DNA of 48,897 nucleotides, taken from contig NZ_VORM01000033.1 in assembly GCF_007997225.1 (NCBI RefSeq), positions 1 to 48,897 on the forward strand. The letters are read 5' to 3'. The position numbers and the translations under genes are program-made. A model generated the notes under the pieces. The model saw only the letters and a list, made by a program, of their open reading frames with translations. It made no database searches and was not told the origin of the DNA. Below are positions 1 through 48,897 of this stretch, piece by piece. Source of the stretch: Subsaximicrobium wynnwilliamsii. Lineage in GTDB: Bacteria > Bacteroidota > Bacteroidia > Flavobacteriales > Flavobacteriaceae. Each line of letters starts with the position of its first letter. The first letter of the stretch is position 1.

Positions 1-68
1 ACACTTTTACCTGCCTGCAGCAATTCTACCACAGTTGTTTTAAATTCATTGTCGAAATTTCTTCTCAT
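1..68 (-). CDS. IS3-family transposase OrfA, N-terminal fragment (runs off the window)
   Basis: The minus strand reads ATG at 68-66 and stays open to the edge, giving MRRNFDNEFK followed by TTVVELLQAGKS. This is the typical start of the small helix-turn-helix OrfA protein of IS3-family elements (basic residues, then F-D/N-x-E-F-K and a first helix). OrfA binds the element ends, and the active transposase is normally made by frameshifting into OrfB. Only 22 codons are visible, so the subgroup cannot be given. The reading frame is intact as far as it can be followed. Confidence 0.6.
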   Translation of the reverse strand, partial: MRRNFDNEFKTTVVELLQAGKS

Positions 69-122
69 AATACAAAGTTATAGTTTTCGGACTAGATAAA
101 TTCGTCACAGCAAATGTAGACA
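1..122 (-). mobile_element. Left end of an IS3-like insertion sequence (rest is outside the window)
   Basis: The minus strand shows a short untranslated leader of about 54 bases followed by the start of a transposase OrfA (1-68). I place the element's end near base 122, where the minus strand begins TGTCTACATTTG; IS3-family ends normally start with TG. The boundary is inferred, because the second end is off the window and no target duplication can be tested. Immediately beyond it, the plus-strand gene at 205-960 appears to have lost its 5' part, which fits an insertion here. Confidence 0.5.
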
Positions 123-204
123 CTCCATATCGATGGGTTGTCTTGATAATTTAAGCTAATGATAGTGTCAAATCGAACAAGTCTTTCTGAATACTGGATT
201 TTAT

Positions 205-960
205 TTGGATCTTTATATCGAAAGCAAAGATGGTATTTTGGTCGAGGATATTTATGTGTGCTATCAACTGACCAATGTTATTGATCTCGAAAAGCTTCAC
301 GATCTGGGCTTTAGTATTTGCTTGGATGAGGAGTTGGCGTTTAGACCCAGTACTGAATATCTCATGGTCAAGGCGCAATATGAACTTTTAGGTTTTGAAT
401 TAGAACATTTCAAAACTCCAATTAAGTTTGACAAACTCTTCAACTGGTACGATGGGTTTCGTTATTTGCGAAACTTTTTCGATGGGCTGGATCCCTTTTC
501 TAGTTTAGACTACAAGCTCTTTGATGATGCATCGCGTTTATTAGGGAAATTGGATCGTATCGTTTCCATTAAGACCATAACTGAAAATGCCCTAGAGGCC
601 TTAATCGATTTTCAAGTGGCTACAACCGAACGCGACAAACTCATTTGGTTATTCGAAAATCAAATGGATCGTTATGCGAACATTAACTTTTCGATTCCTG
701 AGGATTTGAGCGTTGATTCTTGTGTGACTTATGAATCTGATCAGCTACAGCTGATCATAGATATTACTGGTTATGAATATGTATTTGATTATTTTAAGAA
801 ACTTGACGATTTTTATGAGGCCATGATGGAAAAGTATAAGCCACTTCCAGCGCATTTTGAAAACTCGAAACAGCATAGGATCGGCTATTCCTTAGAAAGC
901 TATTTAACGCTTCACAAGGTGCATTTGGACCTTGTTGAAAGCTACGGTCAAAATGGCTAG
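205..960 (+). CDS. Uncharacterised protein, probably 5'-truncated
   Basis: I do not recognise this 251-residue protein. It is acidic and rich in aromatic residues, with no signal peptide or membrane segment, and looks like a soluble cytoplasmic protein. The only available start is a TTG at 205. The frame is open from 166, just after a TAG at 163-165, and there is no ATG or recognisable ribosome-binding site in front of it. Together with the insertion-sequence end inferred at about base 122, this suggests that the true N-terminus was lost and that this is the remnant of a longer gene. A genuine TTG start cannot be excluded. It is followed by about 200 bases with no visible gene. Confidence 0.5.
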   Translation: MDLYIESKDGILVEDIYVCYQLTNVIDLEKLHDLGFSICLDEELAFRPSTEYLMVKAQYELLGFELEHFKTPIKFDKLFNWYDGFRYLRNFFDGLDPFSSLDYKLFDDASRLLGKLDRIVSIKTITENALEALIDFQVATTERDKLIWLFENQMDRYANINFSIPEDLSVDSCVTYESDQLQLIIDITGYEYVFDYFKKLDDFYEAMMEKYKPLPAHFENSKQHRIGYSLESYLTLHKVHLDLVESYGQNG

Positions 961-1151
961 TGGCTTTATTTAAAGGAATTTAAGATTTGGTAGTTTGGTG
1001 AGAACTTCCTTGTTCTTTTAAACGTATTCAGCGCTTAGATCTAGCTTCTTTTTTTTTAAAAATGTCGCAGCATGAATAAAACGACAATTTATTATAAGAA
1101 AGACTATGTTGATTTTGTTTTAATCTTCTGTTTCTAATTATATGAATAATT

Positions 1152-1352
1152 TTAAGACGCATGTTTTCTGATTATTTCCAAAACCCTATCACTAATTTGT
1201 TCTAGCTTTCTCTCACCAATCCCTTTTACATCAAGTAATTCCGCTTTAGTTTTTGGCTTAGAATTTACCATTTCATGGAGTGTGGTATTACCAAAAACAT
1301 GAAAAGTCTTTAATCCTTTCTCCAAAGCATTAACAACCCTAGCTTCTCTAAG
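1152..1352 (-). pseudogene. HRDC-domain fragment (RecQ/HRDC type), copy 1
   Basis: The minus strand encodes 66 residues starting LREARVVNALEKG and including FHVFGNTTLHEM and the helix-hairpin signature DVKGIGERKLEQ, ending at a TAA at 1154-1152. This is the pattern of an HRDC nucleic-acid-binding domain as found at the C-terminus of RecQ helicases and related proteins. There is no start codon: two in-frame stops lie directly upstream of the first leucine. It is therefore a detached domain remnant rather than a gene. Most of it lies inside direct-repeat copy 1. Confidence 0.65.
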
Positions 1353-2070
1353 TCATTATTGAAGGGAATGACCGCTTAACATCTGATACTTTAAATAATC
1401 ATAAAGAAGTTGTCATCACAATAGTGCATACTGTTTTTTAAAGCATAACCACCAGGGAATATTTCTTATTAAACGGATCATTAAGTTCTAATTTATAAAT
1501 GTTATTTTTGAAACCTAACAGCTGTTATCCTCAAATTTTAGTGTATGCCGTATCAAGATGAGTTTGTGCTTTTTTGGGATCAAGTAAGGGAAAGCATCCA
1601 TGACCGACGCTTTGCTAAATTAACCATGGCAAAAACCATCGGTAAACCTGACTTGAAGAACATTTTTGTCCGGCCAATTTACTCAGAAGACGGCTTTAAG
1701 GTGTTAGTGAAATTGCGCTATGCTTCTAAAGAAACCGAAGATGAGGAAAAGGAACTTACCCTGGAAGATGCTTTTGAGTTTTTAAAATCGCATCTCAAAA
1801 CACCTTTTTCAACAGTGCTTTTATTTACCACCACAAAAGATGTGACCTTCAAAATTAATAAGAAAGGTGCGGGCACAATTACTGAGAATGTGCCAACATT
1901 TCGTGACGTTACCCAAGCTAAGACTGATTTTTAATAATTTAGGCGCCAGTATTAAGCTGCGATGATGCGTGCGTTTGGATATGTCGATGGCTTCTTTGTA
2001 AAAGTCTTTTTATAGTCTGACACGATAGGTATGACTTGATTGTATTTGAATGCGTAGTTTAAATTGTGCA
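1203..2070 (+). repeat. 868-bp direct repeat, copy 1
   Basis: Bases 1203-2070 match 4187-5054 at a constant offset of 2984 with only scattered substitutions. The repeat holds most of the HRDC fragment, a 190-base spacer and the whole 129-codon gene with its flanks, and ends at the same AAATTGTGCA in both copies. Beyond that point the sequences diverge abruptly: the YhcG remnant follows here, an unrelated sequence follows copy 2. Recombination between the copies would delete 2984 bp. Confidence 0.95.
1545..1934 (+). CDS. Conserved-looking hypothetical protein, 129 aa, copy 1
   Basis: I cannot assign a function to this small soluble protein. It starts with ATG at 1545 (MPYQDEFVLFWDQVRE), has no signal peptide or membrane helix, and alternates charged helices (KETEDEEKELTLEDAFEFL) with strand-like stretches (STVLLFTTTKDVTFKI). 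A near-identical second copy lies at 4529-4918, differing at two residues: D36 versus N36, and T86 versus A86. Both copies keep the frame and most base differences are silent, which suggests that the protein was under selection. It sits alone, with an HRDC fragment on the opposite strand upstream. A TATTTTTG box at 1503-1510 could be a -7 promoter element, but no good TTG -33 element accompanies it. Confidence 0.7.
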   Translation: MPYQDEFVLFWDQVRESIHDRRFAKLTMAKTIGKPDLKNIFVRPIYSEDGFKVLVKLRYASKETEDEEKELTLEDAFEFLKSHLKTPFSTVLLFTTTKDVTFKINKKGAGTITENVPTFRDVTQAKTDF

Positions 2071-2115
2071 AGTGTCGCTTGCACAAAATGAAAAAGTGCA
2101 AGTGTCACTTGCACA
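2066..2115 (+). repeat. Duplicated hairpin at the repeat/YhcG junction
   Basis: Two near-identical inverted repeats stand side by side: TTGTGCAAG-tgtcg-CTTGCACAA at 2064-2086 and GTGCAAG-tgtca-CTTGCAC at 2097-2115. They encode the repeated VQVSLAQ of the YhcG remnant. The junction between direct-repeat copy 1 and the restriction fragment falls inside the first hairpin, so it is a plausible recombination scar. Confidence 0.6.
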
Positions 2116-2818
2116 AATACCTTGGTATCATCACATCAGCTTACTTGCCAAAGTAAAATCCATAGCAGAAAGGCTGTTTTACGTGCAAGAAACAGCAATA
2201 AATGGTTGGAGCAGAGATACCATGTTGTTGCAAGTAAAGTCCAATCTTTATAAAAGGCAAGGCAAAGCGGTTACCAATTTTCAACAAACCCTACCAGTAC
2301 CACAATCAGATTTAGCAAAGCAAACTATAAAAGACCCTTATGTATTTGATTTTTTAACTCTAAAAGAGAATTTCAAAGAAAAAGACCTTGAAAACCAATT
2401 GATAGAACACGTGTCTAAATTTTTATTAGAATTAGGTAAAGGCTTTGCGTTTTTAGGCAAGCAATACCACATTTTAATTGCAGACCAAGATTATTATTTA
2501 GATTTATTGTTCTATCATACCATACTAAAATGTTACGTTGTTATTGAGTTAAAAAACACCAAGTTTATACCTGAGTATGCAGGGAAATTAAACTTCTATC
2601 TATCGGCTTTAGATGACACCTTAAAACAAGAAAGTGACAAGCCATCCATAGGTATATTATTATGCAGAGATAAAAATAATGTAGAAGTAGAATTTGCTTT
2701 AAGAGGGATGAGCCAACCCATGGGAGTAAGCGAGTTTAACTTAACAGAAGTACTGCCAGACCACTTAAAAAGTAGTTTGCCAACCGTAGAAGAATTAGAA
2801 AAAGAATTAGAAAAATAA
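2066..2818 (+). pseudogene. YhcG/DUF1016-family PD-(D/E)XK nuclease, N-terminally truncated
   Basis: The C-terminal two thirds match the DUF1016 (YhcG) family of PD-(D/E)XK-fold nucleases that often accompany type I restriction systems. Visible family features are IPWYHHISLLAKVK, the tract beginning QYHILIADQDYYLDLLFYH, the catalytic-type stretch VVIELKNTKFIPEYAGKLN (E-x-K after a D in the preceding strand), and IGILLCRDKN. At 250 residues it is shorter than the usual 340-380, because the N-terminal domain is missing. The apparent start is a GTG exactly at the junction with the upstream direct repeat, and the first 16 codons contain a duplicated VQVSLAQ motif. It lies 7 bases before hsdR, the normal restriction-island arrangement. 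Probably non-functional. Confidence 0.75.
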
Positions 2819-2825
2819 TAAGGAT

Positions 2826-3991
2826 ATGGCAGAATACACCAACGTAGAAAAACCTTTTTTAGAGAAATTAAGAGCACTCAATTGGCGCATCATAGACCAA
2901 GGCAGTTTTGGTATTCCACAAGATCCTGCTAAAAGTTTGCGTACGAGTTTTAAAGAAGTTACGCTTAAAAAAGAATTTAAAAAAGCGGTTAAAAAAAAAA
3001 TAGCGTTAATGGCATTGCATGGCTAACCGATAAACAATTAGACGACTTATACAACGAAACGATAGCTGCCGAAAAAGCGAATTTGTCACTTTTGGAAGCC
3101 AATAAACAGGTTTTTGAAAAACTCATTGGCGTTACAAAAACAACGGTTGCAAAAAATGAAGTTACAGGAGAAGAAAATCCTTTAGTAAAATTGATCGATT
3201 TTAAACATTGGGATAACAATGAATTTGTAGCCATCAACCAATTTAGAATTGTAACACCAGGTGGCCCAAGAGAAGGGATCATTCCCGACATTGTGTTGTT
3301 CGTAAATGGTCTGCCGTTTTCTGTAGTTGAATGTAAAGATGTGGATGTCGCAGATCCTATTTCCAGTAGTGTGGAGCAATTAATGCGCTATGCCAATACC
3401 AGAGGAGATGATTTTGGATTTACGGATGGCGAGGAGCGTTTATTTCATTATAACCTGTTCAGTGTTGCTACACATGGTGAGGAAGCCCGAGCAGGTTCAA
3501 TCTCTGGAGATTTTGAATATTACTTAAACTGGAAAGATATTTTCCCAGAAGTATATAAAAATATAGATGTAGAGAGGTATGCAGCAGAAGAAACTGCGAG
3601 GTATCAAAATAACGGACTACAAAGTGATCCGAGAGTACGGCAAGAAGTATTAATACAAGGCTTATTAAACAAAGAGATTCTATTAGATGTCCTACAGCAC
3701 TTTACTTTATTTATGGAAATAAAAGAAGGTGTTGAATTCAAAATTGTGTGTCGTTATCAACAGTATAGAGCGGTTGGCAAAATAATAGACAGATTAAGAA
3801 ATGAGACTACTGGTAAAACACGCTCTGGGGTGGTGTGGCATACCCAAGGTTCTGGTAAATCTTTGACCATGGTGTTTTTTGTGCGTAAGTTACGCTCGCA
3901 AGACGACCTGAAAGATTATAAGGTTATTATGATGGTAGACCGTAAAGATTTAGAAAAACAACTCTCTGCAACCGCCCGTTTAACCAATGAG
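2826..3991 (+). pseudogene. hsdR: Type I restriction enzyme R subunit (HsdR), frameshifted and 3'-truncated
   Basis: HsdR is the DNA translocase and nuclease subunit of type I restriction-modification systems. The first piece (2826-3026) gives the standard N-terminus MAEYTNVEKPFLEKLRALNW followed by FGIPQDPAKSLRTSF. The frame then breaks at a run of ten A residues (2991-3000). Restoring the frame joins it to NGIAWLTDKQLDDLYNE and to the second piece, which carries the nuclease-domain strand FSVVECKDVD, the Walker A region VVWHTQGSGKSLTM and VIMMVDRKDLEKQL. Homology stops at SATARLTNE (about 3991). Everything downstream to 4075 is the antisense of a transposase fragment. Most of the helicase and C-terminal regions, and hsdM/hsdS, are absent. 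It cannot be active. Confidence 0.85.
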
Positions 3992-4126
3992 TTCAAACTT
4001 CTTTTTCCAGCTGTAGAATGTACCGGTACTCACACCGTGTTTACGGCAGCTCTCAACGATCCCTATCTCGTCTGAAGTCGATAGTATTTCCAACTTCTGC
4101 TCTAAAGTCCATTTCTTGTATTTCAT
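3992..4126 (-). pseudogene. IS3-family transposase OrfA, 5' fragment
   Basis: The minus strand from ATG at 4126 reads MKYKKWTLEQKLEILSTSDE, then IVESCRKHG and VSTGTFYSWKKKFE. This is a clear IS3-type OrfA helix-turn-helix start (basic N-terminus, ESCRKHGVS turn, FYSWKKKF recognition helix). It stops matching at about 3992, where hsdR sequence begins. It is a different element from the one at the left edge of the window (MRRNFDNEF). It explains why the hsdR frame seems to continue to 4075: those codons are antisense to this fragment. Confidence 0.8.
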
Positions 4127-4186
4127 ATCTCAAATATATTAATTTTGAAATCTAAAATATCACTCCGAACTTATTGGGGGCTAAAG
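3992..4186 (-). mobile_element. Insertion-sequence remnant between hsdR and repeat copy 2
   Basis: Contains the OrfA fragment (3992-4126) and its leader (4127-4186). The minus strand near the outer end reads TAGCCCCCAATAAGTTCGG, ending where direct-repeat copy 2 starts at 4187. The rest of the element (the remainder of orfA, orfB and the other end) is missing, so it is a one-ended remnant left by a deletion reaching into hsdR. Confidence 0.6.
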
Positions 4187-4190
4187 TAGT

Positions 4191-4336
4191 TTTCTCTCGC
4201 CAATCCCTTTTACATCAATTAATTCTGCTTTAGTTTTTGGCTTGGAATTTACCATTTCATGGAGTGTGGTATTACCAAAAACATGAAAAGTCTTTAATCC
4301 TCTCTCCAAAACATAATCAACCCTAGCTTCTCTAAG
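4191..4336 (-). pseudogene. HRDC-domain fragment, copy 2
   Basis: Same fragment as at 1152-1352, reading LREARVDYVLERGLKTFHVF and KGIGERK on the minus strand. It has diverged at four or five residues and is cut after GERKL by the insertion-sequence boundary at 4186. It has no start codon. Confidence 0.6.
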
Positions 4337-4528
4337 TTATTATTGAAGGGAATGACCGCTTAACATCTGATACTTTAAATAATTATAAAGAAGTTGTCAT
4401 CACAATAGTGCATACTGTTTTTTAAAGCATAACCACCAGGGAATATTTCTTATTAAACGGATCACGAAGTTCTAATTTATAAATGTTATTTTTGAAACCT
4501 AACAGCTGTTATCCTCAAATTTTAGTGT

Positions 4529-4918
4529 ATGCCGTATCAAGATGAGTTTGTCCTTTTTTGGGATCAAGTAAGGGAAAGCATCCATGACCGACGCTTTGCT
4601 AAATTAACCATGGCAAAAACCATCGGTAAACCTAATTTGAAAAACATTTTTGTCCGGCCAATTTACTCAGAAGACGGCTTTAAGGTGTTAGTGAAATTGC
4701 GCTATGCTTCTAAAGAAACCGAAGACGAGGAAAAGGAACTTACCCTGGAAGATGCTTTTGAGTTTTTAAAATCGCATCTTAAAGCACCTTTTTCAACAGT
4801 GCTTTTATTTACCACCACAAAAGATGTGACCTTCAAAATCAATAAGAAAGGTGCGGGCACAATTACTGAGAATGTGCCGACATTTCGCGACGTTACCCAA
4901 GCTAAGACTGATTTTTAA
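4529..4918 (+). CDS. Conserved-looking hypothetical protein, 129 aa, copy 2
   Basis: Paralogue of the protein at 1545-1934, identical except for N36 and A86. The start codon, length and flanking sequence are the same in both copies. No function is recognised. If the duplication arose by integration of a circular molecule through homologous recombination, one of the two copies is the resident gene and the other came in with the restriction fragment. The sequence does not show which. Confidence 0.7.
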   Translation: MPYQDEFVLFWDQVRESIHDRRFAKLTMAKTIGKPNLKNIFVRPIYSEDGFKVLVKLRYASKETEDEEKELTLEDAFEFLKSHLKAPFSTVLLFTTTKDVTFKINKKGAGTITENVPTFRDVTQAKTDF

Positions 4919-5082
4919 TAATTTAGGCGCCAGTATTAAGCTGCGATGATGCGTGCGTTTGGATATGTCGATGGCTTCTTTGTAAAAGTCTTTTTATAGT
5001 CTGACACGATAGGTATGACTTGATTGTATTTGAATGCGTAGTTTAAATTGTGCACGTGACATATCATAAGTTATTATCAGGG

Positions 5083-5128
5083 TATAGCCTGACTATTTAT
5101 GTAAATTAATCGGGCTATAGCCTGACTA
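5083..5128 (+). repeat. Pair of TATAGCCTGACTA direct repeats
   Basis: TATAGCCTGACTA occurs at 5083-5095 and 5116-5128, 33 bases apart, each preceded by a G-rich triplet. The second copy includes the palindrome GGCTATAGCC. They lie just downstream of the HipA-type kinase gene, which ends at 5178 on the minus strand. Their function is unknown. Confidence 0.5.
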
Positions 5129-5177
5129 AAGATTGATTGTATGAGGTAATAACATTGGTGAGCAGGAAGATTGGATT

Positions 5178-6119
5178 TTATTTTTTATCGAACGACCCAA
5201 TCATCTCTATTCTAGTTTCCAATAGAATCAAATACTTTTCTTTCATCTCATTTGAGAGAAAAGAAATTTCAAGCAGTTCTTTCCATTTTGGAGTTGCTTT
5301 ATTTAGTTGTTCTAATATAGTAGCAATTGTTTTTTCGTTAAGTTGGAGTCTTTCTTTAGCATAATAGTTGATGAAGTCAGATGCTTTCAAATTACTTTTC
5401 TTCCCTTTCAATGTGAGTGCAATTTCTTCTTCTGGATTTTTAATTGCTATGGTAGAGTTTAAGTAATCATATACAGGAGTGAGCGTAATTGTGCCATTTT
5501 TGGTAATTAGTGAAAAGTTTTTCAAATGCATATCTTCATTTCCTGTAACATAACAAAAAAGTACTCTTTTAAAAAAATCTGCTTTTTCAATGGCGGGAAA
5601 CGAACAATAGTCATCAAGTACAGGAATAAGTTTTTCCATCGTAAAACGATATTTAGTATCTCTTGTGTTGCCTGTTAACTGGGCAAAATCTTCGGTTGCC
5701 AATTTTTTTCCTTTGCCATAACGATCAAAACGCTTAATGAAATAGGATAAACTGTCATCTTTGCCATATAGCATACCATGAAATGGCACTTCTAAACCAA
5801 ACACTTTAGCCATTCGCATAGTGACATCTTCATTTTCTGGTAATTCTGGAAATAAATCATTTTGTGGTTTTATAATGTAGGTTCCAAATTGATCCACAAT
5901 TTTAAATTCTTGATCAACTATTGAAATAGCCGCACTAAGCTTTGGCTGTACGCCTTGAATGGAGAGCTTTTTAGCTCTATTTGCAGCTTCCTGGCGAAGT
6001 TCGGCCGCAGTATATGGTAAATCATTTAAATAAGTCAGCTTAGGAGCTATCATTCGAAGTCCTTTTGCACTGTATCTATCGGTACCACATAATTCGTAAG
6101 TAATAGGGCATCTATTCAT
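5178..6119 (-). CDS. hipT: HipA/HipT-family serine/threonine kinase toxin (kinase part only)
   Basis: HipA-like kinases phosphorylate aminoacyl-tRNA synthetases and stop growth. This 313-residue protein contains the kinase body without the usual N-terminal domain, which is encoded separately just upstream. Visible features are the glycine-rich ATP loop SIQGVQPKLS (53-62), IIKP with the ATP-binding lysine (about 84), the catalytic loop GNEDMHLKN (193-201; D196, K200, N201), and the metal-binding aspartate in TPVYDYLNS (D218). All active-site residues are present, so an active kinase is expected. Its start overlaps the stop of the upstream gene by 8 bases (ATGAATAG), implying translational coupling. 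Split HipA with a separate small subunit is the HipBST arrangement. The target synthetase cannot be read from the sequence. Confidence 0.85.
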   Translation of the reverse strand: MNRCPITYELCGTDRYSAKGLRMIAPKLTYLNDLPYTAAELRQEAANRAKKLSIQGVQPKLSAAISIVDQEFKIVDQFGTYIIKPQNDLFPELPENEDVTMRMAKVFGLEVPFHGMLYGKDDSLSYFIKRFDRYGKGKKLATEDFAQLTGNTRDTKYRFTMEKLIPVLDDYCSFPAIEKADFFKRVLFCYVTGNEDMHLKNFSLITKNGTITLTPVYDYLNSTIAIKNPEEEIALTLKGKKSNLKASDFINYYAKERLQLNEKTIATILEQLNKATPKWKELLEISFLSNEMKEKYLILLETRIEMIGSFDKK

Positions 6120-6426
6120 TATCGCTCAATTTAACCGTTACTGAGCCTACTAAATCATTTCCTGTAGCAATCAGTTGAGAGAAATAATCTTTTTTATCAA
6201 TTTTACCGATACGTAATAATCCTTCTAACATGACACCTTCAGGCAATAGACCTTCAAAAAAAGGAGGAAAGGATTTATAACTATATTTTTTATGACTTGT
6301 AGGCATAGTCAATGAAACTGCCGCACTTTCATAATGTTCATCATAGTTAAAACTATAATCGTTAGCAGATAGTTCTGTTAAAATCCCTGCTCTTTTTCCG
6401 TGGACAAATACAATTGCTCTTCTCAT
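6112..6426 (-). CDS. hipS: HipS-like protein (separate HipA N-terminal subdomain 1)
   Basis: This 104-residue protein corresponds to the N-terminal subdomain of full-length HipA (HipA_N/Couple_hipA family). Recognisable parts are the initial strand MRRAIVFVHGKRAGILTEL, the tract around YKSFPPFFEGLLPEGV (about 50-65) and the closing TGNDLVGSVTV (about 87-97). In HipBST systems the equivalent HipS neutralises the kinase. The same antitoxin role is inferred here from the arrangement only. It starts 2 bases after the stop of the HTH gene and overlaps the kinase gene, so the three are one operon. Confidence 0.8.
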   Translation of the reverse strand: MRRAIVFVHGKRAGILTELSANDYSFNYDEHYESAAVSLTMPTSHKKYSYKSFPPFFEGLLPEGVMLEGLLRIGKIDKKDYFSQLIATGNDLVGSVTVKLSDNE

Positions 6427-6428
6427 GA

Positions 6429-6638
6429 TTACTTAGTTAAAGGACTTTTAAATTCTACGTTAATATTCAGTACATGAAGTACTGCCAAAAGATTATTGAA
6501 ACGCACTGTTTCTTTATTTTTTTCAATATCAAAAACAGTGGTCTTACCTATTCCTGCTAAGTCGGCTAACTCAAGCTGCGTTAGTCCAGCATTTTTTCGG
6601 TGGTCTTTAATAAAAGCACCTAAATCAAGATCATTCAT
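6429..6638 (-). CDS. hipB: HipB-like XRE-family HTH regulator
   Basis: A 69-residue Xre/HTH_3 protein: MNDLDLGAFIKDHRKNAG, then the helix-turn-helix LTQLELADLAGIGKTTVFDIE (about 20-40), and a C-terminal helix ending FKSPLTK. I place the start at 6638 rather than at an in-frame ATG at 6758. The 40-codon extension would be hydrophobic, low-complexity and unlike HipB, and it would run through two of the three palindromic operator sites. It probably represses its own operon by binding the 14-bp palindromes at 6644-6798, the first of which begins 5 bases upstream of this start. First gene of the hipB-hipS-hipT operon. Confidence 0.8.
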   Translation of the reverse strand: MNDLDLGAFIKDHRKNAGLTQLELADLAGIGKTTVFDIEKNKETVRFNNLLAVLHVLNINVEFKSPLTK

Positions 6639-6643
6639 TATAT

Positions 6644-6657
6644 ACTGTTTTAGCAGT
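6644..6657. promoter_or_regulatory. HipB operator candidate O1
   Basis: ACTGTTTTAGCAGT, an imperfect palindrome with arms ACTG/CAGT inside a 16-base TACTG...CAGTA frame. It lies 5 bases upstream of the hipB start, where a bound repressor would block the promoter or initiation region. Confidence 0.65.
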
Positions 6658-6714
6658 AAAAATATGAAATTCATTGATGGAATTATAATAAAATATTTAA
6701 AACAATTGAATATG

Positions 6715-6728
6715 ACTGTCATAGCAGT
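6715..6728. promoter_or_regulatory. HipB operator candidate O2
   Basis: ACTGTCATAGCAGT, 71 bases upstream of O1. It shares the ACTGT....GCAGT pattern with O1 and O3. Confidence 0.65.
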
Positions 6729-6784
6729 AATTAATGGGCTATTAATATGAAAAATCACATATTTAAAGAGTAAAAGGGTTGATT

Positions 6785-6798
6785 ACTGTCATGGCAGT
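6785..6798. promoter_or_regulatory. HipB operator candidate O3
   Basis: ACTGTCATGGCAGT, 70 bases upstream of O2 and identical to it at 13 of 14 positions. The regular spacing suggests cooperative binding or looping by HipB. Confidence 0.65.
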
Positions 6799-7364
6799 AA
6801 ATAGTGGGGTTGTTGAATAGATGGCATCAGTTTCAATTTGATTCGTAAGCCATAACCTATTTCTAAAAATAATGAAATTGCAGAATGCTACCTGATATTA
6901 AGTTTTATCTACTAAAAATATAAATACTGAATGAACTCAGACTCCTCAATTGTTCTCTAAGTATCATAATCCTATAATTTAAAAGAGTCATGTTATCTGA
7001 AACACTAAAAGTTCATTATTTCAATTGTCTTATTTTTGCAATAAATAGTCAAAAAATTTAATTTCATTTTTTATAGTATCTCTTAGTTTCTCATTAAATC
7101 CCCACTTTGTGCAACATATGCACCACATAACCTTTGCGAATCCCTATAAACCCTAGGTTTTAAAATACTGCATCGGGAAGTGAGTGATTTGGCCAGTTGC
7201 TTTTTCACATGCTAGCATTGCTCATTCCGAACATTTGCGCATTATGAGGTTTATGCTATTTTTACACAAAATAAACTGCTGTAGAAACAGCCCGTTAAGA
7301 GCTAGAGCGTCTAAAAAAGCTGGCTAAGCTTATTAAATTCAAAACTAATTAAAAACAAAACTAA
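6799..7364. other. Intergenic stretch, no gene seen
   Basis: 566 AT-rich bases between the hip operon and the next gene. No open frame with recognisable content is visible on either strand. A TATTTTTG box near 7031 could be a -7 promoter element for the plus strand, but it is more than 300 bases from the next start and has no clear -33 partner. Confidence 0.5.
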
Positions 7365-7709
7365 ATGATATTACTTCCCACCATTAACAGAAGCGTATTG
7401 CTTGTCATCCCAAAACAACCTTTTTACGATTGGAGCAATAAGCTATTTCCAGATTTAGAACCAACCAATATGGCAGATATCGATGAGTACAACAGCTACT
7501 TGTTAGAAGACGAACTCTTTATAGATGATCCCAAAGGCGAATTGAAATCTTACTGGAAAAAGATTTTTCTCAACGAACTCTATGAGCAATGTATGGACGA
7601 AACGACGTTTCCTGCTTTAAGTTGGAAGCTATTTACCCAATGGTTCGATTTTCACAGATCTGCCGTCGTGAGCGATTTGACTAGCGACCCACTTTATACC
7701 GATGAATAG
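7365..7709 (+). CDS. Hypothetical acidic protein, 114 aa
   Basis: I do not recognise this small protein. It starts with ATG at 7365 after an A-rich leader, as is common in Bacteroidota. It is acidic and rich in W, F and Y (YDWSNKLFPDLEP, YWKKIFLNELYEQ, SWKLFTQWFDFHR), with no signal peptide or membrane segment, so a cytoplasmic globular protein is likely. It stands alone between two long gene-poor stretches, and codon use gives no sign of decay. Confidence 0.6.
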   Translation: MILLPTINRSVLLVIPKQPFYDWSNKLFPDLEPTNMADIDEYNSYLLEDELFIDDPKGELKSYWKKIFLNELYEQCMDETTFPALSWKLFTQWFDFHRSAVVSDLTSDPLYTDE

Positions 7710-8606
7710 GAGTAATATACATGTTATATAGTTGGAAAGTAACTTTCGACGATGTGCGGCTTGCCTTCCGAAGTCCTATCAGAAAATCCAGAATTTAAAT
7801 GAACGAAGCTAGACTGGACTCCTAAGGCTTGTGAACTGAAACCCATAAAAAAGCTTAGCTCTAAAATTGGTAACGGGCTATACGCAACCCCCAAATAATC
7901 AGAGCACACTGAATATGACCTCTATCAATGAGCCTCCAGATATCATCGCTTTTTTCTATACTAAAAAAATTCTACTTGGTAAAAGTGTAAGATTAATAAT
8001 TGCCCACAGAAACCATAAGCCGCCAAAAACCCACCTCAATATAGCATCCTCGGAGTCCCCATAAAATTGGTGTCTTGCTTGATGTTGGCACCAGCACTTG
8101 AGTATCCCACCGCGACGAAGCTATCAACCCGGCCAATGCTCAGGTAATTCGCTTCGATTTGTGCCAGTGATTTCGGTTTCATTGTGCCAACTATTTCGGT
8201 TCAAAACTTGCCATTTTAACTGTGTGGTAAATAACGATAATGCTTGCCAAGTTCACGCTTTTTGTAGTTAGCTTATCAAAATTAAGCTAAAATATTTAAT
8301 TTTAAATGTTCAATTGGTGTCTGTATTTTGTCAATTTTGCACAATCCATGTTTAAAATGATATCCCTTTAATTGAGCAAGAATCGCTAAACAATTATGCT
8401 CCTTTTCAACTTATAAAATTTCAATTTTGCAAGTGTTTTATTGCCTAGGTAATGCAAAATTATTAGGCTTTCATTGCATGAAGATTTATAGTCAAGTTGA
8501 GAAGGCTAATTGTAAAATGCTTCAATTAAGTGCTTTATGGCCATCGATTTTCGACAAAAAATTTGAATTATTTCAGCAAAATTAAAGAGCAACGAATTCT
8601 TTTCGA
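7710..8606. other. Gene-poor stretch with possible mobile-element remnant
   Basis: About 900 bases without a convincing gene. Short open frames at 7724-7909 (minus), 7867-8064 (plus) and 8036-8182 (minus) match nothing I recognise. Two structures are visible: degenerate tandem repeats at about 8138-8225, and a perfect 8-bp inverted repeat TTAGCTTA-tcaaaat-TAAGCTAA at 8268-8290. The last 300 bases are strongly AT-rich and lead to the promoter of the DUF4062 gene. Confidence 0.5.
8138..8225 (-). repeat. Degenerate 21-24 bp tandem repeats, possibly an IS21-like end
   Basis: Read on the minus strand, four units follow each other with the pattern AAAT..nTGGCACAA..GAAACCG: ending TTTTGAACCG, ATGAAACCG, ATCGAAGCG and TTGGCCGGG. 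The middle two contain AGTTGGCACAATG and CACTGGCACAAAT. Multiple subterminal repeats of about this size are typical of IS21-family ends, so this may be the scar of one. No istA or istB homology is visible, so the assignment is tentative. Confidence 0.3.
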
Positions 8607-8635
8607 TTGAATACCAGTAAAAAAGTTTATATTTA
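8607..8635 (+). promoter_or_regulatory. Bacteroidetes-type promoter of the DUF4062-STAND operon
   Basis: TTG at 8607-8609 and TATATTTA at 8628-8635 with an 18-base spacer, close to the consensus TTG-N19-TAnnTTTG, 17 bases before the start codon at 8653. Confidence 0.45.
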
Positions 8636-8652
8636 GTCAATAGAATCACTGT

Positions 8653-10359
8653 ATGAAAACCATCCGAATTTTTATTGCGTCCTCTTCTGAATTGAAAGAT
8701 GATCGAGATCAATTTCGAAAGTTTATCAGCATGGAAAACGATAGGCTACATACTAAAGGCGTCTATCTGGAAATTGTGCAATGGGAAAATTTTCTCGATG
8801 CCATATCTGATACGAGACTTCAGGATGAATATAATAATGCCATTAGCAACTGTGATATTGTGCTTTGCCTGTTTTTTACAAAAGTTGGCAAGTATTCCTC
8901 AGAAGAATTTGATACGGCCTATCAGGTTTTTAAAGATAAGGGGAAGCCAAAAATATGGACCTATTTTAAAGATGCCCAGATCAATACAGGTTCAATTACC
9001 GATGAAATCAATACGCTCTTGGCCTTCAAGAAAAAAATAGGAAGCCTTGGCCATTTTTATACCAAGTACACCAATATCGATAACCTGATCAATCAATACA
9101 GATCACAACTTGATAAATACCTGCCTGCATTCGAAACGAATTTTGGAGCTCAGAAGGAGCTACCCCATAATGCTGACGCCCCACAACCTGCAGAAAAACC
9201 AATTGAAAACACCTTCAACGATGTCCTTACCAAAAGCTTGATTCAAGCAATTAAACCCTACGACCGTAAAGCGAATGATTTTTTATCAACCTATGCAGAT
9301 TGGGAGAAAAATAAAGATTTGGTGCCTACCGTAAAGCGTATTATTATCTCTGGTTATGTTGGTGTCCTGGGGATGCAACTGCGTAAATTGATGTCGATTG
9401 GCGAAGAAGACTTTTCAGATTATAAGATGAAAAGATATCTTGAAAATTGCCATCTAACAGCGCTAAGGGCTTTACAACTTATATGTTATGCACTCATCTC
9501 ATCTTTATGGGATAACCATTTAAAGAACAAACTCAAACTTTCTAATGACCAGAATAGTGTTTTGATTAAGTTTTTTAAGAACGCTACCGATGAAAGTATC
9601 AAGGGTTTAACAGCCTTGTCAAAAACTTTGATCACCGTTTTTCTTGATAATCAATTGGAGTTCCCCATTGCCGAACTGAAGGACTTTTTGCCCAAGTTGC
9701 AGGCAGGCAACGATTTGTCTACTGCTTGTGCTGATTTAAATACGGTAGCTGAGTTGTTGGATGGCACTTCCTATACATTAGTCGACTGCGCAAATGCCGA
9801 AAAAAATCTAGCCATTTTACTGGAAAGCCTGAATTTTTTGGTTGCGTATAAAATGATTTCCATAAAGGACATAGATTACAGTTTTCAACGAAACGATAAA
9901 GAAGGTTTTTATCTACATCATTATACCTTATTGGATGGCGATAGTCAAGCCAGCACGAATAAATACGGAAAAATAAGAAAGGACAGCACACCAGTCACTT
10001 CCTATGCAGTTTTGCTTTTTAAAGATAATTATCAGAAAAATATAAATTTAGTGCCATTCGTTATTGACTATAATGGGTTGGCAGATGCTGGTGGATCAAA
10101 AATTTGCTTTTACTCATTTTGCAATACCTTCGATGATATGAATCTGAACTATAATTTTATTGAGGATAATAGCAAGGTAACCATCAAAAAATCTGGCAAT
10201 ATGAAGCCTGATGATACTGATGTTCGAGCAATCAATAACTGGTTATCAGATAAAGAGAATCGAAAGGACATGAATTTTGATAATGTGTTTGACCTGTTCT
10301 ACAAAGCAAAAAAAGCGCTCGTAGGTATAGAAGAAGATACTGAAATGGATGAATTTTAA
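8653..10359 (+). CDS. DUF4062 (TIR-like) domain protein, partner of the downstream STAND ATPase
   Basis: This 568-residue protein begins with a DUF4062 domain, a TIR/flavodoxin-like fold common in bacterial conflict systems. Residues 3-24 give the hallmark strand and loop IRIFIASSSELKDDRDQF, followed by VQWENFLDA (42-50), the strand CDIVLCLFF (67-75) and SSEEFDTAYQVF (82-93), where E84 or E85 occupies the place of the TIR-type catalytic glutamate. KPKIWTYFK (98-106) closes the domain at about 125-150. Residues about 195-400 are mostly helical and 400-568 form a mixed region; I recognise neither. No signal peptide or membrane helix is seen, so it should be cytoplasmic. It lies 26 bases upstream of the ATPase gene and shares its promoter. 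An NAD-cleaving or nucleotide-processing effector role is an inference from fold and context. Confidence 0.75.
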   Translation: MKTIRIFIASSSELKDDRDQFRKFISMENDRLHTKGVYLEIVQWENFLDAISDTRLQDEYNNAISNCDIVLCLFFTKVGKYSSEEFDTAYQVFKDKGKPKIWTYFKDAQINTGSITDEINTLLAFKKKIGSLGHFYTKYTNIDNLINQYRSQLDKYLPAFETNFGAQKELPHNADAPQPAEKPIENTFNDVLTKSLIQAIKPYDRKANDFLSTYADWEKNKDLVPTVKRIIISGYVGVLGMQLRKLMSIGEEDFSDYKMKRYLENCHLTALRALQLICYALISSLWDNHLKNKLKLSNDQNSVLIKFFKNATDESIKGLTALSKTLITVFLDNQLEFPIAELKDFLPKLQAGNDLSTACADLNTVAELLDGTSYTLVDCANAEKNLAILLESLNFLVAYKMISIKDIDYSFQRNDKEGFYLHHYTLLDGDSQASTNKYGKIRKDSTPVTSYAVLLFKDNYQKNINLVPFVIDYNGLADAGGSKICFYSFCNTFDDMNLNYNFIEDNSKVTIKKSGNMKPDDTDVRAINNWLSDKENRKDMNFDNVFDLFYKAKKALVGIEEDTEMDEF

Positions 10360-10385
10360 GACGTTTTTTATTAAAAATCAATGCT

Positions 10386-12356
10386 ATGAAAAAATACCCC
10401 TTTAAATTTCTGGATTCTTATAAAAGGGAAGATAGGGGCATATTTTTTGGCCGTGATGAAGAAATAAGTGCACTCTACGAGATGGTTTTTCAGTCATCGG
10501 TCATTCTTATCTATGGCGCATCTGGTACTGGTAAAACAAGCCTTATCAATTGTGGGCTGGCCGGTAAATTCCAACCGCATGATTGGCTCGCATTGATGAT
10601 ACGCAGAGGAAACAACATCAACAAATCACTAGAAAAAGCACTTGAGGATGCCGGTGGGAACTCATTAGACCCAGTAGTTGGAGTCAATTGGTCGAACGAA
10701 TGGTCTGATGATGCTGAAAAAAGCAATAAGGAGTTAAGTGCGGTTGGAAAATCTATAAATGCGGTTTACCAAAAGTCGTTCAGACCTATTTATTTGATTT
10801 TCGATCAGTTTGAAGAACTCTTCATACTTGGTACAAGAGCAGAGCAAGACTTGTTTATCAAAACGGTTCAGGATATACTCCAATCGCAGCAACCAGTAAA
10901 GCTGATTTTTTCTATCCGGGAGGAATATCTAGGGCATTTGTCGCACTTTGAAAGGGAAGTGCCTCAACTTTTGAGAAAAAAATTGCGCATTGAACCAATG
11001 AATCTTGAAAAGGTAAAACAAGTCATCATTGGTGCAACAGCGTATAACGATTCCAATATTAGCATCAAGTCTGGGGAATCTGATTTGGTTGCTGAAGGGA
11101 TTTTTGACAAGATAAAAGGAGAAGAAAAGTCCTTGACCATCCAATTGCCATTTCTTCAGGTGTTTTTAGATAAATTTTATCTGAAAATCACAGGAGATGA
11201 AAGCCGCAGCACCGAAGCGGAATTTAACGTGGCTACACTTAATGATATGGGAGAAATTGGTGATGTGCTCATCGATTTCTTAGAAGGTCAGGTGGCTGGA
11301 ATTTCTAATAAACTTAAAGAGAGGTACCCGGTTTTAGTGCCTGATATGATTTGGAGAATATTGTCTCCGTTTTCAACACTTGAAGGAACTAAAGACCCAA
11401 TAAGCAAACAAGATTTGTATGAACGCTTGCCTAATTTGGACAGAACCTTGGTTGATGCCGTAGTGGGAGATTTTATCAATAGCCGTATACTACGCTATAA
11501 TGACACTAATGAAATGTTCGAAATTGCGCATGATGCACTCGCCAAACCCATTGCAGAAAAGCGTAGTGTTGAGGAAACCGCACAATTGGAGATCAAACGG
11601 CTTATAAAAAGTCAGGTTGCCGTAAAAGAAGAGGGTCGAGAATTCTTTACCGAAAAGCAATTAGTGTTCATTGAACCTTACTTAGAGAAGTTCCCTATAA
11701 GTGATGAAGAGCGCGAATGGATTTCTAAAAGCAGGTCTCATGTTACAAAAGAGAAACTTAAAGATATAGATAGGCAATATGCCGAAATATTAAAGAAGAG
11801 ACGAATAACCATACTTTCTGTTGCTATTGTGGCACTTTTGCTTTTAATTACCACAACCGTTTTCTTCGCAATTGAGGCAAGAAAAGAAGGCATTGTTGCA
11901 GAGCAGGAAAAAGTCAAATCCCAAAATGCTGAAAACAATACCAAGGAATTATTGAAATTAGTGATGCAGGGGCGTGGGGAACAATACGTCAATCAAAACG
12001 ATAGCTTACTTATGGAACAACTACGTATTGAGCAGACCTACCCCATTGATAGTTTGATTGTCCCAAGGGCATCGGTGAGTCCTTCCAATAAAGGGAGTGA
12101 GAACCGAAACTATATGCTATGGGTTGACGTGCCATCCTTCAGAAAATATGAAATCAAGCAAGTGAATTATAAACTTTGTAGTGGCTTTGTGGATCGCCTA
12201 AGGGTTTCAAATGAACCATCGTCTTCGTTTTCAATTGGATATCTTGGATATGGGTATTGTCCGATAATTGATATTGATGTAATTCTACAGACAGGAGATA
12301 CCATAAAGAAAGTGTTTTCGTTTGAAGATTTTTTCAGGGAAAATCCATTGCCTTAA
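10386..12356 (+). CDS. Membrane-anchored nSTAND-type NTPase with C-terminal pYEATS-like domain
   Basis: 656-residue signal-transducing NTPase. FLDSYKREDRGIFFGRDEEI (9-28) is the standard entry of nSTAND1 modules. Walker A is GASGTGKTSL (44-53), Walker B LIFDQFEELF (137-146, D140), and the sensor tract is IFSIREEYLGHL. The typical winged-helix and HD-type motif FEIAHDALAKPIAEKR lies at about 377-392. A single transmembrane helix, ILSVAIVALLLLITTTVFFA, follows at about 473-495, then a short coiled coil and a C-terminal beta domain (about 572-650: MLWVDVPSFRKYEIKQVNYK, then GYGYCPIIDIDVIL) that resembles the prokaryotic YEATS family. STAND proteins act as ATP-driven switches that oligomerise on sensing a trigger. 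It forms an operon with the DUF4062 gene. If the ATPase is cytoplasmic, the C-terminal domain is periplasmic. Confidence 0.75.
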   Translation: MKKYPFKFLDSYKREDRGIFFGRDEEISALYEMVFQSSVILIYGASGTGKTSLINCGLAGKFQPHDWLALMIRRGNNINKSLEKALEDAGGNSLDPVVGVNWSNEWSDDAEKSNKELSAVGKSINAVYQKSFRPIYLIFDQFEELFILGTRAEQDLFIKTVQDILQSQQPVKLIFSIREEYLGHLSHFEREVPQLLRKKLRIEPMNLEKVKQVIIGATAYNDSNISIKSGESDLVAEGIFDKIKGEEKSLTIQLPFLQVFLDKFYLKITGDESRSTEAEFNVATLNDMGEIGDVLIDFLEGQVAGISNKLKERYPVLVPDMIWRILSPFSTLEGTKDPISKQDLYERLPNLDRTLVDAVVGDFINSRILRYNDTNEMFEIAHDALAKPIAEKRSVEETAQLEIKRLIKSQVAVKEEGREFFTEKQLVFIEPYLEKFPISDEEREWISKSRSHVTKEKLKDIDRQYAEILKKRRITILSVAIVALLLLITTTVFFAIEARKEGIVAEQEKVKSQNAENNTKELLKLVMQGRGEQYVNQNDSLLMEQLRIEQTYPIDSLIVPRASVSPSNKGSENRNYMLWVDVPSFRKYEIKQVNYKLCSGFVDRLRVSNEPSSSFSIGYLGYGYCPIIDIDVILQTGDTIKKVFSFEDFFRENPLP

Positions 12357-12384
12357 AAAATAGAATTGTATATTTTATAGAAGC

Positions 12385-13974
12385 CTAATTCCTAATGAGC
12401 TTGCTTAATCCAGCTTTTTTTAAATGATCTTGCACTTTAACGTTTCCGCTTAAATCGAGCATGGGAACCTGACCAACATCGTTTTGGTGAAAATGGTAAA
12501 CCAATACAGTAAGATTCTTATTAGGCAGCGTTTTGTTTTTCAGGGCATCAGGAAGTGCTGGATGGCTATTTTTCAACAAGGTCTCTGCGCCACCAGGTGT
12601 TAATGCAACGCTACTGATCCTAACTTCTTCTGAAGCGATTATAATTGCAAACATTCTAAATTCTGACTCTATTTCGAAGAAGAGCGATTTGAATATTTCA
12701 TAATATGAAAATTTGCCGTCGCCACCCAAGTTTTTGACCCAACGCTTAGAATCTTCAATAGCTGAGCCATCTTTATTAAATTTCTCCAAACTTGTGGTCA
12801 TTGCAAATCCGTCTAAGTCATAATAATAGTGTAATCTATTCTTATAGCCTGCACTTGTAAATAGGTTGCTTATATACGTGTCAACCTTGCCTAAAGTCAC
12901 CAATTCTGGTTTGAAATTTTTAAAGGTTGCACTAGCAGAAGGCAAAGGAGCTGGGTTAGGAAAAAAATATTGCCTTGGTGCAGCAATGTTTTGTCCCACA
13001 CTAGCATCTATGACGCCATCAAGATCGGTATCCGTAATGTCATCCAAAGCGAATTTCTTTTGGAGTTCCTTGTACAAGGCATCACAAACTTCAGGATTTA
13101 ATTCTTTTGTAATGAAAGCATCCTCTTCAAACTGGTTCTTATTATCAACAATATCATAATAAAAACTATCGTATGCCTTATAAAGTCGCAGAATCTCTGT
13201 TGGGCTTAACTCTTTTGTGTATTGGTTTGATGCCATATATTTAAGTTGAAGATATCTCGCAATCAAATCCAACTTCAAATCCAATTGGTAATTTTGAGCG
13301 ATTGAATTAAAATTAAAACCTTCATAACTTGGCTCAGTCTCGATAATTGACAAGTCTAAGGATAAATCATAAAGTGAGGCAAAATAGGTAAGTTTGTCAA
13401 AATCGTATGTTTTTGAACGTTTTGCTTTATAAAATAGTCGTTTGAAATCTGGGTAAATATCAGTGTTGAAATAGGGCGTGAATTCTTTTTTGAGTGCATT
13501 GATATTCCAACGTAATTCATCGTACAGTTTTTCATCAAAATTTATCAATTGATAAAATACATTTTCTCCATTTGTAAAGTAATTAGAGAGGTTATAATGT
13601 GCTATTGCTTTTTTCAAATGATCATGCCACTGGATTAAAATATCTCTTTCAAGAGTTTTTGATTTACTTCTGAAAAGTAATTTTGCCTCGTTGAAGTATA
13701 ATAATGAATACGTGAAATTAAAGAGCGTGGAATTTTCACTGATAAAGATGGAGTCTTTTATAGATTTCAATTCATCAGTTTCAAAAGGAAGAATTTTTGA
13801 AAGCCGTTCATCACTTAGTTTGTCGAAATAATCTTTAGTCAAAGACAAGTTTATGTAGGCTTGCGCAAGTGTGATGGAATCATTTTTAAATACTTGAGAA
13901 GCGTCTTGTGCATTTAATTGAATTGAAGCAATTAAAAAAAACAAGTACAGGATTAATTGGTTGTAAACTTTCAT
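12385..13974 (-). CDS. Secreted protein of unknown function, convergent to the STAND operon
   Basis: 529 residues with a clear signal peptide (MKVYNQLILYLFFLIASIQ, cleavage after LNA, about residue 22) and no sorting domain or further membrane helix, so probably periplasmic. I do not recognise the family. The N-terminal 300 residues are helical and rich in Y, F, L and K. Near residues 311-320 there is a short calcium-loop-like DTDLDGVID, then a proline-rich linker (FFPNPAPLPSAS) and a mixed C-terminal domain ending KAGLSKLIRN. It converges on the STAND gene with only 28 bases between the stop codons. It could be a periplasmic partner of the pYEATS-like domain, but nothing in the sequence proves a link. 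Confidence 0.65.
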   Translation of the reverse strand: MKVYNQLILYLFFLIASIQLNAQDASQVFKNDSITLAQAYINLSLTKDYFDKLSDERLSKILPFETDELKSIKDSIFISENSTLFNFTYSLLYFNEAKLLFRSKSKTLERDILIQWHDHLKKAIAHYNLSNYFTNGENVFYQLINFDEKLYDELRWNINALKKEFTPYFNTDIYPDFKRLFYKAKRSKTYDFDKLTYFASLYDLSLDLSIIETEPSYEGFNFNSIAQNYQLDLKLDLIARYLQLKYMASNQYTKELSPTEILRLYKAYDSFYYDIVDNKNQFEEDAFITKELNPEVCDALYKELQKKFALDDITDTDLDGVIDASVGQNIAAPRQYFFPNPAPLPSASATFKNFKPELVTLGKVDTYISNLFTSAGYKNRLHYYYDLDGFAMTTSLEKFNKDGSAIEDSKRWVKNLGGDGKFSYYEIFKSLFFEIESEFRMFAIIIASEEVRISSVALTPGGAETLLKNSHPALPDALKNKTLPNKNLTVLVYHFHQNDVGQVPMLDLSGNVKVQDHLKKAGLSKLIRN

Positions 13975-14809
13975 TTTTTATCTCATTAATTTGTTAGTGA
14001 CGTAAAAAAATCTGTAAAACTTTGAAAAAGCAGTTTTCATCCTCTTTAAGTTATTACATCCCTTCAGAGGGTTTTATTCCCCGAGGTCTTGAAACACAAA
14101 GTACATCTTTCAATTCATAGCTTGTGGGCTTGCCCCGAGGGTATTGATTTAAACCTGATTATCTTGTATGGACCAGTTTCAGTTTAAAAATGCTATAAAA
14201 TTGGATAAATGATTTTTCCATTTAAGGATTTCCATTTTTTACTGATTATTCTCGTAATTGTTTCACAAAACTTGAATCAATTGTGATATCTACCCAATTG
14301 CTGTGATTATAAATTGGCGGAACTGCTTTGTAAAAATAGTTAAGCTACAAGTAGGTACTGGAAAAAGGGCTTGATTCATTGAACAAATTACACAATCAAG
14401 AGATTAAGGTTGAACATGTTATAAGTTAAAGGTAGTGAAATTTGGGTTTGAAAAGACAGAAGATATTATTTATAAAAAAGTAGAATTACGACTTTTTGAA
14501 TGATTTGGACAATGCCGATGATGATCCTAGGGAAGACCATGCATAGCGACATCCTAATTACCCAAAACCAAAACGGTTCTACCAACATAAATTTTCGCTT
14601 GGATGCAGCAAGCGTTTGAGTTGTTTGAAAAAACGCTGAAGTCAGCATAAGCAAAGCTCTAAAAACTTTTTGAAGATGGGAGCGATGTTTCAGAACGAGG
14701 TTGGTCGGGAATACCAAACAAGCAGTTCAGAATCTTCAAAGGGAGGAATCCCAATTCAACTATAAATTATCAAACCACTTATTACTATTTTAAAATAATT
14801 TTTTTTTAG
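13975..14809. other. Intergenic stretch, repeat copy and no gene
   Basis: 835 bases between divergently oriented genes. It contains a copy of a dispersed repeat (14061-14150). The segment 14470-14760 has some coding-like character (the plus strand gives DLDNADDD, NYPKPKRFYQHK and EVGREYQTSSS between stops) but is interrupted in every frame. It may be a decayed gene that I cannot identify. Confidence 0.5.
14061..14150 (+). repeat. Dispersed intergenic repeat family 1, copy A
   Basis: Shares with 27001-27096 (and partly 22276-22333) the ordered blocks CAGAGGGTT, CCGAGG, ACAAAG, TTTCAATTCAT, CTTG.GGGCTTGCCC and TATTGATTT. It is non-coding, with short self-complementary blocks such as GGGCTTGCCC. 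Confidence 0.75.
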
Positions 14810-14838
14810 TTGGCACATCGTAAAAAAAGCTACATTTA
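14810..14838 (+). promoter_or_regulatory. Promoter of the lipoprotein gene
   Basis: TTG at 14810-14812, an 18-base spacer, and TACATTTA at 14831-14838, 23 bases before the start at 14862. It has the same geometry as the promoter at 8607-8635. Confidence 0.45.
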
Positions 14839-14861
14839 TTAAAAAAATAATTGGGTCGTTT

Positions 14862-16934
14862 ATGAAGGCAAAAGTCTATCTCCTCCTGCTTGCACTGTGT
14901 TGTTTTTCCCTGTCTTGCGACAACGATGATGATGCCCCAAATTCAGAATCTAATTTTTACAGTGGTGCATTGACTTCTGCTTCCGCTGCCGATTTAACCG
15001 GTGTTTGGGCCATATTCAATGTGGGCTTTCAGGGAAACATCGCAGAAGTGCCCGTTGTTTACGAAGCGTGCGGACGGGATTTTCTCGTGTTTTCTGAGAA
15101 TGGCATTTATACGGAATACCTATACCAACACAGTGGCTGCGAGTACCATTTGAATAGCTTGAACTGGGCATTGAATAATGGCATTATCAACTTGTCCAAC
15201 CAATTTGGCCAAAGCGACGAACTGGTCATTACCCGATTGAACGCTAATGAACTTGTGTTCAAATCCTTGTTCGATGTGGATGAAGATGGTGATTTAGATA
15301 TCGTAAGCTTATATCTAAAACCATATACGCCAAATGAGATTGATATGGTAAGCCCAACTTTTACAGATCATCCAGATGCCGCTTTTGATCAACTCCTAAG
15401 TTTTACCTGGCAGTCTTACCAAGGCTTTAACGATTTTGAGCGCTACGAGATTTATCGAAGTGCTGGCGATAATTGCAGCATTTCCAATGCCGAACTCATC
15501 GCGAGCATTAGCGATGTAAATGCAACCGAATTTACCGATTTATCGCCGCCAACGGAAGACTATTTGTGTTACCATCTCAAAGTCTATACAAATCTCGGAC
15601 TTCTGGGCCAGAGTTATGCGTACACCATAAATACGGAAAACTTGAATCCCCAACCCGTGACTCTCAATACGCCGGAAGTTTTGAATTACAGCATTCAATT
15701 CAATTGGCAAGCCAGCGCCGATCCTTATTTTTCGCATTATGAACTGGCATTTTCGAATTATGATGGAGGCACTGCCTCAGGACAACAAGTATATTCGGTG
15801 GCAATTATCAATGATCGGGAGCTTACCACATTTCTGGATGAGAATCCGCCTTATCTGGAGCATCCGTATTACGTGCTGTATGTGCATAATATCTTCGGAA
15901 ACCGGAGCTCTTTTTACAATTCGCAGGTCACCACGTATCATGAGGTGGCTTTTAAACGGCCGGAGATTATCAATTTTCAGAAGGTGGAATCCTATGCCAT
16001 CGATACTGAAAATACCATCGCTTATTTCTACGGAAGGGAGAGTGGGGCAGGGAATACAATGAATATCCATCGCTTTAATTACAGCACCAATCAAACGGAA
16101 GCCATCTCCAATTTGGCACCTCAATATGCTACTAGCGTTCCAATCAAATATATCGATTCTGGTTATGGTCCGGAAATTGTTGTAGAGCAGGCGTCTGATT
16201 TAGCAGTTTACAATGCCACCACTTTACAATATAAATATACTCTGGAAACCTCGGTGCCTGGCGTGGATGATTTTTTGTATTCGGAGTTGGGCTATTGGAT
16301 TTTTGTGAATAATGATAATATCTATACACTTACCCGAGATAATGCCAATTTGGATTTGGTGGATACCAAGCCCCATTTCCCAAATCATCAAGGCAGTTAC
16401 AATTACCAAGGCTTTGCACTAAACAACAACAAACTATTGGTGGGCTATAACAACGAGGACACGAGCTACCTCTATGCAGTGGCAACCAATGGGTTGATGA
16501 GTCAGGAGCAAATTGTCCCCATTCCAATATTGGATAATTGGGAGCATGAGTCCCAGTATAATGCGGCAGGAAATTACCTGATCAATTTTTCAGAAAACAG
16601 ACTCTATTCAACCAATACCTTTGCTTTACTGCAAAGCTTTGAATCCCCGTATTTCCCATCGGGCACGAGTCAAGATGGTACCCTTATTTTTGGATCCAAC
16701 AATGATCCAGATTGGCAAATTACCCCAGAGAGCATCCACGCGAAGGAAGCGGTTATTTATAACCGAATGACCCAGCAAGCCAGCACAATTTCAACCATTG
16801 GCTACCCGCACATCATTTTTGAAAATGCTTTTGGGGAGCTTGTTTCGATTTCCAGCGGCTTGAAAAAGGATGACATAAGACAAAACATCAACAACAAAGC
16901 CGATATTTTCTTAGAGATCATCCAGTTGCCTTGA
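14862..16934 (+). CDS. Surface lipoprotein with a fibronectin-III-like domain
   Basis: 690-residue lipoprotein. The signal MKAKVYLLLLALCCFSLSC ends in a lipobox with the lipidated cysteine at 19. The acidic tail DNDDDAP directly after it resembles the Bacteroidota signal that sends lipoproteins to the cell surface. Residues about 40-165 form a first domain of unknown type. About 170-265 reads as a fibronectin-III-like fold (LSFTWQSYQGFNDFERYEIY, then CYHLKVYTN), and a second similar stretch follows at about 268-355 (IQFNWQASADPYFSHYELAF). The last 330 residues have a repetitive strand pattern that could be a propeller. No catalytic motif is visible, so a binding or structural role is more likely than an enzyme. 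It has its own promoter and stands alone. Confidence 0.75.
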   Translation: MKAKVYLLLLALCCFSLSCDNDDDAPNSESNFYSGALTSASAADLTGVWAIFNVGFQGNIAEVPVVYEACGRDFLVFSENGIYTEYLYQHSGCEYHLNSLNWALNNGIINLSNQFGQSDELVITRLNANELVFKSLFDVDEDGDLDIVSLYLKPYTPNEIDMVSPTFTDHPDAAFDQLLSFTWQSYQGFNDFERYEIYRSAGDNCSISNAELIASISDVNATEFTDLSPPTEDYLCYHLKVYTNLGLLGQSYAYTINTENLNPQPVTLNTPEVLNYSIQFNWQASADPYFSHYELAFSNYDGGTASGQQVYSVAIINDRELTTFLDENPPYLEHPYYVLYVHNIFGNRSSFYNSQVTTYHEVAFKRPEIINFQKVESYAIDTENTIAYFYGRESGAGNTMNIHRFNYSTNQTEAISNLAPQYATSVPIKYIDSGYGPEIVVEQASDLAVYNATTLQYKYTLETSVPGVDDFLYSELGYWIFVNNDNIYTLTRDNANLDLVDTKPHFPNHQGSYNYQGFALNNNKLLVGYNNEDTSYLYAVATNGLMSQEQIVPIPILDNWEHESQYNAAGNYLINFSENRLYSTNTFALLQSFESPYFPSGTSQDGTLIFGSNNDPDWQITPESIHAKEAVIYNRMTQQASTISTIGYPHIIFENAFGELVSISSGLKKDDIRQNINNKADIFLEIIQLP

Positions 16935-17224
16935 GGTTCTGTTGCAAGTTCAAAGAATAGCTGTCGTTAGGATCGCTAGGCTTCCGCGCTGAAATGTAAT
17001 ATCTCCGATGTCATCTATACGAACTGCTCAGTTGGTTTATGGAAATCTTTGATGGAGTCCATTGATTAAGAATAGGATTTAATCTAATACAGTACTTCGC
17101 AACGGAAGAATTTAAGGGCCTCAACTAATGCATTTTAAATTTGATTAACTTTATGGATTCCGTTTTCAAATAGCATGGTCTAAGCAAAGCGGTTAGAGCA
17201 TTTTTCAGAACTTAATCCATACTT

Positions 17225-18208
17225 ATGAAAGCAATCCAATTTAAAGCAGCCGGTGGGCCAGAAGTGATAGAACTCGTTGAACGTGAGAAGCCAAAAGCCA
17301 AAGATCATGATGTCCTGATTAAGATCAAGGCGGCTGGCGTTAATAGGCCCGATGTGATGCAGCGCGAAGGCAAATACAATCCGCCCGAAGGCGTTACCGA
17401 TATCCCGGGTTTGGAAGTCGCGGGTGAGATTGAAACTATAGGAGAAAATGTCAAGAATTTTAAGGTGGGCGATAAAGTCTGCGCAATTCTTAGCGGTGGC
17501 GGTTATGCCGAATTTGTGAGCGTGCATGAAGCTCAGGTGGCGGTTTTACCCAAGGGCTTATCTTTTGCTGAAGGCGCCGGCCTTATGGAAACCTTTCTAA
17601 CGGTATGGTCGCACCTTTTCAAATTCGCCAAATTTGAAGCTGGAAAATCCATTCTCATCCATGGTGGCGCTTCGGGTATTGGTACCACCGCGACCATGCT
17701 TTGCAAGGCCGTTGGCGCGACCAAAATATTCACCACGGTTTCCAGTGCTGCCGATCAAAAAGCCAGTGAGGCTTTGGGCGCTGATGTTGCCATCAATTAT
17801 AAAACCCATGATTTTGTGGCGGAAGTCAAAAAACACAGCAATGACCAAGGGGTCGATTTTATTTTGGACATCATCGGTGGCTCTTATGTGCAGCGCAATT
17901 ATGCTGCGGCCGCCAAGTTGGGCACCATTCTGCAAGTGGGCATTATGAAGGGCAAGGTGGAGGAACTCAATCTTTTCCCCATGCTGAGCAAGCGGCTTAC
18001 CCATTTGGGCATTACGCTGCGCTCCCAAAGTCTGGAGGAAAAATCGGCCTTGGTTAAAGAGCTGCAAACGCAGGTTTGGCCCTTGATCGAATCGGGTAAG
18101 TTGAAACCCCAATTGGATAAAAGCTTTAAACTTTCAGAAACCCAGCAAGCCCATGAATATCTGGATGAAGGTGAGCACTTTGGGAAAATCGTTTTGCTGA
18201 ATGATTGA
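17225..18208 (+). CDS. NAD(P)H:quinone oxidoreductase, PIG3-like zinc-free MDR family
   Basis: 327-residue cytoplasmic oxidoreductase of the medium-chain dehydrogenase/reductase superfamily, quinone reductase branch (TP53I3/PIG3-like). The GroES-like domain has KAAGVNRPDVMQREGKY (35-51) and PGLEVAGEI (61-69). The cofactor-binding site is HGGASGIGTTA (146-156), followed by a Rossmann fold. No structural or catalytic zinc ligands of alcohol dehydrogenases are present, as expected for this branch. It reduces quinones or related electrophiles with NADPH. It stands alone, and its start ATG follows an AT-rich leader without a strong ribosome-binding site. Length and domain order are normal. Confidence 0.85.
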   Translation: MKAIQFKAAGGPEVIELVEREKPKAKDHDVLIKIKAAGVNRPDVMQREGKYNPPEGVTDIPGLEVAGEIETIGENVKNFKVGDKVCAILSGGGYAEFVSVHEAQVAVLPKGLSFAEGAGLMETFLTVWSHLFKFAKFEAGKSILIHGGASGIGTTATMLCKAVGATKIFTTVSSAADQKASEALGADVAINYKTHDFVAEVKKHSNDQGVDFILDIIGGSYVQRNYAAAAKLGTILQVGIMKGKVEELNLFPMLSKRLTHLGITLRSQSLEEKSALVKELQTQVWPLIESGKLKPQLDKSFKLSETQQAHEYLDEGEHFGKIVLLND

Positions 18209-18252
18209 TCTTGAAATTTGAAACAGGTTTATTGGTCTCAAAAAAAGTTAAA

Positions 18253-18456
18253 ACTATGTGCTTTAGTGCATCTCGTTTTAGCTTCTAAAAATAGTTTAGC
18301 CACGAATTACACGAACCTGCCTGGCCGGTAGGCAGGTTGTCGCGAAATCTGTTGTTCCCCTCAAAGCGCACTCAATGAGATACTGTTCATTTCACGAATT
18401 CAACAGACTTTTAGTCTGTTTCAAAAAATCTGTGGGACTTAAGTGCATAGTGGTTT
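18253..18456 (+). repeat. Dispersed intergenic repeat family 2, copy 1
   Basis: About 200 bases matching 20510-20703 in the same orientation, with indels: ACTATG..CTTTAG, TAG.TTCTAAAAAT, CACGAATT, TGGCC.GTAGGCAG, GAATTCAAC.GACTTT.AGT.TGTTTC and AAAAAATCT. It contains the palindrome CCTGCC...GGCAGG at 18317-18337 and a perfect hairpin AACAGACT-ttt-AGTCTGTT at 18402-18420. The two copies bracket the symporter gene. Confidence 0.75.
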
Positions 18457-18625
18457 AGTCTGAAAAATCAAGCGCTTCAGAATAAAGATGCTTTTTTCGA
18501 ATTCTGGTTTCAATAAAAGTAGCTAATTTCGCGAATTCAGTTTCATAAAAATCTCCTGTTGCATGAGCGGCTGAAGCGTTCCATTTGAAATGAAAAATAA
18601 TCCATTAAGCCCAAGCATTTAATAC

Positions 18626-20089
18626 ATGTCAAGATCGGCAATCATCATTCTTTTTTTAGTGCTTTACGTGGCGCTGATCATTGGCATCGGGCTTTGGAAT
18701 AGGAGAAACGATAGTAGTGAGGAATATTTTCTAGCCTCTAGAAACTTGCCCGCTTGGTTATTGGCCATTACGTTTATCGCCTCTTGGTGGGGCGGCGGTT
18801 CTGCCATTGATCTGGTCAACCATGCCCACCAAAATGGCTTGAGTTCGTTTTGGATTTACGGCGTGCCGGTGCTCATTGCCACCGCCTTGATGTATTTGTT
18901 TGCCAAAGGAATTCGCAATGTGGGGAGCATCTCACAGCCTCAGCTCATGAAACAGCGCTACAACGGCCACGCGGCCTTGTTGCTCAGTATTTTCATCATC
19001 ATTTTCATGGTCATTGCCGCATCGGTTCAGGTTATTGTGATTGGCCGTTTCTTTAATGCCTTTTTCGATGTGAGCTACTCAGTTGGAGCGCTCATTGGTA
19101 CTTTGATTGTGCTGAGTTATTCCTTGTTCGGCGGATTCAAAGGCGTGGTGTTGACCGATTTCCTACAGTTTTTATTTTTCCTATTTACGGGAGTGTTCTT
19201 GTGTTATCTAACCTACAGCCAATCGGGTGGGATGGAAGCGGTGGAAGCAAAAGCGCTGGCCATGGGCAAAACAGGCTTTACCGATTTTTTTAGTGATGTA
19301 TCCAATAATCTCGCTTACGTGATCACCTTTGGCACCTCATGGATGATTCAAGCGAATATTTGGCAGCGCATTTCGGCAGCCAAGAAAGCGACAGATGCTA
19401 GAAAGATGATGCTCATCAGTTTTTTTGCCTTTATTCCTTTGTATCTCATGGTCACTTACACCGGCATGTTCAGTTCGGTAATTTACGACAGCGTGCCCGA
19501 GGCTGGGATTGTGCCAACCCTAATCAGTGGTATTGCCAACCCCATATTGAGCGCCGTGCTTTTTCTGGGGCTGTGTTCTGCCATGATGAGCACCATGGAT
19601 TCGCTCATAAATACCGGTGCACTATCACTAACCGTAGACGTTTACAAGCCTTACATCAATCCTAACAGTACGCCCAAGCAAGAGGTGCGCATAGGCAGGA
19701 TTTCTACTTTTCTCTTGGCGGCTTTGGCTTTATTGATTGCGCTCAAAATCCAATCGGTGTTGACCATTTCTTGGATTGGTTCCGATTTTCTTACCAGCGG
19801 TGCGTTTGTGCCCTTGGTGCTGGGCTTCCTTTGGGCAAGAGGCACCTCAAAGGCTGCGGTGTACTCCATGATTTTCGGCTTGCTTTTTTCCTCTTATAAT
19901 TTACTGGTGGCACTTGGCGTTGATTTACCCGTTGCTTGGGAAATCGCTTCGGCAACGCAGGCTTTGATTGGGATTTCTGCCTCTTTGTTGATCTACGTGA
20001 TGTGTAGTTTGTTCACTTTAGATGATTTTGAAAAGAACCAGCGTTTCATTAAAAAAGCCAATATTCTTAATCGAAAGGCTCTAGTTTAA
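18626..20089 (+). CDS. Sodium:solute symporter (SSS family)
   Basis: 487-residue inner-membrane transporter of the sodium:solute symporter family with about 13 transmembrane helices. The first helix (AIIILFLVLYVALIIGIGLW) is followed by the family signature EEYFLASRNLPAWLLAITF (about 33-51) and WWGGGSAIDL. Later, SAMMSTMDSLINTGALSL (about 317-334) is the conserved helix-8 region that carries sodium-site residues. The substrate cannot be deduced; relatives carry sugars, amino acids, nucleosides or carboxylates. It is a single gene with intergenic repeats on both sides. A strong inverted repeat 20 bases after the stop may terminate transcription. Confidence 0.85.
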   Translation: MSRSAIIILFLVLYVALIIGIGLWNRRNDSSEEYFLASRNLPAWLLAITFIASWWGGGSAIDLVNHAHQNGLSSFWIYGVPVLIATALMYLFAKGIRNVGSISQPQLMKQRYNGHAALLLSIFIIIFMVIAASVQVIVIGRFFNAFFDVSYSVGALIGTLIVLSYSLFGGFKGVVLTDFLQFLFFLFTGVFLCYLTYSQSGGMEAVEAKALAMGKTGFTDFFSDVSNNLAYVITFGTSWMIQANIWQRISAAKKATDARKMMLISFFAFIPLYLMVTYTGMFSSVIYDSVPEAGIVPTLISGIANPILSAVLFLGLCSAMMSTMDSLINTGALSLTVDVYKPYINPNSTPKQEVRIGRISTFLLAALALLIALKIQSVLTISWIGSDFLTSGAFVPLVLGFLWARGTSKAAVYSMIFGLLFSSYNLLVALGVDLPVAWEIASATQALIGISASLLIYVMCSLFTLDDFEKNQRFIKKANILNRKALV

Positions 20090-20108
20090 AACAGGTATTA
20101 CAATTTTC

Positions 20109-20163
20109 GGCATCATGTAGCCCTTTAGTCCCGATCTATCGGGAGGGGCAAGAACATGATGCC
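20109..20163 (+). terminator. Nested inverted repeat after the symporter gene
   Basis: Outer arms GGCATCATGT (20109-20118) and ACATGATGCC (20154-20163) are perfect complements. Inside lies TCCCGAT-ct-ATCGGGA (20129-20144). Together they fold into a long two-part hairpin 20 bases after the stop codon. There is no T-run after it, so it is either a weak terminator or a mobile palindromic element. Confidence 0.45.
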
Positions 20164-20747
20164 TAAAATCCAATTAATTTTGCCCTGGCCCTCAAGGGAA
20201 TAATTGAATTTTCTAGAATTGAGACAGCTCAAAATATCTGGATTTTAAATTAAATTTAAAGAATCAACGCTTGATGAAACTAGAGCCAATCGAAATTATC
20301 CGAAGCAGATGCAGGAAGTTTCAGAGGATTCGCGTTGAAAAAAATACTTCGGAAGGATTTTTCCGCGGAATGCCTTTCGTTCAGAAAAAAAGTGTTTCAA
20401 AAAGGAATGCTTCGGAAACATTTGACATTAAGAAGATGTGAATCAAAAACGGAAGCCTTCCGAAGAAAAAAACAGGATTAAGCTTGATTTAGTCTCGAAT
20501 AGCCTTAAGACTATGCCCTTTAGCACACCTCGCTTTAGTTTCTAAAAATTTCGACACGAATTTCATGAACCACTCTGGCCAGTAGGCAGATTCAATTGCT
20601 CGCTGAAAATAGGTACATAAATTATTTACTGTGACTTTCAGGAATTCAACGGACTTTCAGTTTGTTTCAAAAAATCTATGGCACTTTATTGCATGATGCT
20701 TTAATATGCCCAAGCTAGGCCGAAAGAATTTTTGAAAAATGTGGTTT
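20164..20747. other. Intergenic stretch with a distant inverted repeat
   Basis: No gene is visible in either strand between the symporter and the MFS gene. A perfect 10-base inverted repeat, CTTCGGAAGG (20347-20356) and CCTTCCGAAG (20456-20465), lies about 100 bases apart. Copy 2 of repeat family 2 follows at 20510-20703. Confidence 0.5.
20510..20703 (+). repeat. Dispersed intergenic repeat family 2, copy 2
   Basis: Partner of 18253-18456 in direct orientation, 2.25 kb downstream. Its hairpin is eroded (AACGGACTTTCAGTTTGTT instead of a perfect AACAGACT stem) and CCTGCC has become CCACTC, so this copy is older or less constrained. Confidence 0.7.
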
Positions 20748-22004
20748 TTAGTTTTCCGCAGTTTGGGATGATGGCACTTGGGTCTTGACTAAAATCGCGC
20801 CAATCGCCGCCAAGCAAGCAGCTATGATAAAAGGCACGACAAAACCAAACCGTATCGAGAATCCCGCTAAAAAAGCACCGAAGGAAATCCCCAACCCAAA
20901 GGCTACGGTAAGTATGGAAAGCTGTGCCGCCACCTGGCCTTTTTTTGCTAAATCCCCAGCGAGCGCCAGAGCAGGGGCAAACACCATCGCAGCGCTAAGG
21001 CCGTGCAAGCTTCTGGCTGTGATCATGTGCCAAGGCTCGGTGGCCAAACCTTCAAAAACAATAATGGGAATTAGGCAAACGAGGCCGACAACAATAAAGA
21101 TCTTACGTCCGTATTTGTCGCTCGCCTTGCCAATAATAGGTTGTAAAATCGCCATAGAAACAATGAGTGCGCTAAACTGGATTGAGAACAGAAAGGCGCC
21201 TTGCGAGAGCCGTTCATTCACTACCAGCTCAATGGGTGCGAGTAGGGCGAAACCCATACTCATAAATAGGGTGGCGATGCCCAATGTAAATATGGGATCT
21301 AAAAAACGACCAGGTTCTTGGGATCTGAACCTAATGATCATGCGTTCCTTATTGGGTTTGGTGTCTTCAGGATCTTTGACGAATACCGCCACCAGAATAA
21401 GACTGAGCAATGCCGCAAGGGCAGCCAACATAAAAGCCATTGTGAAGCCGCTCGCCTCACCAATAAACGGCAAGTTATAAGGGCCGTTTTCAACCAACGC
21501 AGCACTTCCTAAAGGACCAATAGCGAAGCCAACGAGTCTGAAGGCATTGTAAACACCCATGTTGCCACCGCGGTTTTTTGTGCTGCTCACTTCGCTTACC
21601 AAAGCTAAAGTCGCTGTAATGGTTAAGGCGGCCGCGAAACCCTGTACGGCTCTAATGACCAATAAAAGCGTATAGTTGCTAGCAAAAGTATAGGCGAAAT
21701 TGGCGATCATGAAGATGAACAAGCCTGCGAGAACAAATAGTTTACGTTTGCCTAATTTATCTGAAATTCTCCCCGATAAAGGTTGGAAAAAGCTACTTAC
21801 CAAGCCATAGAGACCAAGAACAATTCCGGTAATGAGGGATTCTGAGAATCCAAAGAAATCGCCCTCCACTTTTCCGCTGGCAATGTAAAGCGGTAATACA
21901 ATAATTAGAAAAGAATTGCCTATAGCGTCGGCCATTCGGGCAATCCCTAAGATAATGACCCTAGAATCTGTACCGAAAATGGTTTTTGAATGTTTATTAG
22001 TCAC
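20748..22004 (-). CDS. Major facilitator superfamily transporter
   Basis: 418-residue inner-membrane protein with 12 hydrophobic helices. Motif A-type loops appear in both halves: GRISDKLGKRKLFVLAG (about 79-95) and the related GKASDKYGRKIFIVVG in the second half, as in drug or metabolite efflux permeases. The first helix region is GIARMADAIGNSFLIIVLPLYI. The substrate is not identifiable. Transcribed divergently from the kinase-like gene at 22378, from which it is separated by about 370 bases holding a dispersed-repeat fragment. Length and topology are normal for the family. Confidence 0.85.
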   Translation of the reverse strand: MTNKHSKTIFGTDSRVIILGIARMADAIGNSFLIIVLPLYIASGKVEGDFFGFSESLITGIVLGLYGLVSSFFQPLSGRISDKLGKRKLFVLAGLFIFMIANFAYTFASNYTLLLVIRAVQGFAAALTITATLALVSEVSSTKNRGGNMGVYNAFRLVGFAIGPLGSAALVENGPYNLPFIGEASGFTMAFMLAALAALLSLILVAVFVKDPEDTKPNKERMIIRFRSQEPGRFLDPIFTLGIATLFMSMGFALLAPIELVVNERLSQGAFLFSIQFSALIVSMAILQPIIGKASDKYGRKIFIVVGLVCLIPIIVFEGLATEPWHMITARSLHGLSAAMVFAPALALAGDLAKKGQVAAQLSILTVAFGLGISFGAFLAGFSIRFGFVVPFIIAACLAAIGAILVKTQVPSSQTAEN

Positions 22005-22377
22005 CGTGCAAAATTAAGTATTTTCCACCGCTTGAAAACAGGTGAACTCTTAAAAGAAGACTAAAATCGCAGCGCCCAAATTTTGCAGATAAGTGCTAAA
22101 ATGAAAATCACGCCTAGTGTTTTCAAGATCATATCTAGACTTTTTTTAAATTTAACAGGTATTGCATCAAATCACAATTTGGTGCTTTGAGCTAAAAATT
22201 TGCTATTAATTGTATAAATTGAACCTTTGCTGTCCAAAAAAAAATCAAGACCGTCCTGATAGCAATCGGAACTGTGAGAACAAAGAACATACTTCAATTC
22301 ATACCTCGTGGACTTGCCCCGAGTTTATTAATTCAGATACTAATACATTTGAATCAAGCAATAAAAAAACAACCCAT
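22005..22377. other. Divergent intergenic region with repeat fragment
   Basis: Separates the MFS gene from the fructosamine-kinase-like gene, so both promoters should lie here. No promoter matches the consensus well. It contains repeat family 1 copy C (22276-22333), preceded by a degenerate GTCCTGATAGCAATCGGAAC palindrome. Confidence 0.5.
22276..22333 (+). repeat. Dispersed intergenic repeat family 1, copy C (partial)
   Basis: Matches the 3' two thirds of copies A and B: ACAAAGAACA, CTTCAATTCAT, CT.GTGGACTTGCCCCGAG and TTATTAATT. It lies within an in-frame upstream extension of the next gene, which argues against that extension being translated. Confidence 0.65.
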
Positions 22378-23229
22378 ATGTTTCCATCAGCTTTAAAAAA
22401 TCATTTAGAAGAGCGTTTTTCTTTGCGCATCACCAGCGCAGAAGCGCTTAGTGGCGGCGATATCAACGAGGTTTACCTGCTTAAAACCAACAGCGATTAT
22501 TTTGTTGTCAAACTAAATGCAGTCAACAAATTTCCCGACATGTTTGAAAAAGAAAGCGCCGGTCTCAAGGCCTTACGAGACACCGAAACCATTGACATTC
22601 CTGAAGTTTTGAGCTATGGCGATTTTGAAGCGCATACGTATTTGATAATGGCGTACAGAAAGGAAGGGGCAAAGCAGCCTGATTTTTGGGAAGGTTTTGG
22701 AACGCAACTGGCAGATTTGCACCAACACAGCAATGCGCGTTTTGGCTTTGAGGCAGATAATTACTACGGAAGCCTTCCGCAGTATAATGACTATTGCGAT
22801 AGCGCCCATGCATTTTACATCGAACAGCGTTTGAAACCACAATTCAAATTGGCTAGGGATAATGGCTATGAATTTAAGCATTTGGATGCTTTTTATAAAC
22901 AATTGGAAAGTCTGATCCCCGATGAGAAACCAGCCCTTTTGCACGGCGATCTATGGTCTGGTAATTATCTAACCAATTCAAAAGGCGAACCCTGTTTGGT
23001 CGATCCCGCGGTGGCTTATGGCCCGCGAGAGATGGATTTGGCAATGATGCGTCTTTTTGGCGGCTTTGACCCGCTTTTGTTTCAAGCTTATGATGCCGCT
23101 TTCTCTTTAGAGCCTGCTTGGAAAGACCGCATTAAACTGTGGCAACTCTATTACATCCTGGGACATGTCAATTTATTTGGAGGTCATTATTATGCTCAGG
23201 CCAAGACTATCATTGCATTTTATAGTTGA
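22378..23229 (+). CDS. Fructosamine-3-kinase family protein
   Basis: 283-residue cytoplasmic kinase of the fructosamine/ketosamine-3-kinase family, which phosphorylates glycated amines as a repair step. Visible features are the ATP-binding opening ALSGGDINEVYLLKT (about 20-34) and FVVKLN with the ATP-site lysine, the aminoglycoside-phosphotransferase-like catalytic loop ALLHGDLWSGNYL (about 187-199), CLVDPAVAYGPREMDLAMM with the metal-binding aspartate, and LFGGFDP. I start it at the ATG at 22378 (MFPSALKNHLEERF). An in-frame start at 22210 would add 56 residues encoded by a dispersed repeat and has no family counterpart. The stop lies 8 bases before the heptamer repeat tract begins. Confidence 0.85.
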   Translation: MFPSALKNHLEERFSLRITSAEALSGGDINEVYLLKTNSDYFVVKLNAVNKFPDMFEKESAGLKALRDTETIDIPEVLSYGDFEAHTYLIMAYRKEGAKQPDFWEGFGTQLADLHQHSNARFGFEADNYYGSLPQYNDYCDSAHAFYIEQRLKPQFKLARDNGYEFKHLDAFYKQLESLIPDEKPALLHGDLWSGNYLTNSKGEPCLVDPAVAYGPREMDLAMMRLFGGFDPLLFQAYDAAFSLEPAWKDRIKLWQLYYILGHVNLFGGHYYAQAKTIIAFYS

Positions 23230-23237
23230 TTGTTTTT

Positions 23238-23517
23238 CAGTTATCAGTCTTCAGTCTTCAGTCTTCAGTTATCAGTCATCAGTCTTCAGTTACCAGTCTT
23301 CTGTCTCCCGACTTCAAATTTCCAGCTGCTGTCGCCTGTCTCCCGTCTCCCGTCTCCCGTCTCCCGTCTTCGGTCTTCGGTCTCCGGTCTTCCGTCTTCC
23401 AATTTCCAGCTTCTAGCCTCCAGCCTCCAGCTTCCGTCTTCGGTCTTCGGTCTTCCGTCTTCCAATTTCCAGCTTCTAGCCTCCAGCTTCCAGCTTCCGT
23501 CTTCGGTCTCCCGTCTC
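23238..23517 (+). repeat. Array of 40 degenerate heptanucleotides
   Basis: 280 bases that divide exactly into 40 units of 7. It starts with CAGTTAT and CAGTCTT (x3), then passes through CCGTCTC, CCGTCTT, CGGTCTT, CCAATTT, CCAGCTT and CTAGCCT, and ends CCGTCTC. The plus strand is strongly pyrimidine-rich. A block running CGGTCTT, CCGTCTT, CCAATTT, CCAGCTT, CTAGCCT appears twice, showing a higher-order duplication. Seven is not a multiple of three and the units contain no stops in most phases, so several frames stay open; these are not genes. The array lies between two convergently unrelated genes and is non-coding. Confidence 0.95.
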
Positions 23518-23723
23518 AATTTATTCTCGGGAATCTATGCATTTTCCTGCTTTTAAGATCAGCGCTTTAGATAAAATCGCACTTCAGCATTAATTATTTA
23601 CAGAACAGCTAAATTTTTTTATTTCCTAAGTTATAGTTAGCATTATTGTACTTCCTTTCCTATATGCTGATATTACATTTTATGCTTTTATAAATACCCT
23701 TTTAAATTAACTTAACACATCTT

Positions 23724-26700
23724 ATGATTATGAATTCAAAAATTACTTATCAAACATTTTTAAAATTTAAGGGATTAACCATAATCCTGCTGTTATTATC
23801 CACTACGGGCTTGATAGCACAAACGGTGACCAATGTATTCCCAACACGGGTAACCACAAAATCGACAATAATTGTTTCAGGAGCTGGCTTTACGTCTGGA
23901 ACTACCGTAAATCTCACTGGCATCGCCATAAACAACTTTAGTGTTGTAAATGCCAATGAAATAAAATTTGAGGTCAGTTTTACTGGAAGTGCCGATGTGG
24001 TTGCGAATCTCATTGTTGGAGGAACAGACTCCAATATTGATATTGAATATGTGGCTCCAACCCCTAAGACGCTTAGAAATGGCCCAACTAGTAACGTTAC
24101 AAAAGTAACAGAGATCTTTACTACTTACAACGGATTTTGGAGATCTTCACAATGGAAAGCAGACCCTAACAACCAAGATCTGAAACCAAACACAAGACAT
24201 GACCTTTTAGCTTTTACTTATGATGGCGTCACGTATTCCACTGGAGTTGACGATGCCTTGCTTACAACAAATGGAGTTGCTTTTAGCACGCAGTTATTTT
24301 ATGCCTATACCACCAATGGTGTTGATGGCATTACCCAATCCCAAAACTATATCGCCATGGCCGATTTGATTGATGGTCAGGAAAATGAAGGAAACACTAT
24401 TACTTCACCAGAAATTTTAGGTGCTACCATTTATGATGTGTTGATAGATGGTGTGAATGGTTTAGATATAGGTACAGGTGTTACCAATTTCAACCAAACG
24501 TCTGATGTTCAATTTTATAGTAGTGGTGGTCAATTGGGTGCTATCAATGACGATATCCCAGATTTTTTGATCTCACAAATTGCAAGTGCAGGAAGCACAG
24601 ATATTTATTATTATGCAGATTCCCAAGAGAATGTAGTTGGAAGACCTATCAAATTAACCATTCTTCAAGAAAACGAAAGTGATGGTGATGCTCTATTGGC
24701 CGAATGGCGATTGGATTTATATAATCTAACTTCAGGTACAAACTACGGTGTCGCCACACCACAGAGTTTGGCATTTTCCAATAGTGAAGAGCGCCCTTTG
24801 CGTATGGCGGCATTTACATTTGAGAATTTTGAAATAACCCCAGCTAATATCGAGGCCATCAATAACATAAACATGGTCGCTGGAGGAACTGCAGATTTGG
24901 CTTTTCTAGCTTATAATAGAGGTTCTTTTGATATCAAAACGCCTGTGGTCACTCAATTTCCGGTATCGAGAAATGTATGCAAAATTCCAAGTGCAGCCGA
25001 TATTACTTTGGTTGCCACTGCAGCTGTTTCAGGTGGCGCAACGGGAAATCCTGAAGAAGACCTATCCTACCAGTGGTTTAAGTACAACGATCCAATTCCC
25101 GGTGCAACTTCAAATAGCTATACCATAAGCGGAGCTGTTAATTTAGAAGATCTTGCGCTTTATAGATTGAAAGTAACCAACGATTTTGGAGCACTTATAG
25201 TACCAGCAACTATCACTCAGGGTGGAACACCTGTATTCTGGAATGGCACTGATTGGGAACTTCCCCCAGCCTATACTGCAGCAGGGATAACCACTGTAGC
25301 CGATGAAGAAAGAGGTTTGGTTTTTACTGAGAATTATAACCAAGCCGGAGATTTGGAAGGCTGTGATTGTACGGTTCCTGCTGGGAATCAAGTCATCATT
25401 CCTTCTGGTTCTACGCTTAAACTCTACAACACGGTTAAAGTAGCGAATGGTGCAAGTTTGACCATTAAAGACAATGCCAATCTAATCCAGACAAAAGAGG
25501 TATCCACGAATGCCAATACAGGTAATATTCGTGTGGAGCGTGAAGCTACTGATTTGCATGAAAATGATTTTGTGTTCTGGTCTTCGCCAGTAAACGGTTT
25601 CGATGTGTCTGGGATTACAAGTCCGTATGCAAGCACTGCATTTCAATGGGATGTTAATGCTGCCAATACGGAAGGCACTGTTGGAGATTGGGTACCTACT
25701 TCTGGAGTCATGACCGCGGCTGAAGGTTATGTTGTGCAAGTGCCAACCGAATATGTGGCTTCTGGTTTTACAGCAACTTTTCTAGGCGTCCCTCGAAATG
25801 GAACTATAGCTGTTGAAGTGTCTAAGTCTGTTGGAAATACTCAACCTTCGTTAGAAACACGTCATTGGAACCTCTTGGGAAATCCGTATCCATCTGCAAT
25901 AAATGCGGATCAACTTCTTGATGAAAACGGCAATCTTGAAGGCCATGTAAGACTATGGTCGCATGACACAGAGATTTCAAACAGCTCCAATCCATTTTAT
26001 ACCGGAGTTGTTTATAATTATGATAACGATTACGTGACGTATAATGCTACTGGTGCCACACCTCCAAATACATTTGAAGGGAATATCGCTTCCGGACAAG
26101 GCTTTTACGTACAGGTTTTAGAAAGCGCTGCGGCAACATCAAACGTTACATTCTCAAACGCCTTGCGTTACGATGCCAATGAAGAAGCCTATGATAATTC
26201 TACTTTTTTCAGAAATACAGATGCTTCTGCCGCTGCAATGGATGATACCGATAAGGAGTTGATTTGGTTAAGCTTGGTTGATGCCAGCAATGTCTCTTCA
26301 AGTGCTTTAGTGGGATACGTCAATGGCGCAACTGAAGGAAAAGACAGGCTGTATGATACCTATTCTGAAGATGCAGCTTTCAGTTTGTTTTCATTGATAG
26401 GCAGTTCAAAGATGAACATACAGGGGCGTTCGCTTCCGTTTTCAGCTGAAGATACTGTTCCTTTAGGTGCTAATATTCCACAAGATGGAACCTATTCCAT
26501 TGGGATTGATATGCTGCAGGGCGCTACTTTTGTAGGTCAGGAGCAGGGCATTTATCTTGAAGACAGCTTGTTGGATTTAGAACATGATTTGAGAGCTTCT
26601 CCGTATTCTTTTACCGCTGAAGCAGGAACCATTTCAAATCGCTTTGCTTTGAAGTATGTCGCAGCGCCACTTTCTGTAAATGACAATACGTATGCAGATA

Positions 26701-26918
26701 CCTTTGCTTTTGTAATTCATAATGAGCTACAAATAAAGTCTGCCGTAAGTATCAAAGCGGTTCAAATTTATGATATCTCGGGTAAGAATCTTAAAAGTTA
26801 TGCTCCTGAAAGAAACACGACCCATTTTAAAGACGAGTTCCAATTTTCAAAAGGAGTTTATCTTGCGGTCATCACATTGGATAATGAGGTGAAGCTGACC
26901 AAAAAACTGATCAATTAA
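23724..26918 (+). CDS. Secreted multidomain protein with T9SS type A sorting domain
   Basis: 1064-residue cell-surface or secreted protein. The signal peptide ends near LIAQ (about 33). Residues about 34-110 form an IPT/TIG immunoglobulin-like domain (VTNVFPTRVTTKSTIIVSG, GAGFTSGTTVNLTG). An Ig-like domain of the surface-cargo type lies at about 418-500 (LSYQWFKYNDPIPGA, YRLKVTNDFG). A conserved long beta region follows (LLGNPYPSAINADQL). The last 80 residues are a type A C-terminal sorting domain (VQIYDISGKNLKSYAPERNT, then FSKGVYLAVITLDNEVKLTK), which directs export by the type IX system and anchoring at the surface. No catalytic motif is evident. A second ATG two codons downstream (23730) is an equally good start. 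A strong terminator follows. Confidence 0.85.
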   Translation: MIMNSKITYQTFLKFKGLTIILLLLSTTGLIAQTVTNVFPTRVTTKSTIIVSGAGFTSGTTVNLTGIAINNFSVVNANEIKFEVSFTGSADVVANLIVGGTDSNIDIEYVAPTPKTLRNGPTSNVTKVTEIFTTYNGFWRSSQWKADPNNQDLKPNTRHDLLAFTYDGVTYSTGVDDALLTTNGVAFSTQLFYAYTTNGVDGITQSQNYIAMADLIDGQENEGNTITSPEILGATIYDVLIDGVNGLDIGTGVTNFNQTSDVQFYSSGGQLGAINDDIPDFLISQIASAGSTDIYYYADSQENVVGRPIKLTILQENESDGDALLAEWRLDLYNLTSGTNYGVATPQSLAFSNSEERPLRMAAFTFENFEITPANIEAINNINMVAGGTADLAFLAYNRGSFDIKTPVVTQFPVSRNVCKIPSAADITLVATAAVSGGATGNPEEDLSYQWFKYNDPIPGATSNSYTISGAVNLEDLALYRLKVTNDFGALIVPATITQGGTPVFWNGTDWELPPAYTAAGITTVADEERGLVFTENYNQAGDLEGCDCTVPAGNQVIIPSGSTLKLYNTVKVANGASLTIKDNANLIQTKEVSTNANTGNIRVEREATDLHENDFVFWSSPVNGFDVSGITSPYASTAFQWDVNAANTEGTVGDWVPTSGVMTAAEGYVVQVPTEYVASGFTATFLGVPRNGTIAVEVSKSVGNTQPSLETRHWNLLGNPYPSAINADQLLDENGNLEGHVRLWSHDTEISNSSNPFYTGVVYNYDNDYVTYNATGATPPNTFEGNIASGQGFYVQVLESAAATSNVTFSNALRYDANEEAYDNSTFFRNTDASAAAMDDTDKELIWLSLVDASNVSSSALVGYVNGATEGKDRLYDTYSEDAAFSLFSLIGSSKMNIQGRSLPFSAEDTVPLGANIPQDGTYSIGIDMLQGATFVGQEQGIYLEDSLLDLEHDLRASPYSFTAEAGTISNRFALKYVAAPLSVNDNTYADTFAFVIHNELQIKSAVSIKAVQIYDISGKNLKSYAPERNTTHFKDEFQFSKGVYLAVITLDNEVKLTKKLIN

Positions 26919-26944
26919 GAGTAAGTGCTCTGCAACTTGATATT

Positions 26945-26980
26945 AAAGCCTCTTCTGTTTAAAGAAGGGGCTTTTTTTTT
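26945..26980 (+). terminator. Rho-independent terminator of the T9SS type A cargo gene
   Basis: AAAGCCTCTTCT, a short loop, then AGAAGGGGCTTT running into nine T residues. It lies 27 bases after the stop codon at 26918. Confidence 0.9.
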
Positions 26981-27417
26981 GAATAGAGGCGAGAAGCAAA
27001 TCCCTCCAGAGGGTTATATTCTCCGAGGCTTAGCTCGAAATACAAAGAACAACTTTCAATTCATGCCTTGCGGGCTTGCCCAGAGCTTATTGATTTGAGT
27101 GGTGTAGGCCAATACGGCCTATCCATCCATTGGGGCTTGCTATTGCAATGAAGCTATGGGCATAAGCTTCCCAAAGACTGTAAACATCAAGAACTGCTGC
27201 TATGATTTACAATCGACACTTAAGAAGTCAGGTTTAAAATTCCAGAAAGGATCGCATTTCTTCTAGCATAGCCTTTGATAGCGTTCAAATGCAGATGGAA
27301 TGTCTCGACCTTGGGTCTTGCGTTAAAAAAAATCCATAGTGCAGAAATAAAATGAATTAGGTTTCATAATCTTTAACACAATCTGGGCTAATAATTTTAA
27401 AAAAATCGACAAAACGC
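26981..27417. other. Intergenic stretch, repeat copy and no gene
   Basis: Holds repeat family 1 copy B in its first part. The remaining 320 bases show no gene on either strand. Confidence 0.5.
27001..27096 (+). repeat. Dispersed intergenic repeat family 1, copy B
   Basis: Full-length partner of copy A (14061-14150): CCAGAGGGTTATATTCTCCG, then GAAATACAAAGAACA, TTTCAATTCATGCCTTGCGG, GCTTGCCC and TTATTGATTT. CGAGGCTTAGCTCG inside it can form a small hairpin. Confidence 0.75.
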
Positions 27418-27447
27418 TTGTTTTTTTCGTTTAATTACATAAATTTG
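27418..27447 (+). promoter_or_regulatory. Consensus Bacteroidetes promoter
   Basis: TTG at 27418-27420, a 19-base spacer and a perfect TAAATTTG at 27440-27447, 26 bases before the start at 27474. The best promoter match in the window. Confidence 0.7.
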
Positions 27448-27473
27448 CGATATAGAACCCTAATATCTTAACT

Positions 27474-27926
27474 ATGAAAACTAAACTTATTCTATGTAGC
27501 CTTGTTCTTTTGATGATGACAAGCTTCAGTTTTGCTCAAAACAAGGACGACGCTTTAAACATCATCAGTGGGAATGTGTCCATCTCCAAATACCACGATC
27601 GTAATGATTTGGATCGTATGAACAAAGGTGAATTGCTCAAATTGTATATGGAGCGTATTGAGGTAATTGTAAAAATCCTACCTAATATTGCTTTTGCCAC
27701 CAAGCCCGGTGTTACCATGACATCTTTGGGGATTCCAGATACCAAGGATCACAGAAATGCTTTGGAGGATAATATTAAGGCCTCAAACGACTACTTTGAT
27801 AGTACCATAGAATATCAAAAGAAGATCTTACCCTATTCTGATAAGTCCAATTTAATCGCTGCCATATTATTTTATGAGCAGACTTTAAAATCCCTGCATA
27901 CTTATAACGAGTTCAATCGTTTTTAA
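27474..27926 (+). CDS. Small secreted protein of unknown function
   Basis: 150 residues with a signal peptide cleaved after SFA (MKTKLILCSLVLLMMTSFSF, about residue 21). The mature part is helical: KDDALNIISGN, DRMNKGELLKLYMERIEVIV and HRNALEDNIKASNDYFD. No sorting domain, lipobox or membrane helix is present, so it is probably periplasmic. I do not recognise the family. It has its own promoter and terminator, and lies upstream of the gliding-type operon together with the beta-helix protein, so a role in envelope or surface assembly is only a guess from position. Confidence 0.7.
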   Translation: MKTKLILCSLVLLMMTSFSFAQNKDDALNIISGNVSISKYHDRNDLDRMNKGELLKLYMERIEVIVKILPNIAFATKPGVTMTSLGIPDTKDHRNALEDNIKASNDYFDSTIEYQKKILPYSDKSNLIAAILFYEQTLKSLHTYNEFNRF

Positions 27927-28024
27927 TACGCACTTGAATAGGAATTGAGCCTTTCGAAAAATCAACTAATTTTTAACCGGTAAAGTTCGAAATGAAACTG
28001 TTTTGGAGATGGACTAATTTGCTT

Positions 28025-28053
28025 AAATAACCGATGAACCCATCGGTTATTTT
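28025..28053 (+). terminator. Terminator hairpin of the small secreted protein gene
   Basis: AAATAACCGATG-aacc-CATCGGTTATTT, a perfect 12-bp stem with a 4-base loop followed by TTCATTT, about 100 bases after the stop at 27926. Confidence 0.75.
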
Positions 28054-28221
28054 CATTTACAGATGGAACCAATACGCACATTTAGAAAAGCTTAATAGGC
28101 TCAATCTGGCTCTCAAACCAGAAATTGAAATAAAAATTATGTTATAATTACCGACTAAAGAGTTAAATTTGTAGTAATAATATTACTTTTATGATTTATA
28201 CAGGTATTTAATCGATAAAAT

Positions 28222-28252
28222 TTGTATTTCATGGAATTTGTTCTTATGTTTG
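28222..28252 (+). promoter_or_regulatory. Promoter of the beta-helix protein gene
   Basis: TTG at 28222-28224, a 20-base spacer and a perfect TATGTTTG at 28245-28252, 44 bases before the start at 28297. Confidence 0.6.
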
Positions 28253-28296
28253 AATTTATTATCTAAAACCCTAATCCATTCATTAATTAGTCTACA

Positions 28297-29607
28297 ATGA
28301 AAAAAATTACACAACTTTCCTTCCTGTTGCTTTTCGCGTTTGTTAGCGTAAGCGCACAACAGGAAAAAGGAATAATCGGCTCAAGCAATTGGTTAAGAAA
28401 CTGGACAGAATTTAGCCCCAATAAAACCCAGTATGGAGAACCTACACAGATTCTCACGGGGAACATTTCAACAGACACCAAATTGAACAAAAAAGACGTT
28501 TACCTATTATTGGGTAACGTGTTTGTGACAGATAGCACGCAACTTACCATTGAACCAGGAACCGTCATTCTTGGCGATTACAAAACCAATGGCACGCTTA
28601 CCATTTCCAAAGGTTGCAAAATCATTGCCGATGGTACCGAAACAGATCCCATCATCTTTACTTCAAACAGGAACGTTAAGAAAGAAGGCGACTGGGGCGG
28701 ACTCTTCATTTTGGGTGATGCGCCTATCAATAAATACGGCAATGGTGCTGCCATTACTTACGGCATGCGCCCAGCAAACCCAGAAAGCATCACTTATGGT
28801 GGGCAGAATGTCAAAGCCAATTCAGGGATCTTAAACTACGTTCGCATTGAGTTCGCTGGAAAACGCACCAAGGATTTCGGTTTTTTCGATGCCCTTACCT
28901 TGGCAGGTGTTGGCAGTGAAACGCAAATAGAAAATGTTATGGTTAGCTATTGCGCTGGTAACTCCTTCAACGTTATTGGCGGTGTGACCAACCTCTCTAA
29001 AATGGTCTCCTTTAGATCGAGCTCCAACGATTATAAGTTCAATTATGGCGCCCAGTCCAACATATCCAATTCCTTGGCCATACGCTCCCCGTATGTTTCT
29101 GGTGTTGAAACGGCGAGATGCATGTATGTGTCCTCTTATGATAATAAACAGGATGTTGACTTTTCAAAAAAAGGCACCTCTGTTACGGCAAGAAACCTAA
29201 CCTTGGTTAATGTGAGTGACAATCTCGCTTCAGATATTAAGGTGGGATTGGTAAAGGCCGCCCTTTACATTTCAAAAGATGCTGCTATGGATATTAGTAA
29301 AAGCGTGATCTCCGGATTTAATCCAGCCGTAGTTTTTGACAATGCCATCGTGGTAAACAGCGAAAATCTAGACCGCTTGAAATTCACAGAAATGTACTTC
29401 AATAATTGTAAAGGAAACATTTTCATCGAAAACAACTCCAATAACGAAGATCTTGAAAACTGGTATGGTAACAGAGCATTTTCCAATGTGTACTCTAAAG
29501 GCGACGATGCTGAAACGTTTATCGATCTCCAAAGCACCACGAGCCCAGATTACAGATTGCGAATCAACAAAATCATAGCCTCTAACGATTTAGAATTAGA
29601 CGACTAA
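28297..29607 (+). CDS. Secreted right-handed beta-helix-like protein
   Basis: 436 residues with a signal peptide cleaved after VSA (residue 20). The body has the short-strand pattern of a parallel beta-helix: LTIEPGTVILGDYKTNGTLT, CKIIADGTETDPIIFTSN, GDWGGLFILGDAPINKYG, LNYVRIEFAGKRTKDFG and ENVMVSYCAGNSFNVIGG. The family is common in flavobacteria as a presumed surface protein. There is no type A or B sorting domain at the C-terminus (it ends IIASNDLELDD), so export may stop in the periplasm or rely on another signal. No catalytic residues of pectate lyases are obvious. Promoter and downstream hairpin mark it as a single-gene unit just before the sprC-like gene. Confidence 0.75.
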   Translation: MKKITQLSFLLLFAFVSVSAQQEKGIIGSSNWLRNWTEFSPNKTQYGEPTQILTGNISTDTKLNKKDVYLLLGNVFVTDSTQLTIEPGTVILGDYKTNGTLTISKGCKIIADGTETDPIIFTSNRNVKKEGDWGGLFILGDAPINKYGNGAAITYGMRPANPESITYGGQNVKANSGILNYVRIEFAGKRTKDFGFFDALTLAGVGSETQIENVMVSYCAGNSFNVIGGVTNLSKMVSFRSSSNDYKFNYGAQSNISNSLAIRSPYVSGVETARCMYVSSYDNKQDVDFSKKGTSVTARNLTLVNVSDNLASDIKVGLVKAALYISKDAAMDISKSVISGFNPAVVFDNAIVVNSENLDRLKFTEMYFNNCKGNIFIENNSNNEDLENWYGNRAFSNVYSKGDDAETFIDLQSTTSPDYRLRINKIIASNDLELDD

Positions 29608-29614
29608 TCCCATT

Positions 29615-29650
29615 GACCCAATCCATTGTTAGCTTTTGCATGGTTGGGTC
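29615..29650 (+). terminator. Possible terminator hairpin
   Basis: GACCCAATCCA and TGGTTGGGTC pair with one bulge, 8 bases after the stop of the beta-helix protein gene. There is no T-run, so terminator strength is doubtful. Confidence 0.4.
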
Positions 29651-29754
29651 TTGGATCTGGCCTGAACACTTTTAGATCAATTTGTTCATGGCATTAAAAA
29701 TTAAGTGATGAATTGAATGTCATCGAACGATAGAACTATGCTAATCGAAATTGA

Positions 29755-31218
29755 ATGCAAAAAACTACTAACTTAAACAGACTGTTATGTGTACTTTGTT
29801 TAATTGCCGTTTCTATAACAGCGCAATTAAACGCACAGATTGTCATTGGCGCGCCCAATTTGGGTTTTAGCCAAGCTTGTGCGAGTTCAACATTCAATTC
29901 TTATAGCGCAACTTTTGTATTTTCCCCAGCCTCGGCATTGGGCGATACCAATCAGTTTATTATTGAAATGTCCAATGAAGAGGGCGATTTTACAGACCCT
30001 ACCATTGTATTCACATCACAACCCAACGTTTTTACTACATCACCAGCCACCATAAATTTCTCATTGCCATCAACCACCTCGGGTGAGGCTTACAAAATTC
30101 GCGTCAAAAGTACTGCTCCTGCAGCCACGAGCTCAAGATCTGCTGCCTTTGCCGCTTATTACAAAATTCAAGACAGTCCGTTCTCGATCAACAATTTGGT
30201 TGAAACCGGTGCTTTTTGCAGTGGTGGGAGCTATTTGTTGACCATTGACAATCCTGGATCTGGAGAAAATGACTCGCCGCTCAACTATCCGTCCTTGACG
30301 TATAATTGGTTTAAGGAAACTGGACCAACGACTTCTGTTTTTGTAGCCGAAGGCAATACCTTGAATGTGACCCAAGAAGGCACTTATTTTGTAAAAACCA
30401 ATTACGGCACCTGTACCTCAAGTTCATTTTCAAACCGCGTTAGCATTTCTGAAGCAGTTTCAGGTGAAGCCAGTGCATCCATTACCTCTAGCTTGGGGAG
30501 CCCATTTTGTCCCGATCAGGGCATGACTACGCTAAGCACCATAAGTGGTCTTGGCTATCAATGGTTTAAAGATGGTGTTGCCATCCCAGATGCTATAGAG
30601 CAGACCTATCAAACGGATGCTTCCGGACTTTTTGCCGTTCAGGTCGATTTAGGGAGCTGTCAAGCTTCAGGCGCCATAGATTTGGTAAGCGAAAGTTTTG
30701 AGGGCAGTTTGAATGTTTCCGAAGTAAATGAAATCGAAGAAGGAGAAAGCTTGGAAGTGACGGTAAGCACTACTGCTCAAAACCCCACCTATGTATGGTA
30801 TTTCAACGATACACTTATTCCCGGTGCAACAAGTGATACGTACACAGCTTCAGCATTTGGAGCCTACAGCGTTTTGGTAAGCCAGTCTGCAGGTTGCGTG
30901 GCCACCAATACATTTCCTTTTGAAATCACAGAGGCCATGGACCCCTTCCCAGAAGTGGCCAACATACCAAATCTTATAAGTCCCAATGGCGACGGCATCA
31001 ATGATACTTGGGTCATCCCCCTGCAATACGTGGATGGCACAGATACTGAAGTCATGATCATGGACAACCGCGGAAAAATCGTTCTGCAAACCAAAGCATA
31101 TCTCAATAATTGGCCCGAGGATCAATTGGATTTGAATAGTATAAATCAAGTGTATTATTACATATTAACCACGCCCGATAATAAAACCAAAAAGGGCTCG
31201 ATCACGCTAGTGAAATAA
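29755..31218 (+). CDS. sprC: SprC-like secreted protein with T9SS type B sorting domain
   Basis: 487 residues. Signal peptide cleaved after LNA (about 27). Ig-like modules of the kind used in surface proteins follow (LTYNWFKETGPTTSVFVAEG, GLGYQWFKDGVAIPDA, PTYVWYFNDTLIPGATSDTY). The last 85 residues are a type B (gliding-associated) sorting domain: NIPNLISPNGDGINDTWVIP ... YILTTPDNKTKKGSITLVK. The stop codon is one base from the start of the next gene, so the two are translationally linked. Position (first of four genes: type B cargo, PorP-fusion, giant adhesin, SprF-like) matches sprC of the F. johnsoniae sprCDBF operon, which supports SprB-dependent gliding. The symbol rests on gene order and domain, not on alignment. 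Confidence 0.7.
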   Translation: MQKTTNLNRLLCVLCLIAVSITAQLNAQIVIGAPNLGFSQACASSTFNSYSATFVFSPASALGDTNQFIIEMSNEEGDFTDPTIVFTSQPNVFTTSPATINFSLPSTTSGEAYKIRVKSTAPAATSSRSAAFAAYYKIQDSPFSINNLVETGAFCSGGSYLLTIDNPGSGENDSPLNYPSLTYNWFKETGPTTSVFVAEGNTLNVTQEGTYFVKTNYGTCTSSSFSNRVSISEAVSGEASASITSSLGSPFCPDQGMTTLSTISGLGYQWFKDGVAIPDAIEQTYQTDASGLFAVQVDLGSCQASGAIDLVSESFEGSLNVSEVNEIEEGESLEVTVSTTAQNPTYVWYFNDTLIPGATSDTYTASAFGAYSVLVSQSAGCVATNTFPFEITEAMDPFPEVANIPNLISPNGDGINDTWVIPLQYVDGTDTEVMIMDNRGKIVLQTKAYLNNWPEDQLDLNSINQVYYYILTTPDNKTKKGSITLVK

Positions 31219-31219
31219 A

Positions 31220-34200
31220 ATGAAAAACGGAGTTTTAACCATAGTGTTCCTTTTCTGTGCCATACAGATGTTCTATTCTCAAGAAGAGGATGGGGTGGTT
31301 TCGCTAGCATTACCTACAAGAAACTCCTTGACCTTCAATCGTTTTCTTATCAACCCAACCTTCAGCTTTGTAAGAGAACAGCATCGCTATGTGAGCATGA
31401 CCAATAAGCGGGAGTGGGTTCAGTTTGACGATGCCCCAACAACGTATTTGGCCAGTTATTCTGGACGATTCAGAGAGAATATGGGTATCGGTATCGCCGT
31501 ATTTCAGCAAAATTATGGCGTATTGACCACTTTTGGTGGTACCTTGAACTTCGCTTATAATGCACAATTACAAAGAGACAGCAATCTTACTTTCGGTCTA
31601 AACTTGGGTATTTATAGCAGCGGCATTGACGCGGGTCGGGTGGTTACCAATTTTGAGGATCCATCTTTAAATACGATTCCGTCAAACACGTTGATTAGCG
31701 TTAACCCTGGTATTAATTACGGATTGGCGTTCTTGGACTTTGGCGTTTCCATCAAGAATTTGGCACTTTACAACATGAGCACTTCAACCTTGATTGAAGA
31801 CAATCCAGAGCAAAGCATTCAAGCGCACATGATGCATACGGGCTATGTGAGGAGCAATGGTTTTTTTGACGAAAGTAAATTCTCAGGCCTATTGCGAGGG
31901 GAACTGGGGAAAGACAATAGCATCATTTCGGCAATTGCCATGCTAACCGTGCCTAAGGGCATTTGGGCACAAGTGGGCTACAATACATTATATGGCGTTT
32001 CTGGCGGCTTGGGTTTAAACATCACCAAATCCATAGCCATCGAATATAATTTCGAAAAAGCGCTCGGTGATTTAACCAATTTTGGTCCGTCGCATGAAGT
32101 TACTTTAGCCTACAGATTCAATACAGATCGACGTTATGATTACAGTGGCAACGATGAGGTGGGCAGTTTGATTTCAAGCGAAAAAAGAGTAAAAAGACCA
32201 GTATCAAAAATAGATAAGGCACAGGCTGAAGCCAACAGGCAACAAGCCATAGCAGATAGAGCACAAGCCAAATTGGATCAAGAAGCCAAACTTAAGGCAG
32301 ACGAAGCAGCAAATGCAAAAGCCAAGGAAACTGCTGCGGCAGAAGCGATATTGGTTACAGAAGCCAAAGCTGAAGCCGAAGCCAAAGCAGAACAAGTAGC
32401 TGAACTAAAAAGCGCTGCGGAAGTAGAGGCACAGGCATCGGCAGAAGCGCAATTGGCAGCAGCCGAAGCCGCAAGACTCAAAGCAGAAGCGGAAGCCGAA
32501 GCCGAAACCCAACGTGTTGCCCAAGCGGAAGCAGCAGCCCGACAAGAAGCCGCAGCTCAAGCTGTATTGGCAGCGGCCGAAACCGCAAGACTCAAAGCAG
32601 AAGCGGAAGCAAAAGCCGAAACCCAACGTATCGCCCAAACGGAAGCAATAGCCCGACAAGAAGCAGCAGCACGAGTTAAATTAGCCGCCGCCGAAACCGC
32701 AAGACTCAAAGCCGAAGCGGAAGCCGAAGCCGAAACCCAACGTGTTGCCCAAGCGGAAGCAGCAGCCCGACAAGAAGCCGCAGCTCAAGCTGAATTGGCA
32801 GCGGCCGAAACCGCAAGACTCAAAGCAGAAGCGGAAGCGGAAGCCAAAGCCGAAACCCAACGTGTTGCCCAAGCGGAAGCTGCAGCCCGACAAGAAGCCG
32901 CAGCGCAAGCTGAATTGGCAGCAACCGAAACCGCAAGACTCAAAGCAGAAGCGGAAGCCAAAGCCGAAACCCAACGTGTTGCCCAAGCGGAAGCAGCAGC
33001 CCGACAAGAAGCCGCAGCGCAAGCTGAATTGGCAGCAACCGAAACCGCAAGACTCAAAGCAGAAGCGGAAGCCAAAGCCGAAACCCAACGTGTTGCCCAA
33101 GCGGAAGCAGCAGCCCGACAAGAAGCCGCAGCGCAAGCTGAATTGGCAGCAACCGAAGCCGCAAGACTCAAAGCAGAAGCGGAAGCCAAAGCCGAAACCC
33201 AACGTGTTGCCCAAGCGGAAGCAGCAGCCCGACAAGAAGCCGCAGCGCAAGCTGTATTGGCAGCAGCCGAAACGGCAAGACTCAAAGCAGAAGCGGAAGC
33301 CGAAGCCGAAACCCAACGTATAGCCCAAGCGGAAGCAGCACAAGAAGCCGCAGCGCAAGCTGAATTGGCAGCGGCCGAAACCGCAAGACTCAAAGCAGAA
33401 GCAGAAGCGGAAGCCGAAGCCGAAACCCAACGTGTTGCCCAGGCGGAAGCAGCAGCCCGGCAAGAAGCCGCAGATCAAGCTGTATTGGCAGCAGCCGAAA
33501 CCGCAAGACTCAAAGCAGAAGCGGAAGCCAAAGCCGAAACCCAACGTGTTGCCCAAGCGGAAGCAGCAGCCCGACAAGAAGCCGCAGCGCAAGCTGTATT
33601 GGCAATTGCAGAACAACAGAAAACAGACAGCGAAAACAACTCTTTACCAAACGCATCAGACGAAATGGCCAAAACCATGAATGCCTTGGCAGAATCAACA
33701 GCGAGTTCTGGTCAGTCCCAGCAAGCGCTTATAGCAGAGTTGGCAGCAGCCGTGGCCAGTAAGGACAAAGATTTGCAGGATCTCAAAAAGGAAAACGATC
33801 TAAGTGAACAAGGCATTTTCTTAGCACCTAAACCATTTAAGAGCATCACTGCAGAGAACAATGCCATTGAGGCCTTAAAAGTGAATCTTGATAATTCCAT
33901 TCAGGCGCGAAGTAATGAAATCGATGAGTTACAAACGCTTTATGATCAAAGAGTGAAAATCGCCACCATGCGAAATGATGAGGTCACCTTGTTTTACAAG
34001 AAGAATCTCGACAGGTTGAAAGCGGAACAATTAACCGCCCTAAGTACCAGAGAACGACTTACGGCATCCTTGAAATCCATTAAAATTGCCACTGAATTTG
34101 AAAGAAAACGTAGAATCAAACGTGCAGCTTTCGATAACGAACAGGATCGCTTTATACAAGACAAGGCTACTTTAGATCGGATCAAACAAAACACCAATTT

Positions 34201-34528
34201 GAGTGCGGTGCCGCTTACTGCAGCCGATTTTGACTTTGGGGAAGCGCAGAGCGCTAACATCCAAATCCTCAAAAACGTCAAAAATGTAGAAAATGGGTTC
34301 TACGTCATCTTGGCAGTGCATACCGATGTGTCTAAAAGAGATGCGTTCTTGAAAAATACAGTGGCTTCTGGAAATACAGATGTGAACTTCTTTTATGATG
34401 TCAATACGAGTAAATACTATATCTATAACGAAAAAATCAATAATGTAGAATTGGCCAACGACGCCTTAAAGTCGAAAGGCAGTGAACCATACAAAGGTAG
34501 ATTGTCAATAGTTAAAATTGAAAATTAA
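31220..34528 (+). CDS. sprD: SprD-like protein: PorP/SprF domain, alanine/glutamate coiled coil, SPOR-like end
   Basis: 1102 residues in three parts. After a signal peptide (cleavage near FYSQ, about 20), residues 20-315 are a PorP/SprF-type outer-membrane beta-barrel domain (LTFNRFLINPTFSFVREQHR, VGYNTLYGVSGGLGLNI, HEVTLAYRFNTDRRYDYSG). Residues about 330-990 are helical: a lysine/alanine-rich lead, then ten tandem repeats of about 38 residues (412-793; LKAEAEAKAETQRVAQAEAA) and a more regular coiled coil. The last 80 residues (GFYVILAVHTDVSKRDAFLK ... SKYYIYNEKINNVELANDAL) resemble a SPOR-type fold, which would bind peptidoglycan. It may bridge outer membrane and cell wall beneath the adhesin machinery. 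Order in the operon matches sprD. Confidence 0.7.
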   Translation: MKNGVLTIVFLFCAIQMFYSQEEDGVVSLALPTRNSLTFNRFLINPTFSFVREQHRYVSMTNKREWVQFDDAPTTYLASYSGRFRENMGIGIAVFQQNYGVLTTFGGTLNFAYNAQLQRDSNLTFGLNLGIYSSGIDAGRVVTNFEDPSLNTIPSNTLISVNPGINYGLAFLDFGVSIKNLALYNMSTSTLIEDNPEQSIQAHMMHTGYVRSNGFFDESKFSGLLRGELGKDNSIISAIAMLTVPKGIWAQVGYNTLYGVSGGLGLNITKSIAIEYNFEKALGDLTNFGPSHEVTLAYRFNTDRRYDYSGNDEVGSLISSEKRVKRPVSKIDKAQAEANRQQAIADRAQAKLDQEAKLKADEAANAKAKETAAAEAILVTEAKAEAEAKAEQVAELKSAAEVEAQASAEAQLAAAEAARLKAEAEAEAETQRVAQAEAAARQEAAAQAVLAAAETARLKAEAEAKAETQRIAQTEAIARQEAAARVKLAAAETARLKAEAEAEAETQRVAQAEAAARQEAAAQAELAAAETARLKAEAEAEAKAETQRVAQAEAAARQEAAAQAELAATETARLKAEAEAKAETQRVAQAEAAARQEAAAQAELAATETARLKAEAEAKAETQRVAQAEAAARQEAAAQAELAATEAARLKAEAEAKAETQRVAQAEAAARQEAAAQAVLAAAETARLKAEAEAEAETQRIAQAEAAQEAAAQAELAAAETARLKAEAEAEAEAETQRVAQAEAAARQEAADQAVLAAAETARLKAEAEAKAETQRVAQAEAAARQEAAAQAVLAIAEQQKTDSENNSLPNASDEMAKTMNALAESTASSGQSQQALIAELAAAVASKDKDLQDLKKENDLSEQGIFLAPKPFKSITAENNAIEALKVNLDNSIQARSNEIDELQTLYDQRVKIATMRNDEVTLFYKKNLDRLKAEQLTALSTRERLTASLKSIKIATEFERKRRIKRAAFDNEQDRFIQDKATLDRIKQNTNLSAVPLTAADFDFGEAQSANIQILKNVKNVENGFYVILAVHTDVSKRDAFLKNTVASGNTDVNFFYDVNTSKYYIYNEKINNVELANDALKSKGSEPYKGRLSIVKIEN
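32453..33598 (+). repeat. Ten tandem repeats of about 114 bp inside the sprD-like gene
   Basis: Ten in-frame units of 38, 38, 38, 40, 38, 38, 38, 36, 40 and 38 codons, each beginning LAA.E.ARLKAEAEA and ending QEAAAQA. Units 5 and 6 are identical in protein, and indels change length only by two codons at a time. The repeats keep long open frames in other phases (for example the minus strand at 32681-33616), which are artefacts. Confidence 0.95.
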
Positions 34529-34615
34529 AAATTAAAAAAAATTAGTTGAGTCCCAAATCCCTTTTTTTTAGCAATGCCCCTTGCTGAAAGAAGAAAATAA
34601 CAAATTTTTAAAATC

Positions 34616-37600
34616 ATGAAAAATCCTACTAACCTACAATGCAAACAATGGCTCAGGTCATTTGTTGTCAATGCTGTTCATTCAGTAAAATTTGGTGCTG
34701 AGCGTTTCGCAAAGCTCAAAGCAACACCACAAAATTCAGAGTTTCTGGGAAGTGTTTCAAATTCCAAAGCCATATCGGTATTACCTATGGTAATGGTTAT
34801 GATGCTATTATTTAGTGTCAAGGCTTTTGCACAGCTTCCGGTGCCATTCACGCCAAGACTTGATGGTGGGAGCATAAAGGTGAAGGGAGACATACTTTTT
34901 ATTGGGAACAGCACGGTCACTGGTGCGGGTTTGCCATCTCCATACAATGGCAACGGCATTAACAATAACAATGAGGGCGTCTATATCAATACAGCCAGTG
35001 GTGGTGATCCTGCTATTTTCAGTTCTAGCAGTGCCGATTTAACAATCGATACGGACTGTAAGAAAATCTTATATGCAGGCTTATATTGGGCATCTGTATA
35101 TCCAAATGAAATTGGAACCAACAGTAATGTTGGTTTTGAGGGTACCCAGCGCTTTGAGGATTGGAACCAAGTCAAATTCAAATTGCCAGGGGGGGATTTT
35201 ATAGATCTTGAGGCAGATAGTGATCCCGACATGGTAGGGGAAGAGGATGACATCATATTTGATGGGTACAAATACTATGGTCCCAATGTGGAGGATTCTT
35301 TCAAGGATTCTCCAATCATTTGTTATAAGAACGTTACCAATCTCGTTCAAGGTTTAGCGGAAGCAGATGGCACTTACGCGGTTGCGAACCTGCGAGCGAC
35401 CCGTGGCTTTAGAAGAGGTGGATGCTCTGCAGGATGGACCTTGGTTGTGATTTATGAAAGTCCAATCTTACCAAGTAAATACATCACGGTATTTGATGGC
35501 TATGCGGGTGTTCAAAATAATACCACTCTAGATATTCCTGTCTCGGGTTTTCAAACCTTACCTGCGCCTTACCCGGTAAATGCAAACATTAGCGTAGGCG
35601 CCTTAGAGGGGGATATTGGCATTCAAGGCGATTCATTTCGATTTAAGGCGAATAGTGTTGCTAATTTTACCGTACTAAGTGATGCCATTAATCAGGCAAA
35701 CAATTTTTTCAACTCGACCATAACCATTAATGGTGTTCACAATATCAACAGGAATCCTGCAAGTTTAAATACTTTGGGATTGGACATTAATAACGTAAAA
35801 ATCCCGAACCCTGGGAATATCGTTATTCCTAACGATGAAACTGGCGGAGCTTTAAAACTTACCACCAATGGTGATGGTTATGGTGCTTTTGTGACCTCGT
35901 TTGCTGTAGAGATTATTGAGCCAAAAATTGTACTTACCAAAATTGTCGAGGATGAATTTGGTAACAATATTGGTGGACAAATTGTCAATCTCGGCCAGGA
36001 ATTAAATTATGTGCTTGGTTTTAGAAACTCAGGCAATGATGATGCGACCGATTTTACTATCCGTGATATCCTACCTATCAATATCGTTTTTGACTATCCT
36101 TCAGATATGACCTATTTACCACCAGGTGTTTCTGTTGAGAGCTATAATCCTGCAACGCGAGAAATTGTGTTTCGTATTGATGATTCTGTTGTGGAGGAAT
36201 TTGATCCTGTTCTGGAAATCAGATTTAAAGTAACAGTTGTGGAATCCTGTAGTTTGCTAGTGGACGTGTGTTCTGATTTGATAAACAATCAGGCTTTTGC
36301 CACTTATAGAAGTTCGTTGAATCCGTCATTCTTGATTACCGATGATCCTAGCTATAGTTCTAACACGGGTTGTTTACTAGCCCCACAGGCCACCAATTTC
36401 TTGGCCGACTTGAACGACTGCATCTTCACTGAAGAGATCATCCTCTGCGGTGATACCGTTGATATTACCGCTGCCAATGGCTACGATTCCTATGCCTGGT
36501 CATCCAGCCCAACAGGAACACCGGTAATTGGAACCACTCAAACCATCACGGTTTCCAACACAGGGATCTATTATGTTAGAAACACTGCCATTGCCCCTTG
36601 CCAGTCCATTGATCAGATTTTTAATGTAGAACTTTATGGGGGCACCATTACCAATCCTGTGATCCCCTATGCCGATGAAGTGGCGACCTGCCCCAATGAC
36701 GGCAAGCTCTTGCCTAACATTTTTCTATGTGGCGCCAATGACCAGCGTGATATCCAAACCAATATTTCTGGAGCAACTTCCATCATCTGGGAACAGCTGG
36801 ACGAATCCAGCTGCGGGGCAGTCTCCAATACAGACTGTGCCAATGAGAATTCAGCCTGTACCTGGAATGAAGTGCAAACAGGTCCGGATTTCATAGCCGA
36901 TGCCGCAGGCCAGTTTCGTTTGACCATCAATTACGAAGGTGGGTGTTTCACGCAATTCTACTTCAATGTGTACCAAAACTTATTGGATCCCACCGTGGCG
37001 ACCCAGGATATCGTTTGTACTACACCAGGAAGTATTACAGTTGGAGGCGTGCCAAACGGATACGAGTACAGCCTGGATGGCGCATCCTACCAATCGAGTA
37101 ATATCTTTTCTGTGAATACGCCCGGTTTTTACACCGTTTATGTAAGACAGGTGGGCGTGGCTTCAAACCCATGTGTCTTCACCGTGCCAGACATCCAGAT
37201 CAGGAGTCGCAATTTCTCAGGGTCGACACTTGTGATACAACCTTATTGCAATGGCGATAAAGGCAGTATCCAGATTGCAGCCAATGATGCCAACCCGCAA
37301 TACACCTTTACACTCTATCAAGGTGCGACGCTTGTGAATACCGTTGGACCGGCCATGGCCAACAATCACACGTTTGAAAACCTTAACCCTGGCACCTATA
37401 CCGCCAGCCTGACCACCGAGGATGGCTGTACCTTCTCTGAGGACATTACCATCATCAATCCGCCAATACTGACAGTGACCGCGGCCATTACCAGTCCTCT
37501 GACCTGTAACGACGGCGAGATCACCATGTATCCTTCCGGGGGAACGCCACCTTATTTCTATTTTGTGAACAGTACCACAGAGTTCCAGACAGAGCCTGTT

Positions 37601-40600
37601 TTCACTGTCACGGCTCCAGGGACATTTGATATTACCGTAGTGGATGCCAACAACTGTAGTGCCACTACTAACTTGGTCATCGATACCATCCCGCCGCCAG
37701 ATTTCACGGTCAACACCACAGATATCACCTGTGCGAGCGCTGGCAATACCGGTGGCATAGACATCAATGTGACTGCTGCCAATGGCAACAGCATCCAATA
37801 CAGCATCGATAACGGGATCACATTCACAAATTCCTCTGTGTTCAATGGTCTAGATGTGGGCGACTACGAAGTTGTGGTGCAATATACCAGCGGAAATTCA
37901 GTCTGTTTTACAGATGCCCAAACCGTGACTATTACATCGGCAACTGCCATCTCTGGCACTGCGGAATTGAGTGCCAACCTTACCTGTGCCAATAGCGCAA
38001 CCATCACAGTGATTGATGTGGTGGGAGGAGATGCCCCTTACACCTATAGCATCGACGGCGTGAATTTCCAAACCAGTCCTGATTTCACAGGCTTGACCGC
38101 TGGAACCTATACCGTGACCATCAAAGATGCCAATGTGTGTACCTCTGCGGCAAATGATATCACAGTGGCGCCTTTGGACCCAGTCACAGACATCAGCTTT
38201 GACAACACCCCATTGACCTGTCCATTAAATGTTTCAACCGTTAGCATCATCAATGTTGTTGGCGGAACAGGAACTTTGGAATATCAAATCATTGCTCCAG
38301 CTTCGGCACAGACCGCTTATCAAACCTCCAATGAATTTCAGGATTTAGCACCTGGCACCTATACCTTTCAAGTGAAGGATGCCAACGATTGTACCTATAG
38401 TGAGTCTTATACCATTGCACCTTTAGCAGCAATAACCGTCGTAGGACAAAATGTAAATGATATTTCTTGTTTTGGAGCTGCAGATGCTTCCGTTCAATTT
38501 ACCATCTCGGGTACTGCAAACTTTAATTATACCATCAATGGAGGCGCATCAACTGCAGGGACATCTCCAGTTGTTTTAACTGGATTGAGTGCTGGATCTT
38601 ATACACTAATTGTCACAGATACTGCAACCAATTGTAATGCCACCGAAACATTAACAGTCAATGGCCCAACATCTGCATTGGCAATGACAACCACTGTTGC
38701 ACCTATTACATGTTTGCAAAACGGCAGTGTGGTCATCAATGCCACTGGAGGTTGGGGAGGAAACTCTTATAGCCTTACATTGCCAGATGGGTCTGTATTG
38801 CCAGGTCAATCGAATAATACCTTTGCAAATTTATCACAAGATGGGACTTACACTGTAACCGTTGTAGATGCCAACAATTGTACTATAACCGACACACTTG
38901 TTCTAAACCCAACAGAAGCGCCTATTGCCTCAATTGATGTGGCATCAGATTTATGTTACGATGGAACCAATGCTGCGACCATTGAAGTCTCAGTAACTTC
39001 TGGTCAGGCACCATATGAATATAGTCTCAATGGTGGAGCGTATCAGACTAGCAACATCTTTGCTGATTTGGTGCCAGGGTCTTATACTGTTACTGTAAGG
39101 GATGCTTATGGATGTACAGTCACTTTATCGACGCAGACAATTGCCCAACAGCCATCAGTAAATACGGCGTTAACTAAAGATTTAGACTGTACTGCCTCTC
39201 CTGATGCTGTTATCACAGGAACCATTGCTGGAGGTACTGCTCCATTTACCTATTCAGTGTCCATTGATGGAGGAGCTTATACCTCTTTAGGATCCACAGG
39301 CTCACCATTTACCTATTCAACAGGAACGCCTGGAACTTATCAATTTCAAATTTCTGATGCACAAGGATGTACCGCGCAATCAGGGATCATTACCATAAAC
39401 CCAATTTCACCACCGGCCTTGAGTTTGGTTACCCAAACCCAACCGATCTTATGTAATGGGGATACGAATGCTGCTATTCAAATTAACATCGACACAACAG
39501 TTGGCACACCGCCTTTCTTAACTAATGTGAATAATGACACAACAGGCGTTGATTATGGAACTCAAACCTCAGGATTGCCTGCAGGGACTTATACTATAAC
39601 GGTAACCGATGCAAGATTCTGTACAGCGACTGATACAGTAACTATTGGAGAGCCAGATGCGATTGATTTCGATTTGTCAAAAATTGATATTACTTGTAAT
39701 AATCCAGGTGGATCTAGTTTAGGGTCTATTACTGTAGAGAATACTTCCGGTGGGACAGGGCCTTTCACTTATTTTATCACAAATAATTTCGGAGATAGTA
39801 TACCAAACAATCCATATACGGCATTAACAGGTGAAGATTACCAATTTGATATTATCAACTTTGGTATTTATACGGTAAATGTGGTTGATTCAAATGGCTG
39901 CAATTTATCTAAACAGATTACTATAGCTTCTCCGCCTTCAGATTTAGTGATAGATGTCACTCCATCAGTTCCTGATTGTGTAAGTGGCGGAACTGTAACA
40001 GTTGAAGCAATATCTGCTGTAGGAAGTGGAAGTTATGAGTTTGGTATTTTAGAATTTAATACAGTTCCTTACACATTGAATTATCTAGGTCCAGATGTTC
40101 CCGGTGGAGCCATAAGAACTTTTAATAATTTAATACCAGGAGTTGTTTACACATTTGTGGTACATGATACCACAACTGATTGTTATTTTGTCAAATCTGC
40201 AGATATAGCTATTCCAGCATTTTCGCCTTTAACATCAACTGTTACTCCAAACAATGTGAGCTGTACAGGAAATGATAATGGTAGTGTAACGTTTACTGTT
40301 GATAATTTTGATAACACAACATCTTCTATTGAGTATAGTATTTATAGAGCATATACCAATATATTAGTAGATGGCCCAACAAATTTACCAGTTACTTTTG
40401 GGGTTCCTGAAACTGTGACAACACCTACTTCTTTAGAAGTGGGACAGTATTATATTCTATTTACTGAAAATGGAACAGGAGCTTATAGCGGATGCGAATC
40501 GTCTTCAGTTATTTTTGAAATCACCGAGTCGCCCCTTCTTTTATCACTATCGACTTCAGTTGATCAAAATGCAAATTGTAATGCGAGCTCTGGAGTTATC

Positions 40601-43600
40601 AGTGCAGTCGCTCAAAACGGTACGCCACCCTATACCTATCAAGTTACAACAACTGCAACGCCAATACCATTGGCTACTGATCCAGCTTGGGCTTCAGCAA
40701 GCACCTTCAACTTAGATGCCGGTGATTATTATGTGCACGCCAAAGATAAATATGGGTGCATCGTATCTAGTCCGGTTGTAGTGTTACCTATGGATCCCAC
40801 CCCAGCAATTTCCGCAGTGATCACCAACCAATGTGATACCGTAGAAGGTGCTTATGAAATTGAGGTAAACTTAGATACACCAGGAATAGCACCGTACAGC
40901 TTTAGTATTGATGGTGGTGCATTCCAAACACAAACAGCACCATTCACCCTATCAAATTTATCATCTGGAAGCCACACTGTAGAACTGCAGGACGCTAATG
41001 GTTGTGGTAATTTAGTGACTGTCAACATCGAAGCACCAATAGGGTTGACACCGGCAGTGACTGCTTTACCGAGCTGTACCAACAACGATGGCATCCTAAC
41101 GGTCACAGGAACCGGCGGAACAGGCACTTACACCTATGGTATAAGTCCAAATCCAGCCTCAATAACATTGACAGGGAATGTGTTCTCTGGCGTACCATCA
41201 GGAACCTACACAGTGACCATAACAGATACGGTTACTTCTTGTACTGAAGATGTCTCGGTGACTTTAGACGCTGCAACTCCAGTGACTTTTACAACAACGG
41301 TAAACGATGTAAGCTGTAATGCTGGCACAAATGGTGTCATAAGCGTTAATTTGCCTTCAAGCAATGATAACCCTGTTTACACCTATGAAATTATTGCCCC
41401 AATGGTAGTGCCTGCTCAAAACTCCAATGTATTTTCAGGATTGTCGGCAGGAACGTACACGGTTCAAGTAACCTCAGGTAGAGGATGTGCTGCAACACAA
41501 GATGTTGTTGTAGGAGAACCAGAACTTTTACAGGTTTCGGGAACAGCAACCGATTTTGCATGTGCCATTGATAATTCAGTCAATACTTCAACACTTGCTA
41601 TTACTGAAGTAGGAGGTATGGCCCCATATACCTATAGCATCAATGGAACAAATTATTTCACATCAAATACATTTGATATTATCGATACAGGAAGTATCCA
41701 AACCATCACATTTTTTGTCAAAGATGCAAATGGATGTTTAGCTTCAAATACGGTTACGCTCAACCCATTGCCAACATTGACCTTGGCTGCAGTTGCTATT
41801 GCCACACCAATTGATTGTAATAATACAGGTACTGTTTCAATAGCAGTGACAGGCGGTTCAGGTAATGTGACCTATCAAATGTTACCAAGTGGAACTCCTC
41901 AAGCTTCGAATACGTTCAGTATAATTGTTCCTGGAGATTACTATTTCCAAGTGAATGATATTGATACTGGTTGTAACGTAGCCACAGCAGCTATCACTGT
42001 CGCTCCTTATGATGAGGTTGATGTGAATGCAGTTGCCATATCGGATGTGACTTGTTTTGGTGATGCTAATGGTGGATTTGAAATTAATTTAACTGGATAC
42101 ACGGGTGAGTACAGCTATGAAGTCTTGGATGCTGCGGGTACATCGATAATTGGTACGGTGACAGCAAATACTTCGACCGATCCACAAACTGTTTCAGGAT
42201 TGACAGCAGGTAACTATACCACTGTAATTACAGAAACTGCGAGTCCATTTTGTTCAGCAACTTCCAATGTGGTAACAATAACTTCTCCATCGGCAGCTTT
42301 AACACTCGATGCCTCAGAAACCTCTAACGTGACCTGTACCGATGACCAAGGAACGATCACTGCGGAAGCCACAGGGGGTTGGGGAACTTTGGAATACGAA
42401 CTCAGTGGTGCGGCAAGCGTCGCTTATTCTTCCAACGGAAGCTTTAGCGGACTCTCGGCCGGTGCCTATACCGTAACCGTAAGGGATGCGGAAGGCTGTG
42501 AGGCCTCAGTTCCTGTCACGCTAACCCTTCCTACACCTATCGATGCGACCTTTACGCCAAGCACTACCTTGTTGAGTTGTTTCGGAGACCAAGACGCTTC
42601 CATCACGGTCACGAATGTCACAGGAGGACAGGGCGAAAACTTCACCTATACCTTAAACACCATTCTGCCAACGGCAAGTGTTTCCGGGCCACAAGGCTCA
42701 AATACCTTCAGCAATTTGGCTGCTGGTACCTACTCGGTCAGCATTACCGATGGTTTAAATTGTGTGGACACTTCCGCAGATATCGTTATTACTGAACCCA
42801 CAGAAGTTGAGGCAAGCCTGGTCACTGCGACAACACAGAGCTGTTTGATAGACCCTTCGCTCACTTTAAGTGCTACCGGTGGTACGCCGCCCTACACCTA
42901 TAGTGCCACGGAAGGATTTGCAACCACTTTAGGCACATTTACGACCTCCACAACATTTGATGTGGCGCCAGGGACTTACATGTACTATGTCAAAGATGCG
43001 AATGGCTGTTTGGCAACGGTTTCAAACGAAATAACCATTGAAGTTTTACCAACATTGATCTTGAACCTGGAGCTTACCAACGCCACCATCAACTGTGCAG
43101 GTGATAACAGCGGTTTCATCGTGGCCAGTGCCCAAGGCGGTTTGGGCAATTACGTCTATACCTTGCAGGATGCTGGAGGAACCACCATTCCTGCCACCCA
43201 AAACACCCCTGGCACGTTCACTGGATTGCTTGCTGGTAATTACATCGTGATGGTTGAAAGTGGCGATTGTGCCGCCACATCAACACCAGTGAGCATCACT
43301 GAGCCTACTGCGCCATTGGAAGTGACCTTTGACATCTCAAACATCTCCTGTGCGGGAAGTGATGACGGGGCCATTGAGATCAATGCCACTGGAGGTACAG
43401 GCCAAATCAAATATGCGATCTCGCCGCAATTGAACCAGTTTTTTGACACCAATGTGTTCAGTAACCTTGCGGCGGGCACTTATGATGTGATCGTTCAGGA
43501 TGTGTTGGGCTGCTATGTGAATTTCAGTTTTGAGATCACAGAGCCAGTACCGGTCATTTTGAGTATCGTTGGCAATTCTATATACCCAGAAGTCTGTGAG

Positions 43601-44533
43601 GGAGACGCCAACGGTGAATTCAGTGTTGAGATCTCTGGTGGCACCTTGCCTTACAGTGTGAGTCTCGATGATTACGATGGGACTTATGCCACAGGAGCAG
43701 CCACACAGGCCCAATTTGATTTCACAGATTTAAGTGGTGGCGACCATTCTGTATTTGTGCGCGATGCCCAGGGCTGTGAGTCGGAGTGGAACATCACCTT
43801 CCCTGAGGCCGTGCGCATTGAATCAACGGTGGCAGTGACTTACGAGTGCTTTGACAATGTCACGGGCAACGTGGTCACGGTCAGTGTCGATGAAAGCATT
43901 GACAACCTGGAGGATCTGGATTACGCCTTGAACGGCGGTCCTTACCAAGCGAGCAATGTATTTACCAACTTGGTGCCGGGAACCGATCACTACATTGAAG
44001 TGAGACACACCAATGGTTGCATTCAAATTACCGAACTTTTTGTGATCGAGGCCTTTGATGCCATGACGATGATCTTGGAAGAAGGCGAGCTCAACCAGAT
44101 CGTGGCAGTGGTCACTGGCGGCACTGGTCAATATGAGTTCACGCTCAACGGGGAGTCGCTTGGCAACGTCAACACCTTTACGGTTTCAGAATCCGGCACA
44201 TACACCATGGTGGTTTCCGATGGAAGCGGTTGCGAACTCGTGGCCAGCATACAGATGGAATTCGTGGACATCTGCATCCCCAATTACTTCACACCCAACA
44301 GTGACGGTGTGAGTGACGGTTGGGCACCTGGGTGCAGCAGTCAGTACACGAACCTGGAGTTCGACATCTTTGACAGATACGGCCGTAAAGTGGCCACACT
44401 CAGACAGGGTCAGCTTTGGGATGGCAAATATAAAGGCGCGGAACTGCCAACCGGTGATTACTGGTACGTCGTGAGACTCAACAGCCCAGATATGGATCGC
44501 GACTTTGTCGGGCATTTCACGCTATACAGATAA
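34616..44533 (+). CDS. sprB: SprB-like giant mobile adhesin with T9SS type B sorting domain
   Basis: 3305 residues. The N-terminus has a long 50-residue leader before the hydrophobic signal (SVLPMVMVMMLLFSVKAFA, cleavage after about 72). Residues about 75-430 form a beta-rich head (GDILFIGNSTVTGAG, KKILYAGLYWASVYPN). About 435-560 is a DUF11-like domain (KIVLTKIVEDEFGNNIGGQ). From about 865 to 3205 there are about 28 SprB-type repeats of 75-95 residues with the core G-T-Y-T-V-x-V-x-D-A-x-G-C (for example LTAGTYTVTIKDANVC). The C-terminus is a type B sorting domain (CIPNYFTPNSDGVSDGWAP ... FDIFDRYGRKVATLRQG). SprB moves along the surface of gliding flavobacteria as an adhesin. It precedes an SprF-like gene, as in the sprCDBF operon. 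Length is about half that of F. johnsoniae SprB. Confidence 0.85.
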   Translation: MKNPTNLQCKQWLRSFVVNAVHSVKFGAERFAKLKATPQNSEFLGSVSNSKAISVLPMVMVMMLLFSVKAFAQLPVPFTPRLDGGSIKVKGDILFIGNSTVTGAGLPSPYNGNGINNNNEGVYINTASGGDPAIFSSSSADLTIDTDCKKILYAGLYWASVYPNEIGTNSNVGFEGTQRFEDWNQVKFKLPGGDFIDLEADSDPDMVGEEDDIIFDGYKYYGPNVEDSFKDSPIICYKNVTNLVQGLAEADGTYAVANLRATRGFRRGGCSAGWTLVVIYESPILPSKYITVFDGYAGVQNNTTLDIPVSGFQTLPAPYPVNANISVGALEGDIGIQGDSFRFKANSVANFTVLSDAINQANNFFNSTITINGVHNINRNPASLNTLGLDINNVKIPNPGNIVIPNDETGGALKLTTNGDGYGAFVTSFAVEIIEPKIVLTKIVEDEFGNNIGGQIVNLGQELNYVLGFRNSGNDDATDFTIRDILPINIVFDYPSDMTYLPPGVSVESYNPATREIVFRIDDSVVEEFDPVLEIRFKVTVVESCSLLVDVCSDLINNQAFATYRSSLNPSFLITDDPSYSSNTGCLLAPQATNFLADLNDCIFTEEIILCGDTVDITAANGYDSYAWSSSPTGTPVIGTTQTITVSNTGIYYVRNTAIAPCQSIDQIFNVELYGGTITNPVIPYADEVATCPNDGKLLPNIFLCGANDQRDIQTNISGATSIIWEQLDESSCGAVSNTDCANENSACTWNEVQTGPDFIADAAGQFRLTINYEGGCFTQFYFNVYQNLLDPTVATQDIVCTTPGSITVGGVPNGYEYSLDGASYQSSNIFSVNTPGFYTVYVRQVGVASNPCVFTVPDIQIRSRNFSGSTLVIQPYCNGDKGSIQIAANDANPQYTFTLYQGATLVNTVGPAMANNHTFENLNPGTYTASLTTEDGCTFSEDITIINPPILTVTAAITSPLTCNDGEITMYPSGGTPPYFYFVNSTTEFQTEPVFTVTAPGTFDITVVDANNCSATTNLVIDTIPPPDFTVNTTDITCASAGNTGGIDINVTAANGNSIQYSIDNGITFTNSSVFNGLDVGDYEVVVQYTSGNSVCFTDAQTVTITSATAISGTAELSANLTCANSATITVIDVVGGDAPYTYSIDGVNFQTSPDFTGLTAGTYTVTIKDANVCTSAANDITVAPLDPVTDISFDNTPLTCPLNVSTVSIINVVGGTGTLEYQIIAPASAQTAYQTSNEFQDLAPGTYTFQVKDANDCTYSESYTIAPLAAITVVGQNVNDISCFGAADASVQFTISGTANFNYTINGGASTAGTSPVVLTGLSAGSYTLIVTDTATNCNATETLTVNGPTSALAMTTTVAPITCLQNGSVVINATGGWGGNSYSLTLPDGSVLPGQSNNTFANLSQDGTYTVTVVDANNCTITDTLVLNPTEAPIASIDVASDLCYDGTNAATIEVSVTSGQAPYEYSLNGGAYQTSNIFADLVPGSYTVTVRDAYGCTVTLSTQTIAQQPSVNTALTKDLDCTASPDAVITGTIAGGTAPFTYSVSIDGGAYTSLGSTGSPFTYSTGTPGTYQFQISDAQGCTAQSGIITINPISPPALSLVTQTQPILCNGDTNAAIQINIDTTVGTPPFLTNVNNDTTGVDYGTQTSGLPAGTYTITVTDARFCTATDTVTIGEPDAIDFDLSKIDITCNNPGGSSLGSITVENTSGGTGPFTYFITNNFGDSIPNNPYTALTGEDYQFDIINFGIYTVNVVDSNGCNLSKQITIASPPSDLVIDVTPSVPDCVSGGTVTVEAISAVGSGSYEFGILEFNTVPYTLNYLGPDVPGGAIRTFNNLIPGVVYTFVVHDTTTDCYFVKSADIAIPAFSPLTSTVTPNNVSCTGNDNGSVTFTVDNFDNTTSSIEYSIYRAYTNILVDGPTNLPVTFGVPETVTTPTSLEVGQYYILFTENGTGAYSGCESSSVIFEITESPLLLSLSTSVDQNANCNASSGVISAVAQNGTPPYTYQVTTTATPIPLATDPAWASASTFNLDAGDYYVHAKDKYGCIVSSPVVVLPMDPTPAISAVITNQCDTVEGAYEIEVNLDTPGIAPYSFSIDGGAFQTQTAPFTLSNLSSGSHTVELQDANGCGNLVTVNIEAPIGLTPAVTALPSCTNNDGILTVTGTGGTGTYTYGISPNPASITLTGNVFSGVPSGTYTVTITDTVTSCTEDVSVTLDAATPVTFTTTVNDVSCNAGTNGVISVNLPSSNDNPVYTYEIIAPMVVPAQNSNVFSGLSAGTYTVQVTSGRGCAATQDVVVGEPELLQVSGTATDFACAIDNSVNTSTLAITEVGGMAPYTYSINGTNYFTSNTFDIIDTGSIQTITFFVKDANGCLASNTVTLNPLPTLTLAAVAIATPIDCNNTGTVSIAVTGGSGNVTYQMLPSGTPQASNTFSIIVPGDYYFQVNDIDTGCNVATAAITVAPYDEVDVNAVAISDVTCFGDANGGFEINLTGYTGEYSYEVLDAAGTSIIGTVTANTSTDPQTVSGLTAGNYTTVITETASPFCSATSNVVTITSPSAALTLDASETSNVTCTDDQGTITAEATGGWGTLEYELSGAASVAYSSNGSFSGLSAGAYTVTVRDAEGCEASVPVTLTLPTPIDATFTPSTTLLSCFGDQDASITVTNVTGGQGENFTYTLNTILPTASVSGPQGSNTFSNLAAGTYSVSITDGLNCVDTSADIVITEPTEVEASLVTATTQSCLIDPSLTLSATGGTPPYTYSATEGFATTLGTFTTSTTFDVAPGTYMYYVKDANGCLATVSNEITIEVLPTLILNLELTNATINCAGDNSGFIVASAQGGLGNYVYTLQDAGGTTIPATQNTPGTFTGLLAGNYIVMVESGDCAATSTPVSITEPTAPLEVTFDISNISCAGSDDGAIEINATGGTGQIKYAISPQLNQFFDTNVFSNLAAGTYDVIVQDVLGCYVNFSFEITEPVPVILSIVGNSIYPEVCEGDANGEFSVEISGGTLPYSVSLDDYDGTYATGAATQAQFDFTDLSGGDHSVFVRDAQGCESEWNITFPEAVRIESTVAVTYECFDNVTGNVVTVSVDESIDNLEDLDYALNGGPYQASNVFTNLVPGTDHYIEVRHTNGCIQITELFVIEAFDAMTMILEEGELNQIVAVVTGGTGQYEFTLNGESLGNVNTFTVSESGTYTMVVSDGSGCELVASIQMEFVDICIPNYFTPNSDGVSDGWAPGCSSQYTNLEFDIFDRYGRKVATLRQGQLWDGKYKGAELPTGDYWYVVRLNSPDMDRDFVGHFTLYR

Positions 44534-44569
44534 CAGATAGAGAAGACCATAATATAAAAACGTATTCGA

Positions 44570-45544
44570 ATGAAAAATATAACACGCTATATCGTCTTTC
44601 TTTTTGTCGTGATGAACGGTTACAGTCAAGAATTGAATCTGCCCGTATTCACACAGTATTTAGCCGATAATGATTTTGTGATATCCCCTACTTATGCGGG
44701 GATTGGCGATAACTTTAGGATCAGGGCCAACGGCTTGACCCAATGGGTGGGCATTAAGGATGCTCCAGACAACCAATCGCTGTACGTGGATTTCAGGATC
44801 GCCGATCGCTCTGGTGTTGGGATATCACTTTACAATGACAAAAACGGGAACACCTTGCAAAAGGGAGTGAAACTATCCTATGCCCATCACTTGATCCTGG
44901 ATTACCGGTCCAGGCAATACCTGAGTTTTGGGATATCCTACAACCTGAACAGCTTTAGGATCGACATCAACAATTTTGAGGGCACATTTGAGCAGCCCAT
45001 CGTGGACCCCAGCATCACCGACGATAGGTCAACCTCGAACAACAACTTTGATTTCGGGATGCTGTACCGCAACAAAGGCTTCTTTTTGAGTGCCAATGCC
45101 AATAACCTCTTGGAAAAGGACATTGATAATTTCACGGGCATCGAGCCCAACTTGCTGCTGAATTTCCAAATCTACTCGGGCATCAAGATCAAGAGCGCGT
45201 CCAACAACCTGGTGGAGTTTGAGCCCTCTGTGTTTTATCAGCTGTTTTCCAGTGACGGGAGGTCGAGCACCGATGTGAACTTCAAATACAAGAAATACAA
45301 TACCCAGGGCGATTATTATTGGGCAGGTGTCTCGTACCGTTTTTTGAACGATCAGTTCATGAAACCTTTGAATATTGGTCCAATGGCAGGCATCATGAAG
45401 TCAAAATTCTATTTTGCCTATTCCTACCAGCTCACCACAAACGACTTGATGGGCTATAACTCAGGAACCCACATGATAACCATTGGCTTGGATTTTCTCC
45501 AGGGCATGAGCAACTGCCCTTGCACTACGACGCTACGTCGCTAG
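44570..45544 (+). CDS. sprF: SprF-like PorP/SprF-family outer-membrane protein
   Basis: 324 residues of the PorP/SprF family. Signal peptide MKNITRYIVFLFVVMNGYSQ; the mature protein opens with the family pattern ELNLPVFTQYLADNDFVISP followed by YAGIGDNFRIRANGLTQWVG, and alternating beta strands of an outer-membrane barrel end with HMITIGLDFLQGM. In F. johnsoniae SprF is needed to export and display SprB, and each large type B cargo tends to have its own SprF partner encoded next to it. Here it starts 36 bases after the adhesin gene, so the pair is clear from context. The C-terminus ends CPCTTTLRR, slightly unusual for its cysteines. Confidence 0.9.
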   Translation: MKNITRYIVFLFVVMNGYSQELNLPVFTQYLADNDFVISPTYAGIGDNFRIRANGLTQWVGIKDAPDNQSLYVDFRIADRSGVGISLYNDKNGNTLQKGVKLSYAHHLILDYRSRQYLSFGISYNLNSFRIDINNFEGTFEQPIVDPSITDDRSTSNNNFDFGMLYRNKGFFLSANANNLLEKDIDNFTGIEPNLLLNFQIYSGIKIKSASNNLVEFEPSVFYQLFSSDGRSSTDVNFKYKKYNTQGDYYWAGVSYRFLNDQFMKPLNIGPMAGIMKSKFYFAYSYQLTTNDLMGYNSGTHMITIGLDFLQGMSNCPCTTTLRR

Positions 45545-45659
45545 GTACTTATAATTTACCGATTGGAGCAAATGAGAATGGCTTCGGAAGTAAAGAAATA
45601 AAGCTACAATTGTTTAAAGCATAAGATCTTTTTCTATATTTAGAGAAAGATTTTTTGCT

Positions 45660-48503
45660 TTGTATATTAAGTCCACTCACATTTTAATTAGTTCGAAACC
45701 TAAATCCATTCGGTATCTTTCCGCTTTAATTTTTTGTTTATGCGCCTTATTGCTTTCAACTAAAGCATACGCACAATACACGCCATATTTCCAGAATTTC
45801 GATTTGTCAGAATACAATGCAGGAAATCAGAATTGGGGTGTTTCCAAAGCAAAAGACGGCAAATTATATGTGGCCAATAATAAGGGCCTGTTAGAATACG
45901 ATGGCCTCAATTGGAAGTTGTTTACCATTCCGAATAAAACCACATTGCGATCTGTACTGGCAAAAGACAACAAAATCTATATAGGCTCTTATGAAGAGTT
46001 CGGTTATTTTGAAACCGATGCCAAAGGAAAATTGAACTATACCTCACTAAGCCAAATGCTGGATGGCGAGCAATTTTTAAATGAGGAATTCTGGCAAATC
46101 CTTGCCTTTGAGGACACGATTATCTTTAGATCCTTTCGGAATATCTATGTATATAAAGCTGGCAAAATCACTAAAATCAGGCCAAGCTCGACCGTTATTT
46201 CCTGTGAGGTTGTAGATGGAGAAGTGTATGTTGCCACGCTCAAGGATGGTATTTATAAATTAGAGGGCTCAGCATTGGTACCCTTTCTTGACAATGCAGT
46301 TTTAGATGGGGCAAAAGTGGTTTCTATTATAAAGTATGCTGAGGGCTTGCTTATTGCGACCGATCTTAGCGGAAATTTCCTTTATAACGGTAGCAGCCTA
46401 AAGGCATGGAATGCTCCTATTAATGCAATCCTTAAAAAATACCAATTGAATGCCTTAAGCACCCAAAAATCGGGAAACCTAGTCTTCGGGACCATACAAA
46501 ACGGCATCTATATCACCAATAGTGACGGTAGCATTGTATTTCATATCAACCACGAGAATGGCTTGATCAACAACACCATCTTATCCCAATACATAGACGA
46601 AGACAATCAACTCTGGGTGGGATTGGACAATGGTTTGGCACATGTAGACCTCAAGAGTAAATCGGCCTTCTTTAATGATGTCACGGGGAAATTGGGTGCG
46701 GTTTACGATGTTATTGATTATAAGGGTCGCATTTACATTGGGAGTAATACAGGGCTATATTATTTGAGCTCAGATGGGAAATTGATCTTTATTGAAAATT
46801 CCCAAGGGCAGGTGTGGAGCTTGAAAATCGTTGATGGCGACTTGTTATGTGGTCATAATAATGGCACCTATCTGGTGGAGGGTGACCAAATAGAATTGAT
46901 CTCTGCTTTTACTGGAGGTTGGGTCATTAAAAAAGTGCCTGAGATCAACGACACTTACATTCAAGGCACCTATTCGGGCTTGGTAAGGCTTAAGAAAGTT
47001 AAGGGCGAATGGGAAGCTAAACATTTGGGTAAAACTACCATCCCCATTCGGTTTTTGGTGTTTGAAGATGCCTCAACAGCTTGGGCTGCCCACGCCTATA
47101 AAGGACTCTTTAAAGTGAAATTCTCCAATACCTATGATACGATTACAAGTATTCAGAATTATGAAAATAAAGGCTTGTCTTCGACCTATAATGTAAGAGT
47201 CCATAAAATCAAGAACACGATTTGCATCAAGACCAATACTGGCTGGCAACGCTACGAGCCTATCTTGGATAGTATTGTGCCACATGATCTTTTAAATAAA
47301 AACTTCGGAAAGAATTCTTACATCATTTCAGATGATGAGGTCAATGTGTTGGCCTTAAAACGTGGTGACTTAATCCATCTAAAGCCTTTTGATACTGAAA
47401 ATTCCAGTACTACTCTGGAAAGCAGCCATATCAAGGACAGGCTCATAGTGGGCTATGAAAATGTCTCCCAGCTTGACAATACCCATTTTGGCTTAAATTT
47501 GAACGATGGTTTTATGCGTATTGATAAAAACCTGCCACGATCAGTCTATCAGGTGTATAAACCTTCAATTGATGGTATTAGTGTTAACGGTGCGCCTATT
47601 GCCATTCCTAACGATACCCCGATAGAAATACCTAATAAGAACCAAAGTCTCTTAATTGAACTCTCCTCCCCAAAGTCGCACGCACATGCGTTTCAATATG
47701 CCCTGACCAATGTAGATCCAAACCACTGGTATAAAATAGAAAATGGCGCTCTCGAACTTTCAAACTTGGGGCAGGGGGAGTATGCATTGGCCTTTCGTAC
47801 CGTCAATGAATCTGGAACTACTTCAGAATCCACACGTTTGTATATTACCATCCTGCCAGCTTGGTACCGCTCCAATTTGGGGCTCTTGGGATTTACACTA
47901 TTGGCCTTCCTGCTGATTTTGTTATTCTACGTACTTCATAAAAGAAAAATTTTAAAAGAACAATTGATCCTAAAACACCAATTCGAAAAAGACCAAGAAA
48001 TACTCTTGAAGGACAAGACCATTGAAAACGACAAGCGAATCGTAGAGTTGAAAAATGAATCGCTTGAAAATGAATTGGAGCTCAAATCCAAGCAATTGGC
48101 AAATACCGCCATGGCGATTGTTAAAAAGAATGAAACCTTATTGGAATTGAAAGATGAATTATTGGATCACAAAAGTGCATTCGATAATTATTACGCCTAC
48201 AAAAAATTGATTAAAAAAATCGATACCTCTATTGGTCATGAAGATGAATGGGCCATTTTCGAACACAATTCCAATCAGGTACACGAAGCCTTTTTTAAGC
48301 AGTTAGTAGAAAAACATCCAGATTTAACGCCCAAAGATTTAAAGGTTTGTGCCTACATCAAAATGGATTTGAGCACTAAGGAAATTGCACCACTTTTAAA
48401 TATCTCTGTAAGAGGCGTAGAAACACAACGTTACCGTTTGAAACAGAAATTACAATTGGAATCTGAGATTTCTTTGACCGATTACCTGTTGAATTTTAAA
48501 TAA
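45660..48503 (+). CDS. Membrane-bound propeller/Y_Y_Y sensor with C-terminal HTH
   Basis: 947 residues. Signal-anchor-like N-terminus cleaved near AYA (about 38). Residues 40-640 carry regulator-propeller repeats (QLWVGLDNGLAHVDLKSKS, RIYIGSNTGLYYLSSDGK). A triple-tyrosine (Y_Y_Y) domain is at about 675-730 (FQYALTNVDPNHWYKIENG). One transmembrane helix lies at about 738-758, then a coiled coil (about 760-850). The last 60 residues are a LuxR/GerE-type HTH (LTPKDLKVCAYIKMDLSTKE, then GVETQRYRLKQKLQL). There is no kinase or receiver domain, so it probably binds DNA directly while sensing a periplasmic ligand. The start is TTG at 45660: no ATG precedes the signal sequence. AGAGAAAGA lies upstream as a possible ribosome-binding site. 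Control of the adjacent adhesin operon is an inference. Confidence 0.8.
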   Translation: MYIKSTHILISSKPKSIRYLSALIFCLCALLLSTKAYAQYTPYFQNFDLSEYNAGNQNWGVSKAKDGKLYVANNKGLLEYDGLNWKLFTIPNKTTLRSVLAKDNKIYIGSYEEFGYFETDAKGKLNYTSLSQMLDGEQFLNEEFWQILAFEDTIIFRSFRNIYVYKAGKITKIRPSSTVISCEVVDGEVYVATLKDGIYKLEGSALVPFLDNAVLDGAKVVSIIKYAEGLLIATDLSGNFLYNGSSLKAWNAPINAILKKYQLNALSTQKSGNLVFGTIQNGIYITNSDGSIVFHINHENGLINNTILSQYIDEDNQLWVGLDNGLAHVDLKSKSAFFNDVTGKLGAVYDVIDYKGRIYIGSNTGLYYLSSDGKLIFIENSQGQVWSLKIVDGDLLCGHNNGTYLVEGDQIELISAFTGGWVIKKVPEINDTYIQGTYSGLVRLKKVKGEWEAKHLGKTTIPIRFLVFEDASTAWAAHAYKGLFKVKFSNTYDTITSIQNYENKGLSSTYNVRVHKIKNTICIKTNTGWQRYEPILDSIVPHDLLNKNFGKNSYIISDDEVNVLALKRGDLIHLKPFDTENSSTTLESSHIKDRLIVGYENVSQLDNTHFGLNLNDGFMRIDKNLPRSVYQVYKPSIDGISVNGAPIAIPNDTPIEIPNKNQSLLIELSSPKSHAHAFQYALTNVDPNHWYKIENGALELSNLGQGEYALAFRTVNESGTTSESTRLYITILPAWYRSNLGLLGFTLLAFLLILLFYVLHKRKILKEQLILKHQFEKDQEILLKDKTIENDKRIVELKNESLENELELKSKQLANTAMAIVKKNETLLELKDELLDHKSAFDNYYAYKKLIKKIDTSIGHEDEWAIFEHNSNQVHEAFFKQLVEKHPDLTPKDLKVCAYIKMDLSTKEIAPLLNISVRGVETQRYRLKQKLQLESEISLTDYLLNFK

Positions 48504-48737
48504 AGACTACGCTAAAATACATATTTTGCGCTTTTTTATACGCCAATACTACGCCAAACCCAGTTTACGCTATCGATTTCGTTCGTTTTTTTCTAACTTC
48601 AAGCTACGTCATTCGTGACTTTTTAAGTTTTTTGTTACAGTGACGTAATTAAAATGTGAATAGACTGTTAATTAAGCTTAATTTTCATTTTATCTTGCTG
48701 TCAACTAATCATGATAAATAAAATCTTGTATATCCGT
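48504..48737. other. Intergenic stretch, no gene seen
   Basis: 234 bases between the HTH sensor gene and the transposase at the window edge. It repeats the motif TACGC several times (ACTACGC, TATACGCC, ACTACGCC, TTTACGC within 48506-48573). Part of it should be the terminal sequence of the insertion element, but I cannot place the end. Confidence 0.4.
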
Positions 48738-48897
48738 TTAGTGTCCATTAGCTGTAATGCTTGCTATTACTAGTCTATCAAAGATTCGCTCACCAAAATA
48801 TCTTCGATTTAACTTGTAAACAAACTCGTTTAGATAAAGTTGCAGATATTTTTTCTTGATTTTATGGTACGTTCCTGTAAAATTCCGTTTAGCATTA
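48738..48897 (-). CDS. IS1595-like transposase, C-terminal fragment (runs off the window)
   Basis: The minus strand reads 52 residues ending at TAA (48740-48738): NAKRNFTGTYHKIKKKYLQL followed by YLNEFVYKLNRRYF and GERIFDRLVIASITANGH. The pattern G-T-Y-H-x-I-x-K-K-Y-L-Q-x-Y-L-N-E-F-x-Y-x-x-N-R-R is the C-terminal end of the IS1595/ISXO2-like DDE transposase domain. The frame is intact to the edge. The catalytic residues would lie off the window. Confidence 0.75.
   Translation of the reverse strand, partial: NAKRNFTGTYHKIKKKYLQLYLNEFVYKLNRRYFGERIFDRLVIASITANGH

Follow-up and report, generated by a model that had tools for sequence, protein, structure and literature searches.

In a window of 48,897 nucleotides from Subsaximicrobium wynnwilliamsii (contig NZ_VORM01000033.1, the whole stretch of DNA analysed), we found a three-gene unit that may act as a membrane-anchored STAND immune switch, in which an envelope event would be sensed and a DUF4062 NADase fired; judging from sequences and predicted models, we give this reading close to even chances. 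Gene 1 (8653..10359, + strand, 568 aa) encodes a DUF4062 (TIR-like) effector domain followed by a C-terminal adaptor module, gene 2 (10386..12356, + strand, 656 aa) encodes an nSTAND1 ATPase, a transmembrane helix and a pYEATS domain, and gene 3 (12385..13974, - strand, 529 aa) encodes an exported-looking protein and is convergent with gene 2. The preliminary description of this DNA cast the ATPase as switch, the DUF4062 protein as effector or adaptor and the YEATS-like part as sensor; sequence and models support this assignment, with DUF4062 as the effector. By its sequence, this bacterial unit appears related to the immune receptors of animals and plants.

An adjacent gene pair and a convergent third gene

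The two forward-strand reading frames were confirmed as real and correctly read genes, separated by 26 bases (10360..10385, + strand). When the most upstream start of gene 2 was taken, the gap was 11-34 bases in the 19 other loci where the beginning of gene 2 is complete (the raw script counts are 4 larger, as they start at the final sense codon of gene 1). We obtained 447 homologues of protein 1 among 7986 candidates scored, and gene 1 and gene 2 were adjacent in 21/21 loci, which excludes a chance origin of the pair; its co-occurrence in other genomes, on which the preliminary description had staked its proposal, therefore holds. The single promoter proposed for the pair found no support, as a sigma-70 scan of 7700-12700, a model that does not cover Bacteroidota-type promoters, gave 12 sites versus 15.4 expected.

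The pair stood, but the proposed two-gene layout had overlooked gene 3, whose reading frame ends 28 bases from that of gene 2. A homologue of gene 3 was found in the same position in 17/17 pYEATS loci. Searches of gene 3 against Pfam and PDB gave nothing beyond chance, and no Pfam family came near its cut-off. Gene 3 is duplicated in locus L018; its alignment (A5) used only the second copy from this locus and left out L009. It could be argued that gene 3 owes its position to shared descent alone and lies outside the system, given that it is convergent and not co-transcribed with the pair and that 14/17 loci come from one genus. However, gene 3 is likewise found with the pair in the window genome, in Mariniflexile (L002) and in Pareuzebyella (L006), where the flanks lack the Algoriphagus site genes described below. 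Moreover, it is absent from all three non-pYEATS DUF4062 loci, one of which was only partly testable, and from 17 empty Algoriphagus sites, and elsewhere in the class it matched, weakly and partially, in 1 further genome of 395. We consider mere descent highly improbable, and sequence comparison suggests that the unit comprises three genes, with gene 3, throughout the loci examined, going only with the YEATS version.

Protein 1 carries a predicted NADase domain

The TIR-like DUF4062 domain covers residues 1-163 of protein 1 (8653..9141, + strand). DUF4062 (PF13271) was matched by hmmscan with an E value of 1.1e-4 and 22.8 bits, slightly below the 24.7 cut-off, and with 26 bits, above this cut-off, in a six-frame Pfam search. 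Fold comparison of the predicted model recovered a TIR fold, so that profile and fold both bear out the domain first assigned to protein 1, while a sequence comparison of protein 1 with solved structures gave chance-level matches only. E84 and E85, previously named together as candidate catalytic residues, are each retained in 119/120 close homologues. Among 10 divergent DUF4062 domains, E85 alone was invariant (10/10); E84 was accordingly dropped as an invariant residue, leaving E85 (codon 8905..8907, + strand) as the predicted catalytic glutamate on the basis of conservation among DUF4062 domains. Sequence and model together lead us to predict that the DUF4062 domain is an NAD-destroying effector, although the AF2 model of the domain has low confidence around the active site (pLDDT <50 at residues 45-57 and 77-86), which counts against this reading.

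The domain might alternatively be an enzyme of the nucleoside-hydrolase/deoxyribosyltransferase type, or lack catalysis and serve as an adaptor. In the fold comparison, nucleoside deoxyribosyltransferase-type chains ranked alongside the TIR chains, and 3/4 human DUF4062 proteins assayed were without NADase activity (PMC13174449). On the other side stand the invariance of E85 and the NAD+ hydrolysis shown for KpSwz and human TEP1, which required the matching glutamate (PMC13174449), and we regard a DUF4062 domain without NADase function as rather unlikely here.

An adaptor module is shared with other effectors

Residues 186-568 of protein 1 (9208..10356, + strand), its C-terminal two thirds, form a module, named DUFC here, that is helical and then beta-rich in the predicted model. 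The VIA-align fold comparison scarcely covered residues 165-568, and we therefore make no statement on the fold of this module. No Pfam family came near its cut-off when 18 members were scanned, and comparison with PDB sequences gave chance-level matches only. The large C-terminal part originally left unassigned is thus indeed without a Pfam match, but it can be described as a distinct adaptor module, because CHAT, caspase and effector-less proteins carry it in the absence of DUF4062. On the CHAT proteins the dyad positions are retained in 25/25, and in locus L165 the adaptor is fused to a caspase and adjoins EACC1. A broad adaptor profile matched 3/395 genomes of a phylum sample, and the profile of protein 1 matched 14/395 genomes of the class, the match lying in the adaptor part in 11 and being confined to the TIR-like part in 3. 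We rejected the notion that a STAND partner goes with every adaptor, since no STAND neighbour was found at 11 adaptor loci (the nine caspase-type loci L162-L170, of which L169 was viewed on one side only, plus L059 and L064).

Protein 2 couples a STAND ATPase to a YEATS-fold domain across a predicted membrane helix

The nSTAND1 family (PF20703) matched protein 2 with 143.1 bits versus a cut-off of 27.1. In an alignment of 37 sequences, G44 and S46-S52 of the Walker A motif (residues 44-52; 10515..10541, + strand) were invariant and A45 nearly so, and the Walker B aspartate D140 (10803..10805, + strand) was invariant, in agreement with the intact ATPase reported at the outset. The STAND part of the model resembles NLRP3, NOD2, Apaf-1 and CED-4. 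For comparison with the antiphage STANDs Avs and bNACHT, in which a cytosolic STAND recognises phage proteins directly, proteins 1 and 2 were scanned with PADLOC (E 0.1), and neither matched Avs.

The single transmembrane helix, earlier drawn at residues 473-495, was recovered with its best hydrophobic 19-mer at residues 476-494 (11811..11867, + strand) and a basic stretch immediately N-terminal to it. The hydrophobic segment is present in 143/147 relatives, and 138/143 of these show an excess of K/R on the ATPase side of the helix (6.4 vs 3.0 K/R). Because the helix is conserved and the charge biased, the ATPase most likely lies inside and the YEATS domain outside the membrane, a topology read from the hydrophobic segment and K/R counts.

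The C-terminal domain (residues 551-656; 12036..12353, + strand) matched pYEATS (PF20305) with 53.1 bits versus a cut-off of 26.9, and a YEATS fold was recovered from its template-free model. The fold check that the preliminary description had named thus came out in favour of a YEATS-like domain. When PDB was searched with the YEATS sequence, none of the matches up to E 10 was a YEATS chain, and the assignment therefore rests on Pfam pYEATS and the fold comparison. Two of the three cysteines of protein 2 lie in this outer domain and are conserved (C598 in 76/77, C625 in 77/77); when further pYEATS proteins were surveyed for this pair, 4/247 genomes turned up, too small a number to judge by. 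Within the G-Y-x-G loop (618-621), G618, Y619 and G621 are retained in 85/85, and F601 is retained in 83/85. Sequences and models mark this domain as the variable, presumed sensor part.

If the hydrophobic stretch were re-entrant or peripheral, the C-terminal domain could be cytosolic and would bind an intracellular target, either an acylated protein or one from a phage, much as acyl-lysine is read by eukaryotic YEATS domains. In favour of this view are the YEATS fold itself and the usual cytosolic location of WD40 sensors. The conserved loop and F601 also bear a general resemblance to the aromatic pair F59/Y78 described for AF9 (PMC6212594). Against a cytosolic domain are the one strong hydrophobic helix with its unequal flanks, the two conserved cysteines, the exported-looking partner at every pYEATS locus, and the signal-like N-termini, judged by eye, of neighbours in six other loci. 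We hold this placement to be decidedly unlikely.

A patchily distributed cassette with probably exchangeable parts

The three-gene unit is patchy in Algoriphagus, being present in 12/72 genomes. In 13 Algoriphagus loci it occupies one chromosomal site between GH113 and GH109, and this site was empty in 17/19 relatives fetched and held CRISPR-Cas9 in one; the three genes are gained or lost there as a single cassette. Another insert at the site (L123) is not defence-like, and the single protein of it that was scanned with PADLOC gave no match. Since the unit is flanked by sugar-metabolism genes and in most cases stays at this site, the location in Algoriphagus is not a classic gene-rich defence island. 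Across 51 inferred pairs the sensors differ (YEATS, WD40, LRR and Lcl_C), and sequence comparison suggests that a common chassis can be fitted with a different effector (CHAT) or a different sensor (WD40, LRR, Lcl_C).

The same parts could serve a purpose other than phage defence, as a switch for envelope stress or for developmental cell fate, which would lower NAD+ or impose dormancy according to the cell's own periplasmic state, with the exported protein reporting on that state. The constancy of the GH113/GH109 site is in line with this. So is the outcome of searches in mobile DNA: phage records gave no relative, a pattern-based scan of IMG/VR viral contigs found 5 stretches fitting a pattern and none that was a relative, and plasmids gave no full protein and a single TIR-only match, in Acaryochloris. 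One genome scan used only two short peptide patterns and thus favours close relatives. Furthermore, two effector-less adaptor+STAND loci adjoin TPR/SpoIIE genes, one of them also near CsgG, which suggests a signalling role and counts against the defence reading. However, the scarcity of carriers in Algoriphagus, the empty sites together with CRISPR-Cas9 at the same junction, the exchange of sensors among relatives, and the restriction and toxin-antitoxin genes in the window (YhcG-type PDC-S02, truncated HsdR and HipBA) argue against a cell-fate switch, and we consider it unlikely, if less so than the alternatives weighed above.

Proposed mechanism

For the favoured immune switch, we envisage that, before any stimulus, the ATPase is kept inactive by the exported protein together with the YEATS domain, or else that the exported protein is itself what the switch guards, or carries the ligand. 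The trigger would be an event at the envelope, most likely the adsorption of a phage or the entry of its DNA; it would alter the contact between the exported protein and the YEATS domain, after which the ATPase would bind ATP and assemble in the membrane. Through the adaptor, the assembled ATPase would pack the DUF4062 domains together, and these would hydrolyse NAD+, leading to cell death or growth arrest before phage release. A bolder and more doubtful version, which we put forward tentatively, is a trans-envelope inflammasome that acts before or during phage entry and not after it: a STAND receptor with an exchangeable periplasmic sensor, here a YEATS fold watching or held by an exported partner, would on its cytosolic side drive interchangeable killing enzymes (DUF4062 NADase or CHAT protease) through an adaptor shared with EACC1 systems. 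If true, a common adaptor would link NADase, CHAT and caspase effectors, prokaryotic YEATS domains would gain a role, and envelope-facing NLR-like receptors in bacteria would become a testable idea.

Comparison with known systems

No description of this gene pair was found in the open-access article text searched, though it may be listed in a supplement; the searches likewise gave no match for pYEATS together with STAND, or for an antiphage STAND combining transmembrane, periplasmic and NADase parts. The claim that the system is undescribed holds only in part: DUF4062 as a defence NADase is already known from Swarozyc (preprint, May 2026; PMC13174449), whereas the membrane STAND three-gene layout appears to be new. 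That work assayed phage defence in E. coli for five DUF4062 proteins built differently from the one here; protection was strong chiefly for two, and KpSwz, whose NAD+ hydrolysis was shown, is one of those assayed (PMC13174449). Swarozyc shares the N-terminal DUF4062 TIR-like domain, the conserved glutamate, and predicted NAD+ depletion and abortive infection. It is, however, one protein, and its HTH/winged AUX domain binds the phage portal, whereas here a C-terminal adaptor goes with a separate membrane STAND ATPase carrying the presumed sensor, plus an exported-looking third component. Comparison of the C-terminal part of protein 1 covered Pfam and PDB sequences, neither of which gave a match, and its predicted model is helical and then beta-rich. 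We rejected a filing as Swarozyc, because a STAND partner gene lies adjacent in 21/21 loci.

The two-gene membrane conflict system of EACC1 described by Kaur et al. 2020 (PMC7159879) likewise combines a membrane-associated constant component with swappable domains, and the caspase-fused adaptor in L165 provides a link to it. In contrast, it is the STAND protein that forms the membrane component of the present unit, and a scan of 13 proteins of the window, from 205 to 16931, found no EACC1 or caspase match; without an EACC1 gene in the window, filing as an EACC1 system was rejected. An exchangeable C-terminal putative sensor is also described for nSTAND1 proteins with lectin-like putative antigen sensors diversified by retroelements (PMC10907252). 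Compared with those proteins as described there, the unit here has a separate effector gene, a single membrane helix between ATPase and sensor, and YEATS instead of CLec.

In eukaryotes, TEP1, NWD1, NWD2 and NPHP3 carry DUF4062 beside NACHT, several with WD40. The likeness lies in the coupling of DUF4062 to a STAND-type NTPase and in the WD40 sensors of relatives of this system. If our reading is true, the DUF4062-STAND-sensor plan of human TEP1/NWD1/NPHP3 would be split into separable bacterial parts for laboratory study. The bacterial version differs in being divided between two polypeptides, in having nSTAND1 and not NACHT, and in its membrane helix and YEATS sensor.

Domains of the first two genes

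The preliminary description placed two genes, 26 bases apart, behind one promoter. Both genes (gene 1, 8653-10359; the STAND gene, 10386-12356; both on the forward strand) and the 26-base gap were found; however, a sigma-70-like promoter scan gave fewer sites than shuffled sequence, leaving the single promoter unsupported. The proposed DUF4062 domain of the first protein was confirmed by a Pfam match at residues 5-81, which scored 22.8 bits by hmmscan, slightly below the cut-off, and 26 bits in a six-frame search, above it. Residues 2-162 also matched PDC-S60, a PADLOC candidate defence family (4.4e-13). The nSTAND ATPase and pYEATS-like C-terminus ascribed to the second protein were likewise recovered (Pfam nSTAND1, 143.1 bits; pYEATS, 53.1 bits). 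For the candidate catalytic pair E84/E85, each residue was kept in 119 of 120 close homologues of the gene 1 protein. However, in a set of 10 divergent DUF4062 domains, drawn from ROCO-type and other fusions, from L046 (a locus of another genome) and from the window, only E85 was invariant, and the residue before it was S, G or Q in three, so that E85 alone stands as the candidate. DUF4062 also lies C-terminally in long proteins at three loci (L020:5304-8480, L021:5319-8486 and L048:5238-8033); the two scanned, from L020 and L048, are LRR-Roc-COR (ROCO) proteins.

Gene 1 is paired with a STAND gene, and a third gene accompanies pYEATS

A genome scan for relatives of gene 1 gave 21 loci, 18 with a full-length protein and three (L019-L021) with the TIR-like part only, within other proteins. 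A STAND gene adjoined full-length gene 1 in 18 of 18 (at L016 the contig stops inside it). With the window, L046 and L134 included, the two genes were adjacent in 21 of 21 loci, in agreement with the co-occurrence expected from a neighbourhood search, and the gap was at most 34 bases in all 20 loci having a complete start. The adaptor module (residues 186-568 of the gene 1 protein) occurred once per genome in all 13 genomes searched whole.

Downstream of and convergent to the STAND gene lies gene 3 (12385-13974, reverse strand), a 529-aa ORF with a signal-peptide-like N-terminus, as judged by eye, for which a Pfam scan found no family. A homologue 34-67% identical occupied the corresponding position at 15 of 15 pYEATS loci from the genome scan, and at 17 of 17 with the window and L134 added and the truncated L016 left out. 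Gene 3 was absent at L003, L005 (a partial case, since its contig stops ~680 bases past the STAND gene) and L046, whose STAND proteins all lack pYEATS. It was matched in 2 of 395 genomes of the class, namely the window's own and one weak partial match, and its product was the least conserved of the three in all nine comparisons with the locus L011 that include gene 3. Its N-terminal part is partially duplicated in tandem at L009:11724-14297 and L018:11730-14252 (841-858 aa).

A hydrophobic 19-mer past the ATPase part was identified in 143 of 147 STAND proteins (120 database proteins and 27 locus ORFs, overlapping sets that are not independent). The other four comprised one truncated protein, one just under threshold and two products of split genes, each the C-terminal half, for which the hydrophobic segment falls outside the scanned range. 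Within 15 flanking residues, K/R were more numerous towards the ATPase than beyond the helix in 138 of the 143 proteins, equally numerous in 4 and fewer in 1 (means 6.4 vs 3.0). The window STAND protein has three cysteines, C56 in the ATPase (conserved in 77/77) and C598 (76/77) and C625 (77/77) in the YEATS part, and in six related loci the gene adjoining the STAND gene showed, by eye, a signal-like N-terminus. Together with gene 3, these features favour a sensor that would face outward.

The three genes occupy a defined site in Algoriphagus

The adaptor module was present in 12 of 72 Algoriphagus genomes. At 13 Algoriphagus loci the three genes were flanked by GH113 on one side and by a GH109-type oxidoreductase gene on the other, with an extra 892-aa ORF inside the interval at L017; at L009 the cassette is elsewhere or the flanks were not reached. 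From the 60 Algoriphagus genomes without the cassette, 24 were searched for GH113, which was found in 23, and 19 of these were inspected. The site was empty in 17 of the 19, GH113 and GH109 being adjacent with gaps of about 0.2-1.1 kb. At L120 the junction holds a type II CRISPR-Cas9 system (3029-10742) made up of cas9, cas1, cas2 and a repeat array, in which 23 copies were counted at a spacing of mostly 76 bases, and at L123 the gap is filled by other genes, two of which, from their first residues, we take to resemble SusC/SusD. Since the three genes sit jointly at a site that is otherwise mostly empty, they behave as a single unit, and one other species has a defence system at this position.

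In the window genome, Mariniflexile and Pareuzebyella the cassette has flanks that differ from the Algoriphagus site. In the window it has among its neighbours genes for a YhcG-type nuclease (PDC-S02) and for the N-terminal part of HsdR, as well as a HipBA operon. The YhcG/DUF1016 ORF, which begins within the N-terminal domain, and the 330-aa HsdR piece, which together occupy 2066-4075 upstream of the cassette, are probably remnants of restriction-type genes. The HipBA-type toxin-antitoxin operon (5178-6758) encodes HipA as two overlapping ORFs (Couple_hipA, HipA_C) and a HipB-like regulator. Further along, a 3305-aa ORF spans 34616-44533 and is preceded by large ORFs (1064 and 1102 aa).

Presumed sensors and effectors are exchanged around the STAND core and the adaptor

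In 17 complete loci the STAND core (residues 1-450) was 62-84% identical to that of the window, and the part past the membrane helix varied among STAND relatives (pYEATS, Lcl_C (PF07603), WD40 and others). L046 has LRR with a weak WG repeat there; L003 and L005 have a short tail without a family, followed at L003 by a separate 919-aa WD40 gene. Among the matches listed, 51 pairs, which were inferred from contigs of identical length and are no unbiased census, comprised 35 pYEATS, 4 Lcl_C (one, P0209, assigned by eye), 3 WD40 and 9 with another or no sensor.

The adaptor was also found in proteins without DUF4062, and no Pfam family covers it. An example query of the CHAT type returned 28 proteins, 27 annotated as CHAT and one not; the query was built from CHAT-adaptor proteins, and this ratio therefore says nothing on how common CHAT is. 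H74 and C110, which we take to be the catalytic dyad of the CHAT part, were kept in 25 of 25 aligned CHAT-adaptor proteins. All 10 testable CHAT-adaptor loci had a STAND gene that adjoined the CHAT-adaptor gene or was one gene removed from it (L047 stops at the end of its contig; L069 and L174 are closely related). For caspase-type adaptor proteins (L162-L170, e.g. L165:7723-9955), a STAND gene was nearby in 0 of 9 (L169 seen on one side only). Pfam identified Peptidase_C14 in both proteins scanned, and eight of the nine loci had an upstream gene of 123-135 aa with one hydrophobic segment, the single one scanned being EACC1. Adaptors without a recognised effector had a STAND gene nearby in 10 of 12 testable cases, the exceptions being L059 and L064; L159 and an L061 fragment were left out of this count. 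By these neighbour counts the adaptor is a coupling part common to several classes: with DUF4062 or CHAT it is tied to STAND, and with caspase it lies near EACC1.

Some effector-less adaptor-STAND pairs lie near TPR-SpoIIE (L052, L053), CsgG (L052) or TPR and HEPN_STY4199 (L062), and may represent a branch of this chassis that serves signalling. At L055:7052-9958, a 968-aa protein combines two nSTAND-like ATPase stretches with an adaptor; its gene neighbours one for a CHAT-adaptor protein and another STAND gene.

Proposed mechanism and relation to known systems

Ligand sensing leading to STAND ATPase assembly is established (PMC7159879), and DUF4062 of KpSwz, a Swarozyc system, and of human TEP1 is described as a TIR-like NADase activated by assembly (PMC13174449). 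Beyond the parts list and its co-inheritance, which we observed, we infer from the anatomy every step of the most likely chain: an envelope event would change the gene 3 protein or the YEATS domain, the STAND ATPase would assemble in the membrane, driven by ATP, the DUF4062 domains would become clustered, and NAD+ loss would be followed by growth arrest or death.

In the portions of the literature searched, we did not meet the fixed DUF4062-adaptor/nSTAND1 pair, an outward sensor on such a STAND protein, an exported-looking third gene product with such a pair, the GH113-GH109 cassette site or the shared adaptor module, which an earlier supplement may name; within that scope all five appear new. 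The conserved G-Y-x-G loop and F601 of the YEATS part resemble the aromatic pair with which AF9 binds acyl-lysine (PMC6212594); acyl reading by this domain is a lead only. Already known are pYEATS, as a Pfam family, DUF4062 as a defence NADase (PMC13174449), nSTAND1 and its role in conflict systems (PMC8195603, PMC10907252) and EACC1 (PMC7159879), to whose published systems the caspase-adaptor proteins connect the adaptor module.
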